In this document: positions 1 to 64,000 of the stretch, piece after piece | How positions within the stretch are numbered: the stretch's first letter is position 1 | How the letters are laid out: each line of letters starts with the position of its first letter | IMG/VR virus record: IMGVR_UViG_3300042430_001163 | Location: 1 to 64,000 of that record | Direction: 5' to 3' (one strand) | DNA length: 64,000 nt | Source of the DNA: a virus | Notes under the pieces: generated by a model | The model's input: only the letters and a program-made list of their open reading frames with translations | The model's database searches: none | What the model was told of the DNA's origin: nothing | Translations under genes and position numbers: made by a program

Positions 1-1
1 G

Positions 2-301
2 GCAGCTTTAAATAATGTATCTATTAAATGTATAGATTTGGATCAAGAGAACGATCAAGAGATCAATGAGAATATGGATCATAGTAAAGATGATCAAGCC
101 GTACCACAATTAAAAGCGGCATTGTTGGCTCAAAAGAAAAAAATACAATCAGTCAAAGATGATAAAGATGCCGTATATGATATCATTGATGGTATGATGA
201 CTAGTATATCCAAAGCACATAGTATCAGTGGACAAAAACTACATGATATGTGGACCGCCAAATATAAAGAAATCCCAGATACTTGGATCATGCATCAGTA
301 A
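2..301 (+). CDS. Hypothetical protein, 5' end cut by window edge
   Basis: The frame is open from base 2 to the stop at 299-301, so the gene begins outside the window. A TTG at 38 is the only in-window start-like codon before the conserved-looking part and I do not believe it is the start. The visible 99 residues are charged (Asp/Glu/Lys-rich) with a helical C-terminal part. It lies just upstream of T4-like replication genes. I do not recognise it. Confidence 0.6.
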   Translation, partial: AALNNVSIKCIDLDQENDQEINENMDHSKDDQAVPQLKAALLAQKKKIQSVKDDKDAVYDIIDGMMTSISKAHSISGQKLHDMWTAKYKEIPDTWIMHQ

Positions 302-316
302 ATCTTCCAAAATGTA

Positions 317-344
317 TTGACATATAGCGTAACTCCTGTATAAT
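317..344 (+). promoter_or_regulatory. Sigma70-like promoter before dsbA-like gene
   Basis: TTGACA at 317-322, 16-nt spacer, TATAAT at 339-344. It lies 25 nt upstream of the ATG at 370, which has an AAAGGAG ribosome binding site. Confidence 0.8.
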
Positions 345-369
345 AAGTAGATATCTAAAAGGAGTTACA

Positions 370-657
370 ATGTCAGATACACAAGACAATCAAGAACACG
401 ATACAACCATTTTCTCAAATGATCAAAAACTTAAATTAACACAGTTAATTAATGAAGGTATGCAGGTCATGAATGAAGTTGAAACACTCAACAGTGGTTT
501 ATCAGATACTATCAAGGCAGTAGCTGAAGAAATGAATATCAAATCAACTGTTCTTAAAAAGGCAATCAGAACCGCACATAAAATGGAATTTGGTAAAACT
601 CAAAAGGAACAGGAATTACTAGAAAACATTCTAGTCACCGTTGGGAAAACACTGTAA
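370..657 (+). CDS. dsbA: T4 DsbA-like double-stranded DNA-binding protein
   Basis: The 95-residue product is mostly helical. The stretch from about residue 20 to 90 (lysine-rich helix, EEMNIKSTVLKKAI, then an acidic helix) resembles the small phage DsbA proteins that bind dsDNA and help late transcription in T4. This is recognition by overall pattern and neighbourhood, not by a diagnostic motif. It has its own sigma70-like promoter and lies 3 nt upstream of the DNA polymerase gene, so the two are probably co-transcribed. Confidence 0.6.
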   Translation: MSDTQDNQEHDTTIFSNDQKLKLTQLINEGMQVMNEVETLNSGLSDTIKAVAEEMNIKSTVLKKAIRTAHKMEFGKTQKEQELLENILVTVGKTL

Positions 658-660
658 TCT

Positions 661-3381
661 ATGTCATATGTAGATGCTATATTAGATAGAGACAAGGATA
701 TTATTCATGTTGTAGAACGTGATACTAATGGCAATCGCCGTTATGATCAATATCCAACCAATTATACTTTCTATTATTCAGATCCAAAAGGCAAATATCG
801 TACTGTATATGATGATACAGTAACAAGATTTAGCACACGTAAACGTAGTGAGTTCCAAAAAGAACTTAAGATGCATAGTGGTAAGAAAATCTTTGAAAGT
901 GATATCAATCCTATCTTTCGTATGTTATCTGATAACTATCTTGGTAAAGATAGTCCACCACTTCATACATGTTTCTTTGACATTGAAACGGATTTTGATC
1001 CGAAAAAAGGGTTTGCCCCAACCAATGATCCATTCAATCCAGTTACGGCAATTTCATTGTATCTAGATTGGTGTGATCAATTAATCACATTATGTATTCC
1101 ACCAAAACATATGAGTCCAGAAATGGCCAAAGATATATCAAAAGACTTTGAAAATACTTTTGTATTTGATAATGAAATTGATATGTTTAATATGTTCTTT
1201 GATCTAATAGAAGATTCGGATGTATTAACTGGTTGGAACTCAGCTGGGTATGATATACCATATATGGTTAATCGTGTTACTAGAGTTATGAGTAAAGATG
1301 ATACTCGTAGATTCTGTTTATGGAATCAATTACCAAAACCAAGAACATACGTTATGTTTGATCAAGAACAAGAAACATATGACTTGTTTGGTCGTGTTCA
1401 TATGGATTATCTTGAACTATATAAGAAATATAACTATGAAAGCCGTCATAGTTATAAACTTGATTATATTGGTGAAATGGAAGTTGGTGAAAACAAAACT
1501 CAATATGAAGGTTCATTGGATCAATTATACAACAAAGATTGGCGTAAGTTTTTGGAATACAATCGTCAAGATACAATGTTGTTGTTTAAAATTCATGACA
1601 AATTAAAATTCTTAAATCTCGCTAACGATATTGCTCATCAAAATGGCGTATTGATAGCAACTGCCATGGGATCCGTGGCCATGATTGATCAAGCTGTGGT
1701 CAATGAAGCACATTCTCGTGGTCTTATAGTTCCTGACAAAGTAAGGAGAGGTAATGATTTATCAGACGAACCAACGGCAGCTGGTGCCTATGTTGCTGTG
1801 CCTAAAAAAGGAATCCATGAATGGATCGGTGCGGTTGATATCAACTCACTATACCCGTCAGTCATCCGTGCTCTTAACATGGCGCCAGAAACCATCATTG
1901 GTCAAATCCGCCCACACATGACAGACAAGTATATCACTGATCGTATGACTGATAAAGTGGTAAATCGTAAGAAAGTCAAGGCTATGACATTTGCTCAGGC
2001 ATGGGACGGATTGTTTGGTACATTAGAATATACTGCCGTTATGAATCAAGAACGTGGTACATTATTGACCATTGATTGGGAACGTGGTGGTAGTGAAGAA
2101 GCTAGTGCGGCTGAAATCTGGAAAATGATTTTTGATAGTAATCAACCATGGATGTTAAGTGCTAATGGAACTATTTTCACTTATGAGAAAGAAGGTGTTA
2201 TTCCTGGTCTGTTAACTAAATGGTATAGTGAACGTAAAGATATTCAAAAACAATTGAAATCTGCCACTACAAAAACAGATAGAGAGTTCTTAGACAAACG
2301 ACAGTTAGTCAGAAAGATTCTACTTAACTCTGCATACGGCGCTTTGTTAAATCCACATAGTCGTTTCTATGACTTAAGATTAGGTCAAAGTACTACGCTT
2401 GGTGGACGCTGTATTGTCAAACATATGAGTGCATTCTTGAATGAGGCAATTGCTGGTGTATATGATCATAATGGTGATGCAATCATTTATGGTGATACTG
2501 ACTCATGTTATTTCAGTGCTTGGCCAATTCTTGGAAAAGATCCAGAGATGAGTAAGAACTGGAACAAGGATGTAGCAGTAGAAATCTATGACAATCTTGG
2601 TGAAGCAGTTAATGCCAGTTTCCCTGAATTTATGGAACGATCATTTCATACTACACATAAGAATGGTTCTATTATTGCCGCTGGACGTGAATTAGTGGCT
2701 GATCGTGGAATCTTTATGAGTAAGAAACGTTATGCCGTAAACATCTATGATAAAGAAGGTAAACGATTAGATGTTAATGGTGAATCTGGTAAGATCAAAG
2801 CCATGGGTTTGGATTTGAAACGAGCCGATACTCCAAAATATGTACAGGAATTTCTGTATGACATTCTAAAAATGGTTCTACTTGGTACTGATCGTGAAAA
2901 AGTCATTTCTGATATTCGTGATTTCAAACTTAAATTATCTAAGAATGAAAGTTGGACTAAAGGTAGACCAATGGGTGTTAAGAAGATTACTCATTATGAA
3001 GAAATGTTACGTAGAGAAGGTGAAAGTCATGGAAAAAGAACTGCCAAGAAAGTTAGTCCACCAGGACATGTTAATGCCAGTATCAATTGGAATTATTTAC
3101 GAAAAATGAATGGTGATAACTATTCACAACAAATTGTGGATGGTATGAAAATTGTAGTATGTCAGTTAAGAGACAATCCACTTGGTATGACTAGTGTGGC
3201 TTATCCCACAGATGAATTACGATTACCAGATTGGTTCAAAGAACTTCCATTTGATGATGAAGGTATGGAACGAAGTTTAGTAGATGAAAAGATTGAAAAC
3301 ATGATTGGTGTATTGAAGTGGGATATTAGACAAGATACCAATATCAATTCAACATTTGGAACATTGTTCTCATTTGAATAG
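661..3381 (+). CDS. 43: Family B DNA polymerase (T4 gp43-like)
   Basis: Replicative DNA polymerase with 3'-5' proofreading, 906 residues, close to T4 gp43 in length. Exonuclease motifs are present: Exo I FFDIETD at about 105-111, Exo II GWNSAGYDIPYM, Exo III YNRQDTMLL. Polymerase motifs follow in order: motif A DINSLYPS at about 393-400, motif B KILLNSAYG with Asn near 556, and motif C YGDTDS at about 610-615. All catalytic acidic residues are present. The extreme C-terminus (FGTLFSFE) is a hydrophobic-aromatic tail of the kind that docks gp43 on the sliding clamp, whose gene comes next. Confidence 0.97.
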   Translation: MSYVDAILDRDKDIIHVVERDTNGNRRYDQYPTNYTFYYSDPKGKYRTVYDDTVTRFSTRKRSEFQKELKMHSGKKIFESDINPIFRMLSDNYLGKDSPPLHTCFFDIETDFDPKKGFAPTNDPFNPVTAISLYLDWCDQLITLCIPPKHMSPEMAKDISKDFENTFVFDNEIDMFNMFFDLIEDSDVLTGWNSAGYDIPYMVNRVTRVMSKDDTRRFCLWNQLPKPRTYVMFDQEQETYDLFGRVHMDYLELYKKYNYESRHSYKLDYIGEMEVGENKTQYEGSLDQLYNKDWRKFLEYNRQDTMLLFKIHDKLKFLNLANDIAHQNGVLIATAMGSVAMIDQAVVNEAHSRGLIVPDKVRRGNDLSDEPTAAGAYVAVPKKGIHEWIGAVDINSLYPSVIRALNMAPETIIGQIRPHMTDKYITDRMTDKVVNRKKVKAMTFAQAWDGLFGTLEYTAVMNQERGTLLTIDWERGGSEEASAAEIWKMIFDSNQPWMLSANGTIFTYEKEGVIPGLLTKWYSERKDIQKQLKSATTKTDREFLDKRQLVRKILLNSAYGALLNPHSRFYDLRLGQSTTLGGRCIVKHMSAFLNEAIAGVYDHNGDAIIYGDTDSCYFSAWPILGKDPEMSKNWNKDVAVEIYDNLGEAVNASFPEFMERSFHTTHKNGSIIAAGRELVADRGIFMSKKRYAVNIYDKEGKRLDVNGESGKIKAMGLDLKRADTPKYVQEFLYDILKMVLLGTDREKVISDIRDFKLKLSKNESWTKGRPMGVKKITHYEEMLRREGESHGKRTAKKVSPPGHVNASINWNYLRKMNGDNYSQQIVDGMKIVVCQLRDNPLGMTSVAYPTDELRLPDWFKELPFDDEGMERSLVDEKIENMIGVLKWDIRQDTNINSTFGTLFSFE

Positions 3382-3394
3382 TTGTCCAAATACT

Positions 3395-3423
3395 TTGACA
3401 ACCAATACAAAATACAGTATTAT
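3395..3423 (+). promoter_or_regulatory. Sigma70-like promoter before sliding clamp
   Basis: TTGACA at 3395-3400, 17-nt spacer, TATTAT at 3418-3423. A GAGGAAAA ribosome binding site follows, then the ATG at 3444. It gives the clamp gene a transcript independent of the polymerase gene. Confidence 0.75.
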
Positions 3424-3443
3424 TACACTATACGAGGAAAAAT

Positions 3444-4175
3444 ATGAAAGATTATCTAACAGATATTATTAGTCACACAAGTCAATTAGGTTTTATTAAT
3501 CTTATTAAGATTACTGGAACTGATAAAGAAACAATTATTAATGCAATGGCTGAAGACAGAACAGTTATTGTTAGTGCAAAGTTTAAGAATGTACAATCAG
3601 ATTTCAAAGGTATATTTGGTATGCCAAATCTTCCTAAACTCAAAACCATTCTTGGCTTTGATGAATATAACGAAAATGCCACTATTGTCATGACACGTAA
3701 AACTCGTGATGGTGAAGATGTACCAGAAGCAATTCACTTTGAAACTAGTACTGGGGATTTTATTAATGACTATCGTTTGATGGCCAAGTCAGTGGTTGAA
3801 GATACAGTTAAGCCAGTTAAGTTTGCTGGTGCTGCTTGGAACGTAGAATTTGTTCCTAAAGTTGTTAACATTCTTCGTCTCAAGAAACAATCAGGTGCTA
3901 ATAGTGAACAAACCACATTTACTACCAAAACTGATGGTACCAATCTTAAAGTATATTTTGGTGATGTAAGTACACATAGTGCCAATTTTGTATTTGAAGA
4001 AAACATTGTTGGATCATTACAACGTACATGGGCATGGCCAGTAAATCAAGTATTGGCTATTCTTGGTCTTGATGGTGATAAGAAGATGTATATTGGTGAT
4101 GCTGGTGCTATGAAAATCACTGTTGATAGTGGTCTTGTTGAATATGAATATTTGTTGCCAGCACAACAACCATAA
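3444..4175 (+). CDS. 45: Sliding clamp, DNA polymerase processivity factor (T4 gp45-like)
   Basis: Ring-shaped clamp that tethers DNA polymerase and, in T4, also acts as the mobile activator of late transcription. The 243-residue length and the C-terminal block (PVNQVLAIL, KKMYIGDAGAMKITVDS, then VEYEYLLPAQ) match gp45-type clamps. It directly follows the polymerase gene with its own promoter. No clamp-loader genes (44/62) are visible in this window. Confidence 0.9.
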   Translation: MKDYLTDIISHTSQLGFINLIKITGTDKETIINAMAEDRTVIVSAKFKNVQSDFKGIFGMPNLPKLKTILGFDEYNENATIVMTRKTRDGEDVPEAIHFETSTGDFINDYRLMAKSVVEDTVKPVKFAGAAWNVEFVPKVVNILRLKKQSGANSEQTTFTTKTDGTNLKVYFGDVSTHSANFVFEENIVGSLQRTWAWPVNQVLAILGLDGDKKMYIGDAGAMKITVDSGLVEYEYLLPAQQP

Positions 4176-4178
4176 ATT

Positions 4179-4526
4179 ATGATTCATAGTATATACAGTT
4201 CTAACGGACTTATTGTTGACAATGGTCAAGGACAACATACAACTTATGTTGGTTCTGGACCGAGTGATCTATCTCCTGGATCTCCTGGTGAAATAAGATT
4301 ACTGAGCAACACTTTATATATTTGGGCAAATGGTTATTGGAATCCTGCAAGTAGTGGATCAACAAGTATTCGACTTACTCCAGAAATTTTATCAATACTT
4401 GATTGGGCCAAACATAAAATGCATCGTGATCAGTATATAGAAAAATTGGCTGAAAAATATCCATCTGTTAAAACTGCCAAAGAACAATTGGAAATTGTTA
4501 TGGCATTAGTTAAGGAATCTGAATGA
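4179..4526 (+). CDS. Conserved phage hypothetical protein
   Basis: 115 residues. The N-terminal half is Gly/Ser-rich and the C-terminal half is a helical region (LTPEILSILDWAKHKM onward). The gene starts 3 nt after the clamp stop and overlaps the next start by 4 nt (ATGA), so it is translationally coupled. Function not recognised. Confidence 0.75.
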   Translation: MIHSIYSSNGLIVDNGQGQHTTYVGSGPSDLSPGSPGEIRLLSNTLYIWANGYWNPASSGSTSIRLTPEILSILDWAKHKMHRDQYIEKLAEKYPSVKTAKEQLEIVMALVKESE

Positions 4527-4879
4527 GCGATCAACATCAACATCAACATCAAGCCGCATTGGCTGAACTTAGACTTAGAAATTCATTCAATGCCATTAGA
4601 TTATTTTGGTTACCAGTTAATTTCAAAGAATATGAAATTAACGTTGGTATTCAAGTAACTAATGATACTGATTTATCCAATCTTGACAATTTAGATTTGT
4701 CCAAAGTCATTGACAATATAGATGAAACTATGTTAAAATCTAATTTGTTGGATCTAATAGTAGTTAGCAATTTACTTTATGATTATGTTGCTAGTTATTA
4801 TATCACACATGATATTCAAATTAATATCATGAATTTTAATCAACCGGTATTTACTACCACATATAGTTTTAAACAATAG
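4523..4879 (+). CDS. Hypothetical protein
   Basis: 118 residues, starting with a short His/Gln repeat (four His-Gln pairs). The rest is predicted mixed alpha/beta, acidic and rich in Asn/Leu. It overlaps the upstream gene by 4 nt. Function not recognised; the His/Gln run might bind metal, but that is speculation. Confidence 0.7.
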   Translation: MSDQHQHQHQAALAELRLRNSFNAIRLFWLPVNFKEYEINVGIQVTNDTDLSNLDNLDLSKVIDNIDETMLKSNLLDLIVVSNLLYDYVASYYITHDIQINIMNFNQPVFTTTYSFKQ

Positions 4880-4889
4880 AGAAACAATC

Positions 4890-5123
4890 ATGGCTAAAGT
4901 ACAAATTCAATCTAATCCTCGTGTAAATCAAATTTTTGATGACTTGGAAAAGTTCAAAGATTTTTGTGTACAATTTGGATATAAGTTTGATGAATCATGT
5001 CTTTACAATATGCGTAATTACGCTTATCAACAGTATTCAAAGTTTTGTAGTAATAAAAACTTTAAGAATCAATGGGCGGAAGATCAACGAAGATTTGCTC
5101 AACAAGAACAACGATTTTCGTAA
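4890..5123 (+). CDS. Hypothetical small protein
   Basis: 77 residues, aromatic and basic, with a Gln-rich C-terminal helix. The start at 4890 is preceded by GAGAAACA. It ends just before an intrinsic terminator, so it is the last gene of the clamp operon. Function not recognised. Confidence 0.75.
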   Translation: MAKVQIQSNPRVNQIFDDLEKFKDFCVQFGYKFDESCLYNMRNYAYQQYSKFCSNKNFKNQWAEDQRRFAQQEQRFS

Positions 5124-5128
5124 TAAGA

Positions 5129-5155
5129 AAAGAAGAACTTATGTTCTTCTTTTTT
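5129..5155 (+). terminator. Rho-independent terminator
   Basis: Stem AAGAAGAAC / GTTCTTCTT with a TTAT loop (5130-5151), followed directly by a run of T. It closes the polymerase-clamp transcription unit and is followed at once by a new promoter. Confidence 0.85.
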
Positions 5156-5156
5156 G

Positions 5157-5185
5157 TTGACAACAAATAACTAATCTGTTACAAT
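5157..5185 (+). promoter_or_regulatory. Sigma70-like promoter
   Basis: TTGACA at 5157-5162, 17-nt spacer, TACAAT at 5180-5185. The transcript would start close to the ATG at 5191, so the first ORF would be leaderless or have a very short leader. Confidence 0.7.
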
Positions 5186-5190
5186 TCATC

Positions 5191-5343
5191 ATGAAATCAC
5201 TTATATCACTTATATTACTCGTGGCTTGGTTAGGCGGAATTTATTTGGCCAAAGGTTTTTGGTCAGTATTTTTTGCCGTAATTTTCCCATTTTGGGGATA
5301 TTATCTAGTAGTTGAACAATTAATAATTAAATATCTATCATGA
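5191..5343 (+). CDS. Small membrane protein, two transmembrane segments
   Basis: 50-residue ORF: Met-Lys-Ser start, hydrophobic segment of about 20 residues (LISLILLVAWLGGIY), short polar turn, then a second hydrophobic segment (FWSVFFAVIFPFWGYYLVV). It sits between a strong promoter and the oxygenase gene. No function recognised. Confidence 0.6.
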   Translation: MKSLISLILLVAWLGGIYLAKGFWSVFFAVIFPFWGYYLVVEQLIIKYLS

Positions 5344-5365
5344 AAAAAGTTGAGAATGATTATTA

Positions 5366-6100
5366 ATGAAACATTTGGTAAACATCAATAATTTAAAAAA
5401 TGCCTTTACAGAATTTAAGGGTGCTATTCCATTTGATCACTGTATTGTTGATAACTTTCTTCCGGAATATTTGATTGAACAGATTGAATCTGAGTTTTTA
5501 GACTTCAATAGTGATCATTACTACAATTATAATAATCCAGTAGAAATCAAAAAACAAAATCATAATTGGGGTTTATTTCCCAAATATACATATCAATTAT
5601 TTAGTTATCTAAATAGTCAACAATTTATTGACATCTTGTCTGAACATGTTGGAGTTAAGTTATATGCCGATTATGGATTACATGGTGGTGGTTGGCATAT
5701 ACATGATTCGGCTGGTATATTAAATCAACATTTAGACTATTCATTACATCCTAAATTAGAACTACAACGTAAGATAAACATTATTATATATGTAACTAAA
5801 GATTGGAAAGAATCATATGGTGGTCATTTGGGATTATTTGAAAATCCTGACAAGTTAGTAAAAGAAGTATCACCCTTGTACAATCGTGCTATAGTATTTG
5901 ATACTACTCAAAATAGTTGGCACGGACTTAGTAGAGTATGTAATACATCAGCGGGTGTATATAGAAAAAGTCTAGCAATTTATTATCTGACTGATCCACC
6001 AATTGAAGTAGATTCACGAAATCGCGCTTTATTTGCCCCACGAGAGGATCAAAAAAATGATCCTGATATTCTTAAACTTATTGAATCAAGAAGTAAATAA
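5366..6100 (+). CDS. 2-oxoglutarate/Fe(II)-dependent oxygenase
   Basis: 244 residues. The double-stranded beta-helix iron triad is visible: HLD (His-x-Asp) near residue 120 and a distal His in NSWHGLSRV near 186, with the 2OG-binding Arg in YRKSLAIYYL about 13 residues later. It also has GGHLGLFE, typical of the prolyl-4-hydroxylase-like branch. Such enzymes are frequent in T4-like marine and freshwater phages, but the substrate (protein, nucleic acid or small molecule) cannot be read from the sequence. A GAGAA ribosome binding site precedes the ATG. Confidence 0.85.
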   Translation: MKHLVNINNLKNAFTEFKGAIPFDHCIVDNFLPEYLIEQIESEFLDFNSDHYYNYNNPVEIKKQNHNWGLFPKYTYQLFSYLNSQQFIDILSEHVGVKLYADYGLHGGGWHIHDSAGILNQHLDYSLHPKLELQRKINIIIYVTKDWKESYGGHLGLFENPDKLVKEVSPLYNRAIVFDTTQNSWHGLSRVCNTSAGVYRKSLAIYYLTDPPIEVDSRNRALFAPREDQKNDPDILKLIESRSK

Positions 6101-6106
6101 AATTAT

Positions 6107-7129
6107 ATGACTATCAAAAAAATTGGATTTGCTTGTAAATGGATTGATACTCCAGAACAAGTTAATGGTATCAAATTAAAAGATGATGCTAGAAAATATA
6201 CAACTGGTACAACAACAATTGCATGGCTTGATCGTCAAAATAAAATTGTTGCAGAAGAAAAACTGTGGGATTTGATGGTAAGTAACATTGAGGCAACACG
6301 TAAACTTGTAGAAAAAGTAGGAAAATTAGATGAACAATTACGTATGGTACGCTTGTCAAGTGATATACTTCCCGTTTATACTCATGTTAATTATAGGGAT
6401 TTTTGGAAGCGGAATGATGTTATTTCATACTGCGAAAAACACTTTAGTAAGATCGGTGATAGTGCTCGCCGTAGTGGTACCAGGTTGTCTATGCATCCTG
6501 GTCAGTTTACTGTGTTAGCCAGTGCTAACGACAACATTGTAGAAAACTCAATAAAGGAATTTGAATATCATGCGGACATGGCTAGATGGATGGGCTACGG
6601 AAAAAGTTTCCAAGACTTCAAAATTAACGTACACATCAGCGGTAAACGTGGACCGCAAGGTATCCGTGACGTATTGGGTAAACTGTCACCAGAAGCCCGT
6701 AACTGTATCACTATTGAAAACGAAGAAAATTCATGGGGGTTAGATGACTGCCTTACTATTAGCGATATCGTTCCTATTGTGCTTGATATACACCATAATT
6801 GGATACACTCAAATGCATACATCAATCCGAACGATGATCGTGTTATGCGTGTGGTGGACAGTTGGCGTGGTATGCGCCCTACTTGTCATTATTCAGTCAG
6901 TCGTGAAGATGTTCTCATAGATCATTGTATCAACACTTTACCTAATCGTGATAAGTTAGTTGAGAATAAAATCAACAAACAAAAATTACGTGCTCATAGT
7001 GATTTTTATTGGAATAATGCCGTAAATGATTGGGCATTATCTTTCAATGATAACTTTGATATTATGTGTGAGAGTAAAGGTAAAAACTTAGCTTCATTTG
7101 AATTATATAGGAGAATTAAAAATGATTAA
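6107..7129 (+). CDS. uvsE: UV damage endonuclease (UvsE/UvdE)
   Basis: TIM-barrel nuclease that nicks DNA 5' of UV photoproducts and other lesions. At 340 residues it has the usual core length. Metal-binding stretches are seen in order: RLSMHPGQFTVLAS, a His in FEYHADMARWMGYG, INVHISGKRG, ITIENEENSWGLDD, PIVLDIHHNW and CHYSVSRE. It is likely used to repair phage DNA or incoming genomes. The next gene overlaps its last 8 nt. Confidence 0.93.
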   Translation: MTIKKIGFACKWIDTPEQVNGIKLKDDARKYTTGTTTIAWLDRQNKIVAEEKLWDLMVSNIEATRKLVEKVGKLDEQLRMVRLSSDILPVYTHVNYRDFWKRNDVISYCEKHFSKIGDSARRSGTRLSMHPGQFTVLASANDNIVENSIKEFEYHADMARWMGYGKSFQDFKINVHISGKRGPQGIRDVLGKLSPEARNCITIENEENSWGLDDCLTISDIVPIVLDIHHNWIHSNAYINPNDDRVMRVVDSWRGMRPTCHYSVSREDVLIDHCINTLPNRDKLVENKINKQKLRAHSDFYWNNAVNDWALSFNDNFDIMCESKGKNLASFELYRRIKND

Positions 7130-7724
7130 AATGTTTGATGATATTGATTTTTATAAACCAGATTTTATAATTAAATGTCGTAATTTAATTAGTGCTGGTG
7201 ATATTTATGCTGTCATGAGTAATTATGATGCTAGAAATTTTGCTTATGCCATGTGTTATGTCCCGTATGCTCAAGATCCATGTACTCATCATATAGCTAT
7301 TCCTTATATTGGTTCTAGTTCCCCAGCAGAAACTACTAGATCGTGTGGTGAAAGAATTGTTAGACAAATGGCTAATTTGGATAACTGGGATAAGCAGATT
7401 GAAAGCGAACATGGTAGTGGTTTTCGTAAAAAATTAATAAAACAAATAAATAATGGAATTTATCCAGAAGATGTTCTTGATAGAAATAACATTAATGTTG
7501 GTATATGGAATCTAAAATTTAGAGATAAATTTATTAAAACTGATTCAGAAGATACTTTAAAAACTAAGGTGGAATGGATCGAAGCTGAGGTATGTATGCA
7601 ACATAAGACTATTTATAAAAAATTGCCTGTTGGCAATGTGATAGATATGACAATTCGTCCAAATTATACAAAGTCAAGAATCGCTCGTAGAGATAGTAAT
7701 GATCAGATATTTTTATTTTCGTAA
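7122..7724 (+). CDS. Hypothetical protein
   Basis: 200 residues from the ATG at 7122, chosen because ATAGGAG lies just upstream; an in-frame start at 7098 would overlap uvsE much more. It contains a Cys/His-containing central part (DPCTHH, then IPYIGSSSP) and a basic C-terminus. The PYIG string is not enough to call a GIY-YIG nuclease because the matching GIY and catalytic Arg/Glu are not in place. Function not recognised. Confidence 0.7.
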   Translation: MIKMFDDIDFYKPDFIIKCRNLISAGDIYAVMSNYDARNFAYAMCYVPYAQDPCTHHIAIPYIGSSSPAETTRSCGERIVRQMANLDNWDKQIESEHGSGFRKKLIKQINNGIYPEDVLDRNNINVGIWNLKFRDKFIKTDSEDTLKTKVEWIEAEVCMQHKTIYKKLPVGNVIDMTIRPNYTKSRIARRDSNDQIFLFS

Positions 7725-7732
7725 CAGATTAA

Positions 7733-7969
7733 ATGACAGATTCTGAACTTCATTTACCAATTAGTCCATTCTTAGATAATGCTTCTAATTGGTATCTTAG
7801 TACTCATCGGAATCCTTATGATGATCATTCCGAACTTTATTCTAGATATAAAGTTTGGATGAATGAACAAGGTGTTATATTACGTGACATGGATGAGAAA
7901 GTCAGAACATATCTTTATTTTAAAGACGAACAATCAATGTTGATATTTGCCCTACGTTGGGGAAATTAA
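7733..7969 (+). CDS. ALKW-family small protein (divergent copy)
   Basis: 78 residues ending LIFALRWGN, the C-terminal signature of a family with 19 copies in this window (see the tandem array at 39738-42976). The central Trp-Cys motif of the family is replaced by NWYLSTHRNP. It is followed immediately by a second, weaker family member. Function unknown. Confidence 0.65.
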   Translation: MTDSELHLPISPFLDNASNWYLSTHRNPYDDHSELYSRYKVWMNEQGVILRDMDEKVRTYLYFKDEQSMLIFALRWGN

Positions 7970-8227
7970 TTGGATGAAATTGAATATTATAAATATACTA
8001 TGCCACTAGATAATATGATTTTGATTGGTAATAAATTATTTTACTCTAGAGCGGAATGGACAAGAACATTTGCTTGGTTACCTCATCGTTGTCATTTAAG
8101 TAACAGAATCATATGGTTAAAAATGGCATATCGTGGGATTGTCACATATCTTGATCCAGGAGTTCCCATGGTTCAATATATTTGGCATCATGAGCATGAA
8201 CATTTAATCTGGTTATTAAAGAAATAG
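7970..8227 (+). CDS. Possible ALKW-family small protein (divergent)
   Basis: 85 residues from a TTG directly after the preceding stop, or 75 residues from the ATG at 8000. The C-terminus HEHEHLIWLLKK is a degenerate form of the family ending. It includes a Trp/His-rich central part. I am not sure which start is used. Confidence 0.5.
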   Translation: MDEIEYYKYTMPLDNMILIGNKLFYSRAEWTRTFAWLPHRCHLSNRIIWLKMAYRGIVTYLDPGVPMVQYIWHHEHEHLIWLLKK

Positions 8228-8234
8228 GAAAAAT

Positions 8235-8699
8235 ATGTTTGAATCACTAAAGAAAATATTTGTTAAACAAGAACCAATTGTAGAACCAATTGTAGAACCA
8301 ATACCAGAAGTGGTTAAAAAGCCACGCAAACCTCGTAAACCAAAAGAACCGAAAGTTGTACTTAGTGAAAAAGAACGAGCAACAGCCGCAGGTGAACCAT
8401 ATATCAGTGTACTTAAAATGGATATTGATCCAGATAATATCAATAGTGGTAGTTTTGAACTAGATTGGAATAGTAAATTTGCCGCCAATTTGGCACGCGC
8501 CGGTTATCAACAAAAACCAGGCGAAAGTGAAGATGTAATCGTTGATCGTTGGTTTCAAACAGTTTGTAGAAATATAGCACTTGAAGTATATGAACAAAAT
8601 ATTGCCGATCCAATTAATCGGGAAACTGACCAATTAAAAGAAGAATTACGAAATATCCGCCGTACTGATATAGGTAACGGCCGTTCAGAAATTAGTTGA
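8235..8699 (+). CDS. Hypothetical protein with Pro/Lys-rich linker
   Basis: 154 residues. The N-terminus has short tandem repeats (EPIVEPIVEPIPEV) followed by a basic PRKPRKPKEPK stretch; the C-terminal 100 residues look folded, with FELDWNSKFAANLARAGY and a Glu/Arg-rich helix. An AGGAAAAAT ribosome binding site precedes the ATG. The repeats resemble those of the gene at 46275. Function not recognised. Confidence 0.7.
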   Translation: MFESLKKIFVKQEPIVEPIVEPIPEVVKKPRKPRKPKEPKVVLSEKERATAAGEPYISVLKMDIDPDNINSGSFELDWNSKFAANLARAGYQQKPGESEDVIVDRWFQTVCRNIALEVYEQNIADPINRETDQLKEELRNIRRTDIGNGRSEIS

Positions 8700-8724
8700 T
8701 CTAGATCAATCCATCCATATTTTA

Positions 8725-8753
8725 TTGACATAAACGCTTAATTATAGTATAAT
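8725..8753 (+). promoter_or_regulatory. Sigma70-like promoter before 5'-3' exonuclease
   Basis: TTGACA at 8725-8730, 17-nt spacer, TATAAT at 8748-8753, then a palindromic AT stretch (TATACGTATA) in the leader before the ATG at 8786. Confidence 0.8.
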
Positions 8754-8785
8754 ATACGTATATTATAAGCTAAATAAAGATCACA

Positions 8786-9823
8786 ATGAAATATATTCTC
8801 ATAGACACTGCCAATCTGTTTTTCAAAAGCCGTCACTTTGCAAGTAAACATAGTGATGATTGGGAAAAGATTGGTATGGCATTACATCTTACCTTAAGCG
8901 GTGTACAAAGTATTGTCAGACGTTTCATTGGTTCAGAACCATGTCATGTGATCTTTGCACTAGAAGGTAGATCATGGCGTAAGGATTTTTATACTCCTTA
9001 TAAAGCTAATCGTGCAGTCAAACGTGCAGCACTAACAGAAAAAGAAGTTGAACAGGATCAAATGTTCTGGGATACTTATGATGTATTCACAAAATTTCTA
9101 GACGAAAAAACAAACGTATCAGTATTACGTTGTCCTACGGCTGAGGCTGATGATATCATTGCCAGATTTGTACAACTTCATACTGAAGATGAACATTTCA
9201 TTATTAGTAGTGATGGTGATTTTGCTCAACTTATCGCTCCAAATGTAAAACAATATAATAGTATGGCTGGTCATTTAATTACTCTTGAAGGATATTATGA
9301 TGATCGTGGTCGTGAAGTTAAAGACAAAAAAACAAAAGAACATAAAAAACTAGAAGCCCCACAATACTTGTTGTTTGAAAAATGTATGCGTGGTGATACT
9401 AGCGATAATGTATTCAGTGCATATCCTGGAATTAGAACTAAAGGCACTAAAAAAACAGTTGGATTAATTGACGCTTATCAAGATAGAGAGCGCAAAGGAT
9501 TCAATTGGAACAATGTAATGTTACAACGTTGGGTTGATCATAATGGTGTTGAACATCGTGTGTTAGATGATTATGCTCGTAATGTAACATTATGTGATTT
9601 AACGGCACAACCACAAGAAGTAAAAGATGCAGTTGATCAATGTATTCATGATCAATTGAGAGTGGTTCCTAAAACTGGTGTTGGTATGCATCTTATGAAA
9701 TTTGTTGCAAAATATGAACTGACAAAAATCGGTGATCAGGTTGAGCAATATGCCAAATGGATGAATTCTATCTATGATGGTAAATTGAATAAACAGGAAT
9801 TAAATAATGAAATCGGAATTTAA
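8786..9823 (+). CDS. rnh: 5'-3' exonuclease / RNase H (T4 rnh, FEN family)
   Basis: Removes RNA primers during lagging-strand synthesis. Flap-nuclease motifs are visible: ILIDTANLFF at the N-terminus, FALEGRSWRKDFYTPYKANR, EADDIIARF with the Asp pair, SSDGDFAQL, and GDTSDNV. The acidic metal ligands of the family are kept. At 345 residues it is slightly longer than T4 RNase H (305). It has its own promoter, and its 3' end overlaps the next gene by 17 nt. Confidence 0.92.
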   Translation: MKYILIDTANLFFKSRHFASKHSDDWEKIGMALHLTLSGVQSIVRRFIGSEPCHVIFALEGRSWRKDFYTPYKANRAVKRAALTEKEVEQDQMFWDTYDVFTKFLDEKTNVSVLRCPTAEADDIIARFVQLHTEDEHFIISSDGDFAQLIAPNVKQYNSMAGHLITLEGYYDDRGREVKDKKTKEHKKLEAPQYLLFEKCMRGDTSDNVFSAYPGIRTKGTKKTVGLIDAYQDRERKGFNWNNVMLQRWVDHNGVEHRVLDDYARNVTLCDLTAQPQEVKDAVDQCIHDQLRVVPKTGVGMHLMKFVAKYELTKIGDQVEQYAKWMNSIYDGKLNKQELNNEIGI

Positions 9824-10013
9824 GAAAATAGCAGATGATTGTGGTTTATACATTTCTCCACCAAGTCAAAATACAATGTTGGAAGTAGAATTCTTTGGCG
9901 AACAAGTGGCTAAGAAATGTTGCGAGATACTTGATGATAAACGATTTAATAACGTTAGACCAAGTATAGAAATTGCTCAGGCAATGATTAAACAATTTTT
10001 TGAGATAAAATAA
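9807..10013 (+). CDS. Small hypothetical protein
   Basis: 68 residues with CGLYISPPS near the N-terminus and EFFGEQVAKKCCEIL in the middle. The middle helix resembles FAQLIIRECC in the small-protein family at 19246, 56376, 56573 and 60698, so it may be a distant member. It overlaps rnh and shares TAATG with the bilin reductase start. Confidence 0.65.
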   Translation: MKSEFKKIADDCGLYISPPSQNTMLEVEFFGEQVAKKCCEILDDKRFNNVRPSIEIAQAMIKQFFEIK

Positions 10014-10693
10014 TGAGTAATGTTTGGGATACACTAATTAAAGTAGAACAATACTTTGAAAGTCAGTTTTATGCTACTGGTAGTATAATTGAAGAACCTG
10101 GAATGCATCGTTTTAATCAACCAGGTTGGATTAATAAAGTTTGGGCAAGTAGTAGATATCGTAGAGCACACATTGACGTTGTAGATGCCAGAGACTCTAA
10201 AGGATTGTGGATGATGCATTGTTGTGTTTTCCCACATTTACATAATCCTGCTCCTATCTTTGGATTTGATGTAGTCGCAGGTAAAAATAAAATTACAGGA
10301 TGTTTTCATGATTTTAGTCCAGCCGGAGATGCAGAACATCCGCTAATAGATTGGTTTACTAACGAATCTAGTAAATTAGAATGGAATAAGCCACGTCCAT
10401 TACCTGAGTGGGCACAACGTATATTTACTAAACATATGATTGCCGCTGGTAATGTAAGTGATCCTATAGAATTAGAACAAATATTAGTTATGTCTAGAAA
10501 ACATCTAGATCATTATCTGAATGTCATAGATGAAACTAATAATACAGTAACTAGTACCAAAGATCATCAAAATTATTACGCACAAAATCAGAAACAAAAC
10601 CCACATACACCTAAAGTAATGGTTAGTTTAGGGTTAAGTGAATCAGATGTAAAAGTTTTTGTACAGGATTGTTTGTTTCCAGAAATACTATAA
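10013..10693 (+). CDS. Ferredoxin-dependent bilin reductase (PcyX/PebS-like)
   Basis: 226 residues, the normal size for this family, which reduces biliverdin to phycobilins using ferredoxin. The core block HIDVVDARDSKGLWMMHCC, FPHLHNPAPIFGFDVV (candidate active-site Asp86) and GCFHDFSP matches the family fold, and a C-terminal helix (RKHLDHYLNVI) is in the expected place. The next gene is haem oxygenase, which supplies biliverdin, so the pair forms a pathway. Phage members include cyanophage PebS and the PcyX enzymes known from marine phage contigs; which product this one makes cannot be told from sequence alone. No ferredoxin gene is visible nearby. Confidence 0.88.
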   Translation: MSNVWDTLIKVEQYFESQFYATGSIIEEPGMHRFNQPGWINKVWASSRYRRAHIDVVDARDSKGLWMMHCCVFPHLHNPAPIFGFDVVAGKNKITGCFHDFSPAGDAEHPLIDWFTNESSKLEWNKPRPLPEWAQRIFTKHMIAAGNVSDPIELEQILVMSRKHLDHYLNVIDETNNTVTSTKDHQNYYAQNQKQNPHTPKVMVSLGLSESDVKVFVQDCLFPEIL

Positions 10694-10737
10694 TAAAGTA
10701 TGGAAATTGATCACTAAAAAATTTTAAAGGTAAAACA

Positions 10738-11295
10738 ATGAGTATTTTAAGAGAACATACAAACGAAAAACATAGAGCGATAGAAAGTCATATATTTGTA
10801 CAAATGATGATGAATGGTGAATTGTCTAAAGAACAACATGCCATGTATTTACAACAAATGTATCATGTTTATCGTGATATTGAATACTATGGTGAAATGG
10901 TTGGATTATTTCATGATATGCGTTCTATTAAAAGAACGGATGCCATTAAAGAAGATATTTATGAACTTGGATATAAAGTATTAACTAGCGATGAAATTTT
11001 TCCTAGTACAAAAGCTTATCGTGAACATATTTTAAATTTGTACTATGGTAAAAAAGGCGATCAGATTTTAGCTCATATTTATGTAAGACATATGGGTGAT
11101 TTATATGGTGGTAAACTTATTGCTAGAAAAGTACCGGGATCAGGAAAGGTTTATCAATTTGAGAATAGTCAAGAATTGATTAATACATTAGATGCAAAAC
11201 TAACTATGAATATTCTTGATGAAGCTTTGTTGGCATTTGATATGAATGGTCATATGTTTGATGATATGTTAAAAAAGGTAAATGAAACAAAATGA
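10738..11295 (+). CDS. ho1: Haem oxygenase
   Basis: Opens haem to biliverdin, CO and Fe2+. 185 residues. The proximal haem ligand fits His12 in LREHTNEKHRAIES, and the distal-helix signature HMGDLYGGKL (GDLYGG about 120-125) is present. It has a Gly-poor, all-helical pattern as expected. It sits 44 nt after the bilin reductase and overlaps the next gene by 4 nt. Possible roles are bilin synthesis with the upstream enzyme, or iron release from host haem for the Fe-S genes further along. Confidence 0.93.
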   Translation: MSILREHTNEKHRAIESHIFVQMMMNGELSKEQHAMYLQQMYHVYRDIEYYGEMVGLFHDMRSIKRTDAIKEDIYELGYKVLTSDEIFPSTKAYREHILNLYYGKKGDQILAHIYVRHMGDLYGGKLIARKVPGSGKVYQFENSQELINTLDAKLTMNILDEALLAFDMNGHMFDDMLKKVNETK

Positions 11296-11828
11296 TTACT
11301 TTAAAAGATTTTATGGAAACAGTTAACTACAAGATCAGTGAAGGTAGTGATTACTTGTGGAACTGTTATGGTGAAAATAGTTATCGTTTAGATAGTTGGA
11401 ATGGTGAAAATGATGGATACAGTGCTAGTATAGTATTTGATACCAAAACTCAAGTAGTTTACGAAACAACATCATATGACTATCAACATGATCGTGCCTA
11501 TCGTATGATCAACCCAGACTATGTTAAGAAACATAACAAAGAAGGAAAAAAATGTGGTGTTAACGTAAAACAAGCATGGGACGATGTTGATTATGTTGAT
11601 CTAGACGTTGAAGAAGACTTTTTAGAAAAATTGTTAGCTATTGTATCAGGAGAGGATTATGATACTAGAGTATTAATTCCTGTTGATATGACTGAAGTTC
11701 AATTCGCATTAGTTGCTCGTGCTGCTCATGAGGCTGATATGACATTGAATGAATTTTTTGAACAAGCATTGACTGAGTATGTCAAAGAGAATCATAAATT
11801 AAAGGAACAAAATGACACTGATTGCTAA
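11292..11828 (+). CDS. Hypothetical protein with RHH-like C-terminus
   Basis: 178 residues. The N-terminal part is rich in Tyr/Trp/Asp. The C-terminal 40 residues (LIPVDMTEVQFALVARAAHE, then MTLNEFFEQAL) resemble the beta-helix-helix of ribbon-helix-helix or HicB-type proteins. The start overlaps the haem oxygenase stop (ATGA), so it is coupled to it. Function not recognised. Confidence 0.65.
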   Translation: MITLKDFMETVNYKISEGSDYLWNCYGENSYRLDSWNGENDGYSASIVFDTKTQVVYETTSYDYQHDRAYRMINPDYVKKHNKEGKKCGVNVKQAWDDVDYVDLDVEEDFLEKLLAIVSGEDYDTRVLIPVDMTEVQFALVARAAHEADMTLNEFFEQALTEYVKENHKLKEQNDTDC

Positions 11829-12255
11829 AACTATTGTACGAGATCAACTATGGGTTATTACTGATGGTGATAGAAAAATTGGCAATGTAGAGGCAGATCA
11901 ATCAGGTTATTGTATTAAGATTGGTCATGATACTAAACATTATGCCAGTACTAAGGCTATTGAACAAACACTTCAAGTAACATTTGATAAACCAGTAACA
12001 TTAGAATCACATGAAGAAACACCATTTGCTCATTGGCCAGTAGAAGGGAAAACATTTAATAATTTTTATGATCTTAAACGTAAGTTACATGTTTATACCA
12101 AAAGTGAAAAGAGTTTATGTTATCATTGTGCCGGATATTTTAATATCAAAATGAATGATGAATGGGAAACAATATTTTGTCCAAAATATATTTTTGTACA
12201 ACGATATCCATATAATGGCCCATTTAAAACCGAAGATGAGGCTTTATATAGCTAA
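11812..12255 (+). CDS. Hypothetical protein
   Basis: 147 residues with Cys residues in SLCYHCAGYF and a later FCPKY, a possible small metal site. It overlaps the previous gene by 17 nt. Composition and length look like a conserved T4-like phage accessory protein; no function recognised. Confidence 0.7.
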   Translation: MTLIAKTIVRDQLWVITDGDRKIGNVEADQSGYCIKIGHDTKHYASTKAIEQTLQVTFDKPVTLESHEETPFAHWPVEGKTFNNFYDLKRKLHVYTKSEKSLCYHCAGYFNIKMNDEWETIFCPKYIFVQRYPYNGPFKTEDEALYS

Positions 12256-12265
12256 ATAATTGACT

Positions 12266-12460
12266 ATGGTAAATATTAAACGTTTCATTGATAGAGTAAG
12301 TTCTATGGATCAAAATCCAGGAAAAAGTCTAGTTCTTCCAATAGATGAGGCAAGACAGTTACGCGATGAAATCGTTAAATTGTTAGCAGATAAACTTAAT
12401 GACAGAATCAATGCCTCACAAGATGTAATTAAGATAGAAGTCACTGGTGGTAATTTCTAA
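12266..12460 (+). CDS. Small hypothetical protein
   Basis: 64 residues from the ATG at 12266; a TTG two codons earlier is less likely. It is helical (LPIDEARQLRDEIVKLLADK) with a short beta-rich tail. It shares TAATG with the next gene. Confidence 0.7.
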   Translation: MVNIKRFIDRVSSMDQNPGKSLVLPIDEARQLRDEIVKLLADKLNDRINASQDVIKIEVTGGNF

Positions 12461-12750
12461 TGTCAAGAACTCAACCAAAAATCTTATTAGAATTAGTAGA
12501 CAAACAAACTTATAAAGTAGATCAGATTGTAGAGGCTAGTGGTATTTGGGCGGTTTATTATAATGATCAACCAATCAATTTAAAAAATCAACATTATTTG
12601 GATAGTAATAGTGTACCCAAATATAAGAAAACTAGTTTTAGTAATCCTGGTCATGCTAGAAATTTATGTCGTAAATTGAACAATCAATTTAAAACCGATA
12701 AATTTTCAGTTGTATTTTTAAATCAGGGACAAAAAGTTTATCCGGATTGA
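12460..12750 (+). CDS. Hypothetical protein
   Basis: 96 residues, mixed alpha/beta, basic, with a HARNLCRKLN helix. It is coupled to the upstream gene through TAATG. Not recognised. Confidence 0.7.
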   Translation: MSRTQPKILLELVDKQTYKVDQIVEASGIWAVYYNDQPINLKNQHYLDSNSVPKYKKTSFSNPGHARNLCRKLNNQFKTDKFSVVFLNQGQKVYPD

Positions 12751-12751
12751 T

Positions 12752-13153
12752 ATGATATCATACGTAACTAATAAAGAAGAAATAACTAGAAAAATTCTTC
12801 CTTTGATAGATTCAACGGAGATATCAGATTTTGATTATGCCATGAAAACATGGTGGGTTAACATTCGTAATACTGGTGGATTATGTTTAACTGCACTTGG
12901 TGATAAAGTGTTTCGTCAGGCAAAGATAGAATGTTATGATTTAATTTTAGGTTGGACAAATTACAGTAATTCTGGTATGTTAATGTTAGATAGAAAAATG
13001 CCATGTCCATATCATATACATTTTGCTAGTAAACAAAATTTTGTTAGAATATATGATAGTAGAGTGGCAATGATGATTACTCTACATGGTGGAGTAGAAA
13101 AGTTTTTGAAAAATAAAGTAGATATACATTATCCAGAGATCAATAATGACTGA
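12752..13153 (+). CDS. Conserved phage hypothetical protein
   Basis: 133 residues. The block DFDYAMKTWWVNIRNTGGL is a pattern I associate with conserved T4-like phage proteins of unknown function. It overlaps the small gene at 13146 by 8 nt. Confidence 0.75.
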   Translation: MISYVTNKEEITRKILPLIDSTEISDFDYAMKTWWVNIRNTGGLCLTALGDKVFRQAKIECYDLILGWTNYSNSGMLMLDRKMPCPYHIHFASKQNFVRIYDSRVAMMITLHGGVEKFLKNKVDIHYPEINND

Positions 13154-13325
13154 AAAAAAACATAATCCAAATCCATTTATAAGATTAGCTCAAGAGGCTA
13201 AAGAACAAAAACAAGCCTCTATTGGAATTCTTGACAAAACTGATAAGTTATCTCATACTGGCGCTACACCAAAAATAACTCCAAGAGCTACTAAAATTAT
13301 GAGAAAAGCTGGAAGAGGACGTTAA
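13146..13325 (+). CDS. Small basic protein
   Basis: 59-residue ORF starting with MTEKKHNPNPFIRLAQEAKE and ending in a very basic KIMRKAGRGR tail. It begins inside the end of the previous gene and has no intergenic gap. The basic tail suggests nucleic-acid contact, which is inference. Confidence 0.6.
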   Translation: MTEKKHNPNPFIRLAQEAKEQKQASIGILDKTDKLSHTGATPKITPRATKIMRKAGRGR

Positions 13326-13371
13326 GACGTAATATAGTATCATATTATAATATAATGTGTATAATAAGTAC

Positions 13372-13389
13372 ATTAGTGAAAACACTAAT
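13372..13389 (+). repeat. Perfect hairpin in leader of 13420 gene
   Basis: ATTAGTG / CACTAAT arms with an AAAA loop. It lies between AT-rich -10-like sequences (TATAAT at 13351-13356 and 13360-13365, without a clear -35) and the ATG at 13420. No T-run follows, so it is a leader structure rather than a terminator. Confidence 0.5.
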
Positions 13390-13419
13390 ATCGTTTCTAC
13401 TTACACACAGGACACTAAT

Positions 13420-13590
13420 ATGAAAACACTATACTCAATGCTAGAAAGACTAGCCGAACTATTTCCCAAACAAGATTATGGTTATCGTTTGGATCGCTAT
13501 GTAAAATTAAATAAACCAACCAATTCATCTGAAGTAGAACACTTGATTAAAAATTTTGAACGTAAAGAATTTAAAGGATTCTATCAATGA
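13420..13590 (+). CDS. Small DUF3563-like protein
   Basis: 56 residues from the ATG at 13420, preceded by ACACAGGAC. An ORF from 13357 exists in the same frame but would span the leader hairpin. The pattern (short hydrophobic helix, aromatic/Asp-Arg-Tyr, then a coiled acidic-basic helix) resembles the small DUF3563 proteins of betaproteobacteria; the match is tentative. Confidence 0.6.
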   Translation: MKTLYSMLERLAELFPKQDYGYRLDRYVKLNKPTNSSEVEHLIKNFERKEFKGFYQ

Positions 13591-13688
13591 AAACAATTAT
13601 AACAGCAATAATTAACTATATGCAACGATATGAAGAATATCGTATGAAACAATTTGAACGTACATTACGTATAAGAGGATGGGAATAA
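13587..13688 (+). CDS. Very small basic protein
   Basis: 33-residue ORF, Arg/Tyr-rich (YEEYRMKQFERTLRIRGWE), overlapping the preceding gene by 4 nt (ATGA). The layout suggests a real coupled gene, and the composition is like host DUF1127-type miniproteins. Low certainty because of size. Confidence 0.45.
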   Translation: MKTIITAIINYMQRYEEYRMKQFERTLRIRGWE

Positions 13689-13690
13689 TA

Positions 13691-13816
13691 ATGAAAATTT
13701 TAAAATCAATTTGGGCCAGTTTAGAACATATTGGACGCATTAGAGCGGCTGGTATATTAGCTCGTGAGGGCGATACTAAAGGTGCAATTGCGTTAATGGA
13801 CAAAAAGTTCATTTAA
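13691..13816 (+). CDS. Very small protein
   Basis: 41-residue ORF (KSIWASLEHIGRIRAAGILA, then GDTKGAIALMDKKF) 2 nt after the previous stop with GAGGATGGGAATAAT upstream. It resembles small housekeeping proteins seen in betaproteobacteria. Function unknown. Confidence 0.5.
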   Translation: MKILKSIWASLEHIGRIRAAGILAREGDTKGAIALMDKKFI

Positions 13817-13824
13817 CCAAATAA

Positions 13825-13848
13825 CTTGATATTCACATAAATATCAAG
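13825..13848 (+). repeat. Perfect 9-bp hairpin, possible terminator or processing site
   Basis: CTTGATATT (13825-13833) and AATATCAAG (13840-13848) form a perfect stem with a 6-nt loop. No T-run follows. It separates the three-miniprotein cluster from the next gene. Confidence 0.5.
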
Positions 13849-13900
13849 TACACTAGTACTACAGTAGAGATACTGTTTTGACACACACAGGAGAAATATT

Positions 13901-14170
13901 ATGTCATTTGAAACACCAAAACTACCAGAAGTTAAGTTCAACAAAAACGGCTATGAGATTCGTACACAAATCTTAGATATGGCCAAGAGTATGCTTAGTG
14001 AAGATTTTCATGCCAAGTTTCTAGGATGGGAAATGTCTACAGCAAAAGATGAAAAAACAGGCAAATTGGTTACCACAGTTGGTATGCCAGAATTTCCAGG
14101 ACTTGATAAAGTTCTTGAAACTGCAGAAAAAATGTACGCTTTTGTAAACGCCACAACTTCAAAGAAGTAA
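13901..14170 (+). CDS. Conserved T4-like phage protein of unknown function
   Basis: 89 residues with NKNGYEIRTQILDMAKSML and a C-terminal LETAEKMYAFVN helix, a pattern common to small proteins of marine T4-like phages. A CACAGGAGAAA ribosome binding site is present. Function unknown. Confidence 0.75.
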   Translation: MSFETPKLPEVKFNKNGYEIRTQILDMAKSMLSEDFHAKFLGWEMSTAKDEKTGKLVTTVGMPEFPGLDKVLETAEKMYAFVNATTSKK

Positions 14171-14173
14171 TCA

Positions 14174-14464
14174 ATGACCGAAATTCTATTCAATGTATTT
14201 GAATGGATACGCCAAGATTTTCGTAGCAACAAGATTCGTTGTGTATTGGAAATCTTGGCGTGGTTTCTTAGTATTTCATGTAGTGTTGTTATGATGCTAA
14301 CTGTACCAACTCCACCATTTCTAATTTTATACCCATTGTTTATTGCCCAATGTGTAATATTTGCATGGTCGTCATATTCTAGACGTTCATTTGGTATGTT
14401 AGCAAATTATATTTTACTTAGTTCCATTGATGGGATAGCGTTAATTCGGCTTATTTTAATGTAA
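14174..14464 (+). CDS. Membrane protein, about three transmembrane segments
   Basis: 96 residues. Hydrophobic segments are at about 23-43, 47-65 and 75-95 with a PTPPFLILYPLF core, a pattern seen in conserved phage membrane proteins. It is 3 nt after the preceding gene. Function unknown. Confidence 0.75.
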   Translation: MTEILFNVFEWIRQDFRSNKIRCVLEILAWFLSISCSVVMMLTVPTPPFLILYPLFIAQCVIFAWSSYSRRSFGMLANYILLSSIDGIALIRLILM

Positions 14465-14493
14465 ACTATTGTTGTTTTTACACAACATAATAG

Positions 14494-14522
14494 TTGACGT
14501 TAAATCTATTATAGTATATAAT
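14494..14522 (+). promoter_or_regulatory. Sigma70-like promoter
   Basis: TTGACG at 14494-14499, 17-nt spacer, TATAAT at 14517-14522; leader with AAAGGAA before the ATG at 14549. Confidence 0.8.
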
Positions 14523-14548
14523 GTTTTATAGTAACAAAAGGAATCAAA

Positions 14549-14746
14549 ATGTCAGACAATAAGATTGATCGTAATGAATACGATATGTTGTATCCCTCAG
14601 AAAAAGAATTCAAAACTTGGGTTCAAAACCAAGAACTTAACGAAGTACGTGCCGAACTCAAAAGACGCTTAATTGCCAGTTTGAATGAATCCACTCGTAA
14701 AAACGTTAAAGAAATCTTTAGTCCATTTAATACTATTAATAGTTAA
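14549..14746 (+). CDS. Small early protein
   Basis: 65 residues, strongly charged and helical (NEVRAELKRRLIASLNE). Single-gene unit between a promoter and a terminator, which suggests a strongly expressed early gene. Function not recognised. Confidence 0.7.
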   Translation: MSDNKIDRNEYDMLYPSEKEFKTWVQNQELNEVRAELKRRLIASLNESTRKNVKEIFSPFNTINS

Positions 14747-14748
14747 TT

Positions 14749-14772
14749 TGTTGTATAAAAACAACACTTTTT
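14749..14772 (+). terminator. Terminator of repeated terminator-promoter cassette
   Basis: TGTTGT / ACAACA 6-bp stem with an ATAAAA loop, then C and TTTTT. The same hairpin recurs at 15074, 56177, 58306 and in variant form at 58615; here the T-run runs straight into the next TTGACA. Confidence 0.8.
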
Positions 14773-14773
14773 A

Positions 14774-14802
14774 TTGACAGTAAATCCATTTTCTTGTATA
14801 AT
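14774..14802 (+). promoter_or_regulatory. Sigma70-like promoter (cassette copy)
   Basis: TTGACA at 14774-14779, 17-nt spacer, TATAAT at 14797-14802, starting 2 nt after the terminator T-run. Confidence 0.85.
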
Positions 14803-14834
14803 ACTTGTATACACTGATGAAAAGGAAGTAAAAA

Positions 14835-15071
14835 ATGAATCCAAATTTTCTCAAAGCCCTGACTGAGCCTACGGTTTTTGTCGTAAGTATGAAATATACA
14901 TTAGACGGTCAAGACATTGATGACGTTGATGCCGATCAAGTGGCGGAAATGGTTCGTGGCGTTTTCTCTACTGAACAAGCCGCAAAAGATTTTGCCGCAA
15001 CAAAAAATAAAGAGTACAAAGGACAAGAGGATGTTCATTTCACCGTTCGTATGCACTTTATTCAAGACTAA
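14835..15071 (+). CDS. Small early protein
   Basis: 78 residues, acidic, alpha/beta. Single-gene unit with its own promoter and terminator and a GGAAGTAAA ribosome binding site. Not recognised. Confidence 0.7.
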   Translation: MNPNFLKALTEPTVFVVSMKYTLDGQDIDDVDADQVAEMVRGVFSTEQAAKDFAATKNKEYKGQEDVHFTVRMHFIQD

Positions 15072-15073
15072 TT

Positions 15074-15097
15074 TGTTGTATAAAAACAACACTTTTT
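15074..15097 (+). terminator. Terminator of repeated cassette
   Basis: TGTTGT / ACAACA stem, ATAAAA loop, TTTTT run; near-identical to 14749-14772. Confidence 0.8.
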
Positions 15098-15098
15098 A

Positions 15099-15127
15099 TT
15101 GACAACAAATCCAATTTCCTGTATAAT
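15099..15127 (+). promoter_or_regulatory. Sigma70-like promoter (cassette copy)
   Basis: TTGACA at 15099-15104, 17-nt spacer, TATAAT at 15122-15127. Confidence 0.85.
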
Positions 15128-15158
15128 ATACACATACACTGATGAAAAGGAAGTAAAT

Positions 15159-15428
15159 ATGAAAGTTGATTTAAGCCAACAGGCTACTCGTTTTGTTGAG
15201 TCAATTCTAACTGTTTGTAAAGCATCACATAATGAAATGGCCGCTTATAAAAATATTCCTATTGAATATTTGCCACAAATTCGCTCTTATTTCAAGTCAC
15301 AAGGCAAGAAAACTCATATTCGTTTTCGCGGATCACGTACTAATCCGCTTGATCGTCGCGATCGTAGTCAACGAATGCAAGATTGTGTTAAACAATTCGC
15401 TGATCGTTTTTCAGTTTATTTCAAATAA
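15159..15428 (+). CDS. Small basic early protein
   Basis: 89 residues from the ATG at 15159, preceded by AAAGGAAGTAA; an in-frame ORF start at 15099 lies in the promoter and is excluded. It has an Arg-rich C-terminal half (FRGSRTNPLDRRDRSQRM), so nucleic-acid binding is plausible. Not recognised. Confidence 0.7.
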   Translation: MKVDLSQQATRFVESILTVCKASHNEMAAYKNIPIEYLPQIRSYFKSQGKKTHIRFRGSRTNPLDRRDRSQRMQDCVKQFADRFSVYFK

Positions 15429-15443
15429 TTTTAAGGATAAAAA

Positions 15444-15632
15444 ATGTCTAAAGAAGAACTTGCTCGTAGAATTCGTTGTGGATTTTTTTCCGAGCGTACT
15501 ACTTTAACTGAAGCTTTTGAATACGCTCATGTTGTTATGAAAAACAACCCAGCGGCAATGACTGCCATGTACGTGGTTTTGAATACTGTGGCTAAAGAAA
15601 TTCTAAAATTAGAACAAAAGGAAACTGTATAA
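15444..15632 (+). CDS. Small early protein
   Basis: 62 residues, two helices predicted (EELARRIRCGFF and TAMYVVLNTVAKEIL). It overlaps the next start by one base (TAATG). Not recognised. Confidence 0.7.
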   Translation: MSKEELARRIRCGFFSERTTLTEAFEYAHVVMKNNPAAMTAMYVVLNTVAKEILKLEQKETV

Positions 15633-16072
15633 TGGCAACTCGCTCAACAATCGCCGTAATTCATGAAGACGGAACTGTGTCGCAAATTTATTGTCATTAT
15701 GATGGTTATGTTTCATTTAATGGTAAACTATTAGTAACAAATTATAATAATCTTTTAGCTGCCGAATTTTTGGTAAGTAAAGGTGATCTCAGTACATTGG
15801 GTGAACGTGTTACTTCTCAAGGTGCTCAAGGTGAACATTCATTTTCAAATCCTGAAGATGGTGTATGCGTTTATTACGGCCGTGATCGTGGCGAAACTGG
15901 GGTTGAACCTCGTGTATTTGCCAGTGTTCATGATTATCGTCTTTATGCCAAACGTCAAGAAGTAAATTACTTGTTTATTGATGGCGAATGGTTATATCAA
16001 TATGAAGTCAATGATCCCACTATGAAATCTGTGGCAGAAGAATTAAAATTTTGTACTCCAATTGAAGATTAA
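15632..16072 (+). CDS. Conserved phage protein (MATRSTIA family)
   Basis: 146 residues beginning MATRSTIAVIHEDGTV followed by YCHYDGYVSFNG, a protein type that is widespread in phages and plasmids without a known function. Predicted beta-rich. It ends at an inverted repeat that overlaps the promoter of the next gene. Confidence 0.8.
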   Translation: MATRSTIAVIHEDGTVSQIYCHYDGYVSFNGKLLVTNYNNLLAAEFLVSKGDLSTLGERVTSQGAQGEHSFSNPEDGVCVYYGRDRGETGVEPRVFASVHDYRLYAKRQEVNYLFIDGEWLYQYEVNDPTMKSVAEELKFCTPIED

Positions 16073-16118
16073 ATTCCTTGACATTGTATTGTTCATTTGA
16101 TACAATGTATCAAGGAAT
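16073..16118 (+). promoter_or_regulatory. Promoter wrapped in an inverted repeat that covers the next RBS
   Basis: Left arm 16073-16089 is the reverse complement of 16100-16118 over 17 bp with one 2-nt bulge (16109-16110). TTGACA at 16078-16083, 17-nt spacer and TACAAT at 16101-16106 sit inside it. The right arm contains the AAGGA ribosome binding site of the gene starting at 16127. Read-through RNA would hide the site; RNA started from this promoter would lack the left arm. Confidence 0.75.
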
Positions 16119-16126
16119 ATAAATTT

Positions 16127-17074
16127 ATGAAAAAAGTGGCTTTTCTTTTTGATGTTGAATGGGCATTTGGATCTGTTCATTATGAATTGTTCAAATATCT
16201 ATGGACTGTGGGATATAATTGCCATTTATTAACTTGGGCTAAATCATATACTATTGAGGAAATGCAAGAACTTGATAAACATATTGATTTCTGGGTTACT
16301 ACACCTGAAGGTTGTAAATTTTTAGAAAATGTATACGGAATCAGCGTAGAACGTTGTGTTGGAATTGCACATGCCAAATTTGATTTGGAAAATTTTATTT
16401 CTAAATACGACATAAATGATTTTAATCGTTTCAGAAATTTTGGAGTTGTAAGTTCTTTTCTAAAAGATATGAGTAAAGAATTAGGTATACAACGAGAACC
16501 AATTGTATGTCCAGTATCTATTAACTATCATACATATTTCGGTGAGCCAAGTAAAGAATTAAAAGTAATTGGTTATGCCGGAACTTATTGGGAACGTGAT
16601 AGTGAAATGTCTAAAATTTTGGAATCAAATTCCAAAAATGCTATGATTCAACCGGGATATAAAAAACGCGGTTATCTTATTCGTGAATGTGCAGAAAAGA
16701 CAGGACTAATATTTAAAGTAGCTCAACAGTATCATAATACATTTGTCACAATGAGCGGATTTTACAAAACGGTAGACGCGGTCGGTATTGCCAGTTTAGA
16801 AGAAGGTGCTGGATTACCTTCTATGGAAGCTGGTGCCGCCGGTAAATTAGTAATTGGAACTCCAGTTGGTTTATGGCCAACTAGAGTAGGTGATCTTGGT
16901 GGAATAACTGTACCAATTCCAGAAAAAGAATTTGTAGAACAAACGGTAGATATTCTTATGTATTATAAAGATCGTCCACGAGAGTATCAAGACAAGTGTT
17001 ATCAAATTAGAGAACATGCTAAAAGTTATGATTGGGTAAATTCTTTACCAGAATGGATTAGTGTATTTAGATAA
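16127..17074 (+). CDS. Glycosyltransferase (GT4-like)
   Basis: 315 residues from the ATG at 16127. Rossmann-like halves; the C-terminal donor-binding region shows ASLEEGAGLPSMEAGAAGK then VIGTPVG, the Glu-x7-Glu type pattern of GT4 enzymes (EGAGLPSMEA). It could modify phage DNA bases, host surface sugars or proteins; the substrate is not readable. Its expression is probably timed by the promoter/hairpin arrangement upstream. Confidence 0.8.
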   Translation: MKKVAFLFDVEWAFGSVHYELFKYLWTVGYNCHLLTWAKSYTIEEMQELDKHIDFWVTTPEGCKFLENVYGISVERCVGIAHAKFDLENFISKYDINDFNRFRNFGVVSSFLKDMSKELGIQREPIVCPVSINYHTYFGEPSKELKVIGYAGTYWERDSEMSKILESNSKNAMIQPGYKKRGYLIRECAEKTGLIFKVAQQYHNTFVTMSGFYKTVDAVGIASLEEGAGLPSMEAGAAGKLVIGTPVGLWPTRVGDLGGITVPIPEKEFVEQTVDILMYYKDRPREYQDKCYQIREHAKSYDWVNSLPEWISVFR

Positions 17075-17093
17075 TCTTATTAGAGAAATTATA

Positions 17094-17450
17094 ATGAAAT
17101 TTTTAAAAGAACTTACAGAATGGGCAACCGATATTCCTAATCATACTTATCTAGTAGTAGATAGTAAAGATAAGATGTTGGGATATATTCGTTCGGATTC
17201 TAAGAAATTGGAAATGTTTAAACAACCGCTTCCATTTGATGTTCGGCGTCGCAAATTTAAACAAGTACCAAATACATTTGGTTATGTAGAGCCAAAATTA
17301 GTAAACACTGCTAATAGTTGGCAAGTAAAATCGTCAAGTGGATCAGTATATACTATTGAGAAAAATAACTCTCGTTTGTCATGTACTTGTATGGGTTTCA
17401 AGTTTAAATCCAAGTGTCGGCATGTTGATGAATTTGTGGTGCCGACATAA
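17094..17450 (+). CDS. SWIM zinc-finger protein
   Basis: 118 residues from the ATG at 17094. The C-terminus has the SWIM pattern Cys-x-Cys-x(n)-Cys-x-His in SCTCMGFKFKSKCRHVDEFV, preceded by a beta-strand pair (WQVKSSSGSVYTI). SWIM domains bind nucleic acid or proteins. Its stop overlaps the next start (TAATG), leading into two ALKW-family genes. Confidence 0.8.
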   Translation: MKFLKELTEWATDIPNHTYLVVDSKDKMLGYIRSDSKKLEMFKQPLPFDVRRRKFKQVPNTFGYVEPKLVNTANSWQVKSSSGSVYTIEKNNSRLSCTCMGFKFKSKCRHVDEFVVPT

Positions 17451-17662
17451 TGATATCTTATCCTCATCGTCCGCCCATTGAGAATTGGACTATGATCGGC
17501 ATAGATCGTTGGCCTGTTTACGGTCAGGCCGCCATAGATTGGTGTCACGAACATTTTGATAATCGTGATGGCGAGACTGCCACGTGGCTTTATTATACTC
17601 GTGGACAGTTTGAGTTTGAGCATGAAGAAGACGCGATGTTATTTGCACTGAGATGGGCATGA
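17450..17662 (+). CDS. ALKW-family small protein
   Basis: 70 residues with the family Trp-Cys motif (IDWCHEHFDNRDGE), a WLYYTRGQFEFE strand and the ending AMLFALRWA. Paired with the next gene; both belong to the paralogue family of the 39.7-43 kb array. Function unknown. Confidence 0.75.
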   Translation: MISYPHRPPIENWTMIGIDRWPVYGQAAIDWCHEHFDNRDGETATWLYYTRGQFEFEHEEDAMLFALRWA

Positions 17663-17899
17663 ATGATCACAAATTCTGACATAGACGAACATTACGAATA
17701 TTGTATCTTACTAGAGCCTAAACTATATAAAGAGGCTGTCGAGTGGTGCGAGAAAAAATACGACAAAAGCCAAACCGCCGATCACTGGACTTTGCGGCGA
17801 TGGTATACAAGCGGCTCATGGTACAGCAATTTGTATTACTATCATTTTTATTTTAAAACAAACGAAGATACGTTATTATTTGTACTAAAGTGGTCATAA
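17663..17899 (+). CDS. ALKW-family small protein
   Basis: 78 residues with VEWCEKKYDKS, a Trp/Tyr-rich strand region (WTLRRWYTSGSWY) and the ending TLLFVLKWS. It starts directly after the preceding stop. Function unknown. Confidence 0.75.
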   Translation: MITNSDIDEHYEYCILLEPKLYKEAVEWCEKKYDKSQTADHWTLRRWYTSGSWYSNLYYYHFYFKTNEDTLLFVLKWS

Positions 17900-17909
17900 A
17901 AGGAATATT

Positions 17910-18071
17910 ATGAAATCTAGTAAATTTAGAATTTGGGTACAAGAAATGTGGTATCAACATGAGGCGGAATGTGAGGCATATCGTGACTTTGCAAAATCTT
18001 CAACAGAATATTGGAACACATATAAATGGTGGTTAAAACGAGAATTCAGATATCGTAATTCGGACAAATAA
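17910..18071 (+). CDS. Small hypothetical protein
   Basis: 53-residue ORF, Trp/Tyr/Glu-rich helix (FRIWVQEMWYQHEAECEAY, then KWWLKREFRY). An AAAAGGAATATT ribosome binding site precedes the ATG. The pattern is familiar from T4-like phages; function unknown. Confidence 0.6.
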   Translation: MKSSKFRIWVQEMWYQHEAECEAYRDFAKSSTEYWNTYKWWLKREFRYRNSDK

Positions 18072-18075
18072 TCTA

Positions 18076-18104
18076 TTGTAGTTAATATCAATCTATGTTA
18101 TAAT
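18076..18104 (+). promoter_or_regulatory. Sigma70-like promoter
   Basis: TTGTAG at 18076-18081 (weak -35), 17-nt spacer, TATAAT at 18099-18104, then ATAGGAAAT before the ATG at 18124. Confidence 0.6.
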
Positions 18105-18123
18105 TATTTATATAGGAAATAAA

Positions 18124-18249
18124 ATGAAATTTTTAGCTGGTGTGGTAGTTGGTGTTGTTCTCTCTGTTATTGGAGTAGATGGTGCTGTTCGTGTACTTAC
18201 CAATGCCGTAGATTCTATCAAAACATATTCACAAGGTTTGTCCAAATAA
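18124..18249 (+). CDS. Very small membrane or exported protein
   Basis: 41-residue ORF with one hydrophobic N-terminal segment (FLAGVVVGVVLSVIGV) and a polar tail. TAATG overlap with the next gene. Unknown function. Confidence 0.6.
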   Translation: MKFLAGVVVGVVLSVIGVDGAVRVLTNAVDSIKTYSQGLSK

Positions 18250-18509
18250 TGTTTAACTTTTTAAAATCATCAAAATCTGATTATATTGTTCCGCCTGATC
18301 AGGCGCCTGAAATTCAATATTCTATGCCAGAGAAAAAACAAGCTAACGGTGGATATACTGTTGGAATCAATAGTATGGGTTTTACTACATTGACATTAAT
18401 TGATGGTAATTCTAGTATTACTATGACCATGACAGACACTGGGATCAATAAACTTATCAGTCTATTACAGGCTGCTTTGTCAACTGAACATGATGAAGTT
18501 GAAGAATGA
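18249..18509 (+). CDS. Hypothetical protein
   Basis: 86 residues with a Thr/Met-rich strand region (SSITMTMTDTGINKL) and an acidic tail. It overlaps the methyltransferase start by 4 nt. Not recognised. Confidence 0.7.
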   Translation: MFNFLKSSKSDYIVPPDQAPEIQYSMPEKKQANGGYTVGINSMGFTTLTLIDGNSSITMTMTDTGINKLISLLQAALSTEHDEVEE

Positions 18510-19249
18510 ACGAAATTCATAACGAAGATTGCATGATCACAATGGCAAAAATGGCAGATGCGTCTGTTGATTTGATTGTTACATCTCCCCCTTATAATAA
18601 ATGGAAAAACGTAAGAGTTCAAAAGAATAGAGCAGAATACTGGAATCGTACTAATATCAAATATGACAACTATAATGATAAAATGTCTGACGAAGATTAT
18701 GAAAACTGGCAAATTAATATTATAAATGAATGTTTACGAGTATTGAAGCCAACTGGTACAATTTGCTATAATCATAAAGACGAAATTCATAACTTCACAG
18801 TTAAATCACCATTGCAATGGATTTTCAAAACAAATGCGTGTCTTAGACAATCTGTTATTTGGGATAGATGTGGAATGCAAGCATATAATCCAGTAAGATT
18901 TTATCGCCTAGAAGAATACATTTATATTCTAGGTCATCATAACAAAAAATTCAAATGGAACAAAGATGCTGCCAAATATAATTCTATCTGGCGAATTCCA
19001 CCAAACAGAAATATACACGGACATCCAGCAACTTTTCCAGAAGAAATTGTGAAACGATGCATTGAGGCATTTACTGAGGAAAACGATATTGTGTATGATC
19101 CATTCAATGGTTCCGGTACTACTACTTTAGTATCTAAGAAAATGAATAGACAATATATTGGGTCAGACATTTCGCAGAAATATTGTGAAGTGGCATTGTC
19201 TAGAATTAATGACTATGTATCCTTAGTTAATTTAGGAGTTGAAGAATGA
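18506..19249 (+). CDS. Site-specific DNA methyltransferase (N4-C/N6-A type)
   Basis: 247 residues with catalytic motif IV TSPPYN at about 27-32 and SAM-binding motif I DPFNGSGTT at about 198-206, so the order is IV then I (beta class). WRIPPN and HPATFPEEIVKRCIEA precede motif I as in this family. It probably protects phage DNA from host restriction or marks it. No cognate endonuclease is adjacent. Confidence 0.93.
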   Translation: MNEIHNEDCMITMAKMADASVDLIVTSPPYNKWKNVRVQKNRAEYWNRTNIKYDNYNDKMSDEDYENWQINIINECLRVLKPTGTICYNHKDEIHNFTVKSPLQWIFKTNACLRQSVIWDRCGMQAYNPVRFYRLEEYIYILGHHNKKFKWNKDAAKYNSIWRIPPNRNIHGHPATFPEEIVKRCIEAFTEENDIVYDPFNGSGTTTLVSKKMNRQYIGSDISQKYCEVALSRINDYVSLVNLGVEE

Positions 19250-19458
19250 ACGAACGGATTAAACAAATCTTATTACAAGTTGTGCCAATGGCAGGCGAGG
19301 ACGGTGAATACTTGCCATCACTACATACGCCCCAAGATATTGAACAGTTTGCCCAGTTGATTATTAGAAAATGTGCTAAAGTTGCCGATCTTGCTGAAGA
19401 GAACAAATGCGAATGGATTGGTGGAAATATTCTAACACATTTCGGAGTTCGAGAATGA
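19246..19458 (+). CDS. Small MNER/MNEQ-family protein
   Basis: 70 residues: MNERIKQIL start, central FAQLIIRKCAKV helix, ending HFGVRE. Paralogues at 56376, 56573 and 60698 share the FA(Q/E)LII(R/E)EC helix and the FGV(R/E)(E/L) ending. This type is common in phage genomes; function unknown. ATGA overlaps on both sides. Confidence 0.75.
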   Translation: MNERIKQILLQVVPMAGEDGEYLPSLHTPQDIEQFAQLIIRKCAKVADLAEENKCEWIGGNILTHFGVRE

Positions 19459-19646
19459 CAAGACGATCTATTAAACTAGAAGGTACTGATATAGTACTAG
19501 AGTTATCCAAGTTTGCTACTCCAAAAACAGACAAAGAGTTTATTCATCTTGATAAATTACCAGATGGATCTTGGAGACTATTGTACAACGTTAAAGATAC
19601 AGATATTCAAAATATTACAGCATTAACAATTGTGAGAGAAGAATGA
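19455..19646 (+). CDS. Small hypothetical protein
   Basis: 63 residues from the ATG at 19455, chosen because it overlaps the preceding stop as ATGA; an upstream in-frame ATG at 19407 would overlap 52 nt. Beta-rich. Not recognised. Confidence 0.7.
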   Translation: MTRRSIKLEGTDIVLELSKFATPKTDKEFIHLDKLPDGSWRLLYNVKDTDIQNITALTIVREE

Positions 19647-19840
19647 AAGTTAATTTTTATTATGTAGTTAAAGTACATCAACCTGGAACTGATAGTATAG
19701 ATCGTTCAGCAGATGCAGAATATGTGGCTGGCCCATTTAGAACAGATGGTGAAGGTCGTGATTATATCAAAGATAACTTTGATCAAAGTACTCGCATGAT
19801 TCATACAGTTGCACATATTAATACTAAAGTGAGTCTATGA
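19643..19840 (+). CDS. Small hypothetical protein
   Basis: 65 residues, beta-rich with VAGPFRTDGEGRDYIKDNF, a phage-typical small protein. ATGA overlaps on both sides. Not recognised. Confidence 0.7.
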   Translation: MKVNFYYVVKVHQPGTDSIDRSADAEYVAGPFRTDGEGRDYIKDNFDQSTRMIHTVAHINTKVSL

Positions 19841-20127
19841 TGAACTATAAATGGATTGGTTCCACACCAGAAAAAGATCATTATTTGATTTGGGGTATTA
19901 TTGAACTTGATCGTGCTGGATTTGATCCAGTTGCAAACGATAATGTCAATACATATAGAATGTTTAGTGGTCGTTCAGATAAAAAATTAACTACTAAAAA
20001 TTTTATTGATACTGAAGGTAGTATCATTGAATTAATCAACCGTAAACAACTTAAAGGCTATACAATTCTTCCAGAACAAAAATTTTTAGAATTAATGCCA
20101 AACGTTGAGAGAACATTGACAGTATGA
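19837..20127 (+). CDS. Hypothetical protein
   Basis: 96 residues. An ATGATG start leaves two possible starts (19837 or 19840). Not recognised. Translationally coupled to both neighbours. Confidence 0.65.
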   Translation: MMNYKWIGSTPEKDHYLIWGIIELDRAGFDPVANDNVNTYRMFSGRSDKKLTTKNFIDTEGSIIELINRKQLKGYTILPEQKFLELMPNVERTLTV

Positions 20128-20330
20128 TTGATATTGATGAACAACCATTGACGTTTGGGAAATATATCGGCTATAGTTCCGATCAAGTTGCTGCGACTGA
20201 TCCAGAATATTTGGTTTGGTTATATGACAATAGCGAAGTAAAACCATGTACTAAACATTTACGTGACTTATGTGAAATGGATATTATAGAAAAACAAGAA
20301 TTGTTAGATGATAATGATACAGAATATTAA
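20124..20330 (+). CDS. Small protein with ExoX C-terminal-like motif
   Basis: 68 residues. LTFGKYIGYSSDQVAATDPEYLVWL fits the short domain found at the C-terminus of ExoX-like nucleases and in stand-alone phage proteins (the L-x-FGKY...DP-x-YL-x-WL pattern). It lies directly before DNA ligase, consistent with a DNA metabolism role, but no nuclease residues are present. Confidence 0.7.
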   Translation: MIDIDEQPLTFGKYIGYSSDQVAATDPEYLVWLYDNSEVKPCTKHLRDLCEMDIIEKQELLDDNDTEY

Positions 20331-20339
20331 AGGTACAAT

Positions 20340-21668
20340 ATGAGTTCAAATTGGATTAGAAAACTAAACGAATCAAATAGTAAACTTCACAAAGAAGATG
20401 TTTTTAAACAAGCATTGTCTTTTGCAACATTAGGTGATAATAACAGTCATCGTTTTCTTACATTGGTTAATTATTGTTATAATCCAATGATAACATTTGG
20501 AGTAAAACAAGTTTCAGAAACAGTTGGAATCATCAATGCAGAAAACCCATGGGTAGAATTTCAAAGTTTATTAGATTCTTTACGTAATAGAGAATTAACT
20601 GGTAATGCGGCTCGTGATGCCATTGAAGCCATGAGTCTACGTTTTGATAGTGACGAATGGAATGAATTTTGTGTGGCAGTATTAAGAAAAGATTTACGAA
20701 TCAATTGTAGTGAAAAGACAATTAATAAAGTTTGTAAAAAAACTGATTATGAGATTCCAATTTTTAGTTGTCAATTGGCAACCAGTTGTGAAGATAGACC
20801 ACAAATGAAAGGTTTAATGCGACTTGAACCAAAATTGGATGGAGTTCGTGTTCTAATGTGGTGTGCATATGATGCATCAAATGATGCCGTGGCAGTAGTT
20901 GCATATAGTCGTAATGGAAAAGTATTTGATAATTTTGGTCATATTGAAAGTCAAATTTCAAATCAATTAAAACATATTTCAAAAATTACTGGATATGATT
21001 CATTCTTTCTAGATGGTGAAGTAGTAGGTAAATCATTCAATGAACTAATGAGAGTGGCTCGTAAAAAAGATGGTGTTGCGGCTACTGATAGTGTATTTCA
21101 TATATTTGATTTTATCCCTCGTGTTAATTTTCAAGAAGGTTATTGGAATGATCAACTACACAAGCGTCTAGCAATCTTGGATAAAATGAAATCTTTTATT
21201 AACAACATGCCAAACGTAGAATATTCAGATCATCTTATTGTCAATCTAGATACTACTCAAGGTTGGGAACAAATGGAGCGTTATGCCAAAAATTGCGTCA
21301 ATGATGGTTATGAAGGTATCATGATCAAGACATTAGAGGCACCATATGAATGTAGACGTAGTACATTTTGGATGAAATGGAAACCTGTAATTACAGTTGA
21401 CTTACAAATTGTTGAAGTGGAACAAGGTACAGGTAAAAATAGTAATCGCATGGGTGCTTTTGTTTGTGAGGGTATAGATGATGGTAAATTCATTAGTGTG
21501 AATGTTGGTAGCGGAGTGTCGGATTCTGAACGAGAATCTTACTGGGAAAATCGCGATACATTGATTGGTCGTACAGTTGAAATTTTATGTGATAGTGTTA
21601 GTCAGAATCAAGATGAATCTTATTCTTTGCGCTTTCCACGTTTTGTTCGTTTTAGAGATGATAAGTAG
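20340..21668 (+). CDS. lig: ATP-dependent DNA ligase (T4 gp30-like)
   Basis: 442 residues. Nucleotidyltransferase motif I EPKLDGVRV with the AMP-accepting Lys near residue 165, motif III FFLDGEVVG, motif IV DGYEGIMIK, motif V WMKWKP, then an OB-fold C-terminal domain. The N-terminal 150 residues form the helical DNA-binding part as in T4 ligase. Seals Okazaki fragments and repair nicks. Confidence 0.93.
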   Translation: MSSNWIRKLNESNSKLHKEDVFKQALSFATLGDNNSHRFLTLVNYCYNPMITFGVKQVSETVGIINAENPWVEFQSLLDSLRNRELTGNAARDAIEAMSLRFDSDEWNEFCVAVLRKDLRINCSEKTINKVCKKTDYEIPIFSCQLATSCEDRPQMKGLMRLEPKLDGVRVLMWCAYDASNDAVAVVAYSRNGKVFDNFGHIESQISNQLKHISKITGYDSFFLDGEVVGKSFNELMRVARKKDGVAATDSVFHIFDFIPRVNFQEGYWNDQLHKRLAILDKMKSFINNMPNVEYSDHLIVNLDTTQGWEQMERYAKNCVNDGYEGIMIKTLEAPYECRRSTFWMKWKPVITVDLQIVEVEQGTGKNSNRMGAFVCEGIDDGKFISVNVGSGVSDSERESYWENRDTLIGRTVEILCDSVSQNQDESYSLRFPRFVRFRDDK

Positions 21669-21682
21669 TTAAGGAGATTATT

Positions 21683-21904
21683 ATGTCTAGTGATATAGAA
21701 CAATTTATTGGTAAAGAATATATATTTGATGATGGAAGATCAATTAAGATTGTTGATATAAACTTACGTGATACTGGTGAAGTTCAATACTATGTTAACT
21801 ATGAAGTTAAATACTCTAAAACTAGTATCCCAAAAAGAATGTTAATGGCTGAAAAAGAATTTATTAGTAATTTCAATCATTTATTCTTTGACAAACCCAA
21901 CTAA
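21683..21904 (+). CDS. Small hypothetical protein
   Basis: 73 residues, beta-rich (KEYIFDDGRSIKIVDINL), with AAGGAGATT before the ATG. Not recognised. Confidence 0.7.
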   Translation: MSSDIEQFIGKEYIFDDGRSIKIVDINLRDTGEVQYYVNYEVKYSKTSIPKRMLMAEKEFISNFNHLFFDKPN

Positions 21905-21922
21905 TAATATGATAAATACTGT

Positions 21923-23809
21923 ATGTTCTTAACCTATCTTATGCTTGCAGTGGCACTATGTCTTAGTGTTATTGCAGAATTTTATTCTATTGTCGGATTA
22001 GCGGCAATTTTTGCTGGTGCACCAATGTCCATTATTATTATGGGCGTAATACTTGGAACATCTAAATTATCCATAACAGTTTGGTTACATGAATTCTGGG
22101 ATCAAGTTAAATTGGCAATGAAAATTTATCTTGTATCTGCTGTAATTGTTCTGATGTTTCTTACCAGTATGGGTATCTTTGGATTTCTAAGTAAAGCACA
22201 TATTGAACAAGTAGGTGTTGGTCAAGAAAACGCAGCACAGATACAACGCATTACAGTAGAACTTAAACGTCAATCTGAGATAGTAATCAAGGCAGAAGAG
22301 CGTGCAAAGACATTGGAAACATCTGGCACTGGTGCTGATGCCAATGTAAACAGTCAAATTAAAACAGAACAAGATCGTATTGATAGTGCATTAGCTCGTG
22401 TACAACCTGCTATTGATGAACAACAAAAGATCATTGATGGACAAACTAAACTATACAGTGATCAAGTATCCAACATTGATAGTCAACTTTTACAATTACA
22501 AAAGTTTATTGATGCCAAAGAAGTGGACAAAGCACAAGCCTTGGTTGGGGTTAAATCAGATGGAGATTGGGGACCTGGTACTGCTCGTGCAGTTACTAAC
22601 TGGAAGGCAGCTCGTGCATTAGAGCGAACTGCAGCAGTATCCAAGTTAGAAGAAGCCAATAAGGATCCTACTATACGTGCTGCTCGTGAAGAGATACTAC
22701 GTATACGCAAGACAGTAGAAACACAAGTATCTGAATCAAATAAACTTATTGATCGTCTGCGTAATCAATTGGGCAAAGGTGATACTGCATCAGTAGAAAC
22801 ATTGGTCAATGAACAACAAGAAAAAATCAAAAATGCCAATTTAGAAATAGAAAAACTAACACAAAAAAAGTATGAGTTAGAGATAGAATATAGAAAATTT
22901 GAAGTAGAAGTTGGACCAATCAAATATATTGCAGATTTAATCTATGGAGAAAATTCTGACAAGAATATGTTGGAACATGCAGTTCGTTGGATGATTATAC
23001 TAATCGTAGCAGTGTTTGACCCACTAGCAGTTATGATGTTATTGGCTGCTACTGAAAGTATGATGTGGATTCGTCAACGTTTACCTAAATCAAAAGATCC
23101 AATTGATGAATCAGAAAAATCACGTTTATATGATAAATTAAATGACAATGAGGAACTATTAAAAAAGACACAGAGCGAACGTGACAAATTATTTAAGGCT
23201 CATAGTCACGAAATGGAACGTGCTGATATATTAGCAGTTAAATTAGAAGAAGTTGAAAGTCGTACTCGTAAAAGTCTTGACGAATTATTAGATGAAACTC
23301 CAGAAGTAATAATATTTGAAACACAGAATCCTGATACTGCCGTAGGTAGTGAAGTGGAAACTCTATCAACATTTATTGATGAACCAACAATAGAAATTCC
23401 AGATGAAATAAAAACAGAAGGTGTTACTAGTGAAAAAGTAGTATATAAAGAAATGAATGGATATGTTACATTTGATGGTAAGTTAATGAGTGTTGAGGCT
23501 CTTAAGACATTACGTCCAGATTTGTTAGTATCAAGTAATACAATAACACAAATTATGTTTGGATCTAAATTCCCACAATTTGCTAAAATTGGAGATATCT
23601 ATATCAGAACAGATGTAATACCACATATTGTGTTTAAGTTTAATGGTCAAAAATGGATTAGTATAGATAAAAAGTTTAATAATTCATATATACAATATAT
23701 TCCATATATTAAATATCTAATTCAGAAAATAGAAAGTGGTGAATATGATGCTGAATTATTAACTGATAATGAACGAGATGAGATTGCCACTCATTTAGAG
23801 TCAAAATAA
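21923..23809 (+). CDS. Large membrane protein with coiled coils
   Basis: 628 residues. Two to three N-terminal transmembrane segments (about 1-25, 28-50, 70-92), a long coiled-coil domain (about 95-330) that contains a peptidoglycan-binding-like repeat (VGVKSDGDWGPGTARAVTNW), one or two further transmembrane segments (about 352-385), another coiled coil and a C-terminal globular part. Similar proteins recur in large T4-like phages of aquatic bacteria without known function. A GATAAATA box at 21911 is too close to the ATG to be a convincing late promoter. It ends back-to-back with the convergent peptidase gene. Confidence 0.75.
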   Translation: MFLTYLMLAVALCLSVIAEFYSIVGLAAIFAGAPMSIIIMGVILGTSKLSITVWLHEFWDQVKLAMKIYLVSAVIVLMFLTSMGIFGFLSKAHIEQVGVGQENAAQIQRITVELKRQSEIVIKAEERAKTLETSGTGADANVNSQIKTEQDRIDSALARVQPAIDEQQKIIDGQTKLYSDQVSNIDSQLLQLQKFIDAKEVDKAQALVGVKSDGDWGPGTARAVTNWKAARALERTAAVSKLEEANKDPTIRAAREEILRIRKTVETQVSESNKLIDRLRNQLGKGDTASVETLVNEQQEKIKNANLEIEKLTQKKYELEIEYRKFEVEVGPIKYIADLIYGENSDKNMLEHAVRWMIILIVAVFDPLAVMMLLAATESMMWIRQRLPKSKDPIDESEKSRLYDKLNDNEELLKKTQSERDKLFKAHSHEMERADILAVKLEEVESRTRKSLDELLDETPEVIIFETQNPDTAVGSEVETLSTFIDEPTIEIPDEIKTEGVTSEKVVYKEMNGYVTFDGKLMSVEALKTLRPDLLVSSNTITQIMFGSKFPQFAKIGDIYIRTDVIPHIVFKFNGQKWISIDKKFNNSYIQYIPYIKYLIQKIESGEYDAELLTDNERDEIATHLESK

Positions 23810-25378
23810 TTAGAAAGTTAAACTTAATCCTGGTGTAATCTGAAATGTCCCACTAACTGACAATGTAGTTGTATTAGTGTCAGTCTGATATGGTTGATAA
23901 GTGAATAAATTAGAACCACCATGTAAACTGTCAGCATTGCTATAATCAGTAGACAATCCAGTACTATATAGTGCATCTGAAGTTCCAACATCTAATATTT
24001 CTTGTTTAATTTGAGCAGGAGTATAACTTGGATATTTTTGAGCCATTTGTGCTGCCACACCAGCAACATTTGGACTTGCCATACTAGTACCACTGATACT
24101 CATTATCTTATAACTAGAATTAAATGGATAATTAGTAGTTGCCCCAAATGCATTAGTTGTACTAGTAGTACTAACAATATTTGTTCCGGGTGCCCAAATA
24201 TCTACTCTTGGACCAGATTCACTGGATCCTGATTTTCGTTCTGGACTATCATATGCAGTGCTTACATTACCCACACAAATTACGCCTGGCGCGGATGGAG
24301 GACTACCTCCTTGCATATAATACATTGTACCATTTACTGAACTAGTAAACGTGTTATTGTAATCTAACCCACCGGGAATATCAATAGTTTGATAATAGTT
24401 ACCGGCTGATCCACATAATATTACCCCAGCACTTAGTAGTTCATCAACATCAACATCAACAGTTCCTACTCTGATTCCAAAGTAATTATTTGATCCACCA
24501 ATCATTCCATAGGCAGATTGTTTTGTTGTTCCTGTCCATGAAGTTCCGCGATAGACACCATTGGTAATATTAGTAAATGAATTAACATAACTCCAACTCA
24601 TATTAACTACAGTTGGTCTTTTATATCCAGTAAGTGGATCAATTGGTTTATTTAAATGCCATCCTTTTATAACATCAAATACATCACTAACTGGTAATCC
24701 TTGAGTTCCTCCCCCATTAAGTCCCTCAACCATGACTGAGTATACTCTAGCATTTTTAGCTCGTCCATATGTTAAACCAGCAGCAATTCCTGCACAGTGT
24801 GTTCCATGACCATCAGTATCAGTATAAAAAAGATTATCAGCGGGTTGAGTACCCGCTAATCCACTCTCTGTATACCAATTTATTTTTTGAACTCTAGTTA
24901 CTCCTAATGAGTCATTAAATTCTGGATGATCACACTGTAGACCACTATCTTGAACAACAAAATCAACACCAGTACCATCTAAAATATAATTATAATTCAA
25001 TGTACCGCTGGATCCTGGTGTATTATTAGTAGTACTGTTTAGTCTAAATAATCCCCAATTAATTCCCATGTTATTAACAGGATTTGTTCCTGGAGATTTA
25101 TAATATAATCCAGTCTGAGTTGTACAATGTTTTATTTCTATATCAGTACGTTGATCCGGTGGTATTTCTACACAATATACTCTAGGATCGTTTCTTAATA
25201 AGTCTGCTTCTTCATCTGATAATTCATATGTACAAGTTCGTAAACTCAAGTCACGATTGTTGACAATTTCTACTCTACGACTTGGGACAAAATTATCACC
25301 GCTAGATAGATTTTCAATTTCATTCCAGAATTGATTATAATCAATATCTTTGTTTAAACTTACAGAATATTCTCTCAT
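23810..25378 (-). CDS. Subtilisin-like serine peptidase (S8)
   Basis: 522 residues with the S8 triad: Asp in VVQDSGLQCDHPEF, His in DGHGTHCAGIAAG, Ser in SISGTSMASPNVAG, plus the oxyanion Asn in GSAGN. There is no signal peptide, so it probably acts as a virion or maturation protease, perhaps on the tail fibre encoded just upstream (2 nt gap) or on host surface proteins. Its stop abuts the convergent gene at 23809 with no space for a terminator between them. Confidence 0.9.
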   Translation of the reverse strand: MREYSVSLNKDIDYNQFWNEIENLSSGDNFVPSRRVEIVNNRDLSLRTCTYELSDEEADLLRNDPRVYCVEIPPDQRTDIEIKHCTTQTGLYYKSPGTNPVNNMGINWGLFRLNSTTNNTPGSSGTLNYNYILDGTGVDFVVQDSGLQCDHPEFNDSLGVTRVQKINWYTESGLAGTQPADNLFYTDTDGHGTHCAGIAAGLTYGRAKNARVYSVMVEGLNGGGTQGLPVSDVFDVIKGWHLNKPIDPLTGYKRPTVVNMSWSYVNSFTNITNGVYRGTSWTGTTKQSAYGMIGGSNNYFGIRVGTVDVDVDELLSAGVILCGSAGNYYQTIDIPGGLDYNNTFTSSVNGTMYYMQGGSPPSAPGVICVGNVSTAYDSPERKSGSSESGPRVDIWAPGTNIVSTTSTTNAFGATTNYPFNSSYKIMSISGTSMASPNVAGVAAQMAQKYPSYTPAQIKQEILDVGTSDALYSTGLSTDYSNADSLHGGSNLFTYQPYQTDTNTTTLSVSGTFQITPGLSLTF

Positions 25379-25380
25379 GA

Positions 25381-27747
25381 TTAAATTAAATTAGCCCAAG
25401 CACCGTTTTCATAACCCTGAAATTTGTTAAGATCAGTATCATATAATATGTCACCATTGACGGCAGTTATTGCAGTTTTTTGTATTGTGGTTAATTTTGG
25501 TAGTCTGAATACAGCACCACCAGTAACATTAACTACCGTTGTTCCCTGAAGAGTAATACTAGTAGTAGATACAAATGTTGGTGTTCCAACAGTGTTACTA
25601 ACAATATTACCACTAATATTAACATTACCAGCACTAATATTACCAGTTACATTTAGACTACTTAATGTACCAACTGATGTAATATTAGGTTGAGCATTTG
25701 TAGTTAATGTTCCAGTAAAGAAATTCGCAGTTGCTAAATTTCCAAGACTGGCATTTCCACTGTTGACGTTTCCAACGGCAGTCAACGTTGTTCCACGAAT
25801 ATTACCACTATTAGCATATACATTACCAGCAATTACATCGTTAGTTACTGACAATGATGATAAAGTTCCGACTGATGTAATATTAGGTTGAGCATTTGTG
25901 GTAATAGTACCAGTCAATAATGATGCACCAATTGTACCACTATTAGCATATACATTACCTGCAGTTATATTGTTAGTTACTGATACACTAGATAATGTAC
26001 CAACTGATGTAATATTAGGTTGAGCATTTGTGGTAATAGTACCAATCAATAATGATGCACCAATTGTACCACTATTAGCATATACATTACCAGCAGTTAC
26101 ATCGTTAGTTACCGACAATGATGATAAAGTTCCAACTGATGTGATATTAGGTTGTGATGCAGTTGTTAGTACACCAGAATAATAATTTGCAGTTACTAAA
26201 TTACCTAAACTTGCATTTGATCCATTTACATTTCCGTTTGATTGAATTGTATTTGCAATTACTACATTTGGGACAAGTAAATTACCAGTACTTCCAAAAG
26301 TAAATGTATTAATAGTATTTGAAGTTGAAACAGTTTTAATACGATAAGCGACAGGAATATAAGCCCCACTAGATTGAGGTAATGCAATTACTTGCATCTC
26401 TGTTGACCCAGCAAAACTCCATCCTGAAATAGAATTAATAGTCAATAGTCCATTTCCTGTATATCCTTGATAAGAAACTTTGAAAATGTCATCATCAATC
26501 TCAACTTTATAAACATTCCCGTTATCTGTTCCTCTAGCTCTTGACATAGCCATAGTATACTGTGTGGCTATATTACTATATATATGTTGACTAATTTCTC
26601 CAGGAATTGTTAAGATGCCATCATCGTCTAATCTCAAATTATATTTAAGACCATCATTATCAGTAGAATATATGTTAACTACTGATGGAATATATGAAGA
26701 TCCACTAGAAGCAGATCCATTAGCAATAATATTAATTCCACCGCCAGATTGATATTGGTTATATGAAGTATATCCTGAACTTTGAATATTCAATATTTTA
26801 TCGCTAGTTTGAACAGCGGTGGGTGATACATTAGAACCACGAGATTTTTTCATTGAGATGCCAAATAAATTGGCATCATTTGATGATGTACTAATTGTTA
26901 TTCCGGTATTACTATTAGGAGTAGTAACATTAAGACTACTCACTGATAAATTACTTGGTAAATCAACAGTTATATTTCCACTAGTTGTAATCGGGCTACC
27001 AGTAATTGTAAGAGTATTACTTAATACTCCAACTCTAGTTACTGTACCAGTCCCTCCACCTCCACTACCAGTCGCACTAATAGTAACGGCACCGTTTGAT
27101 TGATTTATAGATACTCCACTACCAGCAACAATACTAGTTACCCCAGTATTAGTTATAGCTATTGTTCCGCTTGTTGTAATTGGACTTCCGCTTACTGATA
27201 AACCTGTCCCACCAGTTACAGAAACACTAGTAACAGTTCCACTACCACTACCATTTGATGCGCTGGTTACTCGTCCATATTGATCCACTACTATATTAGC
27301 ACTAGAATATGACCCTGATACGGATGGACTAATATTGGGTAAATTAACACTAATATTTCCACTACTGATTATTGGACTATTAGTAACTGATAAAGTGCCA
27401 CTAGTAATACCAACACTATTTACTGAGCCACCACCACCATTTCCTGTACCAGTACTATTAATTAGTAATGCACCGTTACTACCTGGTGATCCGCCGAGTG
27501 TCGTAATTGTTACGTTTTGCCCAGCTATTAAACTAGTTACGCCAGTATTGGTAACAACAAATGTTGAAGAATTACTATTACTAATAGCAATCCCATTACC
27601 TGCCACCACTGATTGAACTTGTCCAGCAGTTGTGAATAATTCAGTGAAATTGTTCTGTATAATGTTAAACGCTGTATACAAACTATCTGAGTTTGCTGAG
27701 TCGTTTGGTTGACCAATATTGATTGTTTGTTGACCTGGGATTGTCAT
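25381..27747 (-). CDS. Tail fibre protein with internal repeats
   Basis: 788 residues, extremely rich in Ser/Thr/Asn/Gly/Val. The N-terminus (INIGQPNDSANSDSLYTAFN) matches fibre proteins of aquatic T4-like phages. The middle has VTSVSVTGGTGLSVSGSPI-type repeats, and a 44-residue repeat (TTNAQPNITSVGTLSS) is tandemly copied near 25800-26200. The C-terminus (LPKLTTIQKTAITAVNGDIL, then ENGAWANL) resembles trimerising fibre ends. Likely receptor contact. Expression may be late, from the GATAAATA box in its leader. Confidence 0.85.
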   Translation of the reverse strand: MTIPGQQTINIGQPNDSANSDSLYTAFNIIQNNFTELFTTAGQVQSVVAGNGIAISNSNSSTFVVTNTGVTSLIAGQNVTITTLGGSPGSNGALLINSTGTGNGGGGSVNSVGITSGTLSVTNSPIISSGNISVNLPNISPSVSGSYSSANIVVDQYGRVTSASNGSGSGTVTSVSVTGGTGLSVSGSPITTSGTIAITNTGVTSIVAGSGVSINQSNGAVTISATGSGGGGTGTVTRVGVLSNTLTITGSPITTSGNITVDLPSNLSVSSLNVTTPNSNTGITISTSSNDANLFGISMKKSRGSNVSPTAVQTSDKILNIQSSGYTSYNQYQSGGGINIIANGSASSGSSYIPSVVNIYSTDNDGLKYNLRLDDDGILTIPGEISQHIYSNIATQYTMAMSRARGTDNGNVYKVEIDDDIFKVSYQGYTGNGLLTINSISGWSFAGSTEMQVIALPQSSGAYIPVAYRIKTVSTSNTINTFTFGSTGNLLVPNVVIANTIQSNGNVNGSNASLGNLVTANYYSGVLTTASQPNITSVGTLSSLSVTNDVTAGNVYANSGTIGASLLIGTITTNAQPNITSVGTLSSVSVTNNITAGNVYANSGTIGASLLTGTITTNAQPNITSVGTLSSLSVTNDVIAGNVYANSGNIRGTTLTAVGNVNSGNASLGNLATANFFTGTLTTNAQPNITSVGTLSSLNVTGNISAGNVNISGNIVSNTVGTPTFVSTTSITLQGTTVVNVTGGAVFRLPKLTTIQKTAITAVNGDILYDTDLNKFQGYENGAWANLI
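25805..26200 (-). repeat. 132-bp tandem repeats inside the tail fibre gene
   Basis: CCACTATTAGCATATACATT recurs at 25805, 25937 and 26069, exactly 132 bp (44 codons) apart, with a more diverged copy on each side. The reading frame is kept, so copy number can change by recombination without breaking the gene. Confidence 0.85.
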
Positions 27748-27757
27748 TGTTATTTTC

Positions 27758-27788
27758 CTCTATCTTATATTTATCTAATTTGATAGAG
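27758..27788 (-). promoter_or_regulatory. Candidate late promoter inside an RBS-masking hairpin (tail fibre leader)
   Basis: On the minus strand, 5' arm CTCTATC (27788-27782) pairs with GATAGAG (27764-27758), which overlaps the GAGG ribosome binding site. The loop holds GATAAATA (27775-27768), close to the T4 late consensus TATAAATA. A transcript started there would lack the 5' arm. Confidence 0.6.
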
Positions 27789-27802
27789 AAAATACACTAG
27801 AA

Positions 27803-28141
27803 TCAATAAGGATTAAATGAACTCCCACAGCCACATGTGGTTTGTGCATTGGGATTAGATATAACAAAATTACTACCCATATCGTCTTCACGATAGTCTA
27901 TAGATGATCCTTGAAGATATTGCATACTGGCACTATCTACTAATAAATTGATATCGTTTGATTTAATTATAAAATCATCATCACTAGTATCTTCATCTAT
28001 TGTGAATCCATATGACATACCACTACATCCACCTCCTTGAACAAATACTCTGAGTTTAGCATTTGAATTATTTTCATCAATTATAATGTCTTTGATACGT
28101 GTGGTGGCTGATTCTGTTATTGTTATCATATTTTTATCCAT
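27803..28141 (-). CDS. erpA: A-type Fe-S carrier, ErpA-like
   Basis: 112 residues. A-type carriers receive Fe-S clusters from scaffolds and pass them to target proteins. The three cysteine ligands are present: Cys39 in GGGCSGMSYGF and Cys103/Cys105 in TTCGCGSSF; the GCGSSF ending is ErpA-like, whereas the second carrier in this window (48270) has the IscA-like GCGESF. It is placed between the tail fibre and IF-1, away from iscU/iscA. A start at the second Met (residue 5) is also possible. Confidence 0.88.
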   Translation of the reverse strand: MDKNMITITESATTRIKDIIIDENNSNAKLRVFVQGGGCSGMSYGFTIDEDTSDDDFIIKSNDINLLVDSASMQYLQGSSIDYREDDMGSNFVISNPNAQTTCGCGSSFNPY

Positions 28142-28144
28142 AAT

Positions 28145-28165
28145 AAAAGGGCATAATGCCCTTTG
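28145..28165 (-). terminator. Terminator after IF-1
   Basis: AAAGGGC / GCCCTTT 7-bp stem with a 5-nt loop (28146-28164), followed on the minus strand by TATT. It overlaps the leader of the ErpA gene. A GATAAATA box (28176-28169) lies directly upstream, in the end of the IF-1 gene. Confidence 0.7.
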
Positions 28166-28171
28166 ATGTAT

Positions 28172-28387
28172 TTATCTACGTCTTGTTATTCTACCTCTTG
28201 ATAGATCGTAGGGTGAGAATTCCACCTCAACAATATCTCCCAAGAGTATTTTAATGCCATTCTGACGCATTTTGCCAGAAATAACACCAATTATAAGTTT
28301 TTCATTTGGTAATTTAACTCTAAACATAGCATTTGGAAGTAATTCCATAACTATGCCATCTATCTTAATTCCGTCTTCTTTTGCCAT
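28172..28387 (-). CDS. infA: Translation initiation factor IF-1
   Basis: 71 residues, the exact size of bacterial IF-1, a single OB fold that binds the ribosomal A site. Family landmarks are aligned along the whole length: [59 protein letters not shown]. Very likely of bacterial origin. Together with bS21 and deformylase it points to phage control of translation. Confidence 0.93.
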
Positions 28388-28401
28388 ATAGTTTATTTAG
28401 T

Positions 28402-28788
28402 CTATCCTCTACGCATTTTAGAAATTTCTACAGCTTCTTCATCTGAGAAAACAGGTACAGCATTACTCTTATGTAATACACCAATACCAATCATTTTGTT
28501 GCCAGTGTATACCGGAATATCTGCTTTTACGGCAGTTCCAACGCCAGAATTAAGCGATGGAGCAGACAACAATGTGCCACGTTGTGGTATAGTGGGCAAA
28601 CTTTTTCCAAGTGTTCTGGCATTTTTGATAGGCTTTTTGACCAATTCTACACCATAAGATTTCTTTAATGATTTCCAATCTGATTCCAATTGTTCTGCCT
28701 GTCGTTTATGTTCTGCCGATGCATACTTAAATTTGGCTCGTTTTTTGCCAGTAGTAGTAAACGCCGGACTCATCATGTGCATTGTCAT
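28402..28788 (-). CDS. Conserved phage hypothetical protein
   Basis: 128 residues from the ATG at 28788; earlier in-frame ATGs lie upstream of the predicted transcription start. MSPAFTTTGKKRAKFK followed by AEHKRQAEQLESDWKSL is a pattern shared by T4-like aquatic phages. Basic N-terminus, helical middle. Function unknown. Confidence 0.7.
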   Translation of the reverse strand: MTMHMMSPAFTTTGKKRAKFKYASAEHKRQAEQLESDWKSLKKSYGVELVKKPIKNARTLGKSLPTIPQRGTLLSAPSLNSGVGTAVKADIPVYTGNKMIGIGVLHKSNAVPVFSDEEAVEISKMRRG

Positions 28789-28813
28789 ATAGTTACCATT
28801 ATAGATATAGTAC

Positions 28814-28842
28814 ATTATATCACAATTGAGATTTATTGTCAA
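28814..28842 (-). promoter_or_regulatory. Sigma70-like promoter
   Basis: Minus strand TTGACA at 28842-28837, 17-nt spacer, TATAAT at 28819-28814. It drives the 28402 gene and probably IF-1. Confidence 0.8.
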
Positions 28843-28847
28843 CTATT

Positions 28848-29216
28848 TTAACGTTTAAGAATACGTATGATTTCTTCTTTTTCCAAAATATCTTTTTCTA
28901 ATTCAATATATTGGCGTTTAAGTTCTCTTAACGTTTCCCACCGTTCTTCCAATTCTAAATTTGGTTTGAAAATGGCCAATTTATCTTTGATTTGTTCTAA
29001 TAAATCTTTGATACTTTCGCCCTGTATTTTTAGATCACCATCTATGATTACGTCACCAGTGGCATGAATAGAACCATGTTTATTATTGTATGGGAACGTA
29101 TTTGATGCTGAGATTGTTCCAGTTTGCCAACTTTGATCAGATGCGGTCAATGTAATAGTTTGAATAGTTCCATCATCTGATGATAGTGATACTGTAGAAA
29201 TTGATTGATCTGACAT
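28848..29216 (-). CDS. Conserved phage protein with beta-rich head and coiled coil
   Basis: 122 residues: Ser/Thr/Asp-rich N-terminus, a GSIHATGDVIIDGDLKIQGE beta-repeat reminiscent of virion proteins, then a C-terminal coiled coil (LRELKRQYIELEKDILEKEE). TAATG overlap with the AbrB-like gene. Structural role possible but not shown. Confidence 0.7.
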   Translation of the reverse strand: MSDQSISTVSLSSDDGTIQTITLTASDQSWQTGTISASNTFPYNNKHGSIHATGDVIIDGDLKIQGESIKDLLEQIKDKLAIFKPNLELEERWETLRELKRQYIELEKDILEKEEIIRILKR

Positions 29217-29395
29217 TATGGTCTTTTCATTATAATAATACGACCCTCATCATCTTGATTGAAATCAAAACTATCACCTTCTTTCCAGCCCATTTGAGTC
29301 ATGAGTTCTGGTGGTAATGGAATTAACAATTCTCCAGTTTCTGGATCTTCTTGTACAATTACTTCATACATAGTTGAATCAATGTTTTTTGTCAT
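29216..29395 (-). CDS. AbrB/MazE-like DNA-binding protein
   Basis: 59 residues from the ATG at 29395. GELLIPLPPELMTQMGWKEGD then DEGRIIIMKRP is the swapped-hairpin AbrB pattern (strand, LPxEL helix, GWKEGD, strand). No toxin gene sits next to it, so a transcription regulator is more likely than an antitoxin. Its promoter predicts a leaderless mRNA. Confidence 0.75.
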   Translation of the reverse strand: MTKNIDSTMYEVIVQEDPETGELLIPLPPELMTQMGWKEGDSFDFNQDDEGRIIIMKRP

Positions 29396-29401
29396 AATAT
29401 T

Positions 29402-29429
29402 ATTATAACACAATGATTAAAAATGTCAA
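29402..29429 (-). promoter_or_regulatory. Sigma70-like promoter, leaderless geometry
   Basis: Minus strand TTGACA at 29429-29424, 16-nt spacer, TATAAT at 29407-29402. Transcription would start about 7 nt further, at or beside the ATG (29395). Confidence 0.7.
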
Positions 29430-29448
29430 TAAATTTGGATACATTTTA

Positions 29449-30159
29449 TTATAAAGGATTTAATTCTGGATTCCAACCAGTATTAATTTTAATCTTATCA
29501 TTTTTCTTACTACGAGATTCCAACTCTTTATATATTTCAATTGCTTGTTTTTTACTAATTGTTGGTAATTCTTCCCATGATCTGATTCTGAATCCCAATT
29601 CTATCAATCCTTTGGTCAAATTATAAGAATCAGATTTTGTAAAAAATTTTGGAGCATCTAAATCGTTGATAGTTAATCCACTACCATTTTTTAATCCAGT
29701 TCCGCCATTAGAAATGTCAAACTTTGCTTCAGCAACAAACGGATTGGTAATTGTAGCCTGTTCTATTTCTATAGAATTGTCTTTTTCAAAATTAAATAAA
29801 TTTTTAATAATTTCTTTGGATCTCCATACTTCAATTACATCTACGCTATTGTTGAAAGGATTATTAATTTTAATTCTCCATACAATATTTCCTAGATGTC
29901 CTTGATTAATAATTACTGCATTATGTGGAATCCAATACTTTTCTAAATTGACAGAAGATTTTCTAACATTAGATTTTATACCATCTTGATTAGAATGATA
30001 ATTCTCTAAAAAATTATCATCTTGATCTTTTTTTATCCATAGATATCTAATTGCCCATGGTCCCAATTCATCAGGAATAAACAACGGTATAGATTCTTCC
30101 AATATATCAGGCAATAATCCATTATACCCCAATACTGATTTTTTATCTTTATTAAACAT
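29449..30159 (-). CDS. Hypothetical protein
   Basis: 236 residues. Mixed beta-rich protein with NGGTGLKNGSGLTINDLDAP and a basic C-terminus (LESRSKKNDKIKIN). Single-gene unit with its own promoter. Not recognised. Confidence 0.65.
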   Translation of the reverse strand: MFNKDKKSVLGYNGLLPDILEESIPLFIPDELGPWAIRYLWIKKDQDDNFLENYHSNQDGIKSNVRKSSVNLEKYWIPHNAVIINQGHLGNIVWRIKINNPFNNSVDVIEVWRSKEIIKNLFNFEKDNSIEIEQATITNPFVAEAKFDISNGGTGLKNGSGLTINDLDAPKFFTKSDSYNLTKGLIELGFRIRSWEELPTISKKQAIEIYKELESRSKKNDKIKINTGWNPELNPL

Positions 30160-30194
30160 GAATATATTTATTAAGAATTATTAATCATAGTATT

Positions 30195-30222
30195 ATTTTA
30201 ACATAACTGTTAGTAATGTCAA
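30195..30222 (-). promoter_or_regulatory. Sigma70-like promoter
   Basis: Minus strand TTGACA at 30222-30217, 16-nt spacer, TAAAAT at 30200-30195. It shares the upstream sequence CCAAATTTATTGACATT with the promoter at 29402-29429. Confidence 0.65.
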
Positions 30223-30254
30223 TAAATTTGGATAACTAGTCAATTATATGAATA

Positions 30255-30575
30255 TTATTTTGTTGATCTTTGTCTTTTTACTTCAGTCACAGTTTCTAGT
30301 ATTGCCAATTTTACTTCTTGATCATGAAGTTTATTATGAATCTCAATAACTGTAGATTCTACTTTATCAAAACGTTCTTCTAATTGATCAGTTTTCATTT
30401 GAATATGTTCCAACATGTTGGTCTGATTATCATGTTGAGATATGGCTTTATTTAATCCTTCAGTAACACCAGCAAACCATTGTTTACCTTGCCACCAAGC
30501 ACCACCTAAACCAAAAACAAAAACTATTATTACCCAATCTTCTTGTATAGTTTTAAGTATTTCTAATAAGTTCAT
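30255..30575 (-). CDS. Membrane-anchored coiled-coil protein
   Basis: 106 residues: one transmembrane segment near residues 14-31 (WVIIVFVFGLGGAWW), then a long coiled coil (about 45-100). ATGA overlap with the upstream gene. The pattern fits small phage membrane accessory proteins, including holin-like or spanin-like proteins, but nothing diagnostic is seen. Confidence 0.7.
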   Translation of the reverse strand: MNLLEILKTIQEDWVIIVFVFGLGGAWWQGKQWFAGVTEGLNKAISQHDNQTNMLEHIQMKTDQLEERFDKVESTVIEIHNKLHDQEVKLAILETVTEVKRQRSTK

Positions 30576-30976
30576 CTTTCATATCCTTTGAAACTTTGTA
30601 TTGGACTGTGAGTATCTACTTCAGACATTTCTTCACTTTTTTTAGTACTAATCAACTTTTTGTCTGAAGATTTAAGACCAACGATATTAAGAGCATAGTC
30701 TATGATATCAGTATCTAAATCATAACCTATAATTATTTCATTTTCACCCCATGCACTAGATGGAGCCATGTTTGCGCCAGGAGAATCTGATAGTCTTTGT
30801 TCTGCACTACGTGCACCGGCAATAGCTACTCCAAATCTATATTGTTTGTAGAAATCACTGTTTGGTAATGCAGGAATTGAATACGTAGATGGTAATGATC
30901 TGGCAACACTACTACTCAATCTATTGTCACTGACTGGCATAGTACTGTCTTCAATTATGAATTCTTTCGCTCTCAT
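30572..30976 (-). CDS. Candidate internal head protein (MRAKEF type)
   Basis: 134 residues. N-terminus MRAKEFIIE-DS fits a T4 capsid-targeting sequence with an I/L-x-E cleavage site. The C-terminus (SPIQSFKGYER) is shared with the neighbour at 30973 (SPVQGFKGYER). The middle includes an Ala/Ser-rich low-complexity part. If the reading is right, it is packaged in the head and cleaved by a gp21-type protease. Function unknown. Confidence 0.6.
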   Translation of the reverse strand: MRAKEFIIEDSTMPVSDNRLSSSVARSLPSTYSIPALPNSDFYKQYRFGVAIAGARSAEQRLSDSPGANMAPSSAWGENEIIIGYDLDTDIIDYALNIVGLKSSDKKLISTKKSEEMSEVDTHSPIQSFKGYER

Positions 30977-31356
30977 CTTTCATATCCTTTGAAACCTTGA
31001 ACTGGACTAACTTTATTTACCTCTTTCATTTCTTCGCTGTTCATGTCACCGCTATTTAAATCTTTATATTGTAATCCGGCAGCTTTATATGCTAATTTAA
31101 GCATATTCTCTTCTTCTTTAGTGTAAGCATGTGCGGTATTGTGTTTGCCAACCCAACTTTCAGCATCCATTTCTATTGGATTTATTCCATCACTACTTGC
31201 AACTGCCATCATTAAACGATTTAAATCATATAGTTTATCGTAAGCGTCTATTTTCTTTGTAAAAATATGTAACCCACGAGTGGCTTGTTGATTTCCGAGA
31301 GAAATTTTGGCAGCCGCTTCGGTTATAGTAGTAGTAACGAATTCTTTTGCTCTCAT
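30973..31356 (-). CDS. Candidate internal head protein (MRAKEF type)
   Basis: 127 residues starting MRAKEFVTTTITE-AAA, a capsid-targeting-like N-terminus with I-T-E before Ala, and ending SPVQGFKGYER like the downstream neighbour. The middle is helical (AYTKEEENMLKLAYKAAGLQ). 4-nt overlap with the next gene. Function unknown. Confidence 0.6.
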   Translation of the reverse strand: MRAKEFVTTTITEAAAKISLGNQQATRGLHIFTKKIDAYDKLYDLNRLMMAVASSDGINPIEMDAESWVGKHNTAHAYTKEEENMLKLAYKAAGLQYKDLNSGDMNSEEMKEVNKVSPVQGFKGYER

Positions 31357-31358
31357 GA

Positions 31359-31568
31359 TTATTTTTCCAATTTACTAATACGTGGTTTAAATAATTTTTG
31401 ATCACCTTTAGTGGTTTTTAACACTGGTTGATTATGATCATCAGTACTGAATCCAGTTACTTCTGTCTTACGATTCTTGAATTTGCCAACTTTAATCTCA
31501 TCACCAACATTAATAGTAGGTGGTGTATATGATTTATCAGAAGATTCAACAATTTCTTTAATATTCAT
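31359..31568 (-). CDS. Small KOW/SH3-like protein, candidate internal protein
   Basis: 69 residues from the ATG at 31568 (TAATG overlap with the upstream stop). MNIKEIVE-SSD is again a short hydrophobic N-terminus ending in I-V-E. The body NVGDEIKVGKFKNRKTEVTG, then QPVLKTTKGDQKLFKPRIS, looks like a small beta-barrel often seen in T4-like phages. Function unknown. Confidence 0.65.
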   Translation of the reverse strand: MNIKEIVESSDKSYTPPTINVGDEIKVGKFKNRKTEVTGFSTDDHNQPVLKTTKGDQKLFKPRISKLEK

Positions 31569-33427
31569 TAACAGTTCCATTTACGTAATGCTAATGCTTT
31601 ACGAGTAGGTTTACCATCTTTTTTCATTGGTCCCTTGACTCCAGACATTCTGGCACAAAAACTCTTACGTCTTTTAGCCGCTTTACTTCCCGGTTTTAAT
31701 TTACTTGGTTTAGTAGTAACTGCAGTTTGTAGTTTACTACCTGGATGTTCACGACGATAACTGTTTACGCCCTTTTGATTTAGACCACCAGTCTTGTTCT
31801 TACCTGATTTTTTCTGCCATGCAGCAACTTCATCTAACTTGTTTAATTCTTCTTGTAACCAATTTGATTCGTTTACTTGTGGATCAATACCTTGTTCTTC
31901 TTGACTTTTTAAATAATCCCATGAAGAAACAATCATACCTTCTACATTAGCGATTTTTTCTTGTACCCATTCTGGTAAATTTTCATTGTCATCAATAGTA
32001 TCTAATAAACCTTCGGCTGCACGTATAATAGTATGTAAATTAGTATGAGCCATACCTGATTCATCATCATACTCAGCGTTATCTTCCATAATTCCAGCTG
32101 AACTAACACCTACTGCAACACTAGCTAATCCAGTTTTAATGGCATCTGACCAACTCATACCATGTAGTTTTGCAGCCAATGTTGGTATTATTGAATTCAT
32201 TGAACCTTGAAGTATCATATTAAATTGTTGTGGTGACAGACCCATGCTACCAAAATGTTTGATAACTGCACCTGATACTATACTACCAACGATTGTTATA
32301 ATAACACCTTGTAGATAGGGATTTTTTGAACCAGCTTTCAACATTGTTAATACTTTGGTACGTTGTTTTCCTGTGGCTTGTGATAATAATTCTTTTGCTT
32401 TAGAATTATAATTCTCAACTTTTCCAGGTTTACTTTGTGACAATTGAGTTTTGTAGAAGTCAGTAATGGCACTAGTGACATTTGATTTAGATTCACTACT
32501 GTCTTCCGCCACACTTTTAGGCTTATTGTGATCTTTTTTCATATTGACTGCAATTGCCGCTTGTTGAGCAGGATTAACTGCCTCACTGAATTGAGTATCA
32601 ATTTGAATTTTATTTTGACGCAAATCTCTACGAAGTGAGTCTAATGATTTTGAGTTGACTTGAAATACAGTTGATTTGTCAGTGACTGCAACGTCCTCTG
32701 CTCCATACTTCTGTAATGATGACTTTAACATTTTTATTTGTTGTGGAGATAACGAGTCGTACATATTGTGATTCAGGCTGAATTCTGCCATCTCGCCAAT
32801 AGATTCCGCCACATCTTGCTGACCTGATAATTCATCAGATTGTTTTAGTGCTTGCTGATATATCAGTTTTGCTTTGATTTCACCAAGAGATTTAAGTTTT
32901 GATTTTACTGCAGAACTAAAATCATTAAGTTTTGGATTTACATTGTTGAGTGACTGATAGTTCATAATCTCTCCAACTAAACGATCCATAAAAGTACCAC
33001 TGGTATCTTTATATGAGTCTTCTGTGACATCTTGCTGACCTTTTTCTTCTATATCAGAATCAGGAACAATTTGTACAGGAATACTTTTTGTACCTAACAA
33101 TTTATAGGCCCAAAATCTGTGATGACCATCTAATACCTGATATCCGTTTTTGTATTTGCGAACCAATAGCGGTGGCAACTTATCACCTTGTTTTAATCCT
33201 GCTACTATTTTTTCAACATTAGCCTTACTTTTTGGTTGAGTCATCTTATCGTCGGGCTCAAAACCAACAAGTTTATTAGCAGATATATTTACTACTGAGC
33301 CAGTTGCTTTATAGTCACCTACTTCTGCACCATACCAGTTAGGATCAGTGATTAGTGTTATTTTTCCTTTCGTCACATCTTGTGTGTCTAAGATAGTACT
33401 TTCTGAGAGAATTTGAGTTATTTTCAT
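31568..33427 (-). CDS. ParB-like N-terminal domain protein, candidate internal/ejected protein
   Basis: 619 residues. The N-terminus MKITQILSE-STI fits a capsid-targeting sequence (L-S-E). Residues about 45-125 carry a ParB/Srx-type domain (KLPPLLVRKYKNGYQVLDGHHRFWAYKLLG). The middle is helical, with a hydrophobic segment (GVIITIVGSIVSGAVI). The C-terminus (KRRKSFCARMSG, then TRKALALRKWNC) is a Cys-containing basic domain seen at the end of other phage proteins. The ParB-like fold can bind CTP or act as a nuclease; activity here is unknown. Likely late gene. Confidence 0.7.
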   Translation of the reverse strand: MKITQILSESTILDTQDVTKGKITLITDPNWYGAEVGDYKATGSVVNISANKLVGFEPDDKMTQPKSKANVEKIVAGLKQGDKLPPLLVRKYKNGYQVLDGHHRFWAYKLLGTKSIPVQIVPDSDIEEKGQQDVTEDSYKDTSGTFMDRLVGEIMNYQSLNNVNPKLNDFSSAVKSKLKSLGEIKAKLIYQQALKQSDELSGQQDVAESIGEMAEFSLNHNMYDSLSPQQIKMLKSSLQKYGAEDVAVTDKSTVFQVNSKSLDSLRRDLRQNKIQIDTQFSEAVNPAQQAAIAVNMKKDHNKPKSVAEDSSESKSNVTSAITDFYKTQLSQSKPGKVENYNSKAKELLSQATGKQRTKVLTMLKAGSKNPYLQGVIITIVGSIVSGAVIKHFGSMGLSPQQFNMILQGSMNSIIPTLAAKLHGMSWSDAIKTGLASVAVGVSSAGIMEDNAEYDDESGMAHTNLHTIIRAAEGLLDTIDDNENLPEWVQEKIANVEGMIVSSWDYLKSQEEQGIDPQVNESNWLQEELNKLDEVAAWQKKSGKNKTGGLNQKGVNSYRREHPGSKLQTAVTTKPSKLKPGSKAAKRRKSFCARMSGVKGPMKKDGKPTRKALALRKWNC

Positions 33428-33449
33428 GTTATGTAACCAATATTACTTG

Positions 33450-33475
33450 TATTTATCAAAATTTAAAAATACAAG
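33450..33475 (-). promoter_or_regulatory. Candidate late promoter GATAAATA within an inverted repeat
   Basis: Minus strand GATAAATA at 33457-33450, about 22 nt before the ATG at 33427. It overlaps the right half of a 9-bp inverted repeat (CTTGTATTT / AAATACAAG; 33475-33467 with 33454-33446). Consensus by analogy with T4 TATAAATA. Confidence 0.5.
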
Positions 33476-33482
33476 CCATAAA

Positions 33483-33504
33483 AAAACACACCGAAGTGTG
33501 TTTT
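33483..33504 (-). terminator. Rho-independent terminator (both directions)
   Basis: AAAACACAC / GTGTGTTTT 9-bp stem with a CGAA tetraloop. It terminates the YccA-like gene at 33525 on the minus strand; the flanking A and T runs make it work either way. Confidence 0.85.
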
Positions 33505-33524
33505 CTACATGATTACTTAACCAA

Positions 33525-34196
33525 TCAATCTCTTTTGATACCAAATAATTGTAACAAATTTAAGAATAAATTGATGAAATCTAGATAAAGAGTCAAGGCT
33601 CCAACTACTTCTACATTACCTTCATCACTTACGCTTAATTGTTCACGAATTTTCTGTGTATCATAAGCAGTTAATCCCAAAAAGATTATAATGGCAATTG
33701 CAGAAATAACCATAGTCATTACTGTACTTCCAATAAAGATATTGACAATACTAGCAATAACAATCGCAATCAATCCAATAAACATAAATTGACCCATGGT
33801 TTCAAGACTTCGTTTGGTAAAATAACCATAAAAACTCATAGTACCAAACAAAATAGCAGCACCCATAAACGCTGATGTAATACTACCAACAGTATAAATT
33901 ACAAAGATTGTGGCAAAACTCAATCCCATTAAGGCAGCAAAACCATGTAACATCAATGTGGCAGCTACTTTTCCAACTTTATCAATAGTAAATGAAACTA
34001 ATAATACAGCAACCAATGGTGCAAAAATTACAACCCATTTAAGTGGCGTTCCAAAAAGAGTTGCCATTAATTGAGTATTGGTACTAACAAAATAACCAAC
34101 AATCATTGAGTTTAATACAGCCAAACACATATGATTGTAAACACGAATCATACTATCATTCAATTCACTAACACTACGGTAAGATAACATAGTCAT
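33525..34196 (-). CDS. Bax inhibitor-1/YccA-like membrane protein
   Basis: 223 residues, about seven transmembrane segments. The C-terminal block GLTAYDTQKIRE followed by GALTLYLDFINLFLNLLQLFG is the signature of the UPF0005/BI-1 family. In E. coli the relative YccA restrains the membrane protease FtsH. In a phage with many protease genes, a role in guarding phage membrane proteins from FtsH, or in membrane ion leakage, is an inference. Two ALKW-family genes and dCMP deaminase lie upstream in the same direction. Confidence 0.9.
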   Translation of the reverse strand: MTMLSYRSVSELNDSMIRVYNHMCLAVLNSMIVGYFVSTNTQLMATLFGTPLKWVVIFAPLVAVLLVSFTIDKVGKVAATLMLHGFAALMGLSFATIFVIYTVGSITSAFMGAAILFGTMSFYGYFTKRSLETMGQFMFIGLIAIVIASIVNIFIGSTVMTMVISAIAIIIFLGLTAYDTQKIREQLSVSDEGNVEVVGALTLYLDFINLFLNLLQLFGIKRD

Positions 34197-34214
34197 TTAA
34201 GTCTCCTATTTAAA

Positions 34215-34511
34215 TTAAAACCACTTTAATGCAAAAGCAATTGATTCAGATTCGTCACGTAAATAAATTCTTGTACGATATTCATCATGTTGCCAACACC
34301 ATCGTGAGTTACTACAACTTACTCCATCAAATAAATCATATTGATCGTAAGCATCTAGTTCTTTACTGGGACCCCAATGAGTCCAACACCATTCACGAAT
34401 ATTACAAAGATCGACTCCATAATTTTTGTCTAGTAATTTAAGTTCTACGTAGAATTTCCACGTTCCATGACCAGTGTTTCTTTTGTCTAATTTTTTTAAT
34501 TTTAACTTCAT
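34215..34511 (-). CDS. ALKW-family small protein, long form
   Basis: 98 residues with the family motifs REWCWTHWGPSKEL and the ending SIAFALKWF, plus extra Cys/Trp residues (SCSNSRWCWQHDE). 1-nt gap from the next family member upstream. Unknown function. Confidence 0.75.
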   Translation of the reverse strand: MKLKLKKLDKRNTGHGTWKFYVELKLLDKNYGVDLCNIREWCWTHWGPSKELDAYDQYDLFDGVSCSNSRWCWQHDEYRTRIYLRDESESIAFALKWF

Positions 34512-34512
34512 A

Positions 34513-34722
34513 TTACATCCATTTTAGATGAAACATTACAAAGTCTTGTTCACTTTGAAATTCAAATTTCCAATAATCTCTAGTATCGCTACAAATTGAA
34601 GTGTCTACAAATGACCATTCTTCAGTACAATAATTATTGCACCAATCAAGAACTGTGGTTAATGATCCATATTCAATATAAATCACAACACTACAATCAT
34701 TCTCCTGAATATTTTGTAACAT
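34513..34722 (-). CDS. ALKW-family small protein
   Basis: 69 residues with LDWCNNYCTEEWSFVD and the ending FVMFHLKWM. The start overlaps the end of the dCMP deaminase gene by 26 nt. Unknown function. Confidence 0.75.
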   Translation of the reverse strand: MLQNIQENDCSVVIYIEYGSLTTVLDWCNNYCTEEWSFVDTSICSDTRDYWKFEFQSEQDFVMFHLKWM

Positions 34723-35209
34723 TCACTCCACTTTTGATTAAGAACTCTAGTCCCAATTCATTCTTATATGTATCACGATAATATACAGTAAAGATACCAG
34801 CTTGATAGATCATTTTAGCACAGTCAATACAGGGTACATGAGTACAGAATAATGTTGCGCCTTCACTACTAATAGTACTCTTAGTAATTTTCATTAAAGC
34901 GTTTGCCTCACTATGAAGTACTTCTGGTTTTGTTTTTAATCCATAACAAACAACACGTTCAGCATCATCATGCCATTCTTTGTAAGGATATCTGGCATCA
35001 AATTCTTCTTGAGTCAAATACGGACCGGCGCCCATGTCCCAATCACGATCTTCGCAGTTATTATCCCAGCCTGCGGGTGTGCCATTGTAACCATACGTGA
35101 CCATATGATCTTTGACAATAACTGTTCCCACTTTAAGTCTAACAGCCGAACTCATCTGACTGACTTCATGAGCCAGATTCATATATAAATCAATAAATTT
35201 CTTTTTCAT
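34697..35209 (-). CDS. cd: Deoxycytidylate (dCMP) deaminase
   Basis: 170 residues. Converts dCMP to dUMP for dTTP synthesis. Zinc and catalytic residues: HSEANAL (His and catalytic Glu) and PCIDCAK (two Cys). The insert with Cys/Asp near residue 50 and GYNGTPAGWDNNCE is typical of T4-type dCMP deaminase. No thymidylate synthase is seen in the window. Confidence 0.93.
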   Translation of the reverse strand: MKKKFIDLYMNLAHEVSQMSSAVRLKVGTVIVKDHMVTYGYNGTPAGWDNNCEDRDWDMGAGPYLTQEEFDARYPYKEWHDDAERVVCYGLKTKPEVLHSEANALMKITKSTISSEGATLFCTHVPCIDCAKMIYQAGIFTVYYRDTYKNELGLEFLIKSGVNVTKYSGE

Positions 35210-35471
35210 TTTTTACCAAATAGTTATCACGAATCCATCTATCACATATTTCTTGTGATTGAAAATAGTACAATGGACTTCCATTAGGTATATTAAATTT
35301 ATCACAAAATGCCTGACCGTATCGTTTACCTTTCAATACATCAATTACATAATAGTGTTTGAATTCTGTATACTGTTCTTTGGTTATGGTATGATATAGA
35401 TGATCATCACTAAAATATTGAGCAAGTATCTTATTATCATGATAATCTTGTACGATTTGCAAATTAATCAT
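35190..35471 (-). CDS. Hypothetical protein
   Basis: 93 residues, Tyr/His-rich, with VLKGKRYGQAFCDKFNI and a C-terminal helix (QEICDRWIRDNYLV). It overlaps dCMP deaminase by 20 nt. Not recognised. Confidence 0.7.
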   Translation of the reverse strand: MINLQIVQDYHDNKILAQYFSDDHLYHTITKEQYTEFKHYYVIDVLKGKRYGQAFCDKFNIPNGSPLYYFQSQEICDRWIRDNYLVKNEKEIY

Positions 35472-35794
35472 TCTTCGTCCGCTCGTTCAATTTTACCATC
35501 AATAATAAAGAACGGTACATTTAATGGAGTTTCTTTAACATGACCAATATATCCAACATTGTTCAAACTATAATTTTTGGCAGCTTCTTCTAATGTATTA
35601 CCTTGACTAGCAAATGCCTCATCTTCCATAAAATATAGATAATGTTGATCTTCTACGATTTCATGTTTTAGAAATTCAATTTGATCAGTAATCATTGTGG
35701 TTAATTCTTTGATCATCTTATGATGACAATATCTATAACCTACATAACCACCACCAGCAAATCCAATTAACCATATCAGTATTAACATTTCCAT
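35468..35794 (-). CDS. Membrane-anchored hypothetical protein
   Basis: 108 residues: N-terminal transmembrane segment (MLILIWLIGFAGGGYVGY), then a soluble domain. 4-nt overlap with the next gene. Not recognised. Confidence 0.7.
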   Translation of the reverse strand: MEMLILIWLIGFAGGGYVGYRYCHHKMIKELTTMITDQIEFLKHEIVEDQHYLYFMEDEAFASQGNTLEEAAKNYSLNNVGYIGHVKETPLNVPFFIIDGKIERADEE

Positions 35795-35796
35795 GA

Positions 35797-36075
35797 TTAT
35801 TCAAGACCCTTGAGATTAAGAGTACTCCACTGACTAAGTTTTTTAAACTTACGTTGTTTGGCTTCTAATAATCTTTCTAATGATATTTCACCTTGATTAG
35901 TTAAGATATCAATCATTGCCAATACATCTCCGATCTCTTGTTCCAGACGATCGCGATTAGATTCTTTTAAATACATACCATTTAAACCAAATCTAAAACA
36001 TTTACTGGTGGCTTGTACAACTTCGGCACATTCTTCTTGTAATATTAATAATGCTTCTTTAGTAGATTCGTTCAT
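35797..36075 (-). CDS. MazG-like nucleotide pyrophosphohydrolase
   Basis: 92 residues from the ATG at 36075. The helical NTP-PPase pattern is visible: EECAEVVQATSK (E-E-x-x-E) and EQEIGDVLAMIDIL (E-x-x-D). Such phage enzymes clean nucleotide pools or lower alarmone signals; the substrate is unknown. A second member is at 58653. Confidence 0.8.
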   Translation of the reverse strand: MNESTKEALLILQEECAEVVQATSKCFRFGLNGMYLKESNRDRLEQEIGDVLAMIDILTNQGEISLERLLEAKQRKFKKLSQWSTLNLKGLE

Positions 36076-36097
36076 AATAGTATATTTGAAATTAGTA

Positions 36098-36120
36098 AGA
36101 GACTTTTGTATAGTGTCTCT
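36098..36120 (-). repeat. Hairpin in the 36075 gene leader
   Basis: AGAGAC / GTCTCT 6-bp stem with an 11-nt loop. No T-run. Possible leader structure between the HTH gene and the MazG-like gene. A weak TCGGG/CCCGA stem at 36149-36165 may end the upstream HTH gene. Confidence 0.35.
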
Positions 36121-36176
36121 CAAACTATTTAATTATAATAATATTGTGTCGGGAATTTCACCCGATACTAATATAA

Positions 36177-36437
36177 TTAGGCTACTACACCAGCGGCCAA
36201 AGCACGATAGCCAGCAGCAATAACTTTACGTGTTGGAGTACCAATACGATAACGAGTTACTGATTGACCCTTGCTATTCTTACGTGAGTTAGCATAAACG
36301 GCATAACCAGCAAAACGAATATTGCTGATAACTGCAGTTGGGTTGGCAATATCAAAACGAGCTGCCATTTGTGGGACAGTCAATTGCTCACCATTCAAGA
36401 GTGCTTCTGTTAAGCGGGTTTGTTGAGTTACTTTCAT
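36177..36437 (-). CDS. Small HTH DNA-binding-like protein
   Basis: 86 residues. LTEALLNGEQLTVPQMAARF and NPTAVISNIRFAGYAVY read as a winged-helix or HTH unit; the C-terminus ends GTPTRKVIAAGYRALAAG. This protein type is frequent in T4-like phages. Strong promoter upstream suggests early, high expression. Confidence 0.75.
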   Translation of the reverse strand: MKVTQQTRLTEALLNGEQLTVPQMAARFDIANPTAVISNIRFAGYAVYANSRKNSKGQSVTRYRIGTPTRKVIAAGYRALAAGVVA

Positions 36438-36460
36438 TTTATTTCCTTTTTAAGTTGTCA

Positions 36461-36480
36461 CTGTAATTGTTACGTTACAG
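36461..36480 (-). repeat. Leader hairpin CTGTAA/TTACAG
   Basis: 6-bp stem with an 8-nt loop between the promoter at 36490-36518 and the ribosome binding site of the HTH gene. It could be an operator for the HTH protein or an RNA structure. Confidence 0.4.
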
Positions 36481-36489
36481 CGTATTACT

Positions 36490-36518
36490 ATTGTAACATG
36501 ACTTGTAATAATAGTCAA
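36490..36518 (-). promoter_or_regulatory. Sigma70-like promoter
   Basis: Minus strand TTGACT at 36518-36513, 17-nt spacer, TACAAT at 36495-36490. It begins directly after the hairpin at 36523-36545. Confidence 0.7.
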
Positions 36519-36522
36519 TGTT

Positions 36523-36545
36523 AAATGGACACATAGTGTCCATTT
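36523..36545 (-). terminator. Terminator-like hairpin after metallophosphoesterase
   Basis: Perfect 10-bp palindrome AAATGGACAC / GTGTCCATTT with a 3-nt loop. The T-run is short, so termination strength is uncertain. Confidence 0.6.
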
Positions 36546-36548
36546 AAC

Positions 36549-37397
36549 TTATACTTCAATGATCTTTGGATAATAAGGATCATCTTCCTGCGAACCACGT
36601 TCATGAAATAAATATCCACGTGGGTGGGCCACGATTCTAGTATCACCAATGACGTATGAAAATTCATCATGTGTATGACCATGAACCCAAACTTTGATTT
36701 GTGGACGATCCAAAATAAACTCAGACAAATCTGTACTATAAGCACCATTCATATAACGATCATCAGCATAACGTGGATGTGTACTAAGTTTACTTGGTGC
36801 ATGATGTCCAATTACAAAGAACTTTTCATCTGGCTTTTCAACTGTTACATGACGAATATAATCCAATGTCTTATAATGACGAACAATGGTATCAGCTGGG
36901 CGTAAACGTCTAAATTCATCCTGTTCAACACGAATAACACGAAAATCATTCATACTTGAATCAATAACTCTAAGTGTTAATGGATCAGATTTATTACAAT
37001 CAGTCCACAATGTCCCACCAATAAATGTCACATCATCAAGTTTAAATGTATCATTTTCCATAAAATGTACATTATAGAATTTTTTACATTCGTCTTTTAA
37101 TGTATCTAGAGTTTGTTCCCATTTACCATTATAAAACTCATGATTACCAGCAACATATAATACATGAGAAAACTCTGTACTACAACGTTTTAAAAAGTCG
37201 CGAAATTTCTGTGCTTGATGATAACGTCCAGGCAAATTATTAACCCATTCTGGTTTAATAACATCTTCTGGAAAGTCATGCATATCAGCAGCAACCATAA
37301 TATCACCAGCCAATACCAATACATCAGCATTTTCTGTATTTTTAATATCTAAATCACCAAATTCCAAATGAAGATCGGAGCAAAGCGCCACTTTCAT
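36549..37397 (-). CDS. Calcineurin-like metallophosphoesterase
   Basis: 282 residues. All metal-binding motifs are intact: CSDLHLEFGDL (D-x-H) near residue 8, LAGDIM (GD) near 31, VAGNHEFYNG (GNHE) near 93, IGHHAPS near 198 and HGHTHDEF near 241. Substrate unknown; could be nucleic acid, nucleotide or phosphoprotein. Compare the degenerate relative at 46642. Confidence 0.9.
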   Translation of the reverse strand: MKVALCSDLHLEFGDLDIKNTENADVLVLAGDIMVAADMHDFPEDVIKPEWVNNLPGRYHQAQKFRDFLKRCSTEFSHVLYVAGNHEFYNGKWEQTLDTLKDECKKFYNVHFMENDTFKLDDVTFIGGTLWTDCNKSDPLTLRVIDSSMNDFRVIRVEQDEFRRLRPADTIVRHYKTLDYIRHVTVEKPDEKFFVIGHHAPSKLSTHPRYADDRYMNGAYSTDLSEFILDRPQIKVWVHGHTHDEFSYVIGDTRIVAHPRGYLFHERGSQEDDPYYPKIIEV

Positions 37398-37399
37398 AA

Positions 37400-37813
37400 T
37401 TATTCCTTATATTTATTTTCTCGTTCAGTTTGATGTTCGTCACATAGAGTAACAATCCATCCTGAATTACGTAATTTTCCTGGTTTCGCACATGTCTCAC
37501 AAATTTTACCGCTCATTGACTCAGCAAACCAAATCATACCATCAATCAGTCTATCTCCACCACTAGTGTAAAAACGTAGTGTTCCAAACTTTTCTTTGAC
37601 TTGTTCTGCCACTACTTGTGGAATAACTCTAGTCTCTGAACTGTTGTTGTCAATGTAACTTTGAATATCCCAACATAGTGTATCAATCAAATCATACCAA
37701 CCATCACCACAACTAAAACCCCAATACATACAAGTTTCTTTCATGTCACCATTACGATTGACGAAAATCTTGGGATACTTTTCACATAGTTGTTTGTCTA
37801 GTTCTTCTCTCAT
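37400..37813 (-). CDS. Conserved phage protein with Cys/His zinc-like site
   Basis: 137 residues. FSCGDGWYDLIDTLCWDI, then VKEKFGTLRFYTSGGD, and a C-terminal Cys-x2-Cys ... Cys-Asp-Glu-His site (CETCAKPG, TLCDEH). Widespread in phages, function unknown. Confidence 0.8.
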   Translation of the reverse strand: MREELDKQLCEKYPKIFVNRNGDMKETCMYWGFSCGDGWYDLIDTLCWDIQSYIDNNSSETRVIPQVVAEQVKEKFGTLRFYTSGGDRLIDGMIWFAESMSGKICETCAKPGKLRNSGWIVTLCDEHQTERENKYKE

Positions 37814-37823
37814 TTTTCAACTC

Positions 37824-38150
37824 CTATACGTTTTTTTCTGATTCAAGATCAATGATCTCAATTGTTCCTACATTTTCTAAATCTTTAACGAAACTGTTAA
37901 AGATGCCAGATGTAAATCCACTCATACCCTTCATGTGCTTTCCACATTCGTAAATACTACCACTGTGATTGATAAACTCATAGTGATTTTCGTGTTCAAT
38001 AGTTTCGGTAATACCCGAACTCAGTTTCCAACGATCACTACCTGCATAACCACCGTACCAACTAGCCAAGACTTTACGATGACGTTCTTCACTATCGTTA
38101 TACTTTAATTCTACAACGACCCATAGGTCTGGTCTATATATGCTGTTCAT
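37824..38150 (-). CDS. Conserved phage hypothetical protein
   Basis: 108 residues. WVVVELKYNDSEERHRKVLA and SGSIYECGKHMKGMSGFTSG stand out. Beta-rich, function unknown. Likely co-transcribed with neighbours. Confidence 0.7.
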   Translation of the reverse strand: MNSIYRPDLWVVVELKYNDSEERHRKVLASWYGGYAGSDRWKLSSGITETIEHENHYEFINHSGSIYECGKHMKGMSGFTSGIFNSFVKDLENVGTIEIIDLESEKNV

Positions 38151-38159
38151 TTTTAATCC

Positions 38160-38996
38160 TTAAATTTCATCATAATGAATAATTTGTCTATTATCCATAT
38201 TAATTACCACTCCATCATAATTTAGATATTTTTTAAATTCATATTTATAAGCATTAAATTCTAAACCATTTACTAGAATGATATCATATGCATAATAGAA
38301 TCCTTTTTGTAAAAAATCACTAAATGGTTCTGTTAAAATACTTTTATCAAATAAAGATGGTAATTTCTTAATATTAATAAAATCATCATCAGTTTTAATC
38401 GGAAGATAAAATAGATTTTTTATTTTTGGTAATGGATATTTACCCCATGAATATGAATATAAACCCCAAAACTCACAATGATATCTATAAGTTGGACTTA
38501 GTTCCATTGGATCAACTAATTGTTTAACATATTCTGATTTAAACCAAAAGAAATTTCCTTTAAAATGCCAATGAAACATTGATCCAACAAAATCTGATCC
38601 AGACTCTAAATGATATAAACATAGATCACTATTAGTAACTACTCCATACATCATTAAAGTAGCCCATTGTATTGCATTTGCAAATTGATCTGGATCAGAT
38701 TTACTTGAACCTTTACAATGAAGATATAGTCCATAAAAATCTAAATTGGCTGAATCTTTCCAAAGTTTCTGAAGAGCCGGATATTCATAAACCGTATCAT
38801 CACAACCACTATCAAAATATTCAATATCTAAATTAGAATCAATTAAAAAATCATATTTCTCCCAATTAAGAGAATGTACAATAATTATTTTTTCAGATTT
38901 TAAATTACTATTTTTTATAGTATTAATAATATGTAATAAACTAGATTTGGTATTAACCATTTCAACCACCGAAATATAAATTCGTATTGGTTTCAT
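38160..38996 (-). CDS. Glycosyltransferase-like protein
   Basis: 278 residues from the ATG at 38996. YLHCKGSSKSDPDQFANAIQ, then SDFVGSMFHWHFKGNFFWFK, resembles a family of phage and bacterial proteins annotated as glycosyltransferase-like, with acidic residues in place of DxD. Donor and acceptor unknown. Slightly more AT-rich in codon use than its neighbours by eye. Confidence 0.65.
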   Translation of the reverse strand: MKPIRIYISVVEMVNTKSSLLHIINTIKNSNLKSEKIIIVHSLNWEKYDFLIDSNLDIEYFDSGCDDTVYEYPALQKLWKDSANLDFYGLYLHCKGSSKSDPDQFANAIQWATLMMYGVVTNSDLCLYHLESGSDFVGSMFHWHFKGNFFWFKSEYVKQLVDPMELSPTYRYHCEFWGLYSYSWGKYPLPKIKNLFYLPIKTDDDFINIKKLPSLFDKSILTEPFSDFLQKGFYYAYDIILVNGLEFNAYKYEFKKYLNYDGVVINMDNRQIIHYDEI

Positions 38997-38998
38997 AT

Positions 38999-39682
38999 TT
39001 AATCCCACAAAGATTGATAATATTTTCCAAACAATTTGAAACCATTATCAATACGACTTTGAACAACTTTCATACCTTCATAATCACATTCATATGTATG
39101 ATTTGGGCCATCATCCATACGATACAATTTTGGTTTGCCATTATCATCAAATGAAGTTGGAGTCCAAACAGTATCCATTACACCAGTACGAAACTTATCT
39201 TCCCATGAATCATCAAGTTCACATTCAAATGAAAAGATCATTTCATCCATGACCCAATCCCAACGTTTGAAATGATTACTATCAGTATCATATTCATTTT
39301 CTTTTGGTTCGGCATTAGTAGAACGTAATTCTTCTGGTACATCTGCATCATCAACCAATGGTGCACCATGTTTAGTTTCTTTCAACTGTTTCAACATTGG
39401 TAAAATGATATACGCCAATGTATGATCCATTGACCAAGTATCCCAATGATCAATTTTTACTTTGATTGTACGTTGACGTTTAGATTCAACCCACAAACAA
39501 AATTTTTGTAGTAATGATTCTTTATCATCTCCGCCACTTAACCAAGTACCGAAATTATGAACCCACTCGGCAGTATGTTCTAAACCATACTCACACTTTT
39601 CTTTTTTCGCCCAAAAGCAAAGTTTTTCGGCAATTTGGTAGGGACCAATCCAATTCTTATACTTTCCAATTTTAACTTTCAT
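38999..39682 (-). CDS. Conserved phage protein
   Basis: 227 residues. IDHWDTWSMDHTLAYIILPM then GAPLVDDADVPEELRS is a well-conserved block in T4-like phages of unknown function. Its own promoter lies directly upstream. Confidence 0.8.
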   Translation of the reverse strand: MKVKIGKYKNWIGPYQIAEKLCFWAKKEKCEYGLEHTAEWVHNFGTWLSGGDDKESLLQKFCLWVESKRQRTIKVKIDHWDTWSMDHTLAYIILPMLKQLKETKHGAPLVDDADVPEELRSTNAEPKENEYDTDSNHFKRWDWVMDEMIFSFECELDDSWEDKFRTGVMDTVWTPTSFDDNGKPKLYRMDDGPNHTYECDYEGMKVVQSRIDNGFKLFGKYYQSLWD

Positions 39683-39705
39683 ATTGTTTCCTAATTCTAT
39701 ATACT

Positions 39706-39734
39706 ATTATACTCTATTATAGAGTTATTGTCAA
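39706..39734 (-). promoter_or_regulatory. Sigma70-like promoter
   Basis: Minus strand TTGACA at 39734-39729, 17-nt spacer (CTCTATAATAGAG palindromic), TATAAT at 39711-39706. It starts inside the last codons of the final array gene. Confidence 0.8.
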
Positions 39735-39737
39735 GCA

Positions 39738-39947
39738 TTATAACCACCGCAAAGCGAATATTGTGGCAATGGCCGAATCTTTAAACAAGAAATATTGATC
39801 TTGATTTTGGGCATGCATACTATACGGCCGAATAAATTCCCAATCTGTACCCGCGTGTTCAAAACACCACCCAAAGATATCATCAAGTTTTTGCAGATTA
39901 TGCCCTCTATATCCTATACTCAACGTACTGACATCAATCTTAGTCAT
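39738..39947 (-). CDS. ALKW-family protein, array copy 13
   Basis: 69 residues from the ATG at 39947 (TAATG with the upstream stop). FGWCFEHAGTDWEFI and the ending TIFALRWL. Last gene of the array in transcription order. Unknown function. Confidence 0.75.
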   Translation of the reverse strand: MTKIDVSTLSIGYRGHNLQKLDDIFGWCFEHAGTDWEFIRPYSMHAQNQDQYFLFKDSAIATIFALRWL

Positions 39948-40201
39948 TATGTCCACTTTAATAAAAAGAATGTTAAATCTGCGGGATTTCTAAAATAATA
40001 CTTACTATGACCATCTATACTAACACACCATCTACTATCTGGAATACTTCTACGTTGGCCAATACCAAATTTTTTTGTACACCAACGATATATGTCTGCA
40101 GTCTCAAGATGATCAATATATTCTAAATGATTTCTTACTCTACGAGCAGTCATCCAAACTGTACCATTACTATGATAATCTTCTCTAACAATAAATTTCA
40201 T
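39947..40201 (-). CDS. ALKW-family protein, array copy 12
   Basis: 84 residues from the ATGA overlap; an ATG two codons earlier gives a Met-Val-Met start and 10-nt overlap. YRWCTKKFGIGQRRS and the ending FFLLKWT. Unknown function. Confidence 0.75.
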   Translation of the reverse strand: MKFIVREDYHSNGTVWMTARRVRNHLEYIDHLETADIYRWCTKKFGIGQRRSIPDSRWCVSIDGHSKYYFRNPADLTFFLLKWT

Positions 40202-40473
40202 GACCATTTCAATATAAATGCCATAACTATTTTTGGATCATAAATTTTTAATGAAAACCCAACCATATCAACAGAATTGATAATACACCATCTATTTAAT
40301 TCATCAAAATTATTATTCCAATATGCTACATCAGTTAAAATTATTGAAGTATAATTGACATCTTCTTCCAAATATTCTTCTGGTACCAAATAGAATTTAT
40401 GTCCTTTCATTTCTGCCAATACATCATAATGATCTTTTAACCAATATTTATGTTGTGAGTCATCCGAATTCAT
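40198..40473 (-). CDS. ALKW-family protein, array copy 11
   Basis: 91 residues, ATGA overlap with the upstream gene. NRWCIINSVDMVGFSLK and the ending MAFILKWS; the N-terminal extension is longer than usual. Unknown function. Confidence 0.75.
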   Translation of the reverse strand: MNSDDSQHKYWLKDHYDVLAEMKGHKFYLVPEEYLEEDVNYTSIILTDVAYWNNNFDELNRWCIINSVDMVGFSLKIYDPKIVMAFILKWS

Positions 40474-40676
40474 ATTATCCACTTTAATGTAAATCTCAAA
40501 GCATCTTTGCTATGAGTAAATTTAAATACTTCATTATCTCCATCAAGATACCATCTTCCACTAATCCATCTATTTCTGGAATCTATAATACATGGTCCAA
40601 AATTGTTAATACACCAATCTTCCATGGCAAATATAATATACATTGGTGTATCATCTGATATTGGAATTTTTGTCAT
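40470..40676 (-). CDS. ALKW-family protein, array copy 10
   Basis: 68 residues. MEDWCINNFGPCIID and the ending RFTLKWII. ATGA overlap. Unknown function. Confidence 0.75.
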   Translation of the reverse strand: MTKIPISDDTPMYIIFAMEDWCINNFGPCIIDSRNRWISGRWYLDGDNEVFKFTHSKDALRFTLKWII

Positions 40677-40927
40677 AACCATTGCAATGCAAATATTAAA
40701 GCTTCTCGTTCACAGAGAAAACTAAAACGATATTCTCCAGTATGTTTATCATTAACATAAACTCCAGAAACTTTAACTGATCTTACTTTTCTCTCGTGAT
40801 AAAGCCAGTTAAATGCCTGATGATATGTACGATGATTTGGAACAGTAATATCTATCCACTTACTTACTCGACAATGAGGAGTATGATAACAAATATCTTC
40901 CCATGTTATTGAGATTGCTTCGCTCAT
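40673..40927 (-). CDS. ALKW-family protein, array copy 9
   Basis: 84 residues. The central motif is changed to FNWLYHERKVRSVKV (no Cys); ending LIFALQWL. ATGA overlap. Unknown function. Confidence 0.75.
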   Translation of the reverse strand: MSEAISITWEDICYHTPHCRVSKWIDITVPNHRTYHQAFNWLYHERKVRSVKVSGVYVNDKHTGEYRFSFLCEREALIFALQWL

Positions 40928-41169
40928 GACCATCTCAATAAAAATAAAAGTGCTGATTTCTCATCTGGTATACTCACAGTAACATGTAAGATCGTTCCGA
41001 CACTATTAGTGCTAGTTCCATGTCCTCGCCATATATAGTTAATATTGTGTTCTTTCAACCAGTCACATACCTGATTCATAAAGAAGTCTGCATTATCATA
41101 CTTACTACCATCTCTGTATACGGTACGATCTGTATCAGGTCTCTGTAACTCACCAACATAATAAGTCAT
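40924..41169 (-). CDS. ALKW-family protein, array copy 8
   Basis: 81 residues. VCDWLKEHNINYIWRGHG in the motif position, ending LLFLLRWS. Starts 1 nt after the upstream stop. Unknown function. Confidence 0.75.
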   Translation of the reverse strand: MTYYVGELQRPDTDRTVYRDGSKYDNADFFMNQVCDWLKEHNINYIWRGHGTSTNSVGTILHVTVSIPDEKSALLFLLRWS

Positions 41170-41170
41170 A

Positions 41171-41383
41171 CTATGCCCACTTTAACATAAAAAGTAATTG
41201 TGTTTCTTCATCTACATGTTCTGTTAACTCAATGATATAAGTATTCATATAAGTATTACAACGAATACACCAACCAATACCATTGATATTACTACCAGAA
41301 TTTGGTAATCTCTCACCTACTTTTTCAATGAGCCAATTTAAAACTTTTGCAGTGTCTTCAACATTTGATTTTTCTATTTTCAT
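41171..41383 (-). CDS. ALKW-family protein, array copy 7
   Basis: 70 residues. LNWLIEKVGERLPNSG and GIGWCIRCNTY, ending LLFMLKWA. ATGA overlap. Unknown function. Confidence 0.75.
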   Translation of the reverse strand: MKIEKSNVEDTAKVLNWLIEKVGERLPNSGSNINGIGWCIRCNTYMNTYIIELTEHVDEETQLLFMLKWA

Positions 41384-41643
41384 GACCATCTCAATGTAAA
41401 TAATAATGCATCTTGTTCATAATCAAATGAGAATTCATATACAGGTGATTTCCACATATCTTCTTCTTTACGCCATAAACATTGCCACGTTCCATCACGT
41501 CCAAATTTCTGTGGACGATCAACAATACTAAATCTCGTACCAAATTTATCATGACACCATGTACACATTCTTTCAATTTGAACGTTGGATTTGCCGTGTA
41601 TTATAACATTATGAGTTAATCGTTCTTTTTTGTCAACTATCAT
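41380..41643 (-). CDS. ALKW-family protein, array copy 6
   Basis: 87 residues. CTWCHDKFGTRFSIVD is close to the family consensus; WQCLWRKEED strand; ending LLFTLRWS. ATGA overlap. Unknown function. Confidence 0.8.
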   Translation of the reverse strand: MIVDKKERLTHNVIIHGKSNVQIERMCTWCHDKFGTRFSIVDRPQKFGRDGTWQCLWRKEEDMWKSPVYEFSFDYEQDALLFTLRWS

Positions 41644-41882
41644 GACCATTTTAGTGCAAACATTAATGCATGTTTTGCATCTTTAAAAGCCCAACGATCA
41701 TATAATGATCTTCTTGAACTTGCCAATATGGGACTATGCAATGCTATAAAATCTTCTTCCCAATTTAATTTTTGACTTTTACAAAGCCAACGCCATTTTT
41801 CCCATTGATCTGATTCAGTTTCAGATATACATTGTACTACATATGGGTACTCTGCCATGACATCTGTAGTATATGGAAACAT
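41640..41882 (-). CDS. ALKW-family protein, array copy 5
   Basis: 80 residues. WRWLCKSQKLNWEEDF in the motif position, RWAFKDAKHALMFALKWS at the end, the best match to the consensus tail. TAATG junction with the upstream gene. Unknown function. Confidence 0.8.
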   Translation of the reverse strand: MFPYTTDVMAEYPYVVQCISETESDQWEKWRWLCKSQKLNWEEDFIALHSPILASSRRSLYDRWAFKDAKHALMFALKWS

Positions 41883-42100
41883 TATAGATACTTAAGAGCA
41901 AACCAACTGGAAATAGATTCTTGATAAAATGTAAATACAACTGATTTTGGAATTTTTATTCCCTCATTATCATAACCATGATCACTGTGAATATAAGTAA
42001 AGTCAAAATCTTTATGACTAACTAATCCACGTTTTTTTAAATCATGAACCATATCAAAAATCTCATTTATATCTTTATCAAATAATTTAATTTCTATCAT
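41882..42100 (-). CDS. ALKW-family protein, array copy 4 (divergent)
   Basis: 72 residues. No Trp-Cys motif; MVHDLKKRGLVSHKDFDF instead, ending SSWFALKYL. ATGA overlap. It keeps size and position but is the most diverged copy in the array. Confidence 0.65.
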   Translation of the reverse strand: MIEIKLFDKDINEIFDMVHDLKKRGLVSHKDFDFTYIHSDHGYDNEGIKIPKSVVFTFYQESISSWFALKYL

Positions 42101-42315
42101 GACCATTTCAACACAAATAATGTAGCATACTCTTCACGAGCAAAGTACCACCAGAAACCAAAATTGTATCCCACATACATACACATCCACGGTCTACTAT
42201 CATCTACTGTATCTCTGAACTCAGCCTGTGGTCCAAACTTTTTTGTGCACCACTTCATTCGTTTATTAAGTTCCTCAAGTGGCATATCTTCAGTTTTTAT
42301 TTCCGCTGCAATCAT
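42097..42315 (-). CDS. ALKW-family protein, array copy 3
   Basis: 72 residues. MKWCTKKFGPQAEFRD is near consensus; PWMCMYVGYNFGFWWYF strand region; ending TLFVLKWS. ATGA overlap. Unknown function. Confidence 0.8.
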   Translation of the reverse strand: MIAAEIKTEDMPLEELNKRMKWCTKKFGPQAEFRDTVDDSRPWMCMYVGYNFGFWWYFAREEYATLFVLKWS

Positions 42316-42722
42316 GACCACTTCAATGCCATTACTGTAAATAACTCATTACTAATAACATATCTCCATCCAGCATATACATCATCAACAGGCTTCCAAA
42401 GTGAAATGTCTTGTTCCTCAATCCATAAGTTAACTGCATAGGATACCTCTACTACACAATAATCATTAGGAACATGAACATCTTCATCGTAATCATCAGT
42501 TGAAAGAAGTTTAAAGTTTTTAGGATTTTCGTATCTTGTACGCATTGTAAATATCTGACCTGTTGGTGCTGTCATAGGCTGTACATCTACAATTTGACTG
42601 GCAATCATACTAGACAAGGATTTTCGTAATATAGGCAAAATAATCGCGACAAAACTTCCATACTTCTTTGTCATCTTTCGTAATGATAGCCGCCTAGATA
42701 GTCTTCGTTGATGACTATTCAT
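42312..42722 (-). CDS. ALKW-family protein fused to a capsid-protein-like segment, array copy 2
   Basis: 136 residues. The C-terminal half is family-like (VNLWIEEQDISLWK, WRYVISNEL, MALKWS). The N-terminal part (RRLSRRLSLRKMTKKYGSF, then IASQIVDVQPMTAPTGQIF and MRTRYE) resembles the VQPM-x-x-PTG-x-IF-x-x-R segment of T4-like major capsid protein gp23. It looks like a chimera of a capsid fragment and a family domain. Alternative: an independent small phage family with a similar motif. Confidence 0.65.
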   Translation of the reverse strand: MNSHQRRLSRRLSLRKMTKKYGSFVAIILPILRKSLSSMIASQIVDVQPMTAPTGQIFTMRTRYENPKNFKLLSTDDYDEDVHVPNDYCVVEVSYAVNLWIEEQDISLWKPVDDVYAGWRYVISNELFTVMALKWS

Positions 42723-42976
42723 GACCAACGCATTGAAAACAACAATGCTGCCTGTTCTGTTTCAAACCAGATTTTTGTACCAGTCCAAACATAATGTGGA
42801 TCATCAACTAACTCTCTACACCATTTATGTATTTCAACATAATTCTGATTTAACTTCAAAGCATCAAATTCAACTGGATAATATTTTTGTTCTGCCAATA
42901 AACCATTCCAATCAATAGTCTTTGGCGTACTATCAAGTATAATACTATCTAAAAATTCTCTTATTGAAAGTTTCAT
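42719..42976 (-). CDS. ALKW-family protein, array copy 1
   Basis: 85 residues from the ATG at 42976 (ATGA overlap with the DUF3307 gene). IHKWCRELVDDPHYVWTG and the ending LLFSMRWS. First array gene in transcription order; no promoter between it and the upstream genes. Unknown function. Confidence 0.75.
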   Translation of the reverse strand: MKLSIREFLDSIILDSTPKTIDWNGLLAEQKYYPVEFDALKLNQNYVEIHKWCRELVDDPHYVWTGTKIWFETEQAALLFSMRWS

Positions 42977-43338
42977 AATGTCACCAAATAACAAATCATA
43001 CCAACATATGTTACTTGATGTAACAATTGATCTAAACCTAATAACCACCAAAATTCTTCATGTGTAGTTGGACCCCATGTCATTTTCTTATTAATATTCA
43101 TTTTGGCCCAATCAATATGATAATGAATAACTATATCAGCAAATGATAGTATAATAGCACTTGGAATATCTACTATTGCAATACATAAAAATGTTCCAAT
43201 ACCATGTAACAAAGCATGTAACAATCCACCAAGATGTCCATATGTTCCTTTATTAGACCATTGATATTTGGTCTGTAATGGAAAATCAATAACAAAGTGT
43301 TTTACTTGAAGTAATAACAACAATGTAATTAATATCAT
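42973..43338 (-). CDS. DUF3307 family membrane protein
   Basis: 121 residues, several hydrophobic segments. VKHFVIDFPLQTKYQW, NKGTYGHLGGLLHALLHG, IHYHIDWAKMN and WWLLGLDQLLHQVTYVGM are the conserved blocks of DUF3307. The many His residues in membrane segments hint at a metal site. Function unknown. ATGA overlaps on both sides. Confidence 0.85.
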   Translation of the reverse strand: MILITLLLLLQVKHFVIDFPLQTKYQWSNKGTYGHLGGLLHALLHGIGTFLCIAIVDIPSAIILSFADIVIHYHIDWAKMNINKKMTWGPTTHEEFWWLLGLDQLLHQVTYVGMICYLVTL

Positions 43339-44108
43339 GTAATATCCTTGTTAAAATCAATCTTCCACTCATCACTAGTCATATAGTTAAAGTTCAATGA
43401 ATGAGATTTATTCTCCCAATTTGCTTTAATCTTGATTGATTCTGATGTGTCAAACATATTATCCCAAATATATTTAATTTGATTTTTACTATCAACATCA
43501 ATCATAACTAAATTATTGGTTTCAATATCAATCAACCAATATTGATCTACTTTAAGTTGAACTGTATTACGTTTAACTTTCAAAATTGGTTTCATGTAAC
43601 GAGAAAAATTTGAATTAATAGAAACATAATCATGATTATAATATGCATCTTTCATTTTAATTAAAAGTTGATCTGTTTCATAATATTCTGGCAAACGATA
43701 AATCAATCCAGGTTTATCACTATCATATGACATTCTATCACTAGTAATAAATGTTAGAACTGATTTTTGAAAATCAGTAAGATCACCTTTAAGTTGTTTG
43801 ATTAAGATATGTTTACTAAAATAATCTGCCACTAATTCGGCATTATCATAATCTATCTGAGTTAAATTAAGAGTTTTGACTGCTTCTTTTAAAGGAAGAT
43901 AACGTTTTTCCCAATTATCTTTAAAATTTCTCCACAGATGACAACTAATGGCTAACAAATCCCTATTAACTCTGATATTTGGTTTAAGTACAGCCCATGG
44001 AGATATACCTGACTCAATCACATTAATAGGAATATTAATAGGTTGATTTTTTGATTTTAGTAGTTTTGTGTTTTTCCATAAAACTTGATTATTTGAATAA
44101 ATTGCCAT
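43335..44108 (-). CDS. Hypothetical protein
   Basis: 257 residues, mixed alpha/beta. GLIYRLPEYYETDQLLIKMK and VDQYWLIDIETNNLVMID stand out. It has its own promoter. Not recognised. Confidence 0.65.
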   Translation of the reverse strand: MAIYSNNQVLWKNTKLLKSKNQPINIPINVIESGISPWAVLKPNIRVNRDLLAISCHLWRNFKDNWEKRYLPLKEAVKTLNLTQIDYDNAELVADYFSKHILIKQLKGDLTDFQKSVLTFITSDRMSYDSDKPGLIYRLPEYYETDQLLIKMKDAYYNHDYVSINSNFSRYMKPILKVKRNTVQLKVDQYWLIDIETNNLVMIDVDSKNQIKYIWDNMFDTSESIKIKANWENKSHSLNFNYMTSDEWKIDFNKDIT

Positions 44109-44119
44109 TATTAATTCCT

Positions 44120-44154
44120 AAAAAAATATCAGAATAGATATCTACTCTGATATT
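44120..44154 (-). terminator. Terminator overlapping the next promoter
   Basis: AATATCAGA / TCTGATATT 9-bp stem whose loop contains a further palindrome, followed on the minus strand by a T-run (44126-44120). The upstream arm overlaps the -10 box of the promoter at 44152-44180, so read-through RNA is terminated while RNA from the promoter lacks the arm. Confidence 0.7.
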
Positions 44155-44180
44155 ATAATTGATAATTGATTTGTCGTCAA
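44152..44180 (-). promoter_or_regulatory. Sigma70-like promoter
   Basis: Minus strand TTGACG at 44180-44175, 17-nt spacer, TATAAT at 44157-44152, sharing bases with the terminator hairpin. Confidence 0.75.
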
Positions 44181-44194
44181 TGACTTTTGGATAA

Positions 44195-44545
44195 CTACAG
44201 TGGAAATTTACCATCATCTACTAATGCTAAAATCAATTGATATTGTTCCCATGCTTTATTCAATGATCCATATAGATATCTCAATTCACGTTCTCGTGAT
44301 TCTTGACGATACAAAAAACTATCCATATGTGATATCAAACGTGCAAGATTCTCTTTTGGCATAACGATATCTATCATTTCTACATCTTCAATCTCATCAT
44401 ATCCTGGAAAAGAAGAAAGATTGCCATCTGTATTAATATTGTACTTGACTCTGCGATAACGTCTATTAGAAGTTACAACATTTGCCTCATATTCTTTCTT
44501 AAAATATTCAAGAGCTTCTTCATCATCAATCCATGTATAACTCAT
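44195..44545 (-). CDS. Hypothetical protein downstream of clpP
   Basis: 116 residues, acidic, helical C-terminus (SRERELRYLYGSLNKAWEQY). TAATG junction with clpP. Not recognised; co-transcribed with the Clp genes. Confidence 0.7.
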   Translation of the reverse strand: MSYTWIDDEEALEYFKKEYEANVVTSNRRYRRVKYNINTDGNLSSFPGYDEIEDVEMIDIVMPKENLARLISHMDSFLYRQESRERELRYLYGSLNKAWEQYQLILALVDDGKFPL

Positions 44546-45135
44546 TATACACCACGTTTTGTAATAATCTTATCTGCCAAACCATATGCAACAGCTTCAT
44601 CGGCACTCATAAAGAAATCACGTTCCATATCTTTTGATAATTCTTTGTATGTTTTTCCAACTGAATTATGATTAACATAGATTTGAGTTAATTCTCGTTT
44701 CATTTTAATAATTTCTTTAACTTGAATTTCCATATCAGTGGCTTGTCCACGTGCACCACCACTTGGTTGATGAATCATATGTCTGGCATATGGAAGAATC
44801 AAACGTTTACCTTGTGTACCAGCCTGTGCCAATAAACTACCCATACTACAAGCCTGACCCATTACAATAGTACTAACATCACAATTGATGAAATTCATTG
44901 TATCATAAATGCTCATACCGGCTGTTACACTACCGCCTGGACTATTGATATAAAAGTGAATATCTTTTTCTGATTCACTTTCTAGAAATAGTAATTGTGC
45001 CACGATCACACTGGCGCTTTGTTCGTTAACATCATCATGTAACATAATAATACGATCTTTAAGCAAACGACTGTAGATATCATAGCTACGTTCGCCTTTA
45101 CTTGTTTGTTCTACCACCATTGGGATTAAACTCAT
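44545..45135 (-). CDS. clpP: ATP-dependent Clp protease proteolytic subunit ClpP
   Basis: 196 residues. Serine peptidase that forms the barrel of ClpXP/ClpAP. Triad: Ser97 in [10 protein letters not shown], His122 in HMIHQPSGG, Asp173 in ERDFFMS, at positions nearly equal to E. coli Clp[19 protein letters not shown] is also canonical. ClpX and ClpS are encoded in the same cluster, so the phage can assemble a ClpXP of its own or feed host ATPases. 4-nt overlap with the coiled-coil gene upstream. Confidence 0.95.
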
Positions 45136-45566
45136 TTTACTGCTCCTTTTAGGATTTCAATTTCACGCTTTAACAAATATACTTCAGATTCTAAATCACG
45201 ATTTCGTTTGTATATTTTCTGATACATTTCTTTTTCTAGTTTTAAGTGTAACTCTGAGTTCGCCAATCGTTGTTGACATTCTTCATAGTTACGCTGCCAC
45301 TGACCCCAATATTCGCCGTTTCCTTCTACAATAGCTCTTAGATCACGATTGTCAATTTTAAATTGCGCCAACATTTTAGTCTTGTTGTAATAGGATGTCA
45401 CAATATTAAGTGATACTGAATCTTGAAACCGATCTATTTCTATATCACTGTGAGCATTTTCAGGATTGGAATATATGCGATTTATCTCTTCAACTTGACG
45501 CTTAATATCGTCAAGTTGACTAGTATCAGTTTTGAATACTTCTATAATTTTTTTGTTCCAGAACAT
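45132..45566 (-). CDS. Coiled-coil protein between two ClpP genes
   Basis: 144 residues with two coiled-coil stretches ([14 protein letters not shown] and [20 protein letters not shown] onwards). It lies between clpP and the clpP-like gene with tight spacing. Could be an adaptor or an unrelated structural protein; no evidence for either beyond position. Confidence 0.7.
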
Positions 45567-45568
45567 TG

Positions 45569-46180
45569 TTATCCTTTAGTTGTTCGTTTACGAGTACTAG
45601 ACGGTGGACTAACACCCTCTATAAAATCGCATAGATTGAGTTTTAATGCGGCATCATGATCAAGCCATACATCTTGAGCTGGCAACAATTGTGACATGAT
45701 TGTAGATTCATCTAGTCCAGTACATACTTTATAATGATCTAAAATACGTTTATTTGTCAATTCAAATTCTCGCATAATGGCAAATAATTCATGACTTTTA
45801 CCTTCACTACCGGCACTAAATTGATGACTAAGAATACTGGTATTTGGTGTTAAAAATCTACGACCTTTTACTCCAGAGATAAAAATCAATAAACCACAGC
45901 TGGCAATCAAACCAAGTCCCACGGTTTTAATTGGTATCTTACTAGATTTCATTGTATCAATCAATGCAAATGCGGCTGACAAATCACCACCTTCACTACA
46001 AACCATCAATAATAGTTCAGTCTTACGAATTTTACTAATATAGTTTTCATATAAAATCCATTCTATAATTGGTTTTACTGATTCTGATGTAACGTCATCC
46101 ATAAACACGTAGATACCAGATTCCTGTAGTGCCTCACTAGGTGATTTATCCTGATTGTCATTAGTGTCTTGTTTTGTCAT
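45569..46180 (-). CDS. Second ClpP-like protease
   Basis: 203 residues. Diverged ClpP: nucleophile Ser94 in LIASCGLLIF, His119 in ILSHQFSAG, Asp170 in AQDVWLD, so the triad is kept. SEGGDLSAAFALIDTM matches the oxyanion loop region (SPGG in canonical ClpP). It may form mixed rings with the canonical ClpP, as known for some bacteria with two ClpPs; that is inference. It has its own promoter. Confidence 0.85.
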   Translation of the reverse strand: MTKQDTNDNQDKSPSEALQESGIYVFMDDVTSESVKPIIEWILYENYISKIRKTELLLMVCSEGGDLSAAFALIDTMKSSKIPIKTVGLGLIASCGLLIFISGVKGRRFLTPNTSILSHQFSAGSEGKSHELFAIMREFELTNKRILDHYKVCTGLDESTIMSQLLPAQDVWLDHDAALKLNLCDFIEGVSPPSSTRKRTTKG

Positions 46181-46209
46181 TTAAAATCCTTGCTATTTGT
46201 CATATTACT

Positions 46210-46238
46210 AATATAACATAGAAAAAAAGTTCTGTCAA
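46210..46238 (-). promoter_or_regulatory. Sigma70-like promoter of the clpP cluster
   Basis: Minus strand TTGACA at 46238-46233, 17-nt spacer, TATATT at 46215-46210. AAGGA ribosome binding site before the ATG at 46180. Confidence 0.7.
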
Positions 46239-46248
46239 TTAAATTGGT

Positions 46249-46256
46249 CATAAATA
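46249..46256 (+). promoter_or_regulatory. Candidate late promoter CATAAATA
   Basis: CATAAATA about 19 nt upstream of the ATG at 46275 (with TTAGGAG ribosome binding site), on a strand opposite to the surrounding genes. Similar to the T4 late consensus; no sigma70 -35 is seen here. Confidence 0.35.
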
Positions 46257-46274
46257 TTATTTTAGGAGTTAAAC

Positions 46275-46649
46275 ATGGAATATATTTTAATTATTGGTGG
46301 TATTGTTTTGGCTTATTTTGTAACATATTACTTTTGGAAGAAATTATCAAAAGACACAGTTGAACCAGTAGCACCATATAAAGTTGAATCACCAGTTGAA
46401 CCAGTAGCACCATATAAAGTTGAATCACCAGTTGAAACCGTAGTTGTTCCCGTAGTAGAACCGATAGTAGAAGAAGTTAAATCTGTTGTGCCTGAATTAA
46501 AAGTGGTAACTGGATCTGGATCAAAAACTAAAAAGACTAAAACTCCAGTTAAATCTACAACTAAAACTTCAGTTAAATCTACAACTAAACCAGCACCAGT
46601 CAAAAAACCAGCCAAACCACGTATCAAAAAACCAACGGATAATGCATAA
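46275..46649 (+). CDS. Membrane-anchored Lys/Pro-rich protein with tandem repeats
   Basis: 124 residues: N-terminal transmembrane segment (ILIIGGIVLAYFVTYYFW), then a duplicated 12-residue unit (EPVAPYKVESPV twice, coded by a perfect 36-bp duplication), a Val-rich linker and a histone H1-like basic tail (Lys/Thr/Pro/Ala). Could tether nucleic acid to the membrane; inference only. First gene of a two-gene plus-strand island inside the Clp cluster. Confidence 0.7.
   Translation: MEYILIIGGIVLAYFVTYYFWKKLSKDTVEPVAPYKVESPVEPVAPYKVESPVETVVVPVVEPIVEEVKSVVPELKVVTGSGSKTKKTKTPVKSTTKTSVKSTTKPAPVKKPAKPRIKKPTDNA
46359..46430 (+). repeat. Perfect 36-bp tandem duplication
   Basis: 46359-46394 and 46395-46430 are identical, in frame (12 codons) within the membrane-anchored protein gene. 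Recent duplication by slippage or recombination. Confidence 0.9.
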
Positions 46650-47343
46650 TACATTTTCTGTTGATTTAATCAGTGATTTAAATTTAACTGATACCGATAT
46701 ATTTGAATGGACTGGAAAACAAACCAGTTTATTCTGTGTGGTGGCCGGCAATATAAGCAACAATCTGAAAATCTTAGAAAGAACATTGTCTCATCTTGGT
46801 GATAATTATCGCGGTGTATTATTCATAGATGGTAGTCTTGAACATGATAATCTTAAAGATTATTATACCAGAGTACAAGAAATTAAAGAAATTTGTAGTA
46901 AAATTAATAATGTAGTTTATCTACATAATCATGTAGTAGTACTAAACGGTATAGCTTTTGTTGGTTGTAATGGTTGGTATGGTAATAGAAAACAATCCAA
47001 TTGTATTGAAGAACTTGAATACTTAGAAAACTATAGATCAGAAGATATATCCTATGTTAGTATGAGTATCAGAAAACTTCAACATAGTGAAGATGTTAAA
47101 AAGATAGTTATTGTTAGTAATAGTATACCAAGTGATTATTTGACATTTAATAGTCCAAATGTAAAATTTCCAAAAGAATTAAATTTAAGTTTAAGTTTAC
47201 TATTTGATAATGAACATAAGATTGATAAATGGTTATTTGGAACTAATGATATGTCTATTGATGTAACATTATCAGATAGACAATATGTTAATAATCCTGT
47301 AATATCAGGATTATTATATCAACCAAAAAGAATTCCTCTTTAA
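46642..47343 (+). CDS. Degenerate metallophosphoesterase-like protein
   Basis: 233 residues. The order of segments resembles calcineurin-like phosphoesterases, but the metal ligands are changed: DLISDLNL instead of D-x-H, VVAGNISN instead of GD, LFIDGSLEH where GNHE is expected, and LFGTND where GHTH is expected. So it is probably not a metal phosphatase; a binding or regulatory protein is possible. It overlaps the upstream gene by 8 nt and the convergent clpS by 4 nt. The assignment itself is tentative. Confidence 0.55.
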   Translation: MHNTFSVDLISDLNLTDTDIFEWTGKQTSLFCVVAGNISNNLKILERTLSHLGDNYRGVLFIDGSLEHDNLKDYYTRVQEIKEICSKINNVVYLHNHVVVLNGIAFVGCNGWYGNRKQSNCIEELEYLENYRSEDISYVSMSIRKLQHSEDVKKIVIVSNSIPSDYLTFNSPNVKFPKELNLSLSLLFDNEHKIDKWLFGTNDMSIDVTLSDRQYVNNPVISGLLYQPKRIPL

Positions 47344-47642
47344 TCAGATTCAATTTTAATCTGTAGTGGATAACCCTGACTACGAGCGGCAATAGTTACT
47401 TCAATACCTTTTTGTTCAGCAATTTCATATGGTAGAACTGCTACAACTGCACTACCGGCACTATGAATATTCTCAGTCAAACTCAATGCTGAATCTTCAG
47501 TATAATCAAAATATTCCATTAATGATTCTACCACAAAATTCATAGTAGTAACTTCATCATTAATATAAAATACACGGTAGAATGATGGTTCTGAAAGTTT
47601 AATATTTGGTTTAATTTTAGTACCGATTTCAGTTTTAGCCAT
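47340..47642 (-). CDS. clpS: ClpS adaptor
   Basis: 100 residues. The ClpS core is recognisable: YRVFYINDEVTTMNFVVESL (the N-end-binding loop region NDxxTxMxFV) and the IHSAGSAVVAVLPYEIAEQK helix. ClpS brings N-degron substrates to ClpA in bacteria; the phage has ClpX but no ClpA in this window, so it may redirect host ClpA. The C-terminal residues overlap the convergent gene. Confidence 0.9.
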   Translation of the reverse strand: MAKTEIGTKIKPNIKLSEPSFYRVFYINDEVTTMNFVVESLMEYFDYTEDSALSLTENIHSAGSAVVAVLPYEIAEQKGIEVTIAARSQGYPLQIKIESD

Positions 47643-47668
47643 TTTTGTTTCCTTGAAAATTAAGAATG

Positions 47669-47694
47669 ATAGTGAGACAAAATCGCCTCACTAT
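47669..47694 (-). repeat. Hairpin in the hsp20-clpS gap
   Basis: ATAGTGAG / CTCACTAT 8-bp stem with a 10-nt loop and no T-run. Possible processing site or weak terminator after hsp20. Confidence 0.5.
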
Positions 47695-47715
47695 TCACTA
47701 CAAGTATTTATTATA

Positions 47716-48162
47716 TCACTTAAGATACTTAATGTCAATAGTTTTTGGTTTCATTTCTTCCGGTACTTGACGTTCCAAGTATATGGTTAAAATGCCATTA
47801 ACATTTGTGGCATCAATAATTTTAACATGTTCGGCTAATGTAAATTCACGATGAAAATCACGATTACTAATACCATGAAATAAGTATTCATCAGTATATA
47901 CTTCCTGATTTTCTTTACTACCATTGATTGTTAATACGCGATTATTGAGTTCAATCTTAACCTCACCTTCATTAAAACCAGCCGTAGCCACTTCAATACG
48001 AAACTTATCTTCAGTTTCTTTGACAATGTTATATGGGGGATAATTGGTTTGATTTGATTGAGTTGATACTCTGAGCATTTCATCCAACATTGAGTCAAAT
48101 CCAATACCGAATTTGTGTATAGATGGAATATCCAAACTTCTTAGACTTAAAGTACGTGTCAT
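47716..48162 (-). CDS. hsp20: Small heat shock protein (Hsp20/IbpA family)
   Basis: 148 residues. Alpha-crystallin domain about 40-135: YNIVKETEDKFRIEVATAGF, VLTINGSKEN, REFTLAEHV, and NGILTIYLERQVPEE (the I-x-V-like anchor is GILTIYL). Holds unfolding proteins; Hsp20 genes are frequent in T4-like aquatic phages. The leader may be an RNA thermometer (48170-48220). Confidence 0.92.
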   Translation of the reverse strand: MTRTLSLRSLDIPSIHKFGIGFDSMLDEMLRVSTQSNQTNYPPYNIVKETEDKFRIEVATAGFNEGEVKIELNNRVLTINGSKENQEVYTDEYLFHGISNRDFHREFTLAEHVKIIDATNVNGILTIYLERQVPEEMKPKTIDIKYLK

Positions 48163-48169
48163 TTGTTTT

Positions 48170-48186
48170 CTCCTTTGTTAAGCAAG
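48170..48186 (-). promoter_or_regulatory. Possible ROSE-like RNA thermometer hairpin over the hsp20 RBS
   Basis: In the RNA, CUUGCUU (48186-48180) pairs with AAGGAG (48175-48170) across an AACA loop, with the G of UUGCU bulged. ROSE thermometers of small heat shock genes use this UUGCU-over-Shine-Dalgarno arrangement. An upstream TAGA/TCTA hairpin precedes it. Structure deduced by eye. Confidence 0.55.
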
Positions 48187-48226
48187 ATGACTAATATAGA
48201 CCCCTAAGGCATCTACATTAATACTT

Positions 48227-48255
48227 ATTATACAAGATTACGTAAAATAGTACAA
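48227..48255 (-). promoter_or_regulatory. Sigma70-like promoter of hsp20
   Basis: Minus strand TTGTAC at 48255-48250, 17-nt spacer, TATAAT at 48232-48227, giving a leader of about 58 nt. Confidence 0.65.
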
Positions 48256-48269
48256 TATTATCGGATAAA

Positions 48270-48599
48270 TTAAACTGTAAAAGATTCACCGCAACCACAA
48301 CGTGCAGATTCTTTTGGATTGATAAAGTCAAAACCTTCATTCAATCCCTTCTTCACATAATCAATTTCAATACCATCAATGTATGTTAAATCTTTCTGTG
48401 TGACCCAAACTTTTGCGCCACTTCCGATATCGTACTCTACCCAATCCCATGTACAGGGAACTTGATCTACATATTCAAGTACATATGCAAGACCACTACA
48501 TCCAGTTGTCTTGACACCTACTTTGATGCCCTGTCCACTACCACGTTTGGCAATGTTACTAACTATTTTGGCTGCTGCACGTTCTGTCACTGTAATCAT
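48270..48599 (-). CDS. iscA: A-type Fe-S carrier, IscA-like
   Basis: 109 residues. Cys34 in TTGCSGLAYVLEYV and Cys101/Cys103 in ARCGCGESFTV, the IscA pattern with GESF ending, close to E. coli IscA spacing. ATGA overlap with the deformylase gene. With iscU, it gives the phage two steps of Fe-S assembly; no IscS or HscA/B seen. Confidence 0.93.
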   Translation of the reverse strand: MITVTERAAAKIVSNIAKRGSGQGIKVGVKTTGCSGLAYVLEYVDQVPCTWDWVEYDIGSGAKVWVTQKDLTYIDGIEIDYVKKGLNEGFDFINPKESARCGCGESFTV

Positions 48600-49090
48600 C
48601 TTTTTTTACCTTTTTTAACTGCCATGTTAAATTTTAAATCACTAACATATTCTTTAAACACTATACCATTTAAATGATCTAATTCGTGTAAGAAACATTT
48701 GGCATCCATATCTTCTAATGTTTCTGTATAATATACTCCATTGATATCTTGCCAACGAGCATCTACAGTTTTTGGTCTAGTAATGTCTAAAAATACATTA
48801 GGAAAACTTAAACAACCCTCTGAGTTCTTATATTGATCTTCACTAATACTAACTATTTCTGGGTTAAACATTAAAGTAGTACTCAATGATCTATTGATAT
48901 TAATGGCTATTACTCTATAAGATACACCAACTTGATTGGCTGCAATACCATGAGCTTGATAGTGATGTAATGTTTCAAGTAAATCAGTAGAAAGAAATCT
49001 ATTAAGTCCAGCAGGTGGATTATTAAAGTCCCATTCTTGACAACGAGTACGTAATACTTGTTCAGGCCATTTTTTAATGTCTAATATCAT
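48596..49090 (-). CDS. def: Peptide deformylase
   Basis: 164 residues. Removes the N-formyl group from new proteins. Motifs: HGIAANQVGVSYRV (motif 1, variant of GxGLAAxQ), EGCLSFP (motif 2) and FLHELDHLNG (HExDH, motif 3), so all metal ligands are present. Phage deformylases are known from cyanophages and others. The start overlaps the iscU C-terminal ORF by 17 nt. Confidence 0.95.
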   Translation of the reverse strand: MILDIKKWPEQVLRTRCQEWDFNNPPAGLNRFLSTDLLETLHHYQAHGIAANQVGVSYRVIAININRSLSTTLMFNPEIVSISEDQYKNSEGCLSFPNVFLDITRPKTVDARWQDINGVYYTETLEDMDAKCFLHELDHLNGIVFKEYVSDLKFNMAVKKGKKR

Positions 49091-49340
49091 GTTTGCTTCT
49101 GTAATCCGCTATAGCAGCTTTAATAGCATCTTCCGCTAAAATTGAACAGTGAATCTTGACCGGAGGTAATGCAAGTTCTTGAGCAATTTCGGTATTTCTA
49201 ATTGTTCCAGCCTCGTCAAGAGTTTTACCTTTGACCCATTCTGTAACCAATGATGAACTAGCAATCGCACTACCACATCCGTAAGTTTTGAATTTTGCAT
49301 CTGTAATAATACCGTCAATAACTTTTATTTGTAACTTCAT
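49074..49340 (-). pseudogene. iscU: IscU scaffold, C-terminal ORF of a split gene
   Basis: 88 residues from the ATG at 49340, covering IscU from just after the Cys-Gly-Asp motif: FKTYGCGSAIASSSLVTEWV (Cys22, IscU Cys63), LPPVKIHCSILAEDAIKAAI (Cys65, IscU Cys106; LPPVK is the HscA-binding motif). The sequence is otherwise well conserved. A Shine-Dalgarno CGGAG lies 5 nt upstream of this ATG and was created by the 7-nt insertion that separates it from the N-terminal ORF at 49351. Either a split two-chain IscU, a recoded gene, or a broken gene. Confidence 0.8.
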
Positions 49341-49354
49341 TACATCTCCGTTAA
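49341..49354 (-). other. 7-nt insertion splitting iscU
   Basis: Minus strand reads TGC GGT TAACGGA GAT GTA ATG. Without the 7 nt TAACGGA the frame would read Ala-Cys-Gly-Asp-Val-Met-Lys, the invariant IscU sequence. The insertion (within about 49347-49353) brings a TAA stop, shifts the frame and completes a Shine-Dalgarno sequence (CGGAG). Confidence 0.85.
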
Positions 49355-49470
49355 CCGCAAGCGGGAGCACCGACCATGCCGGTTCCCACTTGCGCTATTT
49401 CCTCCTTATCAAATGATCCTACATTTCTTGGATTTTCATAATGATCCAGTACAGCAGCCGAATATGCCAT
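49351..49470 (-). pseudogene. iscU: IscU scaffold, N-terminal ORF of a split gene
   Basis: 39 residues, MAYSAAVLDHYENPRNVGSF onward, ending GTGMVGAPACG then TAA. It carries the first cluster ligand (Cys38, IscU Cys37). The ATG at 49470 has GGAG in the end of the HNH gene (49472 stop) just upstream, so it is translated as part of that operon. Normal IscU is about 128 residues in one chain. Confidence 0.8.
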
Positions 49471-49471
49471 T

Positions 49472-50035
49472 TTAATCTCCTATAATACTAGTTACAACAT
49501 TGATGGGCTGATAACTATCCCATTTTTTACGATTATCTTCACCTAAAATATATCTCAAGTTTTTCATTCCACCAATAATACTAGGATCTATTTTCAAATC
49601 AAATCCTTGTTTGAATGGGATAATATGATCAAGTTGAAATTGATCTTTTCTTTTCCCAGTATTTTCCGGAATCAATCCTTCTTTTTTCATTTTATACCAT
49701 GATCTATAAGTTGCTTTCTTACATTCTCTTTTATATAATATGAATTCATCTTCAATCGGTTTTTTTGGTCTAGAATTATTTACCTTTCCATCTTTGTTTG
49801 GGTTATTAATGATCATTCTTTGTCTAGCAATTTCATTTGGTATACCCTTATTCCAACCCCAACCCAATTTAAATCCTTCTAAATTCATTTTTGACTTTTG
49901 TTCATCAGTCATTTTCAGACCTTTATTCCAAGCCGGCATTCCTGCATTAATAGCACCCTTACAATCAGACGAGCAATACTGTTTGAACCATGGACGAATT
50001 TCAAACTCTTTATTACATGTCAGACAAGTTGCCAT
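49472..50035 (-). CDS. HNH endonuclease with NUMOD3-like motifs (homing type)
   Basis: 187 residues. N-terminal Cys zinc-like finger (ATCLTCNKEFEI, YCSSDCKGA), then NUMOD3-like repeats (MPAWNKGLKMTDEQ, WGWNKGIPNEIA), and a C-terminal HNH fold (FQLDHIIPFKQGFDLKIDP, then NLRYILGEDNRKKWDSY). This is the build of free-standing phage homing endonucleases. It sits 1 nt upstream of the interrupted iscU, which suggests iscU was or is its target. Confidence 0.85.
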   Translation of the reverse strand: MATCLTCNKEFEIRPWFKQYCSSDCKGAINAGMPAWNKGLKMTDEQKSKMNLEGFKLGWGWNKGIPNEIARQRMIINNPNKDGKVNNSRPKKPIEDEFILYKRECKKATYRSWYKMKKEGLIPENTGKRKDQFQLDHIIPFKQGFDLKIDPSIIGGMKNLRYILGEDNRKKWDSYQPINVVTSIIGD

Positions 50036-50613
50036 TATTTTATCTCTTTAAGTTTATCTTTAATTATATTTATAGTAATTGGACTAAGAACCACTTCATA
50101 ATGATTAATGTCAACTTCAATTAAATTCATATCTGTTCTATATTTCATACTCTTAACTGTCACAACACCATCATTTTCACTGATAATCCATGGACTATTA
50201 CCACTAGTAGTGACAATGTTTGTCCATGGATGTTTAATATCAATCTTACGAGCACGTGACATTGGTTCACTTAATGGGCCAATATCTCTTAGTAATCTAT
50301 TAAATGGTAGAAAATATTTGGCAAAGTCAGCACTTTCTGCCCCACCGTAGGGTGTACTAATTGTACAAGCACCTAATACTTTATCACCAAGATATTCACT
50401 TAAATGTAAGGCATATATTCCACCAAGACTATGACAAACAAAAAAGATATCATTGAAATCTTTTAATTGATCTTTCATTGATTCTAAGTTATTATGAAAT
50501 CCATGATTACTGTCATATTCAATCATATATTCATCTTTATGTTTAAGATGTTCTCTAATATAATTGAAACTTTCACCTGTGGCACTGGCACCATGAATAT
50601 ATACTATTATCAT
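50035..50613 (-). CDS. Alpha/beta hydrolase (lipase-like)
   Basis: 192 residues from the ATG at 50613. IVYIHGASATGESFNYI (oxyanion region) and the nucleophile elbow FVCHSLGGIYALHL (G-x-S-x-G with Cys-His-Ser) are clear; the His near the C-terminus (DINHYEVV) could complete the triad. Substrate unknown (lipid, ester or peptidoglycan-linked). It lies between HNH/iscU and the bS21 gene. Confidence 0.8.
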   Translation of the reverse strand: MIIVYIHGASATGESFNYIREHLKHKDEYMIEYDSNHGFHNNLESMKDQLKDFNDIFFVCHSLGGIYALHLSEYLGDKVLGACTISTPYGGAESADFAKYFLPFNRLLRDIGPLSEPMSRARKIDIKHPWTNIVTTSGNSPWIISENDGVVTVKSMKYRTDMNLIEVDINHYEVVLSPITINIIKDKLKEIK

Positions 50614-50614
50614 T

Positions 50615-50824
50615 TTAGTACATTTTTTTAGGTAATTCTTGACTACGTAATTGTTTCTTCCAACGTGACTTAGCACGTGCTTTGGCTACTTTTCTTGTGA
50701 TAGTTGGTTTCTCATAACTTTGACGTTCACGTATTTCATCAAGTAAACCACTATCATTGATTTTCTTTTTAAATTTACGCATTGACGATTCAAACGATTG
50801 ACCATCTCTAATTATTACTTTCAT
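50615..50824 (-). CDS. rpsU: Ribosomal protein bS21
   Basis: 69 residues. The bS21 pattern is plain: [20 protein letters not shown], then RERQSYEKPTITRKVAKARA, and a basic KSRWKKQL tail, all at the expected spacing. bS21 sits near the anti-Shine-Dalgarno on the 30S subunit and is a known phage-encoded ribosomal protein; it may bias initiation to phage mRNAs. It overlaps the clpX end by 17 nt. Confidence 0.92.
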   Translation of the reverse strand: MKVIIRDGQSFESSMRKFKKKINDSGLLDEIRERQSYEKPTITRKVAKARAKSRWKKQLRSQELPKKMY

Positions 50825-52028
50825 TTGTATTCTCTATTAATATTCTTGGTTCATCTACTAAATCTCTAGTGATATTTATCGCCTTGATATTGTTCTTTAT
50901 ATAGGATTGAACATCATACATATGAGGCAATAATACTCGTTCTACTTCACTATGAAGTCCTCTTGCACCAGTTTTTAATTTAAGACAATTTTCTGCTATT
51001 TGATCAATAGATTCACATGTAAATGTTAAAGCAATGTCATCAAGACTTAATAAATATTCATATTGTTGAATATAATTATTCTTAACATTAGTCATGATTC
51101 TAATCAATTGTTCTTTATTTAATTCACTAATATTAACCAAACTAGTAAAACGTCCAGTAAATTCTGGTATCATTCCAAATTTAGTTAAATCATCCGGAAT
51201 AATCTTTTCTAAATAATCAATATCTTCTTTTAATTTTAGTTTAGATGAAAATCCAATACTATTACCATCCATTCGTTTTGATACTATTTCATTTAAACCA
51301 ACATAAGCACCACCAGCGATAAACAGTATATTTGTTGTATCAATTTCTATCATTTCTTGACCTGGATGTTTACGTTTGCCACTTTGAGATACACGACATA
51401 CAGTTCCTTCTACCAATTTAAGTAAAGCTTGTTGTACACCTTCACCCGATACATCGCGAGTAATACTGGCACTTTCTGAACGTCTGGCAATTTTATCAAT
51501 TTCATCAATGAAAATAATACCACGTTGAGCACGTTCAATATCACCATCCGCCGCAGCCAATAATCTACTAATCATACTTTCAACATCATCACCAACATAA
51601 CCAGCTTCAGTTAAACTAGTGGCATCTGCAATGATAAATGGAACATCTAGATATTTGGCTACAGTTTTGGCCAATAAAGTTTTACCACTACCAGTGGGAC
51701 CAACGATTAAGACATTACTTTTTTGAAGTACAATGTTTTCATCTTTGTTATTAATTCGTTTATAGTGATTACTAACAGCTACACTTAATATTTTCTTGGC
51801 ACGTTCTTGTCCAATAATATATTGATCCAGAAAATTTTTGATATCATCTGGATATAGTTTAGTTGGTTCATGATCTATCGATTGATCATCAGTTGATGAA
51901 TCATTTGTTAATAACTCCGTACAAAGTTCAATACAATCATTACAGATTGCTGAACTTTCGCCTACGATAAGTTTTTTAACTAAGTTTTTATGTTTTCCGC
52001 AAAAGGAACAGTGAAGAATGTTGCTCAT
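50808..52028 (-). CDS. clpX: ATP-dependent Clp protease ATP-binding subunit ClpX
   Basis: 406 residues. N-terminal C4 zinc finger (Cys7, Cys10, Cys29, Cys32), Walker A GPTGSGKT at about 110-117, pore loop GYVGDD at 143-148, Walker B IIFIDEID at 171-178, and the ClpP-docking IGF loop (NSIGFSSK). C-terminal small domain with [15 protein letters not shown]. Complete, so it should pair with the ClpP proteins of this cluster or with host ClpP. Phage genomes with a full ClpX are uncommon as far as I know. Confidence 0.95.
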
Positions 52029-52070
52029 ATAATATACTTATCTTTTCTCTCATGTTATGCCAACATTTTA

Positions 52071-53222
52071 TTAAACAAAACTGGCTTTAGTGCCCAACAA
52101 ATTATCCATAGGGCAATTTTCTAATGTAGGAGTTAATCTAATATCACTGATTCTACCAATGTAGTTTGCTACTGATTGACTAGTAATATTTATGGCTAAT
52201 GTATATTGAAGTTTTTTACGAGCATTGATTATGCCAGTATAATTATATCCAAATGTAACTAGATTAGGTTGTGCCTGTGGATTATTAAATGGCGCACTAG
52301 TACAGGCAAAGTTTGACCAATTTCCAGATTGTACTCTAACTTGAATTAATAAATTCATAGGAGCACCCAATCTATTCTGAATAGCACCATAACTTACCAG
52401 ATCACTAAATTGGTAATATTTTGTTTGATTGGCACCAAAGAAAAATGAATGAGATTCTGATAAAACCGACACTTGCGCCATTCCGCTATCTGTTGGTCTT
52501 TGATCAATAGGATTAAGTCTTGGTACTTTTCCCACAGTTTTAAATACTTCTTGTAATGAATCTAAATATCCCTGATTCATACCGGCTATAAAATCAATTT
52601 CAATTCTGCCATTTCTATAGTTATTAACCATTGATCTACTGCCATCAATTTCTAAATTAAAGGCTCTACTAGGATAATCTTGTAAGACAGAATTTAAAAT
52701 CTTATCTTCATCTTGTTTACTTTCTTGAAATGTAACAATACGATCAATGTGTTTTTCACCATCTAATTGATTGGTTGCACTAGAACTACCCAAAGCACGA
52801 TTGGCAATTTTATTGGAACTAACTGTAACATCAATTTCCAAAATGAATTCACCATTTCCGTTTTGTTCTCTAGAAATGATTTTATGATCTTTGACATAAC
52901 AACTACTATAATTAGTTACATTATCTCTGGTCAATTGTTGATTATTACTTTCCAATTCACTAGAGATAACACTACCAAATGCCTTGTTACAGGCTTCTTT
53001 AAATGCCAATTTTGTGGCAAGTTGTTGATCATAATCAGTAACACGAATTTTAACCAAATATTCTGGTACTTGATTACCTATTACTTCAACGAAAAACTTA
53101 GTAATACTAATCACTGACATAATAGGACTGACTGGCGCAATAATAGATGAACTAATTCCTTGACTATTAGATATGGAACAAACGCTTGTTAGTATTAGAG
53201 CCGAGATCAGTTTTAATTTCAT
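52071..53222 (-). CDS. Exported protein of unknown function
   Basis: 383 residues with a signal peptide (MKLKLISALILTSVCSISNS). The mature part begins with hydrophobic stretches then VEVIGNQVPEYLVKIRVTD and Cys residues that could pair (ACNKAF, SSCYVKDH). Predicted beta-rich. It pairs with the lipoprotein gene just upstream (2 nt gap), so a two-part envelope complex is plausible. Not recognised. Confidence 0.7.
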   Translation of the reverse strand: MKLKLISALILTSVCSISNSQGISSSIIAPVSPIMSVISITKFFVEVIGNQVPEYLVKIRVTDYDQQLATKLAFKEACNKAFGSVISSELESNNQQLTRDNVTNYSSCYVKDHKIISREQNGNGEFILEIDVTVSSNKIANRALGSSSATNQLDGEKHIDRIVTFQESKQDEDKILNSVLQDYPSRAFNLEIDGSRSMVNNYRNGRIEIDFIAGMNQGYLDSLQEVFKTVGKVPRLNPIDQRPTDSGMAQVSVLSESHSFFFGANQTKYYQFSDLVSYGAIQNRLGAPMNLLIQVRVQSGNWSNFACTSAPFNNPQAQPNLVTFGYNYTGIINARKKLQYTLAINITSQSVANYIGRISDIRLTPTLENCPMDNLLGTKASFV

Positions 53223-53224
53223 GA

Positions 53225-53878
53225 TTATCTCATCATTGATTTGCGAACATCTAAGATACCCTTTTCATTTTTCTTATCCCAACGAAAAACTACTTTGACA
53301 TTACGTCCATTACCAATCATTTCATTATCAACCATACGTAATCCACCCAAAATACCACGACTACTAGTACGAATATTTTGTTGTAAACGACTAGAAATAG
53401 CCAATGCATCTTGACGAACTGCCTGATTAATTTGGCCGGTAGTTTCGGTATCAGAGGTTGATACTGCACCAGTATTATTGGCAATGTTATTGGATTTATT
53501 ATCAGTTGCTTTTTCTAAATTTTTACTGATAATTTCAACGCTGGTGGAACTAGTAATACTTTCTTTGTTGATAAAGTCATTGAGTTTGCGCTTGGCATCT
53601 AACTCAGCAACTTTATAACTTGATTCAATGGCACTGGCACTATTACCCCAAACAGGAGCATAACCAGTTACTTCAATGGCTTCAATTCCGCCACTGAACA
53701 TACCATAGATAATTTTGATACCGTCTCGTTTAAAGTCCTCAGTTGCACGTTGTTCACTGATAGCAGTTTGTTGACCAGGATTTACTTGACCACTGGGATT
53801 GCTTTGACTTTGATAATTGGGACTAGAACATCCGGCAAGTGCCATTACACTAACCAGAGTGATAAGTTTGAAATTCAT
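53225..53878 (-). CDS. Outer-membrane-type lipoprotein (LPP20-like)
   Basis: 217 residues with a lipobox (VMALAGC, Cys16) after a short signal. The body contains EAIEVTGYAPVWGNSASAIE and an ELDAKRKLNDFI helix, the pattern of LPP20-type lipoproteins. Likely in the periplasmic face of the envelope; may protect from superinfection or support lysis, which is inference. Confidence 0.75.
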   Translation of the reverse strand: MNFKLITLVSVMALAGCSSPNYQSQSNPSGQVNPGQQTAISEQRATEDFKRDGIKIIYGMFSGGIEAIEVTGYAPVWGNSASAIESSYKVAELDAKRKLNDFINKESITSSTSVEIISKNLEKATDNKSNNIANNTGAVSTSDTETTGQINQAVRQDALAISSRLQQNIRTSSRGILGGLRMVDNEMIGNGRNVKVVFRWDKKNEKGILDVRKSMMR

Positions 53879-53898
53879 TTGTAACTCCGAATAGAGTA

Positions 53899-53925
53899 AC
53901 TGACGGCAGAATATCCACCGTCAGT
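53899..53925 (-). repeat. Intergenic hairpin ACTGACGG/CCGTCAGT
   Basis: 8-bp perfect stem with an 11-nt loop between the 53944 gene and the lipoprotein gene. No T-run, so a processing or weak termination site. Confidence 0.5.
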
Positions 53926-53943
53926 ATACTAGATCATGACCGA

Positions 53944-54384
53944 TTATTCGGTTGTTTGATCAACTGCGGCGAGAACATCATCAGCGGAAACTTTACGCTT
54001 ACGTGACTTGATACTGTCAAGTGATAATGCCTGTTTCTTGGTGGCTTTTACTTTGACTTCTTTTTTGACACGAGGTGCTTTTGGTTCACGGGTATCAATT
54101 TGATCCTGAATCAACGCTTGATCACTTGGGTCTTTAAACTCAGGTGCGGCCAGAGCAAACTTAAGTGCTTCTAATCGTAACATTGGTTCTGGGAGACTAA
54201 TAAAATCTGTACGTTTTTCAATGAGTTTAACACCCTTTGATTTTACATAAGATTTTGATTGAGCCGATTTGATACGACTAGTTAGATCAACACCGCATCG
54301 AACCTTTTCAACCACTTTTGAACCATCTGGGGTTTCGTGTTTAGTAATGCCGACACAAGTCCATAGAGTATCACGTTTTGCCAT
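53944..54384 (-). CDS. Basic hypothetical protein under a structured leader
   Basis: 146 residues; N-terminal beta-rich part with Cys residues (LWTCVGITKHET, VRCGVDLTSRI), C-terminal Lys/Val/Ala-rich tail (KKEVKVKATKKQALSLDSIK). Possibly DNA- or RNA-binding. Its transcript begins with a pseudoknot/terminator leader (54408-54505), so expression looks regulated after initiation. Not recognised. Confidence 0.65.
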   Translation of the reverse strand: MAKRDTLWTCVGITKHETPDGSKVVEKVRCGVDLTSRIKSAQSKSYVKSKGVKLIEKRTDFISLPEPMLRLEALKFALAAPEFKDPSDQALIQDQIDTREPKAPRVKKEVKVKATKKQALSLDSIKSRKRKVSADDVLAAVDQTTE

Positions 54385-54407
54385 TTTTAAAACTCCTAAA
54401 ATATAAT

Positions 54408-54459
54408 AAAAAATTCCCGGAACTTGTGTAAGACATTCGTAAATCCGGGAAGTTTACGA
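54408..54459 (-). promoter_or_regulatory. Leader with terminator hairpin and overlapping stem (possible pseudoknot)
   Basis: Minus strand RNA: stem 1 UCGUAAA (54459-54453) / UUUACGA (54443-54437), stem 2 UUCCCGGA (54451-54444) / UCCGGGAA (54421-54414), then U6 (54413-54408). The 5' arm of stem 2 is the loop of stem 1, so both together form an H-type pseudoknot; stem 2 plus U6 alone is a terminator. Located between promoter and gene. Confidence 0.65.
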
Positions 54460-54476
54460 GGTCCCATTGAAACTCT

Positions 54477-54505
54477 AGTATATCACTAAACGGATTTAGT
54501 GTCAA
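54477..54505 (-). promoter_or_regulatory. Sigma70-like promoter
   Basis: Minus strand TTGACA at 54505-54500, 17-nt spacer (with a palindromic TAAATCCGTTTA), TATACT at 54482-54477; overlaps the end of the 54502 gene. Confidence 0.75.
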
Positions 54506-54699
54506 GTGATTTCATTATCGGCTTTATCCGAATTTGTAATTATTTGTAATTCGGTATTAATGAATTTCATATTGGATTCAAATTCCAATTCTTCTAATTC
54601 AAAAGCCGACATTGTATATTCAATGGGAACACTTTCATGATAAACTTTAAGTGTTTTGGCATCTATCAATGACTGATATAATTCTTTAACTCTACCCAT
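54502..54699 (-). CDS. Small acidic protein
   Basis: 65 residues, helical and acidic (SAFELEELEFESNMKF). Not recognised. First of a run of small genes reaching to 58.5 kb, read in the minus direction. Confidence 0.65.
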   Translation of the reverse strand: MGRVKELYQSLIDAKTLKVYHESVPIEYTMSAFELEELEFESNMKFINTELQIITNSDKADNEIT

Positions 54700-54708
54700 T
54701 ATAATTCT

Positions 54709-54936
54709 TTAAAATTTTGACAAAAGTAAATTTACACTCACAAAATCTTCTGATTTCATAAGACTTGTGGCTACATCTATAAATTCATAGATCATTAATT
54801 GACGTAATACGATTACTGCATTTAGATCGGTCTCATTAAGACCAGCCATCCAAATATCCAAATCGTCTTTGTTTTGAATTGACCACATCTTGTCAAGAAG
54901 TTTAACTTGATGTGGTTTGAGATTTTCTATATTCAT
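54709..54936 (-). CDS. Conserved small phage protein
   Basis: 75 residues: LKPHQVKLLDKMWSIQNKDD then a helical LRQLMIYEFID segment, a pattern repeated in many T4-like phages. ATGA overlap with the next gene upstream. Function unknown. Confidence 0.7.
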   Translation of the reverse strand: MNIENLKPHQVKLLDKMWSIQNKDDLDIWMAGLNETDLNAVIVLRQLMIYEFIDVATSLMKSEDFVSVNLLLSKF

Positions 54937-55196
54937 AGATCGAATTCACAGCCTACATTTTGAGCTTCATACAAAGCATCCATAATGTGACAATAAAAAG
55001 TATCAGTATCCAATTCCTCATAGGGACTGGTATTAGTAATAGCTGGGATATCCAACTCATTATCACCGAAAAAAGCCAAGTGATAATTTTTGATACAGTC
55101 ATCCTGAACATCGCGATAGATACGATATTCAAAACCGTTAATGGTGAAAATCAGATCACTGCCAGATTTGCCAAATTTAATCATTTTATCTCTCAT
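54933..55196 (-). CDS. Hypothetical protein
   Basis: 87 residues from the ATG at 55196, which overlaps the upstream stop as ATGA; a further ATG two codons earlier is possible. Beta-rich N-terminal half (DLIFTINGFEYRIYRDV). Not recognised. Confidence 0.65.
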   Translation of the reverse strand: MRDKMIKFGKSGSDLIFTINGFEYRIYRDVQDDCIKNYHLAFFGDNELDIPAITNTSPYEELDTDTFYCHIMDALYEAQNVGCEFDL

Positions 55197-55408
55197 TGAC
55201 ATTTATTTAATTGAACATCAAAAGAATGACGTTTCATTTTTTCGTCATACAATGTAACAGTAGAACCGAAACCATCTGATTTACCCATCTGATCAAGAAC
55301 AAAATACATAGCGGTATTTTGTAGAGAAAAATCAGAGACCACTTGCTTTTTAATAGCGGCACGAGTGGTATAAAAACATACGCCGTTTACGATGACTCTA
55401 ATTTTCAT
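55193..55408 (-). CDS. Conserved small phage protein
   Basis: 71 residues: VNGVCFYTTRAAIKKQV, FVLDQMGKSDGFGSTVTLYD, a block I have seen in several phage groups without a function. Beta-alpha-beta. Confidence 0.75.
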   Translation of the reverse strand: MKIRVIVNGVCFYTTRAAIKKQVVSDFSLQNTAMYFVLDQMGKSDGFGSTVTLYDEKMKRHSFDVQLNKCQ

Positions 55409-55410
55409 AA

Positions 55411-55485
55411 TTATTCCAATTCGGCTGCAGAAGGGACATAAACATAATCGTCCTCATATTCATCAAAAACCCAATAACCAGTCAT
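55411..55485 (-). CDS. Micro-ORF, acidic peptide
   Basis: 24 residues (MTGYWVFDEYEDDYVYVPSA then AELE). AAAGGAAT ribosome binding site and fitting gaps to both neighbours argue for a real gene; otherwise unsupported. Confidence 0.4.
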   Translation of the reverse strand: MTGYWVFDEYEDDYVYVPSAAELE

Positions 55486-55487
55486 AA

Positions 55488-55697
55488 TTATTCCTTTATT
55501 TTTACTGAATTTTTATTAAACAACATGCCGAACAGAAAGTTAATACCCCAAGCCTGAAGCCAAGTAATTTCTTTAACACCCGTAACGGCATCAACCAAAC
55601 ATCCATTCCACAACATCATCACTGGCCACGCCAACATAACGCTGACAGCAACAAATACTGCCAATGCAAAAATAACTGATCCCCAATCTTTTTTCAT
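55488..55697 (-). CDS. Small membrane protein
   Basis: 69 residues with two hydrophobic segments (VIFALAVFVAVSVMLAWPVM and WLQAWGINFLFGMLF). Unknown function; topology is compatible with a holin-like or other inner-membrane protein, but nothing decides. Confidence 0.7.
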   Translation of the reverse strand: MKKDWGSVIFALAVFVAVSVMLAWPVMMLWNGCLVDAVTGVKEITWLQAWGINFLFGMLFNKNSVKIKE

Positions 55698-55706
55698 TTC
55701 AAATCC

Positions 55707-55913
55707 TTAGGCTGTAAAATCGTAAGCGTACTCGCCGAACATAGCGACACTAACTTGGACTCGTTGATTGTAGTCTTTGAACAATACAGAAAACACACGG
55801 CGAGCATCTTTTTCTTCGGCACGTACAAACAGAGTACCGTTAACAAAATACGCTTGACGATCTTGTTTAAGTACTTTGGCAACTTTGTCTAAAACAATCT
55901 TTTCAAAACCCAT
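55707..55913 (-). CDS. Small hypothetical protein
   Basis: 68 residues, beta-rich, basic N-terminus (KIVLDKVAKVLKQDRQAYF). Own promoter at 55945. Not recognised. Confidence 0.65.
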   Translation of the reverse strand: MGFEKIVLDKVAKVLKQDRQAYFVNGTLFVRAEEKDARRVFSVLFKDYNQRVQVSVAMFGEYAYDFTA

Positions 55914-55944
55914 TTACTTCTCCGTTTTCTCAGTGTATGTGTAT

Positions 55945-55973
55945 ATTATATCAGCTTTTGGATTTATCGTCAA
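55945..55973 (-). promoter_or_regulatory. Sigma70-like promoter
   Basis: Minus strand TTGACG at 55973-55968, 17-nt spacer, TATAAT at 55950-55945. Confidence 0.8.
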
Positions 55974-56109
55974 GGTCTTTTTTCTCATCGTTGTATCGGC
56001 GCAACAACTCGTTCATTGACATTTCTTCGTGTTTTACGACACAATCATGCTGTTGAAAAGTAAAGGAATTCTTGAAATTGATCTGACATTGTTTACATTT
56101 GATTTTCAT
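55951..56109 (-). CDS. Small zinc-finger-like protein
   Basis: 52 residues from the ATG at 56109. Cys-x2-Cys (KCKQCQ) with a later HDC ... H arrangement (FQQHDCVVKH) fits a single C2H2-like finger, followed by an acidic/basic helix. The gene ends inside the next promoter. May bind DNA or a host factor. Confidence 0.65.
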   Translation of the reverse strand: MKIKCKQCQINFKNSFTFQQHDCVVKHEEMSMNELLRRYNDEKKDLDDKSKS

Positions 56110-56140
56110 GTTTAATCCCCTTTTCTCAGCGTATATGAAT

Positions 56141-56169
56141 ATTATAACATTATCTGTATTTATTGTCAA
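56141..56169 (-). promoter_or_regulatory. Sigma70-like promoter (cassette copy)
   Basis: Minus strand TTGACA at 56169-56164, 17-nt spacer, TATAAT at 56146-56141. Lies just downstream of the 56177 terminator. Confidence 0.85.
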
Positions 56170-56171
56170 GC

Positions 56172-56194
56172 AAAAGTGTTGTTTTTATACAACA
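56172..56194 (-). terminator. Terminator of repeated cassette
   Basis: Minus strand TGTTGT / ACAACA stem with ATAAAA loop followed by C and TTTT, the same hairpin as at 14749 and 15074. Confidence 0.7.
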
Positions 56195-56379
56195 TATCTA
56201 TGACGAGGGATATATTTGGCACCCTTTGGGGCTCTATCTGTCCCACGAGTAAATCTATCGGATTCCATTTCTTCTACAGAGGCGTATGCGATATAAACAT
56301 AATAATCTTCCATAGATTTTCTTTCAGAAATTGATAGAGATTTTTTATAGAGAGATTTACACGTTGGATCTGATTTCAT
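56185..56379 (-). CDS. Small hypothetical protein
   Basis: 64 residues; MEDYYVYIAYASVEEMESD (residue 23 on) could be an alternative start. Its stop lies within the terminator stem. Not recognised. Confidence 0.6.
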   Translation of the reverse strand: MKSDPTCKSLYKKSLSISERKSMEDYYVYIAYASVEEMESDRFTRGTDRAPKGAKYIPRHRYVV

Positions 56380-56576
56380 AGTTCAACTCCAAAACGTTCT
56401 TTAATATCCAGCACCAATAAACAATCATTAGGGTTATTGTGTTGAGTATGTTTATTAACCATATCGCAACATTCCCGAATAATCAACTGGGCGAACTTTT
56501 CTAAGAATTCTCTTTCATCCAAATAGCCGGCAGTAATACATGCCTCGCCATATATTTTATCAATTTGTTCGTTCAT
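56376..56576 (-). CDS. Small MNEQ-family protein
   Basis: 66 residues: MNEQIDKIYGEACITAGY, FAQLIIRECCDMV helix, ending KERFGVEL. Paralogue of 19246, 56573 and 60698. ATGA overlaps. Function unknown. Confidence 0.7.
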   Translation of the reverse strand: MNEQIDKIYGEACITAGYLDEREFLEKFAQLIIRECCDMVNKHTQHNNPNDCLLVLDIKERFGVEL

Positions 56577-56809
56577 TCTGTAATTCCCATACGTTCGTAA
56601 ATTTTACGTTTCTTTTCGTTAAAATCAATTATTGCTAAATCACTAACATGACAATCTTCAGTCCATAATGCATTAACACATTCTTTGACAATCAATTTGC
56701 CAAAATATTCTTGTAACGCCCATAACTCATCATAGGTTAGATTAGTCCATGTATAAGGAACAACTTTGTCTAATGATTGTCCCGCAAGTTCTTTAATTTT
56801 ATTACTCAT
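56573..56809 (-). CDS. Small MNEQ-family-like protein
   Basis: 78 residues from the ATG at 56809. LAGQSLDKVVPYTW, FGKLIVKECVNALW helix and an EKKRKIYERMGITE ending make it a diverged family member. Overlaps the upstream gene by 8 nt. Confidence 0.65.
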   Translation of the reverse strand: MSNKIKELAGQSLDKVVPYTWTNLTYDELWALQEYFGKLIVKECVNALWTEDCHVSDLAIIDFNEKKRKIYERMGITE

Positions 56810-56972
56810 CTTCATCTTCATAATATTCATCTTCAGGATGACCTTGATCGGGACCAGTGTAATGTGGATTACGTTCCCAAGTATCATAATCGGAAAGAAC
56901 CCATTGTTGATCTGATCGATCTTGACCAACATTCCACACCCACTCACGAACTGCTTCTCGCATAAAACTCAT
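56802..56972 (-). CDS. Conserved small phage protein, acidic tail
   Basis: 56 residues: MREAVREWVWNVGQDRS, DTWERNPHYTGPDQGHPEDE then an acidic run. Familiar small phage protein of unknown function. TAATG with the upstream gene. Confidence 0.65.
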   Translation of the reverse strand: MSFMREAVREWVWNVGQDRSDQQWVLSDYDTWERNPHYTGPDQGHPEDEYYEDEDE

Positions 56973-57145
56973 TAAAATGCTCCTGCCAATTGTTGTTTAC
57001 GTTCGACTTTAAGGTCTTCAAGAGCCTCTTTCAAGGTCTTGCCAGTAGTGCCCACATATTGAACACCATCTTTCCAATATGCATACTTATAAATGCCCTC
57101 TGCCATACCACTGTAGTATGTTTGAATTTCTTCACGTTCTGTCAT
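56972..57145 (-). CDS. Small conserved protein
   Basis: 57 residues from the ATG at 57145. YWKDGVQYVGTTGKTLKEAL is a recognisable conserved phage block, unknown function. The long N-terminal extension of the open frame overlaps the next gene and is not used. Confidence 0.65.
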   Translation of the reverse strand: MTEREEIQTYYSGMAEGIYKYAYWKDGVQYVGTTGKTLKEALEDLKVERKQQLAGAF

Positions 57146-57149
57146 TTTT

Positions 57150-57494
57150 CTACTCCAAACTACCCATAACATCATTAATACAAGAATCGGCAACCGACAT
57201 TTGAGATTCAATTTCTGAATTACCCTTTTCACAAGCATCATGATAAACATCAGATAGAAGTTGTTGAGCCAAATTCAATTTGCTCATAATTTCTTCTTTA
57301 GACATTCCCATTTTAGCTTTTAGTAACGCCGATAATTCATTATGACCATCATTACACGCAGTACCGGCCATATTCATAAGATGCCGCAATTCATCGTTAT
57401 CTGTTTCCATGGCATAATGATAAACTTGATCAACCAAGTTTTCTGCTTGACGTAGACCATTCATCATCTCTTCTAAATTCCATTCTTTACTCAT
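57150..57494 (-). CDS. Helical hypothetical protein
   Basis: 114 residues from the ATG at 57494 (AAAGGAAATAAA upstream). Two similar halves: NGLRQAENLVDQVYHYAMET and SKLNLAQQLLSDVYHDACEK suggest an internal duplication of a helical unit. Function unknown. Confidence 0.65.
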   Translation of the reverse strand: MSKEWNLEEMMNGLRQAENLVDQVYHYAMETDNDELRHLMNMAGTACNDGHNELSALLKAKMGMSKEEIMSKLNLAQQLLSDVYHDACEKGNSEIESQMSVADSCINDVMGSLE

Positions 57495-57504
57495 TTTATT
57501 TCCT

Positions 57505-57693
57505 TTAAAATACAGAATAACCGGCATACTCATTATATTGAGTATAAAAGTCTATAATAAAATCTTCAACATCACAAGTTCCTTGATTTCCCGGAACTGG
57601 ATGAGCACCATACCAAACATAATATGCACCACGTGGCCCCGATCTATCATGAGCCCTATAAAGTTGTTGTAAGTTCTCTATTGTATATTTCAT
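57505..57693 (-). CDS. Small hypothetical protein
   Basis: 62 residues from the ATG at 57693. GAYYVWYGAHPVPGNQGT and an acidic C-terminus. Not recognised. Confidence 0.6.
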   Translation of the reverse strand: MKYTIENLQQLYRAHDRSGPRGAYYVWYGAHPVPGNQGTCDVEDFIIDFYTQYNEYAGYSVF

Positions 57694-57706
57694 TTTGAAT
57701 TTATGA

Positions 57707-57940
57707 TTAAGCGACAATTGGGTAAAAACGATGCATTTTAAGAGCGATATCACTTCCACAAAGACGTACAGAACAATTAAGATAAACGCCAGATAACTTG
57801 TAAAATTCACTACGATCAATGTCAATCCATGGCGTAATTTTGCCATTAGCGGCTGGTTCTAATACGATGTTTGTAATAGTGCCATGACAAATGCCAGTGG
57901 CATTTTCCCAACGTACTTTAGCGCCAATTGCTAACTTCAT
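57707..57940 (-). CDS. Small beta-barrel-like protein, paralogue A
   Basis: 77 residues from the ATG at 57940 after GGAAGCAAAC. KVRWENATGICHGTITNIV and a PAANGKITPWIDID block are shared with the 58314 gene (VRWESAAGVKFGTIKNIV, PAANDKVTPWIDVE). SH3-like reading. Unknown function. Confidence 0.7.
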   Translation of the reverse strand: MKLAIGAKVRWENATGICHGTITNIVLEPAANGKITPWIDIDRSEFYKLSGVYLNCSVRLCGSDIALKMHRFYPIVA

Positions 57941-57971
57941 GTTTGCTTCCTTTCCTTCAGTGTATACAAGT

Positions 57972-58000
57972 ATTATACAGAAATGTGGATTTACTGTCAA
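57972..58000 (-). promoter_or_regulatory. Sigma70-like promoter
   Basis: Minus strand TTGACA at 58000-57995, 17-nt spacer, TATAAT at 57977-57972, then the common TACTTGTATACACTGA leader start. Confidence 0.85.
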
Positions 58001-58006
58001 CAAAAA

Positions 58007-58240
58007 TTAGTTGGGAACAAATTTTGCTTCACTTTCCAGATAATACACAACACCATCAAACACAAACGACACCGAATACGCCGTTCCATGTGGCAGTACT
58101 AGCGTGGTTTTAACAATGTTGAGATCGTGTTGAGTAGAGGGATAAACATCGAACGTGTCCAGCTTAGGATCCCACTTTGGGCAAACGCGACGAAAAAATT
58201 CACGTTTGGTGATTTTGAAGGGTTCGGTAGTAATATTCAT
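58007..58240 (-). CDS. Small hypothetical protein
   Basis: 77 residues from the ATG at 58240. FKITKREFFRRVCPKWDPKL and a beta-rich C-terminal half (SVSFVFDGVVYYLES). Own promoter. Not recognised. Confidence 0.65.
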   Translation of the reverse strand: MNITTEPFKITKREFFRRVCPKWDPKLDTFDVYPSTQHDLNIVKTTLVLPHGTAYSVSFVFDGVVYYLESEAKFVPN

Positions 58241-58269
58241 GTTTTCTCGCTTTTTCAGTGTATACAAGT

Positions 58270-58298
58270 ATTATACAGAAATATTGATTTACTGTCAA
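58270..58298 (-). promoter_or_regulatory. Sigma70-like promoter (cassette copy)
   Basis: Minus strand TTGACA at 58298-58293, 17-nt spacer, TATAAT at 58275-58270; directly after the terminator at 58300. Confidence 0.85.
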
Positions 58299-58299
58299 T

Positions 58300-58323
58300 A
58301 AAAAGTGTTGTTTTTATGCAACA
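58300..58323 (-). terminator. Terminator of repeated cassette (variant)
   Basis: Minus strand TGTTG / CAACA stem followed by AC and TTTTT; variant of the hairpin at 14749. Confidence 0.7.
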
Positions 58324-58538
58324 AGTGTAACACGCATTCCTTTGAGATTGCTATCGCTGGCACAAAGCCGAACACTTCTAAGATGATACATATCTGAAAT
58401 CTGTACTAAGGATTCAACATCAATCCATGGTGTTACTTTATCGTTAGCGGCAGGGCTAAGAACGATGTTTTTAATAGTGCCAAACTTGACGCCAGCGGCT
58501 GATTCCCAACGTACAAAATCGCCAATTGATAAATTCAT
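58314..58538 (-). CDS. Small beta-barrel-like protein, paralogue B
   Basis: 74 residues; close paralogue of 57707 (shared VRWE, GTI-x-NIVL, PAAN-x-K-x-TPWID, SVRLC blocks). Its stop lies in the terminator. Own promoter. Unknown function. Confidence 0.7.
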   Translation of the reverse strand: MNLSIGDFVRWESAAGVKFGTIKNIVLSPAANDKVTPWIDVESLVQISDMYHLRSVRLCASDSNLKGMRVTLVA

Positions 58539-58569
58539 GTTTACTTCCTTTTCTCTAGTTTATGTGTAT

Positions 58570-58598
58570 ATTATACAGGAATATGGATTTATTGTCAA
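58570..58598 (-). promoter_or_regulatory. Sigma70-like promoter
   Basis: Minus strand TTGACA at 58598-58593, 17-nt spacer, TATAAT at 58575-58570. Confidence 0.85.
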
Positions 58599-58608
58599 TT
58601 TTTGCCAT

Positions 58609-58634
58609 AAAAAAGTGTTGTATTTCTACAACAC
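58609..58634 (-). terminator. Terminator after pyrophosphohydrolase gene
   Basis: GTGTTGTA / TACAACAC 8-bp stem with a GAAA tetraloop, followed by TTTTTT on the minus strand. Confidence 0.88.
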
Positions 58635-58652
58635 CTTTTGATCACTTTTTGA

Positions 58653-59054
58653 TCATTTTTTAATAAATGATTCAAGATTGGGTGCTACCCAACCCGTTGG
58701 TTTTAAAACTTTACCATCTTCACGTTTACGAACTTTACCAGTTTCTTTATCAATCTTGGCAAAGTTAGTACTCATAACTTCTTTCCAAGCACCTTCTGCA
58801 TCACTACCCATACTGTGAATAGCACCAATAGTAACAACTAAAATGTCAATTAAGGCATCTAAAGTTTCAATCTCGTCAACTGGCAAATACTCAATACGAT
58901 CATGATTCTGATTCAAACCTTGTGCTTCTAGCAATTCATTGTATTCTTCCTTGATTAGTTTCAAGTACATTTTAAATTGTGTTTGATTGAAATTTTCTAC
59001 TGTTTGATCACAAGCTCTCATAAACTTTTCTTGATCACGAAATACATTTGTCAT
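58653..59054 (-). CDS. MazG/PRA-PH-like nucleotide pyrophosphohydrolase
   Basis: 133 residues. KLIKEEYNELLEAQG (E-E-x-x-E) and ETLDALIDILVVTIGA (D-x-x-x-D) give the metal site of the helical NTP-PPase fold; the GKVLKPTGWVAPNLE tail is typical of phage PRA-PH-like members. ATGA overlap with the DadA-like gene. Confidence 0.85.
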   Translation of the reverse strand: MTNVFRDQEKFMRACDQTVENFNQTQFKMYLKLIKEEYNELLEAQGLNQNHDRIEYLPVDEIETLDALIDILVVTIGAIHSMGSDAEGAWKEVMSTNFAKIDKETGKVRKREDGKVLKPTGWVAPNLESFIKK

Positions 59055-60217
59055 TCTTTTTCCTTTATTAAATCAACTAACATTTTTGATGTTGCTGGAC
59101 TTAAAGTCCATCCTAAATGGCCATGTCCAGTATTATAGTAAACATTGGAAGTTTTAGATGTCTTTACTATAGGCATCATGTTAGGTGTCATTGGCCGTAA
59201 ACATGCCCAACTTGAGTAATTACTAGTATCTATTTTTGGAAAGTTAGTATGAACCCAATTCAGTAATGGTTCAATTCTATCTCTAACTATATCATAATTT
59301 TCGTCATTAAGTTCCGCAGTTCCAGCAACACGAAACCGATTACCTAACGTACTAGAAACAATCTTTGCCTGATCATCTAACAAACTAACACGAGGAACAT
59401 ATTTCATATCTTCATCTGATACATCAATTGTAATACTATATCCCTTGACTGGATAGATTGGGATTGAATCACCAAACATTTTACCAATTTCTACCGAACC
59501 AATACCAGCACATACAATCAATAATTCAAAATCTGTACTGAATGTCTGATTAAACTTAAACTCTACATTGTATTTCTCAACGAGAATGTTAGATAGTTCT
59601 ACACAAAATTTGTGAATATCACCAGTCCAATCACTCTTAGTAAATACACCACCAATAACATCAGGCAAATTATGCAAGGCAGGATCGATAATAATAGTTT
59701 GATTAGCAGTCAGAATATCCCATTCACAACCATTATCGTTATAAATGTCTTTGGCATTGATTGCACTTTCAAAATACTTTTCATTCTTATAGAAGTGTAA
59801 GATACCACAATAACTCTGATCAAATTCTAATTTCTCTTCGTCAATAATTTGTTGATAAAGTTTACGAGATTCTAAACCAAGTCTAATTGTTTCAATAGTA
59901 TTTTTATTATAGTCATTACAAATTGTATGCCACATAAATTTTGATAGCCATTTGATTTTGGCAATACTTGGAGTTGGACGAATTAGTAGTGGAGCATCTT
60001 TCTTGAACATCCACTTGATGCCTTTGTAAACATTACTCCATGTAGTCCAAACTTCACTATTACTTACACTGACTTGTCCACCATTTGCAAAACTAGTTTG
60101 CATTGCCGGAAAGCGTTCTTGATCTATCACGGTTACTTTATAACCTGATTTTACAAGATAGTACGCGGTCAATACTCCAGTAATACCTGCACCAACAACT
60201 GTAACTGATTTACTCAT
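59051..60217 (-). CDS. dadA: D-amino acid dehydrogenase-like FAD enzyme
   Basis: 388 residues. N-terminal Rossmann VVGAGITGVLTAYYLVKSG (GxGxxG), then SFANGGQVS and KWMFKKDAPLLIRP in the DadA positions, and RPMTPNMMPIV with NTGHGHLGWTLSPAT near the C-terminus. DadA oxidises D-Ala and other D-amino acids in the membrane. An unusual gene for a phage; it might use D-Ala from peptidoglycan turnover. It lies between small genes with ATGA overlaps, so it is a real part of the operon. Other FAD amino acid oxidases remain possible. Confidence 0.85.
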   Translation of the reverse strand: MSKSVTVVGAGITGVLTAYYLVKSGYKVTVIDQERFPAMQTSFANGGQVSVSNSEVWTTWSNVYKGIKWMFKKDAPLLIRPTPSIAKIKWLSKFMWHTICNDYNKNTIETIRLGLESRKLYQQIIDEEKLEFDQSYCGILHFYKNEKYFESAINAKDIYNDNGCEWDILTANQTIIIDPALHNLPDVIGGVFTKSDWTGDIHKFCVELSNILVEKYNVEFKFNQTFSTDFELLIVCAGIGSVEIGKMFGDSIPIYPVKGYSITIDVSDEDMKYVPRVSLLDDQAKIVSSTLGNRFRVAGTAELNDENYDIVRDRIEPLLNWVHTNFPKIDTSNYSSWACLRPMTPNMMPIVKTSKTSNVYYNTGHGHLGWTLSPATSKMLVDLIKEKE

Positions 60218-60417
60218 TCTTCAACTCCGTATTCTGTTCTAAGGTCATCTAATGCTTGCCGCACTCGTTCTGCCACGGGACGATACTTAACAGGGTGAAT
60301 AGGATTATAGTGCCAATCCATACCTGCCCAAATTCTATCACCATTCAACAACTTATCCATATCAGCCAGTAACTGGAATCTGGGATCAGTCCACATTTTC
60401 TTAACTTGTTCGTTCAT
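60214..60417 (-). CDS. Small hypothetical protein, MNEQ start
   Basis: 67 residues starting MNEQVKKMWTD and ending LRTEYGVEE. Start and end resemble the MNEQ family, but the central FA-x-LII helix is absent. ATGA overlaps on both sides. Unknown. Confidence 0.65.
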   Translation of the reverse strand: MNEQVKKMWTDPRFQLLADMDKLLNGDRIWAGMDWHYNPIHPVKYRPVAERVRQALDDLRTEYGVEE

Positions 60418-60701
60418 CTGTAATCTTCCTTCATCCAGCCTAGTAGTGTTCGTTGTCTTACGTCATATAAGATTCCATAATATACGTGAACATGTGGTCC
60501 AGTAAATTCCAATGGATGTTGAGCGTCATCTAATCTAACATCACCGTGTTCTTTAAGAAACTCAATCAACTCGGAACGTTTTTGAAATACTTTGTAATCT
60601 CGTTTGGTTTTCACTGCTAGTGATATATTTCCACGTTGAGTGAGATCAAATTCTGGACAACTACGCCAGTGATCATCGTCACAGGGGAAAAATGTAATCA
60701 T
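60414..60701 (-). CDS. Hypothetical protein
   Basis: 95 residues. FPCDDDHWRSCPEFDL at the start, then an alpha/beta part with GPHVHVYYGILYDV. Not recognised. ATGA overlaps. Confidence 0.65.
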   Translation of the reverse strand: MITFFPCDDDHWRSCPEFDLTQRGNISLAVKTKRDYKVFQKRSELIEFLKEHGDVRLDDAQHPLEFTGPHVHVYYGILYDVRQRTLLGWMKEDYR

Positions 60702-60949
60702 TCTCGAACTCCGAAATGTTCAGCAATATATTCTTTTGCCGAATTACAACCGTTGGCTTCTTTAATATGATTATGTGATTCATATCCAACAGCCGCAACA
60801 TCACACATACGCATACATTCCTCAATAATCAACTCTGCAAACTTTAATGTCCATAGTCGTTGTTGTTCTTCATGTGATTTATCATAATGTTCATTACCAA
60901 CATAAAAATCACAATGTTCGGCATGATCAGTAATACGCTGTTCGTTCAT
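60698..60949 (-). CDS. Small MNEQ-family protein
   Basis: 83 residues from the ATG at 60949. MNEQRITDHAEHCDFYVGNE, FAELIIEECMRMCDVAAV helix, ending AEHFGVRE. Paralogue of 19246 and 56376. Confidence 0.7.
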   Translation of the reverse strand: MNEQRITDHAEHCDFYVGNEHYDKSHEEQQRLWTLKFAELIIEECMRMCDVAAVGYESHNHIKEANGCNSAKEYIAEHFGVRE

Positions 60950-60953
60950 ATTT

Positions 60954-61697
60954 TTACCAATCTGAACTAGAATCTGAACTTGAACCACTATCCCAACTAT
61001 TACTATCACTTACACCAAAATCACTAGATGATGTATATTCCGGTGTAACATTTTTAGTTGATGCACTACTATTATTACCATTAATCAAATGATTTGCCAA
61101 CGCTGCACCCGCTACAGCTCCAACACCTACTGCCGCACCTGTTGCCAAACTACCCATGATACCACTACCAGATGTTGCACCACCTGATTGAACTGGCGCT
61201 GATTGAGCATTACTTGGTGAAGGATGAAATGGTGTAATTGGACGATTCATATTATTTGGCATATAATTTGGAGATTGTGGTTCTCTTTTTCTAACAATAA
61301 GCCAGATGATTAAAATACCACAAATTACAATACCACAAACAATTATAATGTTTTGATTACTAATTGTTTCTGACTTTGGTTTAATTCCTAATGTATTACG
61401 AACTTTAGCCAATGTATTAGGATCAACATAACTAAATGTAGAATCTAATTTATCTGCACGATAATAAGCATCACGAGCTTCTGAAACACGTTTCATTGAC
61501 AATAGTAATTCTGTTTTGACAAAATATGCTTTAGCACTTTTTGGACGAGCCTCAATTACTTGATCAATCATTTTCAATGCTTGTTCTTTATTTGTTTGAG
61601 CAATTTGAAAGATTTCTTTAACTGTTGGTTCAGCCATAATAATATTACAAAATAATACTGATACTGATAATACTAAAATCTGCATAAGTTTTTTCAT
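60954..61697 (-). CDS. Exported TPR-like membrane protein with Ser/Asp tail
   Basis: 247 residues from the ATG at 61697. Signal peptide (LMQILVLSVSVLFCNIIMAE), a TPR-like helical unit (KEALKMI region and SAKAYFVKTELLLSMKR), a transmembrane segment (NIIIVCGIVICGILIIWLIV), a Gly/Ala-rich region (GAAVGVGAVAGAALANHL) and a Ser/Asp/Trp tail. Resembles TPR proteins of betaproteobacteria, so probably acquired from a host. Confidence 0.75.
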   Translation of the reverse strand: MKKLMQILVLSVSVLFCNIIMAEPTVKEIFQIAQTNKEQALKMIDQVIEARPKSAKAYFVKTELLLSMKRVSEARDAYYRADKLDSTFSYVDPNTLAKVRNTLGIKPKSETISNQNIIIVCGIVICGILIIWLIVRKREPQSPNYMPNNMNRPITPFHPSPSNAQSAPVQSGGATSGSGIMGSLATGAAVGVGAVAGAALANHLINGNNSSASTKNVTPEYTSSSDFGVSDSNSWDSGSSSDSSSDW

Positions 61698-61698
61698 T

Positions 61699-61854
61699 TT
61701 ATTCTCCTTGATCTTCACGATCATTAAATTCTTTAATCAATTGTTCTTTGGTTAGTTCCCATTCTGCTGGTGGAATACCATGCCAACCAATACAATAACC
61801 ATCTGGACTACGACCACAACCACATTTTGAAAATCCTTCTACTCTTGGTGTCAT
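61699..61854 (-). CDS. Small CDGSH-like Cys/His protein
   Basis: 51 residues. KCGCGRSPDGYCIGWHG has Cys-x-Cys-x(2)-Ser ... Cys-x(3)-His, similar to the 3Cys-1His [2Fe-2S] motif of CDGSH proteins but one residue shorter between Ser and the third Cys. Related small proteins occur in betaproteobacteria. Could bind Fe-S or zinc. Confidence 0.6.
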   Translation of the reverse strand: MTPRVEGFSKCGCGRSPDGYCIGWHGIPPAEWELTKEQLIKEFNDREDQGE

Positions 61855-61873
61855 TTACACTCTCCAATTAATT

Positions 61874-61993
61874 TTATAATTCTAAAAACTTTTTTAATAG
61901 ACCAAAGATAATTCCAACAATAGGAATTATCATAAGTGACATTCCAAATGCAACTAATAAGATTAGAAATATTCCTATTAGTTTTGAAATCAT
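61874..61993 (-). CDS. Very small membrane peptide
   Basis: 39 residues, almost entirely hydrophobic with two short segments and a Lys-Lys end (GLLKKFLEL). ATGA overlap with the SGNH hydrolase stop supports it as a coupled gene. Unknown function. Confidence 0.55.
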   Translation of the reverse strand: MISKLIGIFLILLVAFGMSLMIIPIVGIIFGLLKKFLEL

Positions 61994-62409
61994 TTTGTTC
62001 TCGCTACAATATCTTTATAACCAGCCCAACTTGGATGAATATTATCTGGTTGTACACTATTAATAGGCAATATTGTATCACCATAATATTGAGCAAGCTC
62101 AGTTACGATTTTTTGAATTTGATCAATTGGTAAATTTTGTGGGGAATTTAGATTGCCGTGTGGAAGAATCCAAAACACATTCTTGGCACCAACACGTTGA
62201 CGCATTTCAAACAATTCATCATAAGTTTTTACACCTTTATGATCATTTGTTCCAAGACTGATAATAACAGTATCGGCATAAAATGAACCTTTGTACATAC
62301 GGTTAAATTGCCAACTATTAATACCACCTTTACCCTGTAATTCACATTGTGGAGCAAACATTTTAGTCCCAACGGCAATACTATCACCAATAATTAAACA
62401 TTCTAACAT
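61990..62409 (-). CDS. SGNH/GDSL hydrolase
   Basis: 139 residues. Block I LIIGDSIAVG with the nucleophile Ser, block III ISLGTNDHKG, block V DNIHPSWAGY (Asp-x-x-His). Short for the family but all catalytic blocks are there. Probably deacylates or de-O-acetylates surface sugar or lipid. Own promoter. Confidence 0.88.
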   Translation of the reverse strand: MLECLIIGDSIAVGTKMFAPQCELQGKGGINSWQFNRMYKGSFYADTVIISLGTNDHKGVKTYDELFEMRQRVGAKNVFWILPHGNLNSPQNLPIDQIQKIVTELAQYYGDTILPINSVQPDNIHPSWAGYKDIVARTK

Positions 62410-62438
62410 ATAGACCCAAAAGTTAAGTTAATAGTGAT

Positions 62439-62467
62439 ATTATACAGTAATTGATAATTATCGTCAA
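62439..62467 (-). promoter_or_regulatory. Sigma70-like promoter
   Basis: Minus strand TTGACG at 62467-62462, 17-nt spacer, TATAAT at 62444-62439. Confidence 0.75.
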
Positions 62468-62487
62468 TTAATATGGAAAGATTGATA

Positions 62488-62513
62488 AAATAAAAGCCCC
62501 GAAGGGCTTTTAT
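62488..62513 (-). terminator. Rho-independent terminator after OmpA-like gene
   Basis: AAAAGCCC / GGGCTTTT 8-bp stem (62492-62499, 62504-62511) with a CGAA loop. The flanking A-run gives a T-run on the minus strand. Confidence 0.88.
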
Positions 62514-63056
62514 TTACTTAATAGTCAGAGTTACCCGTCTATCTGGGGCAAAGCATTTAATCAAACGTTCTTGATTTTTAAGACCTACACATAAATTACT
62601 ACCTTCAGTTGGTTGACTTGAACCAACTCCAGTAGATTCATATAAGGCTTTAACTTTACTATCTAGATATTGAGCTACAGCATCAGAACGAAGACGACTT
62701 AACCGATCATTATAGGCTTTAGTACCAATTGGATCAGTATGACCAACAACAGAAACTTTATTACTTGTAGTAAGAGTTTTTGCCACTTGATCTAATGCTA
62801 ATTTACCTTCAGTAGTAATAACTGAACTATCAAAGGCAAACAATACATCTGATTTTAAAGATTGAACTACTGGCACTACTGGTACTGGATCACAACCTTT
62901 TACGGCATTTGATTCAGTATAACTACCAGAATGTAAACACAATCCAGTTCCAGTTTTTACAATCTTACCACTACTATCCGTTACATAACCCTCTGCTGCC
63001 ATACCGACAGACCAGATGGTTAAGTAGGATAACATGATTACTAAAAATGCTTTCAT
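62514..63056 (-). CDS. OmpA-family outer membrane protein
   Basis: 180 residues. Signal peptide to about residue 21 (ending VGMAA), the betaproteobacterial-type N-terminal motif GTGLCLHSGSYTES then VKGCDPV, and a C-terminal OmpA peptidoglycan-binding domain (FAFDSSVITTEGKLALDQVA, VVGHTDPIGTKAYNDRLSRL, APDRRVTL). No beta-barrel, so it is a periplasmic or lipoprotein-like anchor. Probably host-derived. Confidence 0.88.
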   Translation of the reverse strand: MKAFLVIMLSYLTIWSVGMAAEGYVTDSSGKIVKTGTGLCLHSGSYTESNAVKGCDPVPVVPVVQSLKSDVLFAFDSSVITTEGKLALDQVAKTLTTSNKVSVVGHTDPIGTKAYNDRLSRLRSDAVAQYLDSKVKALYESTGVGSSQPTEGSNLCVGLKNQERLIKCFAPDRRVTLTIK

Positions 63057-63070
63057 TGTTATCCTTTAGA

Positions 63071-64000
63071 TTAGAACTGGTGACGAACGCCAGTCATCAA
63101 AACTGTTGATTTGGCTCCATCAATCATCATGTAGTTATTTGCATAACTAACTGCTGCATAAGCTGTAGTACGCTTACTAAAGCTATAATCATATCCAACT
63201 GAGTAGATAGATTGAGCTGCACCTACACCTGACAAGTTTCCAACTGGGTTTGCGGCTTGATAAGATGCAAATACTTTACTTGAGGCAGTAACTGGAGCTG
63301 ACAAACCAACTAAGTAACTATTAACAGCAAATCCCTCGTTATACAATACGGCACCATTTGTCCAACTTGGATTTAAACCAGAACCGTTCATTGGTTGTGT
63401 ACCTGCAATCCAACCATTACGTGTCTGACCATATGCCAAAGATGCTTTTACAACTTGGAAGTCATATGAACCACCAACGATCCACTGTTTAGGAGTTGGA
63501 GCATTGTTACCAGCAACATCTTGTGGCATAACTTGATCATATGTTGCAGTAACAGTTAATGGGCCAGATGCATAGTTAACACCTAAAGTAATAGCACGTT
63601 GATTGTTGGTTGTTGAATAATTATTTGAACCATCAGTTACAACTACACCATTTGGTGTTACATAAGCACCAGTATTACCTGTGTTAAACGAATAACCAAC
63701 GCCGGCTGTGAAACCATTGTAGTTATTTGATTGCCACATAATCATATTGCTATACCGAGCATTGTTGGTTGCGCCAAATGATGAACCCATACCGGCTTGA
63801 CCGTAGAAAGTTACAAATGGATCAATTGCTTGAAAATACTTAGATGCCATGTTTGTTTGACGACCAAGTTCTACTAAACCAACTGTAGAATTACGAACAC
63901 CTAATGTGGCTTGTTGATTAAACAAATCTCCAGAATTCGCTAATGATCCATTACTGGCATTAAAGTTACTTGCCAAATTGAAAACAACAGCATTTCCATT
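63071..64000 (-). CDS. Outer membrane porin, N-terminus beyond window
   Basis: At least 310 residues; the frame stays open to the window end (a TTG at 63976 is not a true start). Alternating beta-strands typical of general porins, with VGLVELGRQTNMASKYFQ (the usual LGRQ hairpin), GFTAGVGYSF, and the C-terminal strand ending GVRHQF with terminal Phe needed for BAM insertion. Looks like Burkholderiales-type porins. An odd cargo for a phage; see findings. Confidence 0.88.
   Translation of the reverse strand, partial: NGNAVVFNLASNFNASNGSLANSGDLFNQQATLGVRNSTVGLVELGRQTNMASKYFQAIDPFVTFYGQAGMGSSFGATNNARYSNMIMWQSNNYNGFTAGVGYSFNTGNTGAYVTPNGVVVTDGSNNYSTTNNQRAITLGVNYASGPLTVTATYDQVMPQDVAGNNAPTPKQWIVGGSYDFQVVKASLAYGQTRNGWIAGTQPMNGSGLNPSWTNGAVLYNEGFAVNSYLVGLSAPVTASSKVFASYQAANPVGNLSGVGAAQSIYSVGYDYSFSKRTTAYAAVSYANNYMMIDGAKSTVLMTGVRHQF

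Follow-up and report, generated by a model that had tools for sequence, protein, structure and literature searches.

A probable late operon of capsid-targeted internal head proteins in a jumbo T4-superfamily phage, with modular cargo that may be cut by the head protease

Introduction

In phage T4 (Straboviridae), the internal proteins IPI-IPIII and Alt carry an N-terminal tag of 10–20 residues that ends in [IL]-x-E, and unrelated bodies, among them the ART Alt, stand behind this one tag. We analysed a viral DNA stretch of 64,000 nucleotides (IMG/VR record IMGVR_UViG_3300042430_001163, positions 1 to 64,000; hereafter the window), in which four adjoining genes begin with a tag of very similar letters. 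As in T4, bodies behind the tag are unrelated, one tagged protein of the relatives is an ART, and a counterpart of gp21 is present in relatives. Unlike in T4, the tag here also heads very large modular proteins in which internal sites recur, and it serves more families; it is mostly one residue shorter, and P3 is often Val in the relatives.

Polyvalent proteins join several disparate effector-like domains in single phage chains, for which injection and processing have been predicted (Iyer et al. 2017, PMC5512222). In that article, effector-like modules include ParB, ART, kinase and GNAT-type domains, as in the present phages; embedded zincin or assemblin-like peptidases are proposed as processors, and Alt-family ARTs are reported as not found in genuine polyvalents. 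In contrast to this scheme, in which an embedded peptidase is usual though not always present, no such domain turned up in our 619-aa protein or in a Pfam scan of 20 relatives' proteins, and the predicted processor is a separate head protease acting at the joints. For SPN3US and phiKZ, PMC5694885 describes a prohead protease that processes head and ejection proteins, with several cuts within propeptides. Such processing of ejected proteins resembles our proposal, but the propeptides there are longer, the specificity is A/S-x-E, and the extra cuts are reported to fall in propeptides and not between effector domains. The open literature searched yielded no paper on an arrangement like the present one, on DUF6321, or on the tag and joint letters.

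In mosaic lambdoid phages, modules are bounded by short stretches of conserved DNA (boundary or linker sequences), which may favour exchange. The joints described below differ from these in being intragenic, in frame and between protein domains.

In the model that we consider probable, the four genes form a late operon for tagged proteins of the inner head in a jumbo T4-superfamily phage, and the modular cargo would be diced by gp21 and injected. Each product's capsid-targeting sequence (CTS, 8–13 residues) would bind the prohead core, the gp21 (S77) protease would remove it by cutting after [ILV]-x-E, and the mature proteins would remain with the DNA and then enter the next host. In the modular proteins, domains of effector type (ParB-like, ART-like, deaminase, DUF6321 and others) are strung together with [ILV]-x-E at their joints. 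From these further sites we infer that the same protease would break the chains into individual pieces of cargo within the head. Many joints are ~20 bp of conserved in-frame DNA, at which recombination would also exchange cassettes. Packaging of the tagged proteins is likely and dicing at the joints plausible; tag cutting, injection, effector function and the recombination mechanism are predictions from sequence.

If this is true, the tag gives a simple rule for finding which proteins uncultured jumbo T4-like phages inject, the majority of these proteins being without known function, and the joints predict the processed pieces. The T4 scheme of one tag and one protein would be extended to processed multi-effector payloads, which these phages may inject in mix-and-match form, and polyvalent proteins would gain a trans-acting processor. 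Short tags and joints could also be used to load cargo into the heads of laboratory phages.

Results

The gene cluster and its products

All four predicted minus-strand open reading frames are present with the quoted N-termini. The features are as follows (a slash follows the Glu of each [ILV]xE site).

30572-33427, minus strand: cluster of four adjoining genes
30572..30976, minus strand: 134-aa protein, CTS MRAKEFIIE/D, matched in 134 loci
30973..31356, minus strand: 127-aa protein, CTS MRAKEFVTTTITE/A, matched in 86 loci, the window's own counted
31359..31568, minus strand: 69-aa protein, CTS MNIKEIVE/S, from the reading frame and relatives' homologues
31568..33427, minus strand: 619-aa modular protein (CTS, ParB-like cassette, unknown modules, DUF6321)
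31577..31804, minus strand: basic DUF6321 module, residues 542-617, Pfam E 1e-19
31868..31876, minus strand: site VNE/S, residues 518-520, just upstream of the DUF6321 module, motif only
32084..32092, minus strand: site IME/D, residues 446-448, motif only
32504..32512, minus strand: joint KS-VAE/D, residues 306-308, right breakpoint of the cassette swap with relative L003
32804..32812, minus strand: joint QQD-VAE/S, residues 206-208, predicted internal cut site
33020..33028, minus strand: joint QQD-VTE/D, residues 134-136, predicted internal cut site
33044..33364, minus strand: ParB-like cassette, residues 22-128, in 15 distinct contexts
33401..33427, minus strand: CTS MKITQILSE at the start of the 619-aa protein, with the predicted cut between Glu9 and Ser
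33449..33457, minus strand: late-promoter-like GATAAATAC, 30 nt upstream of the 619-aa gene's ATG, heading the cluster

The 134-aa gene overlaps its neighbours by 4 nt. For the 69-aa gene, the proposed start at MNIKEIVE is an internal ATG that agrees with MNINEIIQE of a relative; the longest reading frame begins upstream (MELLMNIKEIVE...). The C-terminal FKGYER that two products were reported to share was confirmed in a fuller form, ...SP[IV]Q[SG]FKGYER; it is conserved in the 127-aa family, and the 127-aa and 134-aa families are apparently related. None of the three small proteins matched Pfam, PHROGs or PADLOC, and neither the 127-aa and 134-aa proteins nor a modular relative (L009) had a match among 50,697 phage records. 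AlphaFold gave a poor model for the 127-aa family (pLDDT 49) and a fair one for the 134-aa family (pLDDT 69, with the tag and residues 62-75 badly predicted), and the latter had no Foldseek match with E < 2 in PDB or BFVD. Given these models and the Foldseek outcome, we claim no fold.

A modular protein with joints between its domains

The ParB-like domain predicted for the 619-aa product was recovered as a ParB_N-like match over residues 67-123 (E 6e-5, under the Pfam cut-off) and as a PHROG ParB family match (4e-11). Together with the C-terminal DUF6321 (1e-19), which the original prediction lacked, this places two disparate domains in one chain of the window, the ParB-like one under the Pfam cut-off. 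Chains of relatives combine DUF6321 with a deaminase (L053) and ParB_N with DUF6886 (L010), the two domains of L010 lying just under cut-off. By its sequence, the 619-aa protein belongs with a wider group of modular proteins that these phages encode; such modularity, the cut-like sites within the chain and the joints seen at the level of DNA go beyond what had been predicted.

In a non-redundant set, [ILV]xE occurs about twice as often as expected at the starts (491 vs 243) and ends (508 vs 234) of homology. When Glu is replaced by D, K, Q, N, S, T, R, A, G or L, the ratio at borders is 0.5–1.2-fold, while P-x-E and [ST]-x-E are likewise enriched (1.4–2.3-fold, small counts). Many borders carry a ~20-bp in-frame joint that is conserved as DNA, with sharp limits, and encodes (K/Q)QGVAEG. 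A scan for it returned at least 120 stretches vs 10 for the reversed pattern, and 139 of 140 sites lie in one frame of the longest reading frame. The exact codons CAA GGT GTG GCG GAA occur at 107/140 joints, although GCG accounts for a fraction of 0.11 among the Ala codons there and GTG for 0.24 among the Val codons. A host origin of the joint was rejected: 12 scattered stretches were found in a collection of bacterial and archaeal genomes, vs at least 120 in viral contigs, where a looser pattern was used. Only 20 of the 82 5'-complete joint-bearing reading frames have the strict tag, and a looser I/L/F-x-E start is seen in many of the rest.

The ParB-like cassette is flanked by joints on both sides in most of its 15 distinct contexts. 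A natural swap is seen against a 120-kb relative (L003), whose protein is 92% identical: the DNA of the two is 91–93% identical as far as residue 21 and once more from ~304 onwards, with no identity found in between, and both breakpoints lie at joints. Elsewhere, L223 and L011 share their left neighbour; L223 stops at a joint, and at this joint L011 runs on into the ParB cassette.

These joints need not be cut. The chains could be tagged and packaged as in T4 and stay intact as polyvalent proteins, the joint being a recombination linker that happens to encode V-A-E. Conservation of the joint even at silent positions, its sharp limits and the swap at joints all fit such a linker, recombination alone can explain the conservation at the DNA level, and with Val at P3 the commonest joint could remain uncut. 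Against this stands the border enrichment, which outlasts the removal of QG/QD joints (361 vs 196 and 385 vs 191, still 1.8–2.0-fold) and holds for no residue but Glu at P1 and chiefly for I/L/V at P3, a restriction for which recombination has no need. We lean against uncut joints while granting them a substantial minority chance. A more far-reaching reading, a modular delivery system in which one trans-acting protease matures the shell and dices CTS-tagged polyproteins, and the ~20-bp joint is a dedicated intragenic site for the in-frame gain, loss and exchange of effector cassettes, is tentative and falls just short of an even chance.

Head protease and capsid protein of relatives

The original prediction called for a gp21 homologue and capsid cut sites, and relatives have both. 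An S77 (gp21) protease is encoded in 13/13 relatives' records with a full gp23, and gp23 has L-x-E/[SNAT] at the T4 cut position in all ten read, the window's own not among them. No S77 protease was found in the window's own 71-kb record, a fragment, and neither S77 nor gp23 in the closest relative (G012), also a fragment. The commonest joint has Val at P3; T4 sites are given as L/I-x-E, and the relatives' gp23 has Leu.

The N-terminal tag and the late-promoter-like element

The predicted T4-type resemblance was borne out by the T4 record, in which the CTS of IPII and IPIII is MKTYQEFIAE/A, nearly identical to MRAKEFIIE/D and MRAKEFVTTTITE/A of the window. The window tags span 8, 9, 9 and 13 residues, with Ile or Leu at P3 in all four. 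The strict tag fits two of the four genes. The 69-aa gene has a tag shorter by one residue, and the 127-aa gene one with an insertion that leaves I-x-E in front of Ala, as in T4 IPI. A looser criterion, with [ILV]xE ending anywhere in residues 7-16, was dropped as uninformative because it does not stand out in the window (18/135 reading frames vs 30/347 internal-Met controls). In the fetched loci the strict tag occurs at 191/2197 N-termini vs 6/9133 internal Met, a figure inflated because a tagged query retrieved some of these loci. Free of this bias, a scan of the collection with MRAKEF[IVM]xE matched at least 120 stretches, against 5 when its codons were permuted.

The T4 consensus TATAAATA is below chance in the window (5 vs 13.7) and was rejected as the promoter; the variant GATAAATAC was adopted in its place. 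It has three copies in the window, and the sequence upstream of the 619-aa gene is conserved, the element included, in L003. Across the fetched loci, 57/81 copies lie 9–60 nt upstream of a called start, with a peak at 30–32 nt, while six of seven scrambled words give 0–1 such copies and the seventh 3/8. NATAAATA is no commoner upstream of tagged genes (15/182) than of others (227/1853).

So short a peptide might instead be a docking signal for another assembly, such as a replication compartment or the tail. We regard this as improbable, given the likeness to the CTS of T4 internal proteins down to the position of I/L-x-E, the predicted cut site kept despite the insertion in the 127-aa gene, and the late-promoter-like element.

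One tag on many bodies

In the relatives, the tag is common to 21 unrelated body clusters; these counts exclude a first single-linkage clustering, which fused most tagged proteins via shared modules. Control records without the tag numbered eight and total only ~0.36 Mb. Common descent or start-codon context as the sole source of the shared N-termini is very improbable: the 127-aa and 134-aa families do look related and form the bulk of the matches (81/120 tagged products in one cluster), but 20 further clusters have the same tag, its codons vary where codon-level identity would be expected, the residues directly after it are variable, and no homology between all tagged bodies was found. Homologous bodies also stand behind swapped tags, as with the 69-aa body, which in relatives follows other tags and serves as the N-terminal domain of larger proteins. 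The capsid-targeting interpretation originally offered for these N-termini is well supported at the sequence level, and the tagged proteins of relatives include an ART (9.5e-13), gp0.7-like kinases and a GH19/LysM protein.

T4-like tags on four neighbouring genes

The window covers bases 1-64000 of a 71,497-base IMG/VR virus record, which is a fragment of a phage genome. The closest relatives of its DNA polymerase (43-50% identity) are found in jumbo phages of the T4 superfamily, among them Phosso of Sinorhizobium and Atu_ph07 of Agrobacterium. The original prediction assigned T4-type capsid-targeting N-termini to four genes; all four reading frames are present with the quoted N-termini, closely spaced or overlapping. 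Their tags, read from the N-termini, are as follows (slash, predicted cut).

30572, minus strand: 134-aa product, MRAKEFIIE/D
30973, minus strand: 127-aa product, MRAKEFVTTTITE/A
31359, minus strand: 69-aa product, MNIKEIVE/S
31568, minus strand: 619-aa product, MKITQILSE/S

The T4 counterparts were read from AF158101, with predicted cuts placed by the x-x-E rule.

T4 IPII and IPIII: MKTYQEFIAE/A
T4 IPI: MKTFKEFTSTTTPVSTITE/A
T4 Alt: MELITELFDE/D
T4 gp24: MAKINELLRE/S
T4 gp22: MLKEQLIAE/A
T4 gp23: ...FLTE/A

The two sets are alike, the window tags being one residue shorter, and the long tag of the 127-aa gene parallels that of IPI, TTT stretch included. According to passages in PMC9026906, the first 10 residues of IPIII are enough for packaging, residues 4 and 7 are important in targeting and residues 8 and 10 in processing, and gp21 cuts after L/I-x-E. 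T4 Ip1-3 are described in part of PMC12373910 as injected GmrSD inhibitors sharing solely their leader. We propose that the window products would very probably be packaged by their tags and that gp21 would, with nearly the same probability, remove these; injection would follow from the T4 precedent.

A loose rule for tag-like ends was not special (18 of 135 ORFs against 30 of 347 internal Met) and was rejected. In the fetched loci, the strict pattern M[RK]xx[EDQ][FILVM]..E occurs at 191 of 2197 N-termini against 6 of 9133 internal Met, a count biased upward because these loci had been fetched with two window proteins. Nearly all loci compared are metagenomic fragments, and start codons were picked by simple rules for this count as for those of joint-bearing ORFs and promoter positions. 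A collection scan for MRAKEF[IVM]xE, which is free of the locus-choice bias, returned at least 120 stretches against 5 with permuted codons.

One tag on many protein bodies

With the first 15 residues removed, 120 distinct MRAKEF-tagged products fall into 21 body clusters, the largest holding 81 products, mainly of the 127/134-aa families. Because the tag codons vary (Arg AGA 94, CGA 18; Ala GCA 75, GCC 22, GCT 21; Phe TTT 97, TTC 23), selection acts on the tag peptide. Across 86 loci matched by the 127-aa family, tag, body and C-terminus are conserved and the stretch behind the tag is variable. The 69-aa body (31359) is found behind MNINEIIQE, MKIKDIITE, MRAIEFINE, MKSWEFITE and MRAIEFITE, and also opens proteins of 206-724 aa as their N-terminal domain. 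In relatives the tag is carried by, among others, an ADP-ribosyltransferase (9.5e-13), a protein combining LysM and GH19, one resembling amidoligases and two kinases similar to T7 gp0.7. Locus L002 adds, beyond the window, a candidate tagged product starting MKIHELLYE/V and a kinase-like candidate starting MKITELVG, without the Glu.

The 127/134-aa families (window 30572-31356 and homologues) share a second, C-terminal peptide, SP[VI]xxFKGY[KPE][RK], or alternatively SPVAKPK[RK]N[KR]YGV. T4 Alt also undergoes C-terminal processing, as noted in a passage of PMC9026906.

As judged from predicted tags, marine phages share the theme: the DUF6321 protein of AG-345-E15 starts MKTFEQFTE/G. DUF6321 alone is no marker, because the short protein of podovirus P-SCSP2 has no tag and those of P-TIM68 and ACG-2014f have no clear tag at their starts.

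Head protease and predicted capsid-protein cut site

The expected gp21 homologue and a putative capsid-protein cut site were recovered in relatives; the window's own 71,497-base fragment yielded no S77 (gp21-type) head protease. Among 39 records (33 relatives, 6 controls), 13 contain a full gp23, and all 13 carry an S77 gene above the cut-off. One record (G002) retains just the terminal part of gp23, at its contig edge, with S77 not found; another (G010) has a weak S77 match, with gp23 not found; neither gene was found in the remaining records, which are fragments or controls. At the T4 cut position, all 10 relatives' gp23s read have L-x-E/[SNAT]. Two back-translated tag patterns match 16 of 22 relatives at 30 + 14 sites, with none for the reversed-pattern control; none of 8 control records matched, a weak comparison since these total about 0.36 Mb.

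A predicted gp21 motif at domain borders

In large tagged proteins, sites such as KQGVAEG recur between domains. We examined the internal points at which local homology starts or ends in 1258 non-redundant of 1504 ORFs of at least 200 codons. The motif [ILV]-x-E-[GSADN] lies beside 491 of 1351 starts (243 expected) and 508 of 1348 ends (234 expected); without QG/QD joints the values are 361 against 196 and 385 against 191. With any of ten other residues in place of Glu, the border signal is 0.5-1.2-fold; at P3, I/L/V alone gives a numerically strong signal, those for [ST] and P being weaker. The border motif is a predicted gp21 signature occurring at domain borders.

The joint, about 20 bp of in-frame DNA encoding (K/Q)QGVAEG, was found in at least 120 stretches with all silent changes in five codons allowed, against 10 in reversed order, and is nearly absent from a collection of bacterial and archaeal genomes, which gave 12 stretches. 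It lies in one frame of the longest ORF at 139 of 140 distinct-context sites, 107 of them with exact CAA GGT GTG GCG GAA, in ORFs that use GCG for 11% of Ala and GTG for 24% of Val. Conservation extends from about two bases upstream to 17 bases downstream of CAA. The strict tag is present in only 20 of 82 5'-complete joint-bearing ORFs.

A ParB-like cassette occurs in 15 contexts, mostly with a joint on both sides; one ORF (L223) stops right at the joint, and another (L011), which has the same left neighbour, runs on from there into the cassette. DNA homology between the window and a 92%-identical relative (L003) spans 33459-33366 (promoter-like element and tag, to residue 21) and resumes at 32517 (residue 304), by a joint at residues 306-308, with none found between 33366 and 32518. 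Judged from the alignment, this is a natural cassette swap. In the window itself the joints take degenerate forms: QQDVTED, QQDVAES and KSVAEDS.

The joint may be under two selections at once, as homology for exchange and as protease cut site. If the protease cut there, the large proteins would be diced, to which we give an even chance. The nearest concept is that of polyvalent proteins, for which part of PMC5512222 proposes processing by embedded peptidases; here no embedded peptidase domain was found in the 619-aa protein or in the 20 relatives' proteins scanned.

Late-promoter-like element and other genes

The T4 late promoter is TATAAATA. The element GATAAATAC lies 30 nt upstream of the ATG of the 619-aa gene and is conserved in L003. 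Of its 81 copies in the fetched loci, 57 stand 9-60 nt upstream of a called start, with a peak at 30-32. Six of seven scrambled control words give 0-1 such sites, and the seventh, CATAAATAG, in which the ATAAATA core is intact, gives 3 of 8. GATAAATAC probably serves this phage group as its late promoter. NATAAATA is not enriched before tagged genes (15 of 182 against 227 of 1853 others), as would be expected if most sit downstream in operons. Other window copies of GATAAATAC, at 28168-28176 (minus) and 21911-21919 (plus), each directly precede a same-strand gene. Extended sigma-70-type promoters, full or near-full (12 and 11 of 12), at 29402-29429 and 30195-30222 (minus) precede genes just downstream of the cluster, which suggests that these are early genes.

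A subtilase-family protein (Pfam S8, 1.3e-31) is encoded at 23810-25378 (minus); the adjoining 788-aa product (25381-27747) has no significant family match. By eye, from translation only, host-like genes are heme-oxygenase-like at 10738-11295 (plus), IscA-like at 27803-28141 and 48270-48599 (minus) and, at L002:3071-4219 (minus), a porin of Burkholderiales type.

Arrays of short ORFs occur at 39738-42728 and 34215-34722 (minus), at 17450-17899 and 7733-7969 (plus), and, in relatives, at L202 and L203. The ORFs are very diverse (69-138 aa in the window), an MVM start often overlapping the preceding stop. They seem to form one large family whose members keep a C-terminal peptide, x-L-[RK]-W-x, seen in 15 window ORFs and in 37 of 2197 from fetched loci (reversed control at N-termini, 0). 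Two members, L202:812-1138 and L203:997-1395, matched the Gp23 profile and carry IPMIRKILPKLIAQDIVGVQPMD, resembling VILPVIRRVMPTVIANELVGVQPMT of mature gp23; by this likeness, each is a capsid-protein fragment within a small accessory protein.

Follow-up and report, generated by a model that had tools for sequence, protein, structure and literature searches.

Bacterial immunity is increasingly found to sense conserved phage proteins, chiefly the capsid protein, and T4-like phages carry early small-gene clusters and anti-defense regions whose variable host-takeover genes are mostly unrelated to one another. The major capsid protein triggers bacterial immunity (PMC9712102, PMC12926258), and in T4 Lit is activated by Gol, an EF-Tu-binding region located in the first quarter of gp23 (PMC3014915). 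A lineage-specific expansion in phage G has produced around 35 zinc-ribbon copies (PMC7824862). Here we describe an array of small genes, some of which bear pieces of phage proteins; our literature search found neither capsid-fragment decoys of phages nor such arrays.

The window analyzed (64,000 nucleotides, positions 1 to 64,000 of IMG/VR record IMGVR_UViG_3300042430_001163) comes from a jumbo T4-superfamily phage. Its array consists of 13 consecutive coupled ORFs running from 42976 to 39738 (Table 1), as an earlier note made from the sequence alone had claimed, and all of them lie on the minus strand, which that note omitted. The proteins are as small as it described, although their measured range is 70–138 aa and not 68–136 residues. 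Cassette 1 probably starts at the ATG at 42976; the frame is likewise open from a TTG at 43051. The start/stop-embedding junction said to recur does so: of the 12 internal junctions, 7 carry the signature TGGTCATGA. Early expression fits the near-consensus sigma-70-type promoter at the head of the operon, and the promoters suggest that the array is expressed early. Late expression was considered and set aside, TATAAATA being under-represented.

Table 1. Cassettes of the array, related copies elsewhere in the window, and promoters.
Position	Strand	Feature	Basis
42719..42976	-	Cassette 1 (85 aa), opens the array; overlap with the end of the DUF3307 gene	Leave-one-out HMM, 16.6 bits
42312..42728	-	Cassette 2 (138 aa): gp23 segment A ~28-72 and family domain ~85-138	Pfam Gp23, blastp, AF2
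42097..42321	-	Cassette 3 (74 aa), domain modeled by AF2	pLDDT 94.1; leave-one-out HMM, 32 bits
41882..42106	-	Cassette 4 (74 aa), central Trp absent; kin of L129:4267	Wider-family profile only
41640..41882	-	Cassette 5 (80 aa)	Leave-one-out HMM
41380..41649	-	Cassette 6 (89 aa)	Leave-one-out HMM
41171..41389	-	Cassette 7 (72 aa)	Leave-one-out HMM
40924..41169	-	Cassette 8 (81 aa)	Leave-one-out HMM
40673..40933	-	Cassette 9 (86 aa), missing in close relative G002	Leave-one-out HMM
40470..40682	-	Cassette 10 (70 aa)	Leave-one-out HMM
40198..40482	-	Cassette 11 (94 aa)	Leave-one-out HMM
39947..40207	-	Cassette 12 (86 aa)	Leave-one-out HMM
39738..39956	-	Cassette 13 (72 aa), last gene of the array; different cassette in its place in G002	Leave-one-out HMM
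7733..7969	+	Isolated copy (78 aa), kept in relatives	Leave-one-out HMM
7970..8227	+	Claimed copy (85 aa), membership unsupported	3.7 bits, below best shuffle
17450..17662	+	Isolated copy (70 aa), pairs with 17663	Leave-one-out HMM
17663..17899	+	Isolated copy (78 aa)	Leave-one-out HMM
34215..34511	-	Isolated copy (98 aa)	Leave-one-out HMM
34513..34722	-	Isolated copy (69 aa), pairs with 34215	Leave-one-out HMM
44152..44180	-	Sigma-70-type promoter TTGACG-17-TATAAT, near-consensus, head of operon 44108 to 39738
39706..39734	-	Perfect sigma-70-type promoter TTGACA-17-TATAAT directly after the array, serves the next gene

Membership was assessed by leave-one-out HMM built from window copies only, with the best of 200 shuffles per copy as the control. 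The claimed shared plan was recognized in 16 of 19 copies, at 16–37 bits compared with 7–12 bits for the best shuffle, while 41882, 42312 and 7970 went unrecognized by these window-derived profiles. A wider-family profile regained 41882, and 42312 was regained through its predicted strand-helix-strand-helix C-terminus and its relatives; 7970, scoring under its best shuffle, remains unsupported. Eighteen of the 19 claimed copies are thus supported, including five convincing ones outside the array (7733, 17450, 17663, 34215, and 34513). The near-invariant part of the copies comprises the Trp and the final F-x-L-x-W with its helix, but the Trp-Cys-x2-K/H-F/Y-G motif that formed part of the claimed plan is complete in a minority only. 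AF2 predicts 42097 as one compact beta-alpha-beta-beta-alpha domain, and the C-terminus of 42312 (E90-95, H97-105, E122-126, H127-137; pLDDT 66–82) has the same order of elements. The conserved protein tail is the last helix of this predicted domain. It is retained where junctions differ, namely at TAA/TAG stops, at the 4-nt overlaps of Sinorhizobium phage Phosso and in isolated pairs, and we therefore reject a coupling artefact as its origin. The claim of an old, diversified and co-translated family holds, with one common fold according to AF2 and the HMM.

The shared domain has zero matches in Pfam, PHROGs, NCBIfam, and PDB, and Foldseek returned only weak likeness to RRM/KH-like alpha-beta folds (best E 0.74), none of it significant. 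Descent of the domain from gp23 was also considered and rejected (hhalign of the family against the capsid protein, P = 0.2; no capsid protein among Foldseek's best 50 PDB matches). PADLOC matched none of the 102 cassettes searched to known defense or anti-defense families beyond scattered weak single hits. Single-protein tblastn against annotated phages gave nothing or marginal matches for most members tried, and an alignment-based search for related loci was unsuccessful, the family being too diverse. The family nevertheless extends to at least 594 cassettes in at least 81 records, with up to 21 cassettes per record among the matches listed, Phosso (40) apart, and a large unannotated protein family of jumbo phages can now be named.

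The earlier note had recognized no known domain; however, residues 28-72 of 42312 match Pfam Gp23 (PF07068) at 41.9 bits (cut-off 24.4), and blastp places them at about residues 95-131 of T4 gp23. AF2 confidence is low for the capsid segment alone. Besides 42312, PF07068 matches occur in the arrays of three phages, and three segments can be distinguished: A, from the N-arm/E-loop (PF07068 positions 6-51), B, from the E-loop/spine helix (136-207), and C, the C-terminal strand, in Phosso (305-354). Only these segments are present and not a full-length HK97-fold subunit (~370 positions), and the cassettes were accordingly rejected as capsid proteins. When arrays were collected through their junction DNA only, segments A and B turned up repeatedly, and hhalign against a capsid-protein alignment gave E = 3.7e-19 for A and E = 1.4e-9 for B, with a best E of 1.6 for reversed sequences. 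When 102 cassettes were compared with 24,736 Pfam families, Gp23 was the sole match at E ≤ 0.01 (7 members), and a PHROGs search was likewise specific for Gp23. Segment A is 40–44% identical to T4 gp23 at ~93-134 and up to 64% identical to jumbo-phage capsid proteins, and the donors of A and B are capsid proteins of the jumbo clade. The signature IxGVQPMTxPxG is kept between distant A cassettes, and the minimal conserved core of segment A, IxPxIRKVxPxxIAxxIxGVQPM, falls within the first quarter of gp23. A and B occur together in at least six records (one-sided Fisher p = 0.003, relatedness not removed); weak B-like matches without the tail (Phosso L127:18729) were left out of the count, and event counts are inflated because the arrays of G033 and G060 are near-identical. 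As gp23 is highly conserved its segments are readily detected, and the bias toward this donor may be overstated.

The capsid protein is not the sole donor, since a fourth type of N-terminus (D-type) is a RecA/DnaB-type P-loop with the motif GGFxxGE...GxxxGKS. It matches helicases by hhalign at P 96.6 and E = 5e-10, with P 54 for TerL. PHROGs hinted at terminase as the donor (E = 0.0043), but the helicase-type P-loop fits better by hhalign. The C-termini of L186, which carries capsid segment A, and L158, which carries the P-loop, are 58% identical (E = 8e-31). With one C-terminal domain bearing either segment, the N-termini must have been exchanged. Close relatives also differ by whole cassettes gained or lost at the junction, as in G002 compared with the window, and dS per cassette is heterogeneous (0.05–0.75). 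Neither the capsid segment of 42312 nor this gain and loss had been remarked upon in the earlier note, which had raised diversifying selection. Gene-wide dN/dS was instead 0.20–0.74 across 11 orthologous pairs of close relatives, every pair below 1, which indicates purifying selection on the cassettes. We are highly confident of this anatomy taken alone, that is, the domain and its predicted fold, the capsid and P-loop segments and their recurrence, the exchange of N-termini, and the gain and loss of whole cassettes.

As to function, we tentatively favor modular early proteins for host takeover or counter-defense. Each protein has a common C-terminal beta-alpha-beta-beta-alpha carrier domain, free to diverge, and in some cassettes this is preceded by an N-terminal segment that is exchangeable and copied from one of the conserved phage proteins, either one of three gp23 regions or a RecA/DnaB-type P-loop. 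The short junction (...LKWS-stop), where the following gene begins within the codons for the domain's end, is the site of whole-cassette gain, loss, and swap. Mimic-bearing cassettes, as decoys or competitors, may compete for host factors that recognize the capsid protein or phage ATPases, the candidates being immune sensors and, for Gol/Lit, EF-Tu, while cassettes without a mimic would bind other targets. A narrower version, possible though doubtful, is that recombining cassettes form a decoy library drawing on the capsid protein and the replication or packaging ATPase, which would show pieces of the phage's own immune-visible proteins early, on the small carrier domain, and blind sensors to the real proteins later. 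The decoy part of the earlier proposal of inhibitors or decoys gains support because parts of phage proteins, most often of the major capsid protein, can be recognized in several cassettes, and the mechanism is our inference. Against it, most cassettes are without a recognizable mimic segment, and a gp23-like fragment could itself set off sensors. To our knowledge, neither the spine helix of segment B nor the C-terminal strand of segment C is a sensor epitope.

The main rival to the decoy reading is interference with capsid assembly, in which binding of the gp23 segments to capsid protein would slow or poison assembly, either in the phage itself or in a competing relative. The N-arm/E-loop strand and the E-loop strand/spine helix are expected to pack against each other within the capsid subunit, A and B co-occur, the donors belong to the jumbo clade, and only regions that the HK97 fold suggests to be subunit contacts are copied. 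We nonetheless regard such assembly modulators or superinfection weapons as unlikely, given that the segments resemble the phages' own capsid clade, so that self-poisoning would be expected, that the same carrier domains also bear a P-loop ATPase segment, and that the promoters point to early rather than late expression. The absence of mimic segments from most cassettes, together with the early promoter and fast cassette turnover, could speak for generic diversified inhibitors of host proteins, with an active carrier domain and captured segments as raw material for new binding surfaces; this is rather doubtful, as the same segments come back instead of random ones and the residues of IxGVQPMTxPxG are conserved between distant A cassettes. 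Similar junctions could promote homologous exchange and dS is heterogeneous, as would suit selfish or near-neutral cassettes spreading as by-products of recombination through the short common junction, but purifying selection (dN/dS as above) and the retention of domain and capsid signatures across very divergent phages make this improbable. Least probable of all is that the proteins build a single hetero-oligomer or structural complex, whose subunits would require stoichiometric coupled translation. Tight translational coupling and the common fold agree with it, however, copy number varies from 1 to ~40, order is shuffled, and close relatives gain and lose cassettes.

If the decoy reading is true, the array is a direct counter-strategy to capsid sensing and the catalog of mimic segments indicates what hosts sense, whereas capsid interference, if true, would be a new form of phage-phage competition. 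On either reading the family evolves through cassette exchange where the same bases serve both the protein tail and translational coupling.

Among known systems, gp23 offers a likeness in sequence, as segment A aligns with ~93-134 of T4 gp23, its core falling in the first quarter, to which Gol is assigned, and we take Gol to be approximately residues 93-122. Whereas gp23 is a capsid subunit, such a cassette joins a short segment to a carrier domain unrelated to gp23 and belongs to a presumably early operon. In capsid-sensing immunity (CapRel, Lit, Thoeris-type TIR) the trigger is the major capsid protein, so capsid mimics could plausibly interfere; those systems belong to the host, whereas the array cassettes are phage genes. 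The zinc-ribbons of phage G resemble the array as many small paralogues in one large phage, but have another fold, and captured phage-protein segments have not been reported for them. The early clusters of T4-like phages likewise comprise early, variable, small genes, whereas the array is built from one domain family with exchangeable N-termini.

The array family is real. The earlier note had counted 19 copies, and in leave-one-out profiles built from the window copies only, with 200 shuffles per copy as control, 16 of the 19 scored well above their shuffles, whereas 41882, 42312, and 7970 (genes named by start coordinate) failed. 41882 has its place in the wider family, with relatives in two other loci (L005 and L129), and 42312 has clear relatives and a predicted strand-helix-strand-helix order at residues 90–137; 7970 is unsupported as a copy. 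AlphaFold2 modeling of 24 aligned copies gave a compact beta-alpha-beta-beta-alpha carrier domain (pLDDT 94.1), the last helix of which is the conserved ...ALLFALKWS end. A structural search of the PDB with this model returned no significant match (best E 0.74), and the leading BFVD matches, which came from uncultured Caudovirales and Atu_ph07, were uncharacterised proteins. That no known domain is present holds for the carrier domain, unmatched in Pfam, PHROGs, NCBIfam, and PDB sequences, but not for 42312, which matches Pfam Gp23.

The recurrent junction was confirmed: of the 12 internal junctions in the window array, 7 have TGGTCATGA. The Sinorhizobium jumbo phage Phosso carries the same tail, yet its junctions are mostly different, and isolated pairs with the same tail end in TAA, which rules out the tail as a mere coupling artefact. 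Scanning IMG/VR with junction DNA TTGAGRTGGTCATGA alone returned at least 80 loci; 68 of the 80 listed hold family ORFs (439 ORFs), and 101 of the 121 matches listed lie at the 3′ end of one. In total, at least 594 cassettes (single genes of the family) were found in at least 81 records, with about 40 in Phosso and up to 21 elsewhere among the records counted. No members were detected at E ≤ 0.1 in T4, S-SSM5, HTVC008M, phiM19, CBB, or XaC1.

Several cassettes carry pieces of the major capsid protein, gp23. Residues 28–72 of 42312 match Pfam Gp23 at 41.9 bits (cut-off 24.4), align to residues 95–131 of T4 gp23, and are 52% identical to jumbo-phage capsid proteins; we take the Gol region of gp23 to be at about residues 93–122. 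Another locus, L004, holds a 42312 ortholog and a second cassette with a different gp23 region (T4 253–310), and a Phosso family protein opens with a third (T4 438–485). The first two, segments A and B, recur in loci found through junction DNA alone. Across every record that holds three or more cassettes, window included, A (N-arm/first E-loop strand) occurs in at least nine, the window among them, B (second E-loop strand/spine helix) in at least 16, and both together in at least six (one-sided Fisher p = 0.003, kinship among records ignored; G033 and G060 are near-identical). These region names are our own assignment after the HK97 fold. Of the nine A records, one counts through a Phosso ORF that lacks the family tail and whose annotated start (182439) removes most of the gp23-like part. 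In profile-profile comparison with a capsid alignment, A gave E = 3.7e-19 and B E = 1.4e-9, against a best E of 1.6 for the reversed-sequence control. For almost every A or B segment the nearest capsid protein is a jumbo-clade one; for none is it that of T4 itself. Among 24,736 Pfam families searched with 102 cassettes, Gp23 was the sole one at E ≤ 0.01 (seven members); the only recurring PHROGs families were major head proteins, and PADLOC gave scattered weak matches only.

In four cassettes the N-terminus is a P-loop segment (GGFxxGQ...GRQTGKS), which is closest to the DnaB-type helicase of these phages (hhalign E 5e-10, compared with 1e-4 for terminase). The C-terminal parts of a P-loop cassette in L158 and a capsid-segment cassette in L186 are 58% identical (E 8e-31), and the C-terminal subtype of 42312 is likewise found with either segment; with like C-termini under unlike N-termini, the proteins are modular, a carrier domain plus a swappable segment. 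One array (G057) has A, B, and P-loop cassettes together. A further long type recurs in about 15 copies, with the conserved N-terminus RIKA..R...LKK.G...YD.D..RA..V.DFYHGY.

Cassettes are gained and lost as whole units. In G002, a close relative of the window (polymerase 97% identical), the array lacks 42312, 42097, and 40673, has one extra cassette and a different last gene, and all other junctions are joined exactly; another pair of records, G023 and G028, differs by one cassette. Orthologous cassettes differ widely in synonymous divergence (0.05 to 0.75), a spread expected under piecemeal exchange. Their whole-gene dN/dS (0.20–0.74) is higher than that of ClpP/ClpX (~0.1), with no positive selection seen, and the diversifying selection raised earlier was thus not borne out. 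Two similar, non-adjacent cassettes in one array (L131:11140-11388 and L131:10462-10722) are apparently duplicated, which suggests that arrays grow by duplication.

Locations of the array, its promoters, neighboring genes, and related ORFs (window coordinates unless a locus is named)
Feature	Location	Strand	Remark
Array	39738-42976	-	Preceded by the short head of the operon (a 257-aa gene followed by DUF3307)
Near-consensus sigma-70 promoter, TTGACG-17-TATAAT	44180-44152	-	Operon head
Perfect sigma-70 promoter, TTGACA-17-TATAAT	39734-39706	-	Directly past array
Perfect TTGACA-16/17-TATAAT promoters (examples)	317, 8725, 14774, 15099, 28842, 47738, 56169, 58000, 58298, 58598
Two ClpP-like proteases, ClpX, Hsp20, peptide deformylase	44545-52028	-	Close upstream of array
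Bax1-I/BI-1 family membrane protein	33525-34196	-	6.5e-52
Gram-negative porin gene	63071-63976, running into L002:1-219	-	Pfam Porin_4, 1.4e-27
788-aa protein	25381-27747	-	
228-aa ORF, gp23 segment A, without family tail	Phosso (PV764938) 182280-182855; L156:22170-22856
Long RIKA-type cassettes	L297:6999-7439, L301:10157-10567, L303:2261-2722, L224:2725-3165, L192:4630-5070, L158:7983-8417, others

The source record has 71,497 bases, of which the window spans 1–64000, and the annotated phages nearest to its T4-type DNA polymerase are Phosso (49.7% identity), XaC1, CBB, and Atu_ph07, all of them jumbo phages. Because sigma-70 promoters are present and the T4 late-promoter octamer TATAAATA falls below chance frequency in the window, we infer that the array is probably expressed early. 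Perfect promoters are numerous window-wide, several at gene starts. The porin gene, with its Burkholderiales-like signal sequence, suggests a betaproteobacterial host and a possible surface alteration. The Bax1-I/BI-1 gene adjoins two family copies and is kept in G002, and L005 also has a ClpS-looking ORF (5425-5775). The 788-aa protein had no PHROG and no tblastn match among 50,697 phage records.

The literature searched describes neither the family nor its arrays, nor capsid segments that recur joined to a carrier domain, and published jumbo-phage records annotate members as hypothetical proteins; the function given here is a proposal. Many small binders would be made early, by coupled translation, and those bearing phage-protein segments resemble portions of proteins known to be sensed by bacteria. 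Interference with capsid assembly may be the function, as may generic inhibition of the host. Our first choice, held with modest confidence, is that the segment-bearing cassettes act as decoys or competitors. Bacterial defences triggered by capsid protein include CapRel (PMC9712102) and TIR systems (PMC12926258); Lit is activated by the Gol region of gp23, which binds EF-Tu (PMC3014915). Gol is reported within the first quarter of gp23 (PMC3014915), and the core common to all A cassettes likewise lies within that first quarter.
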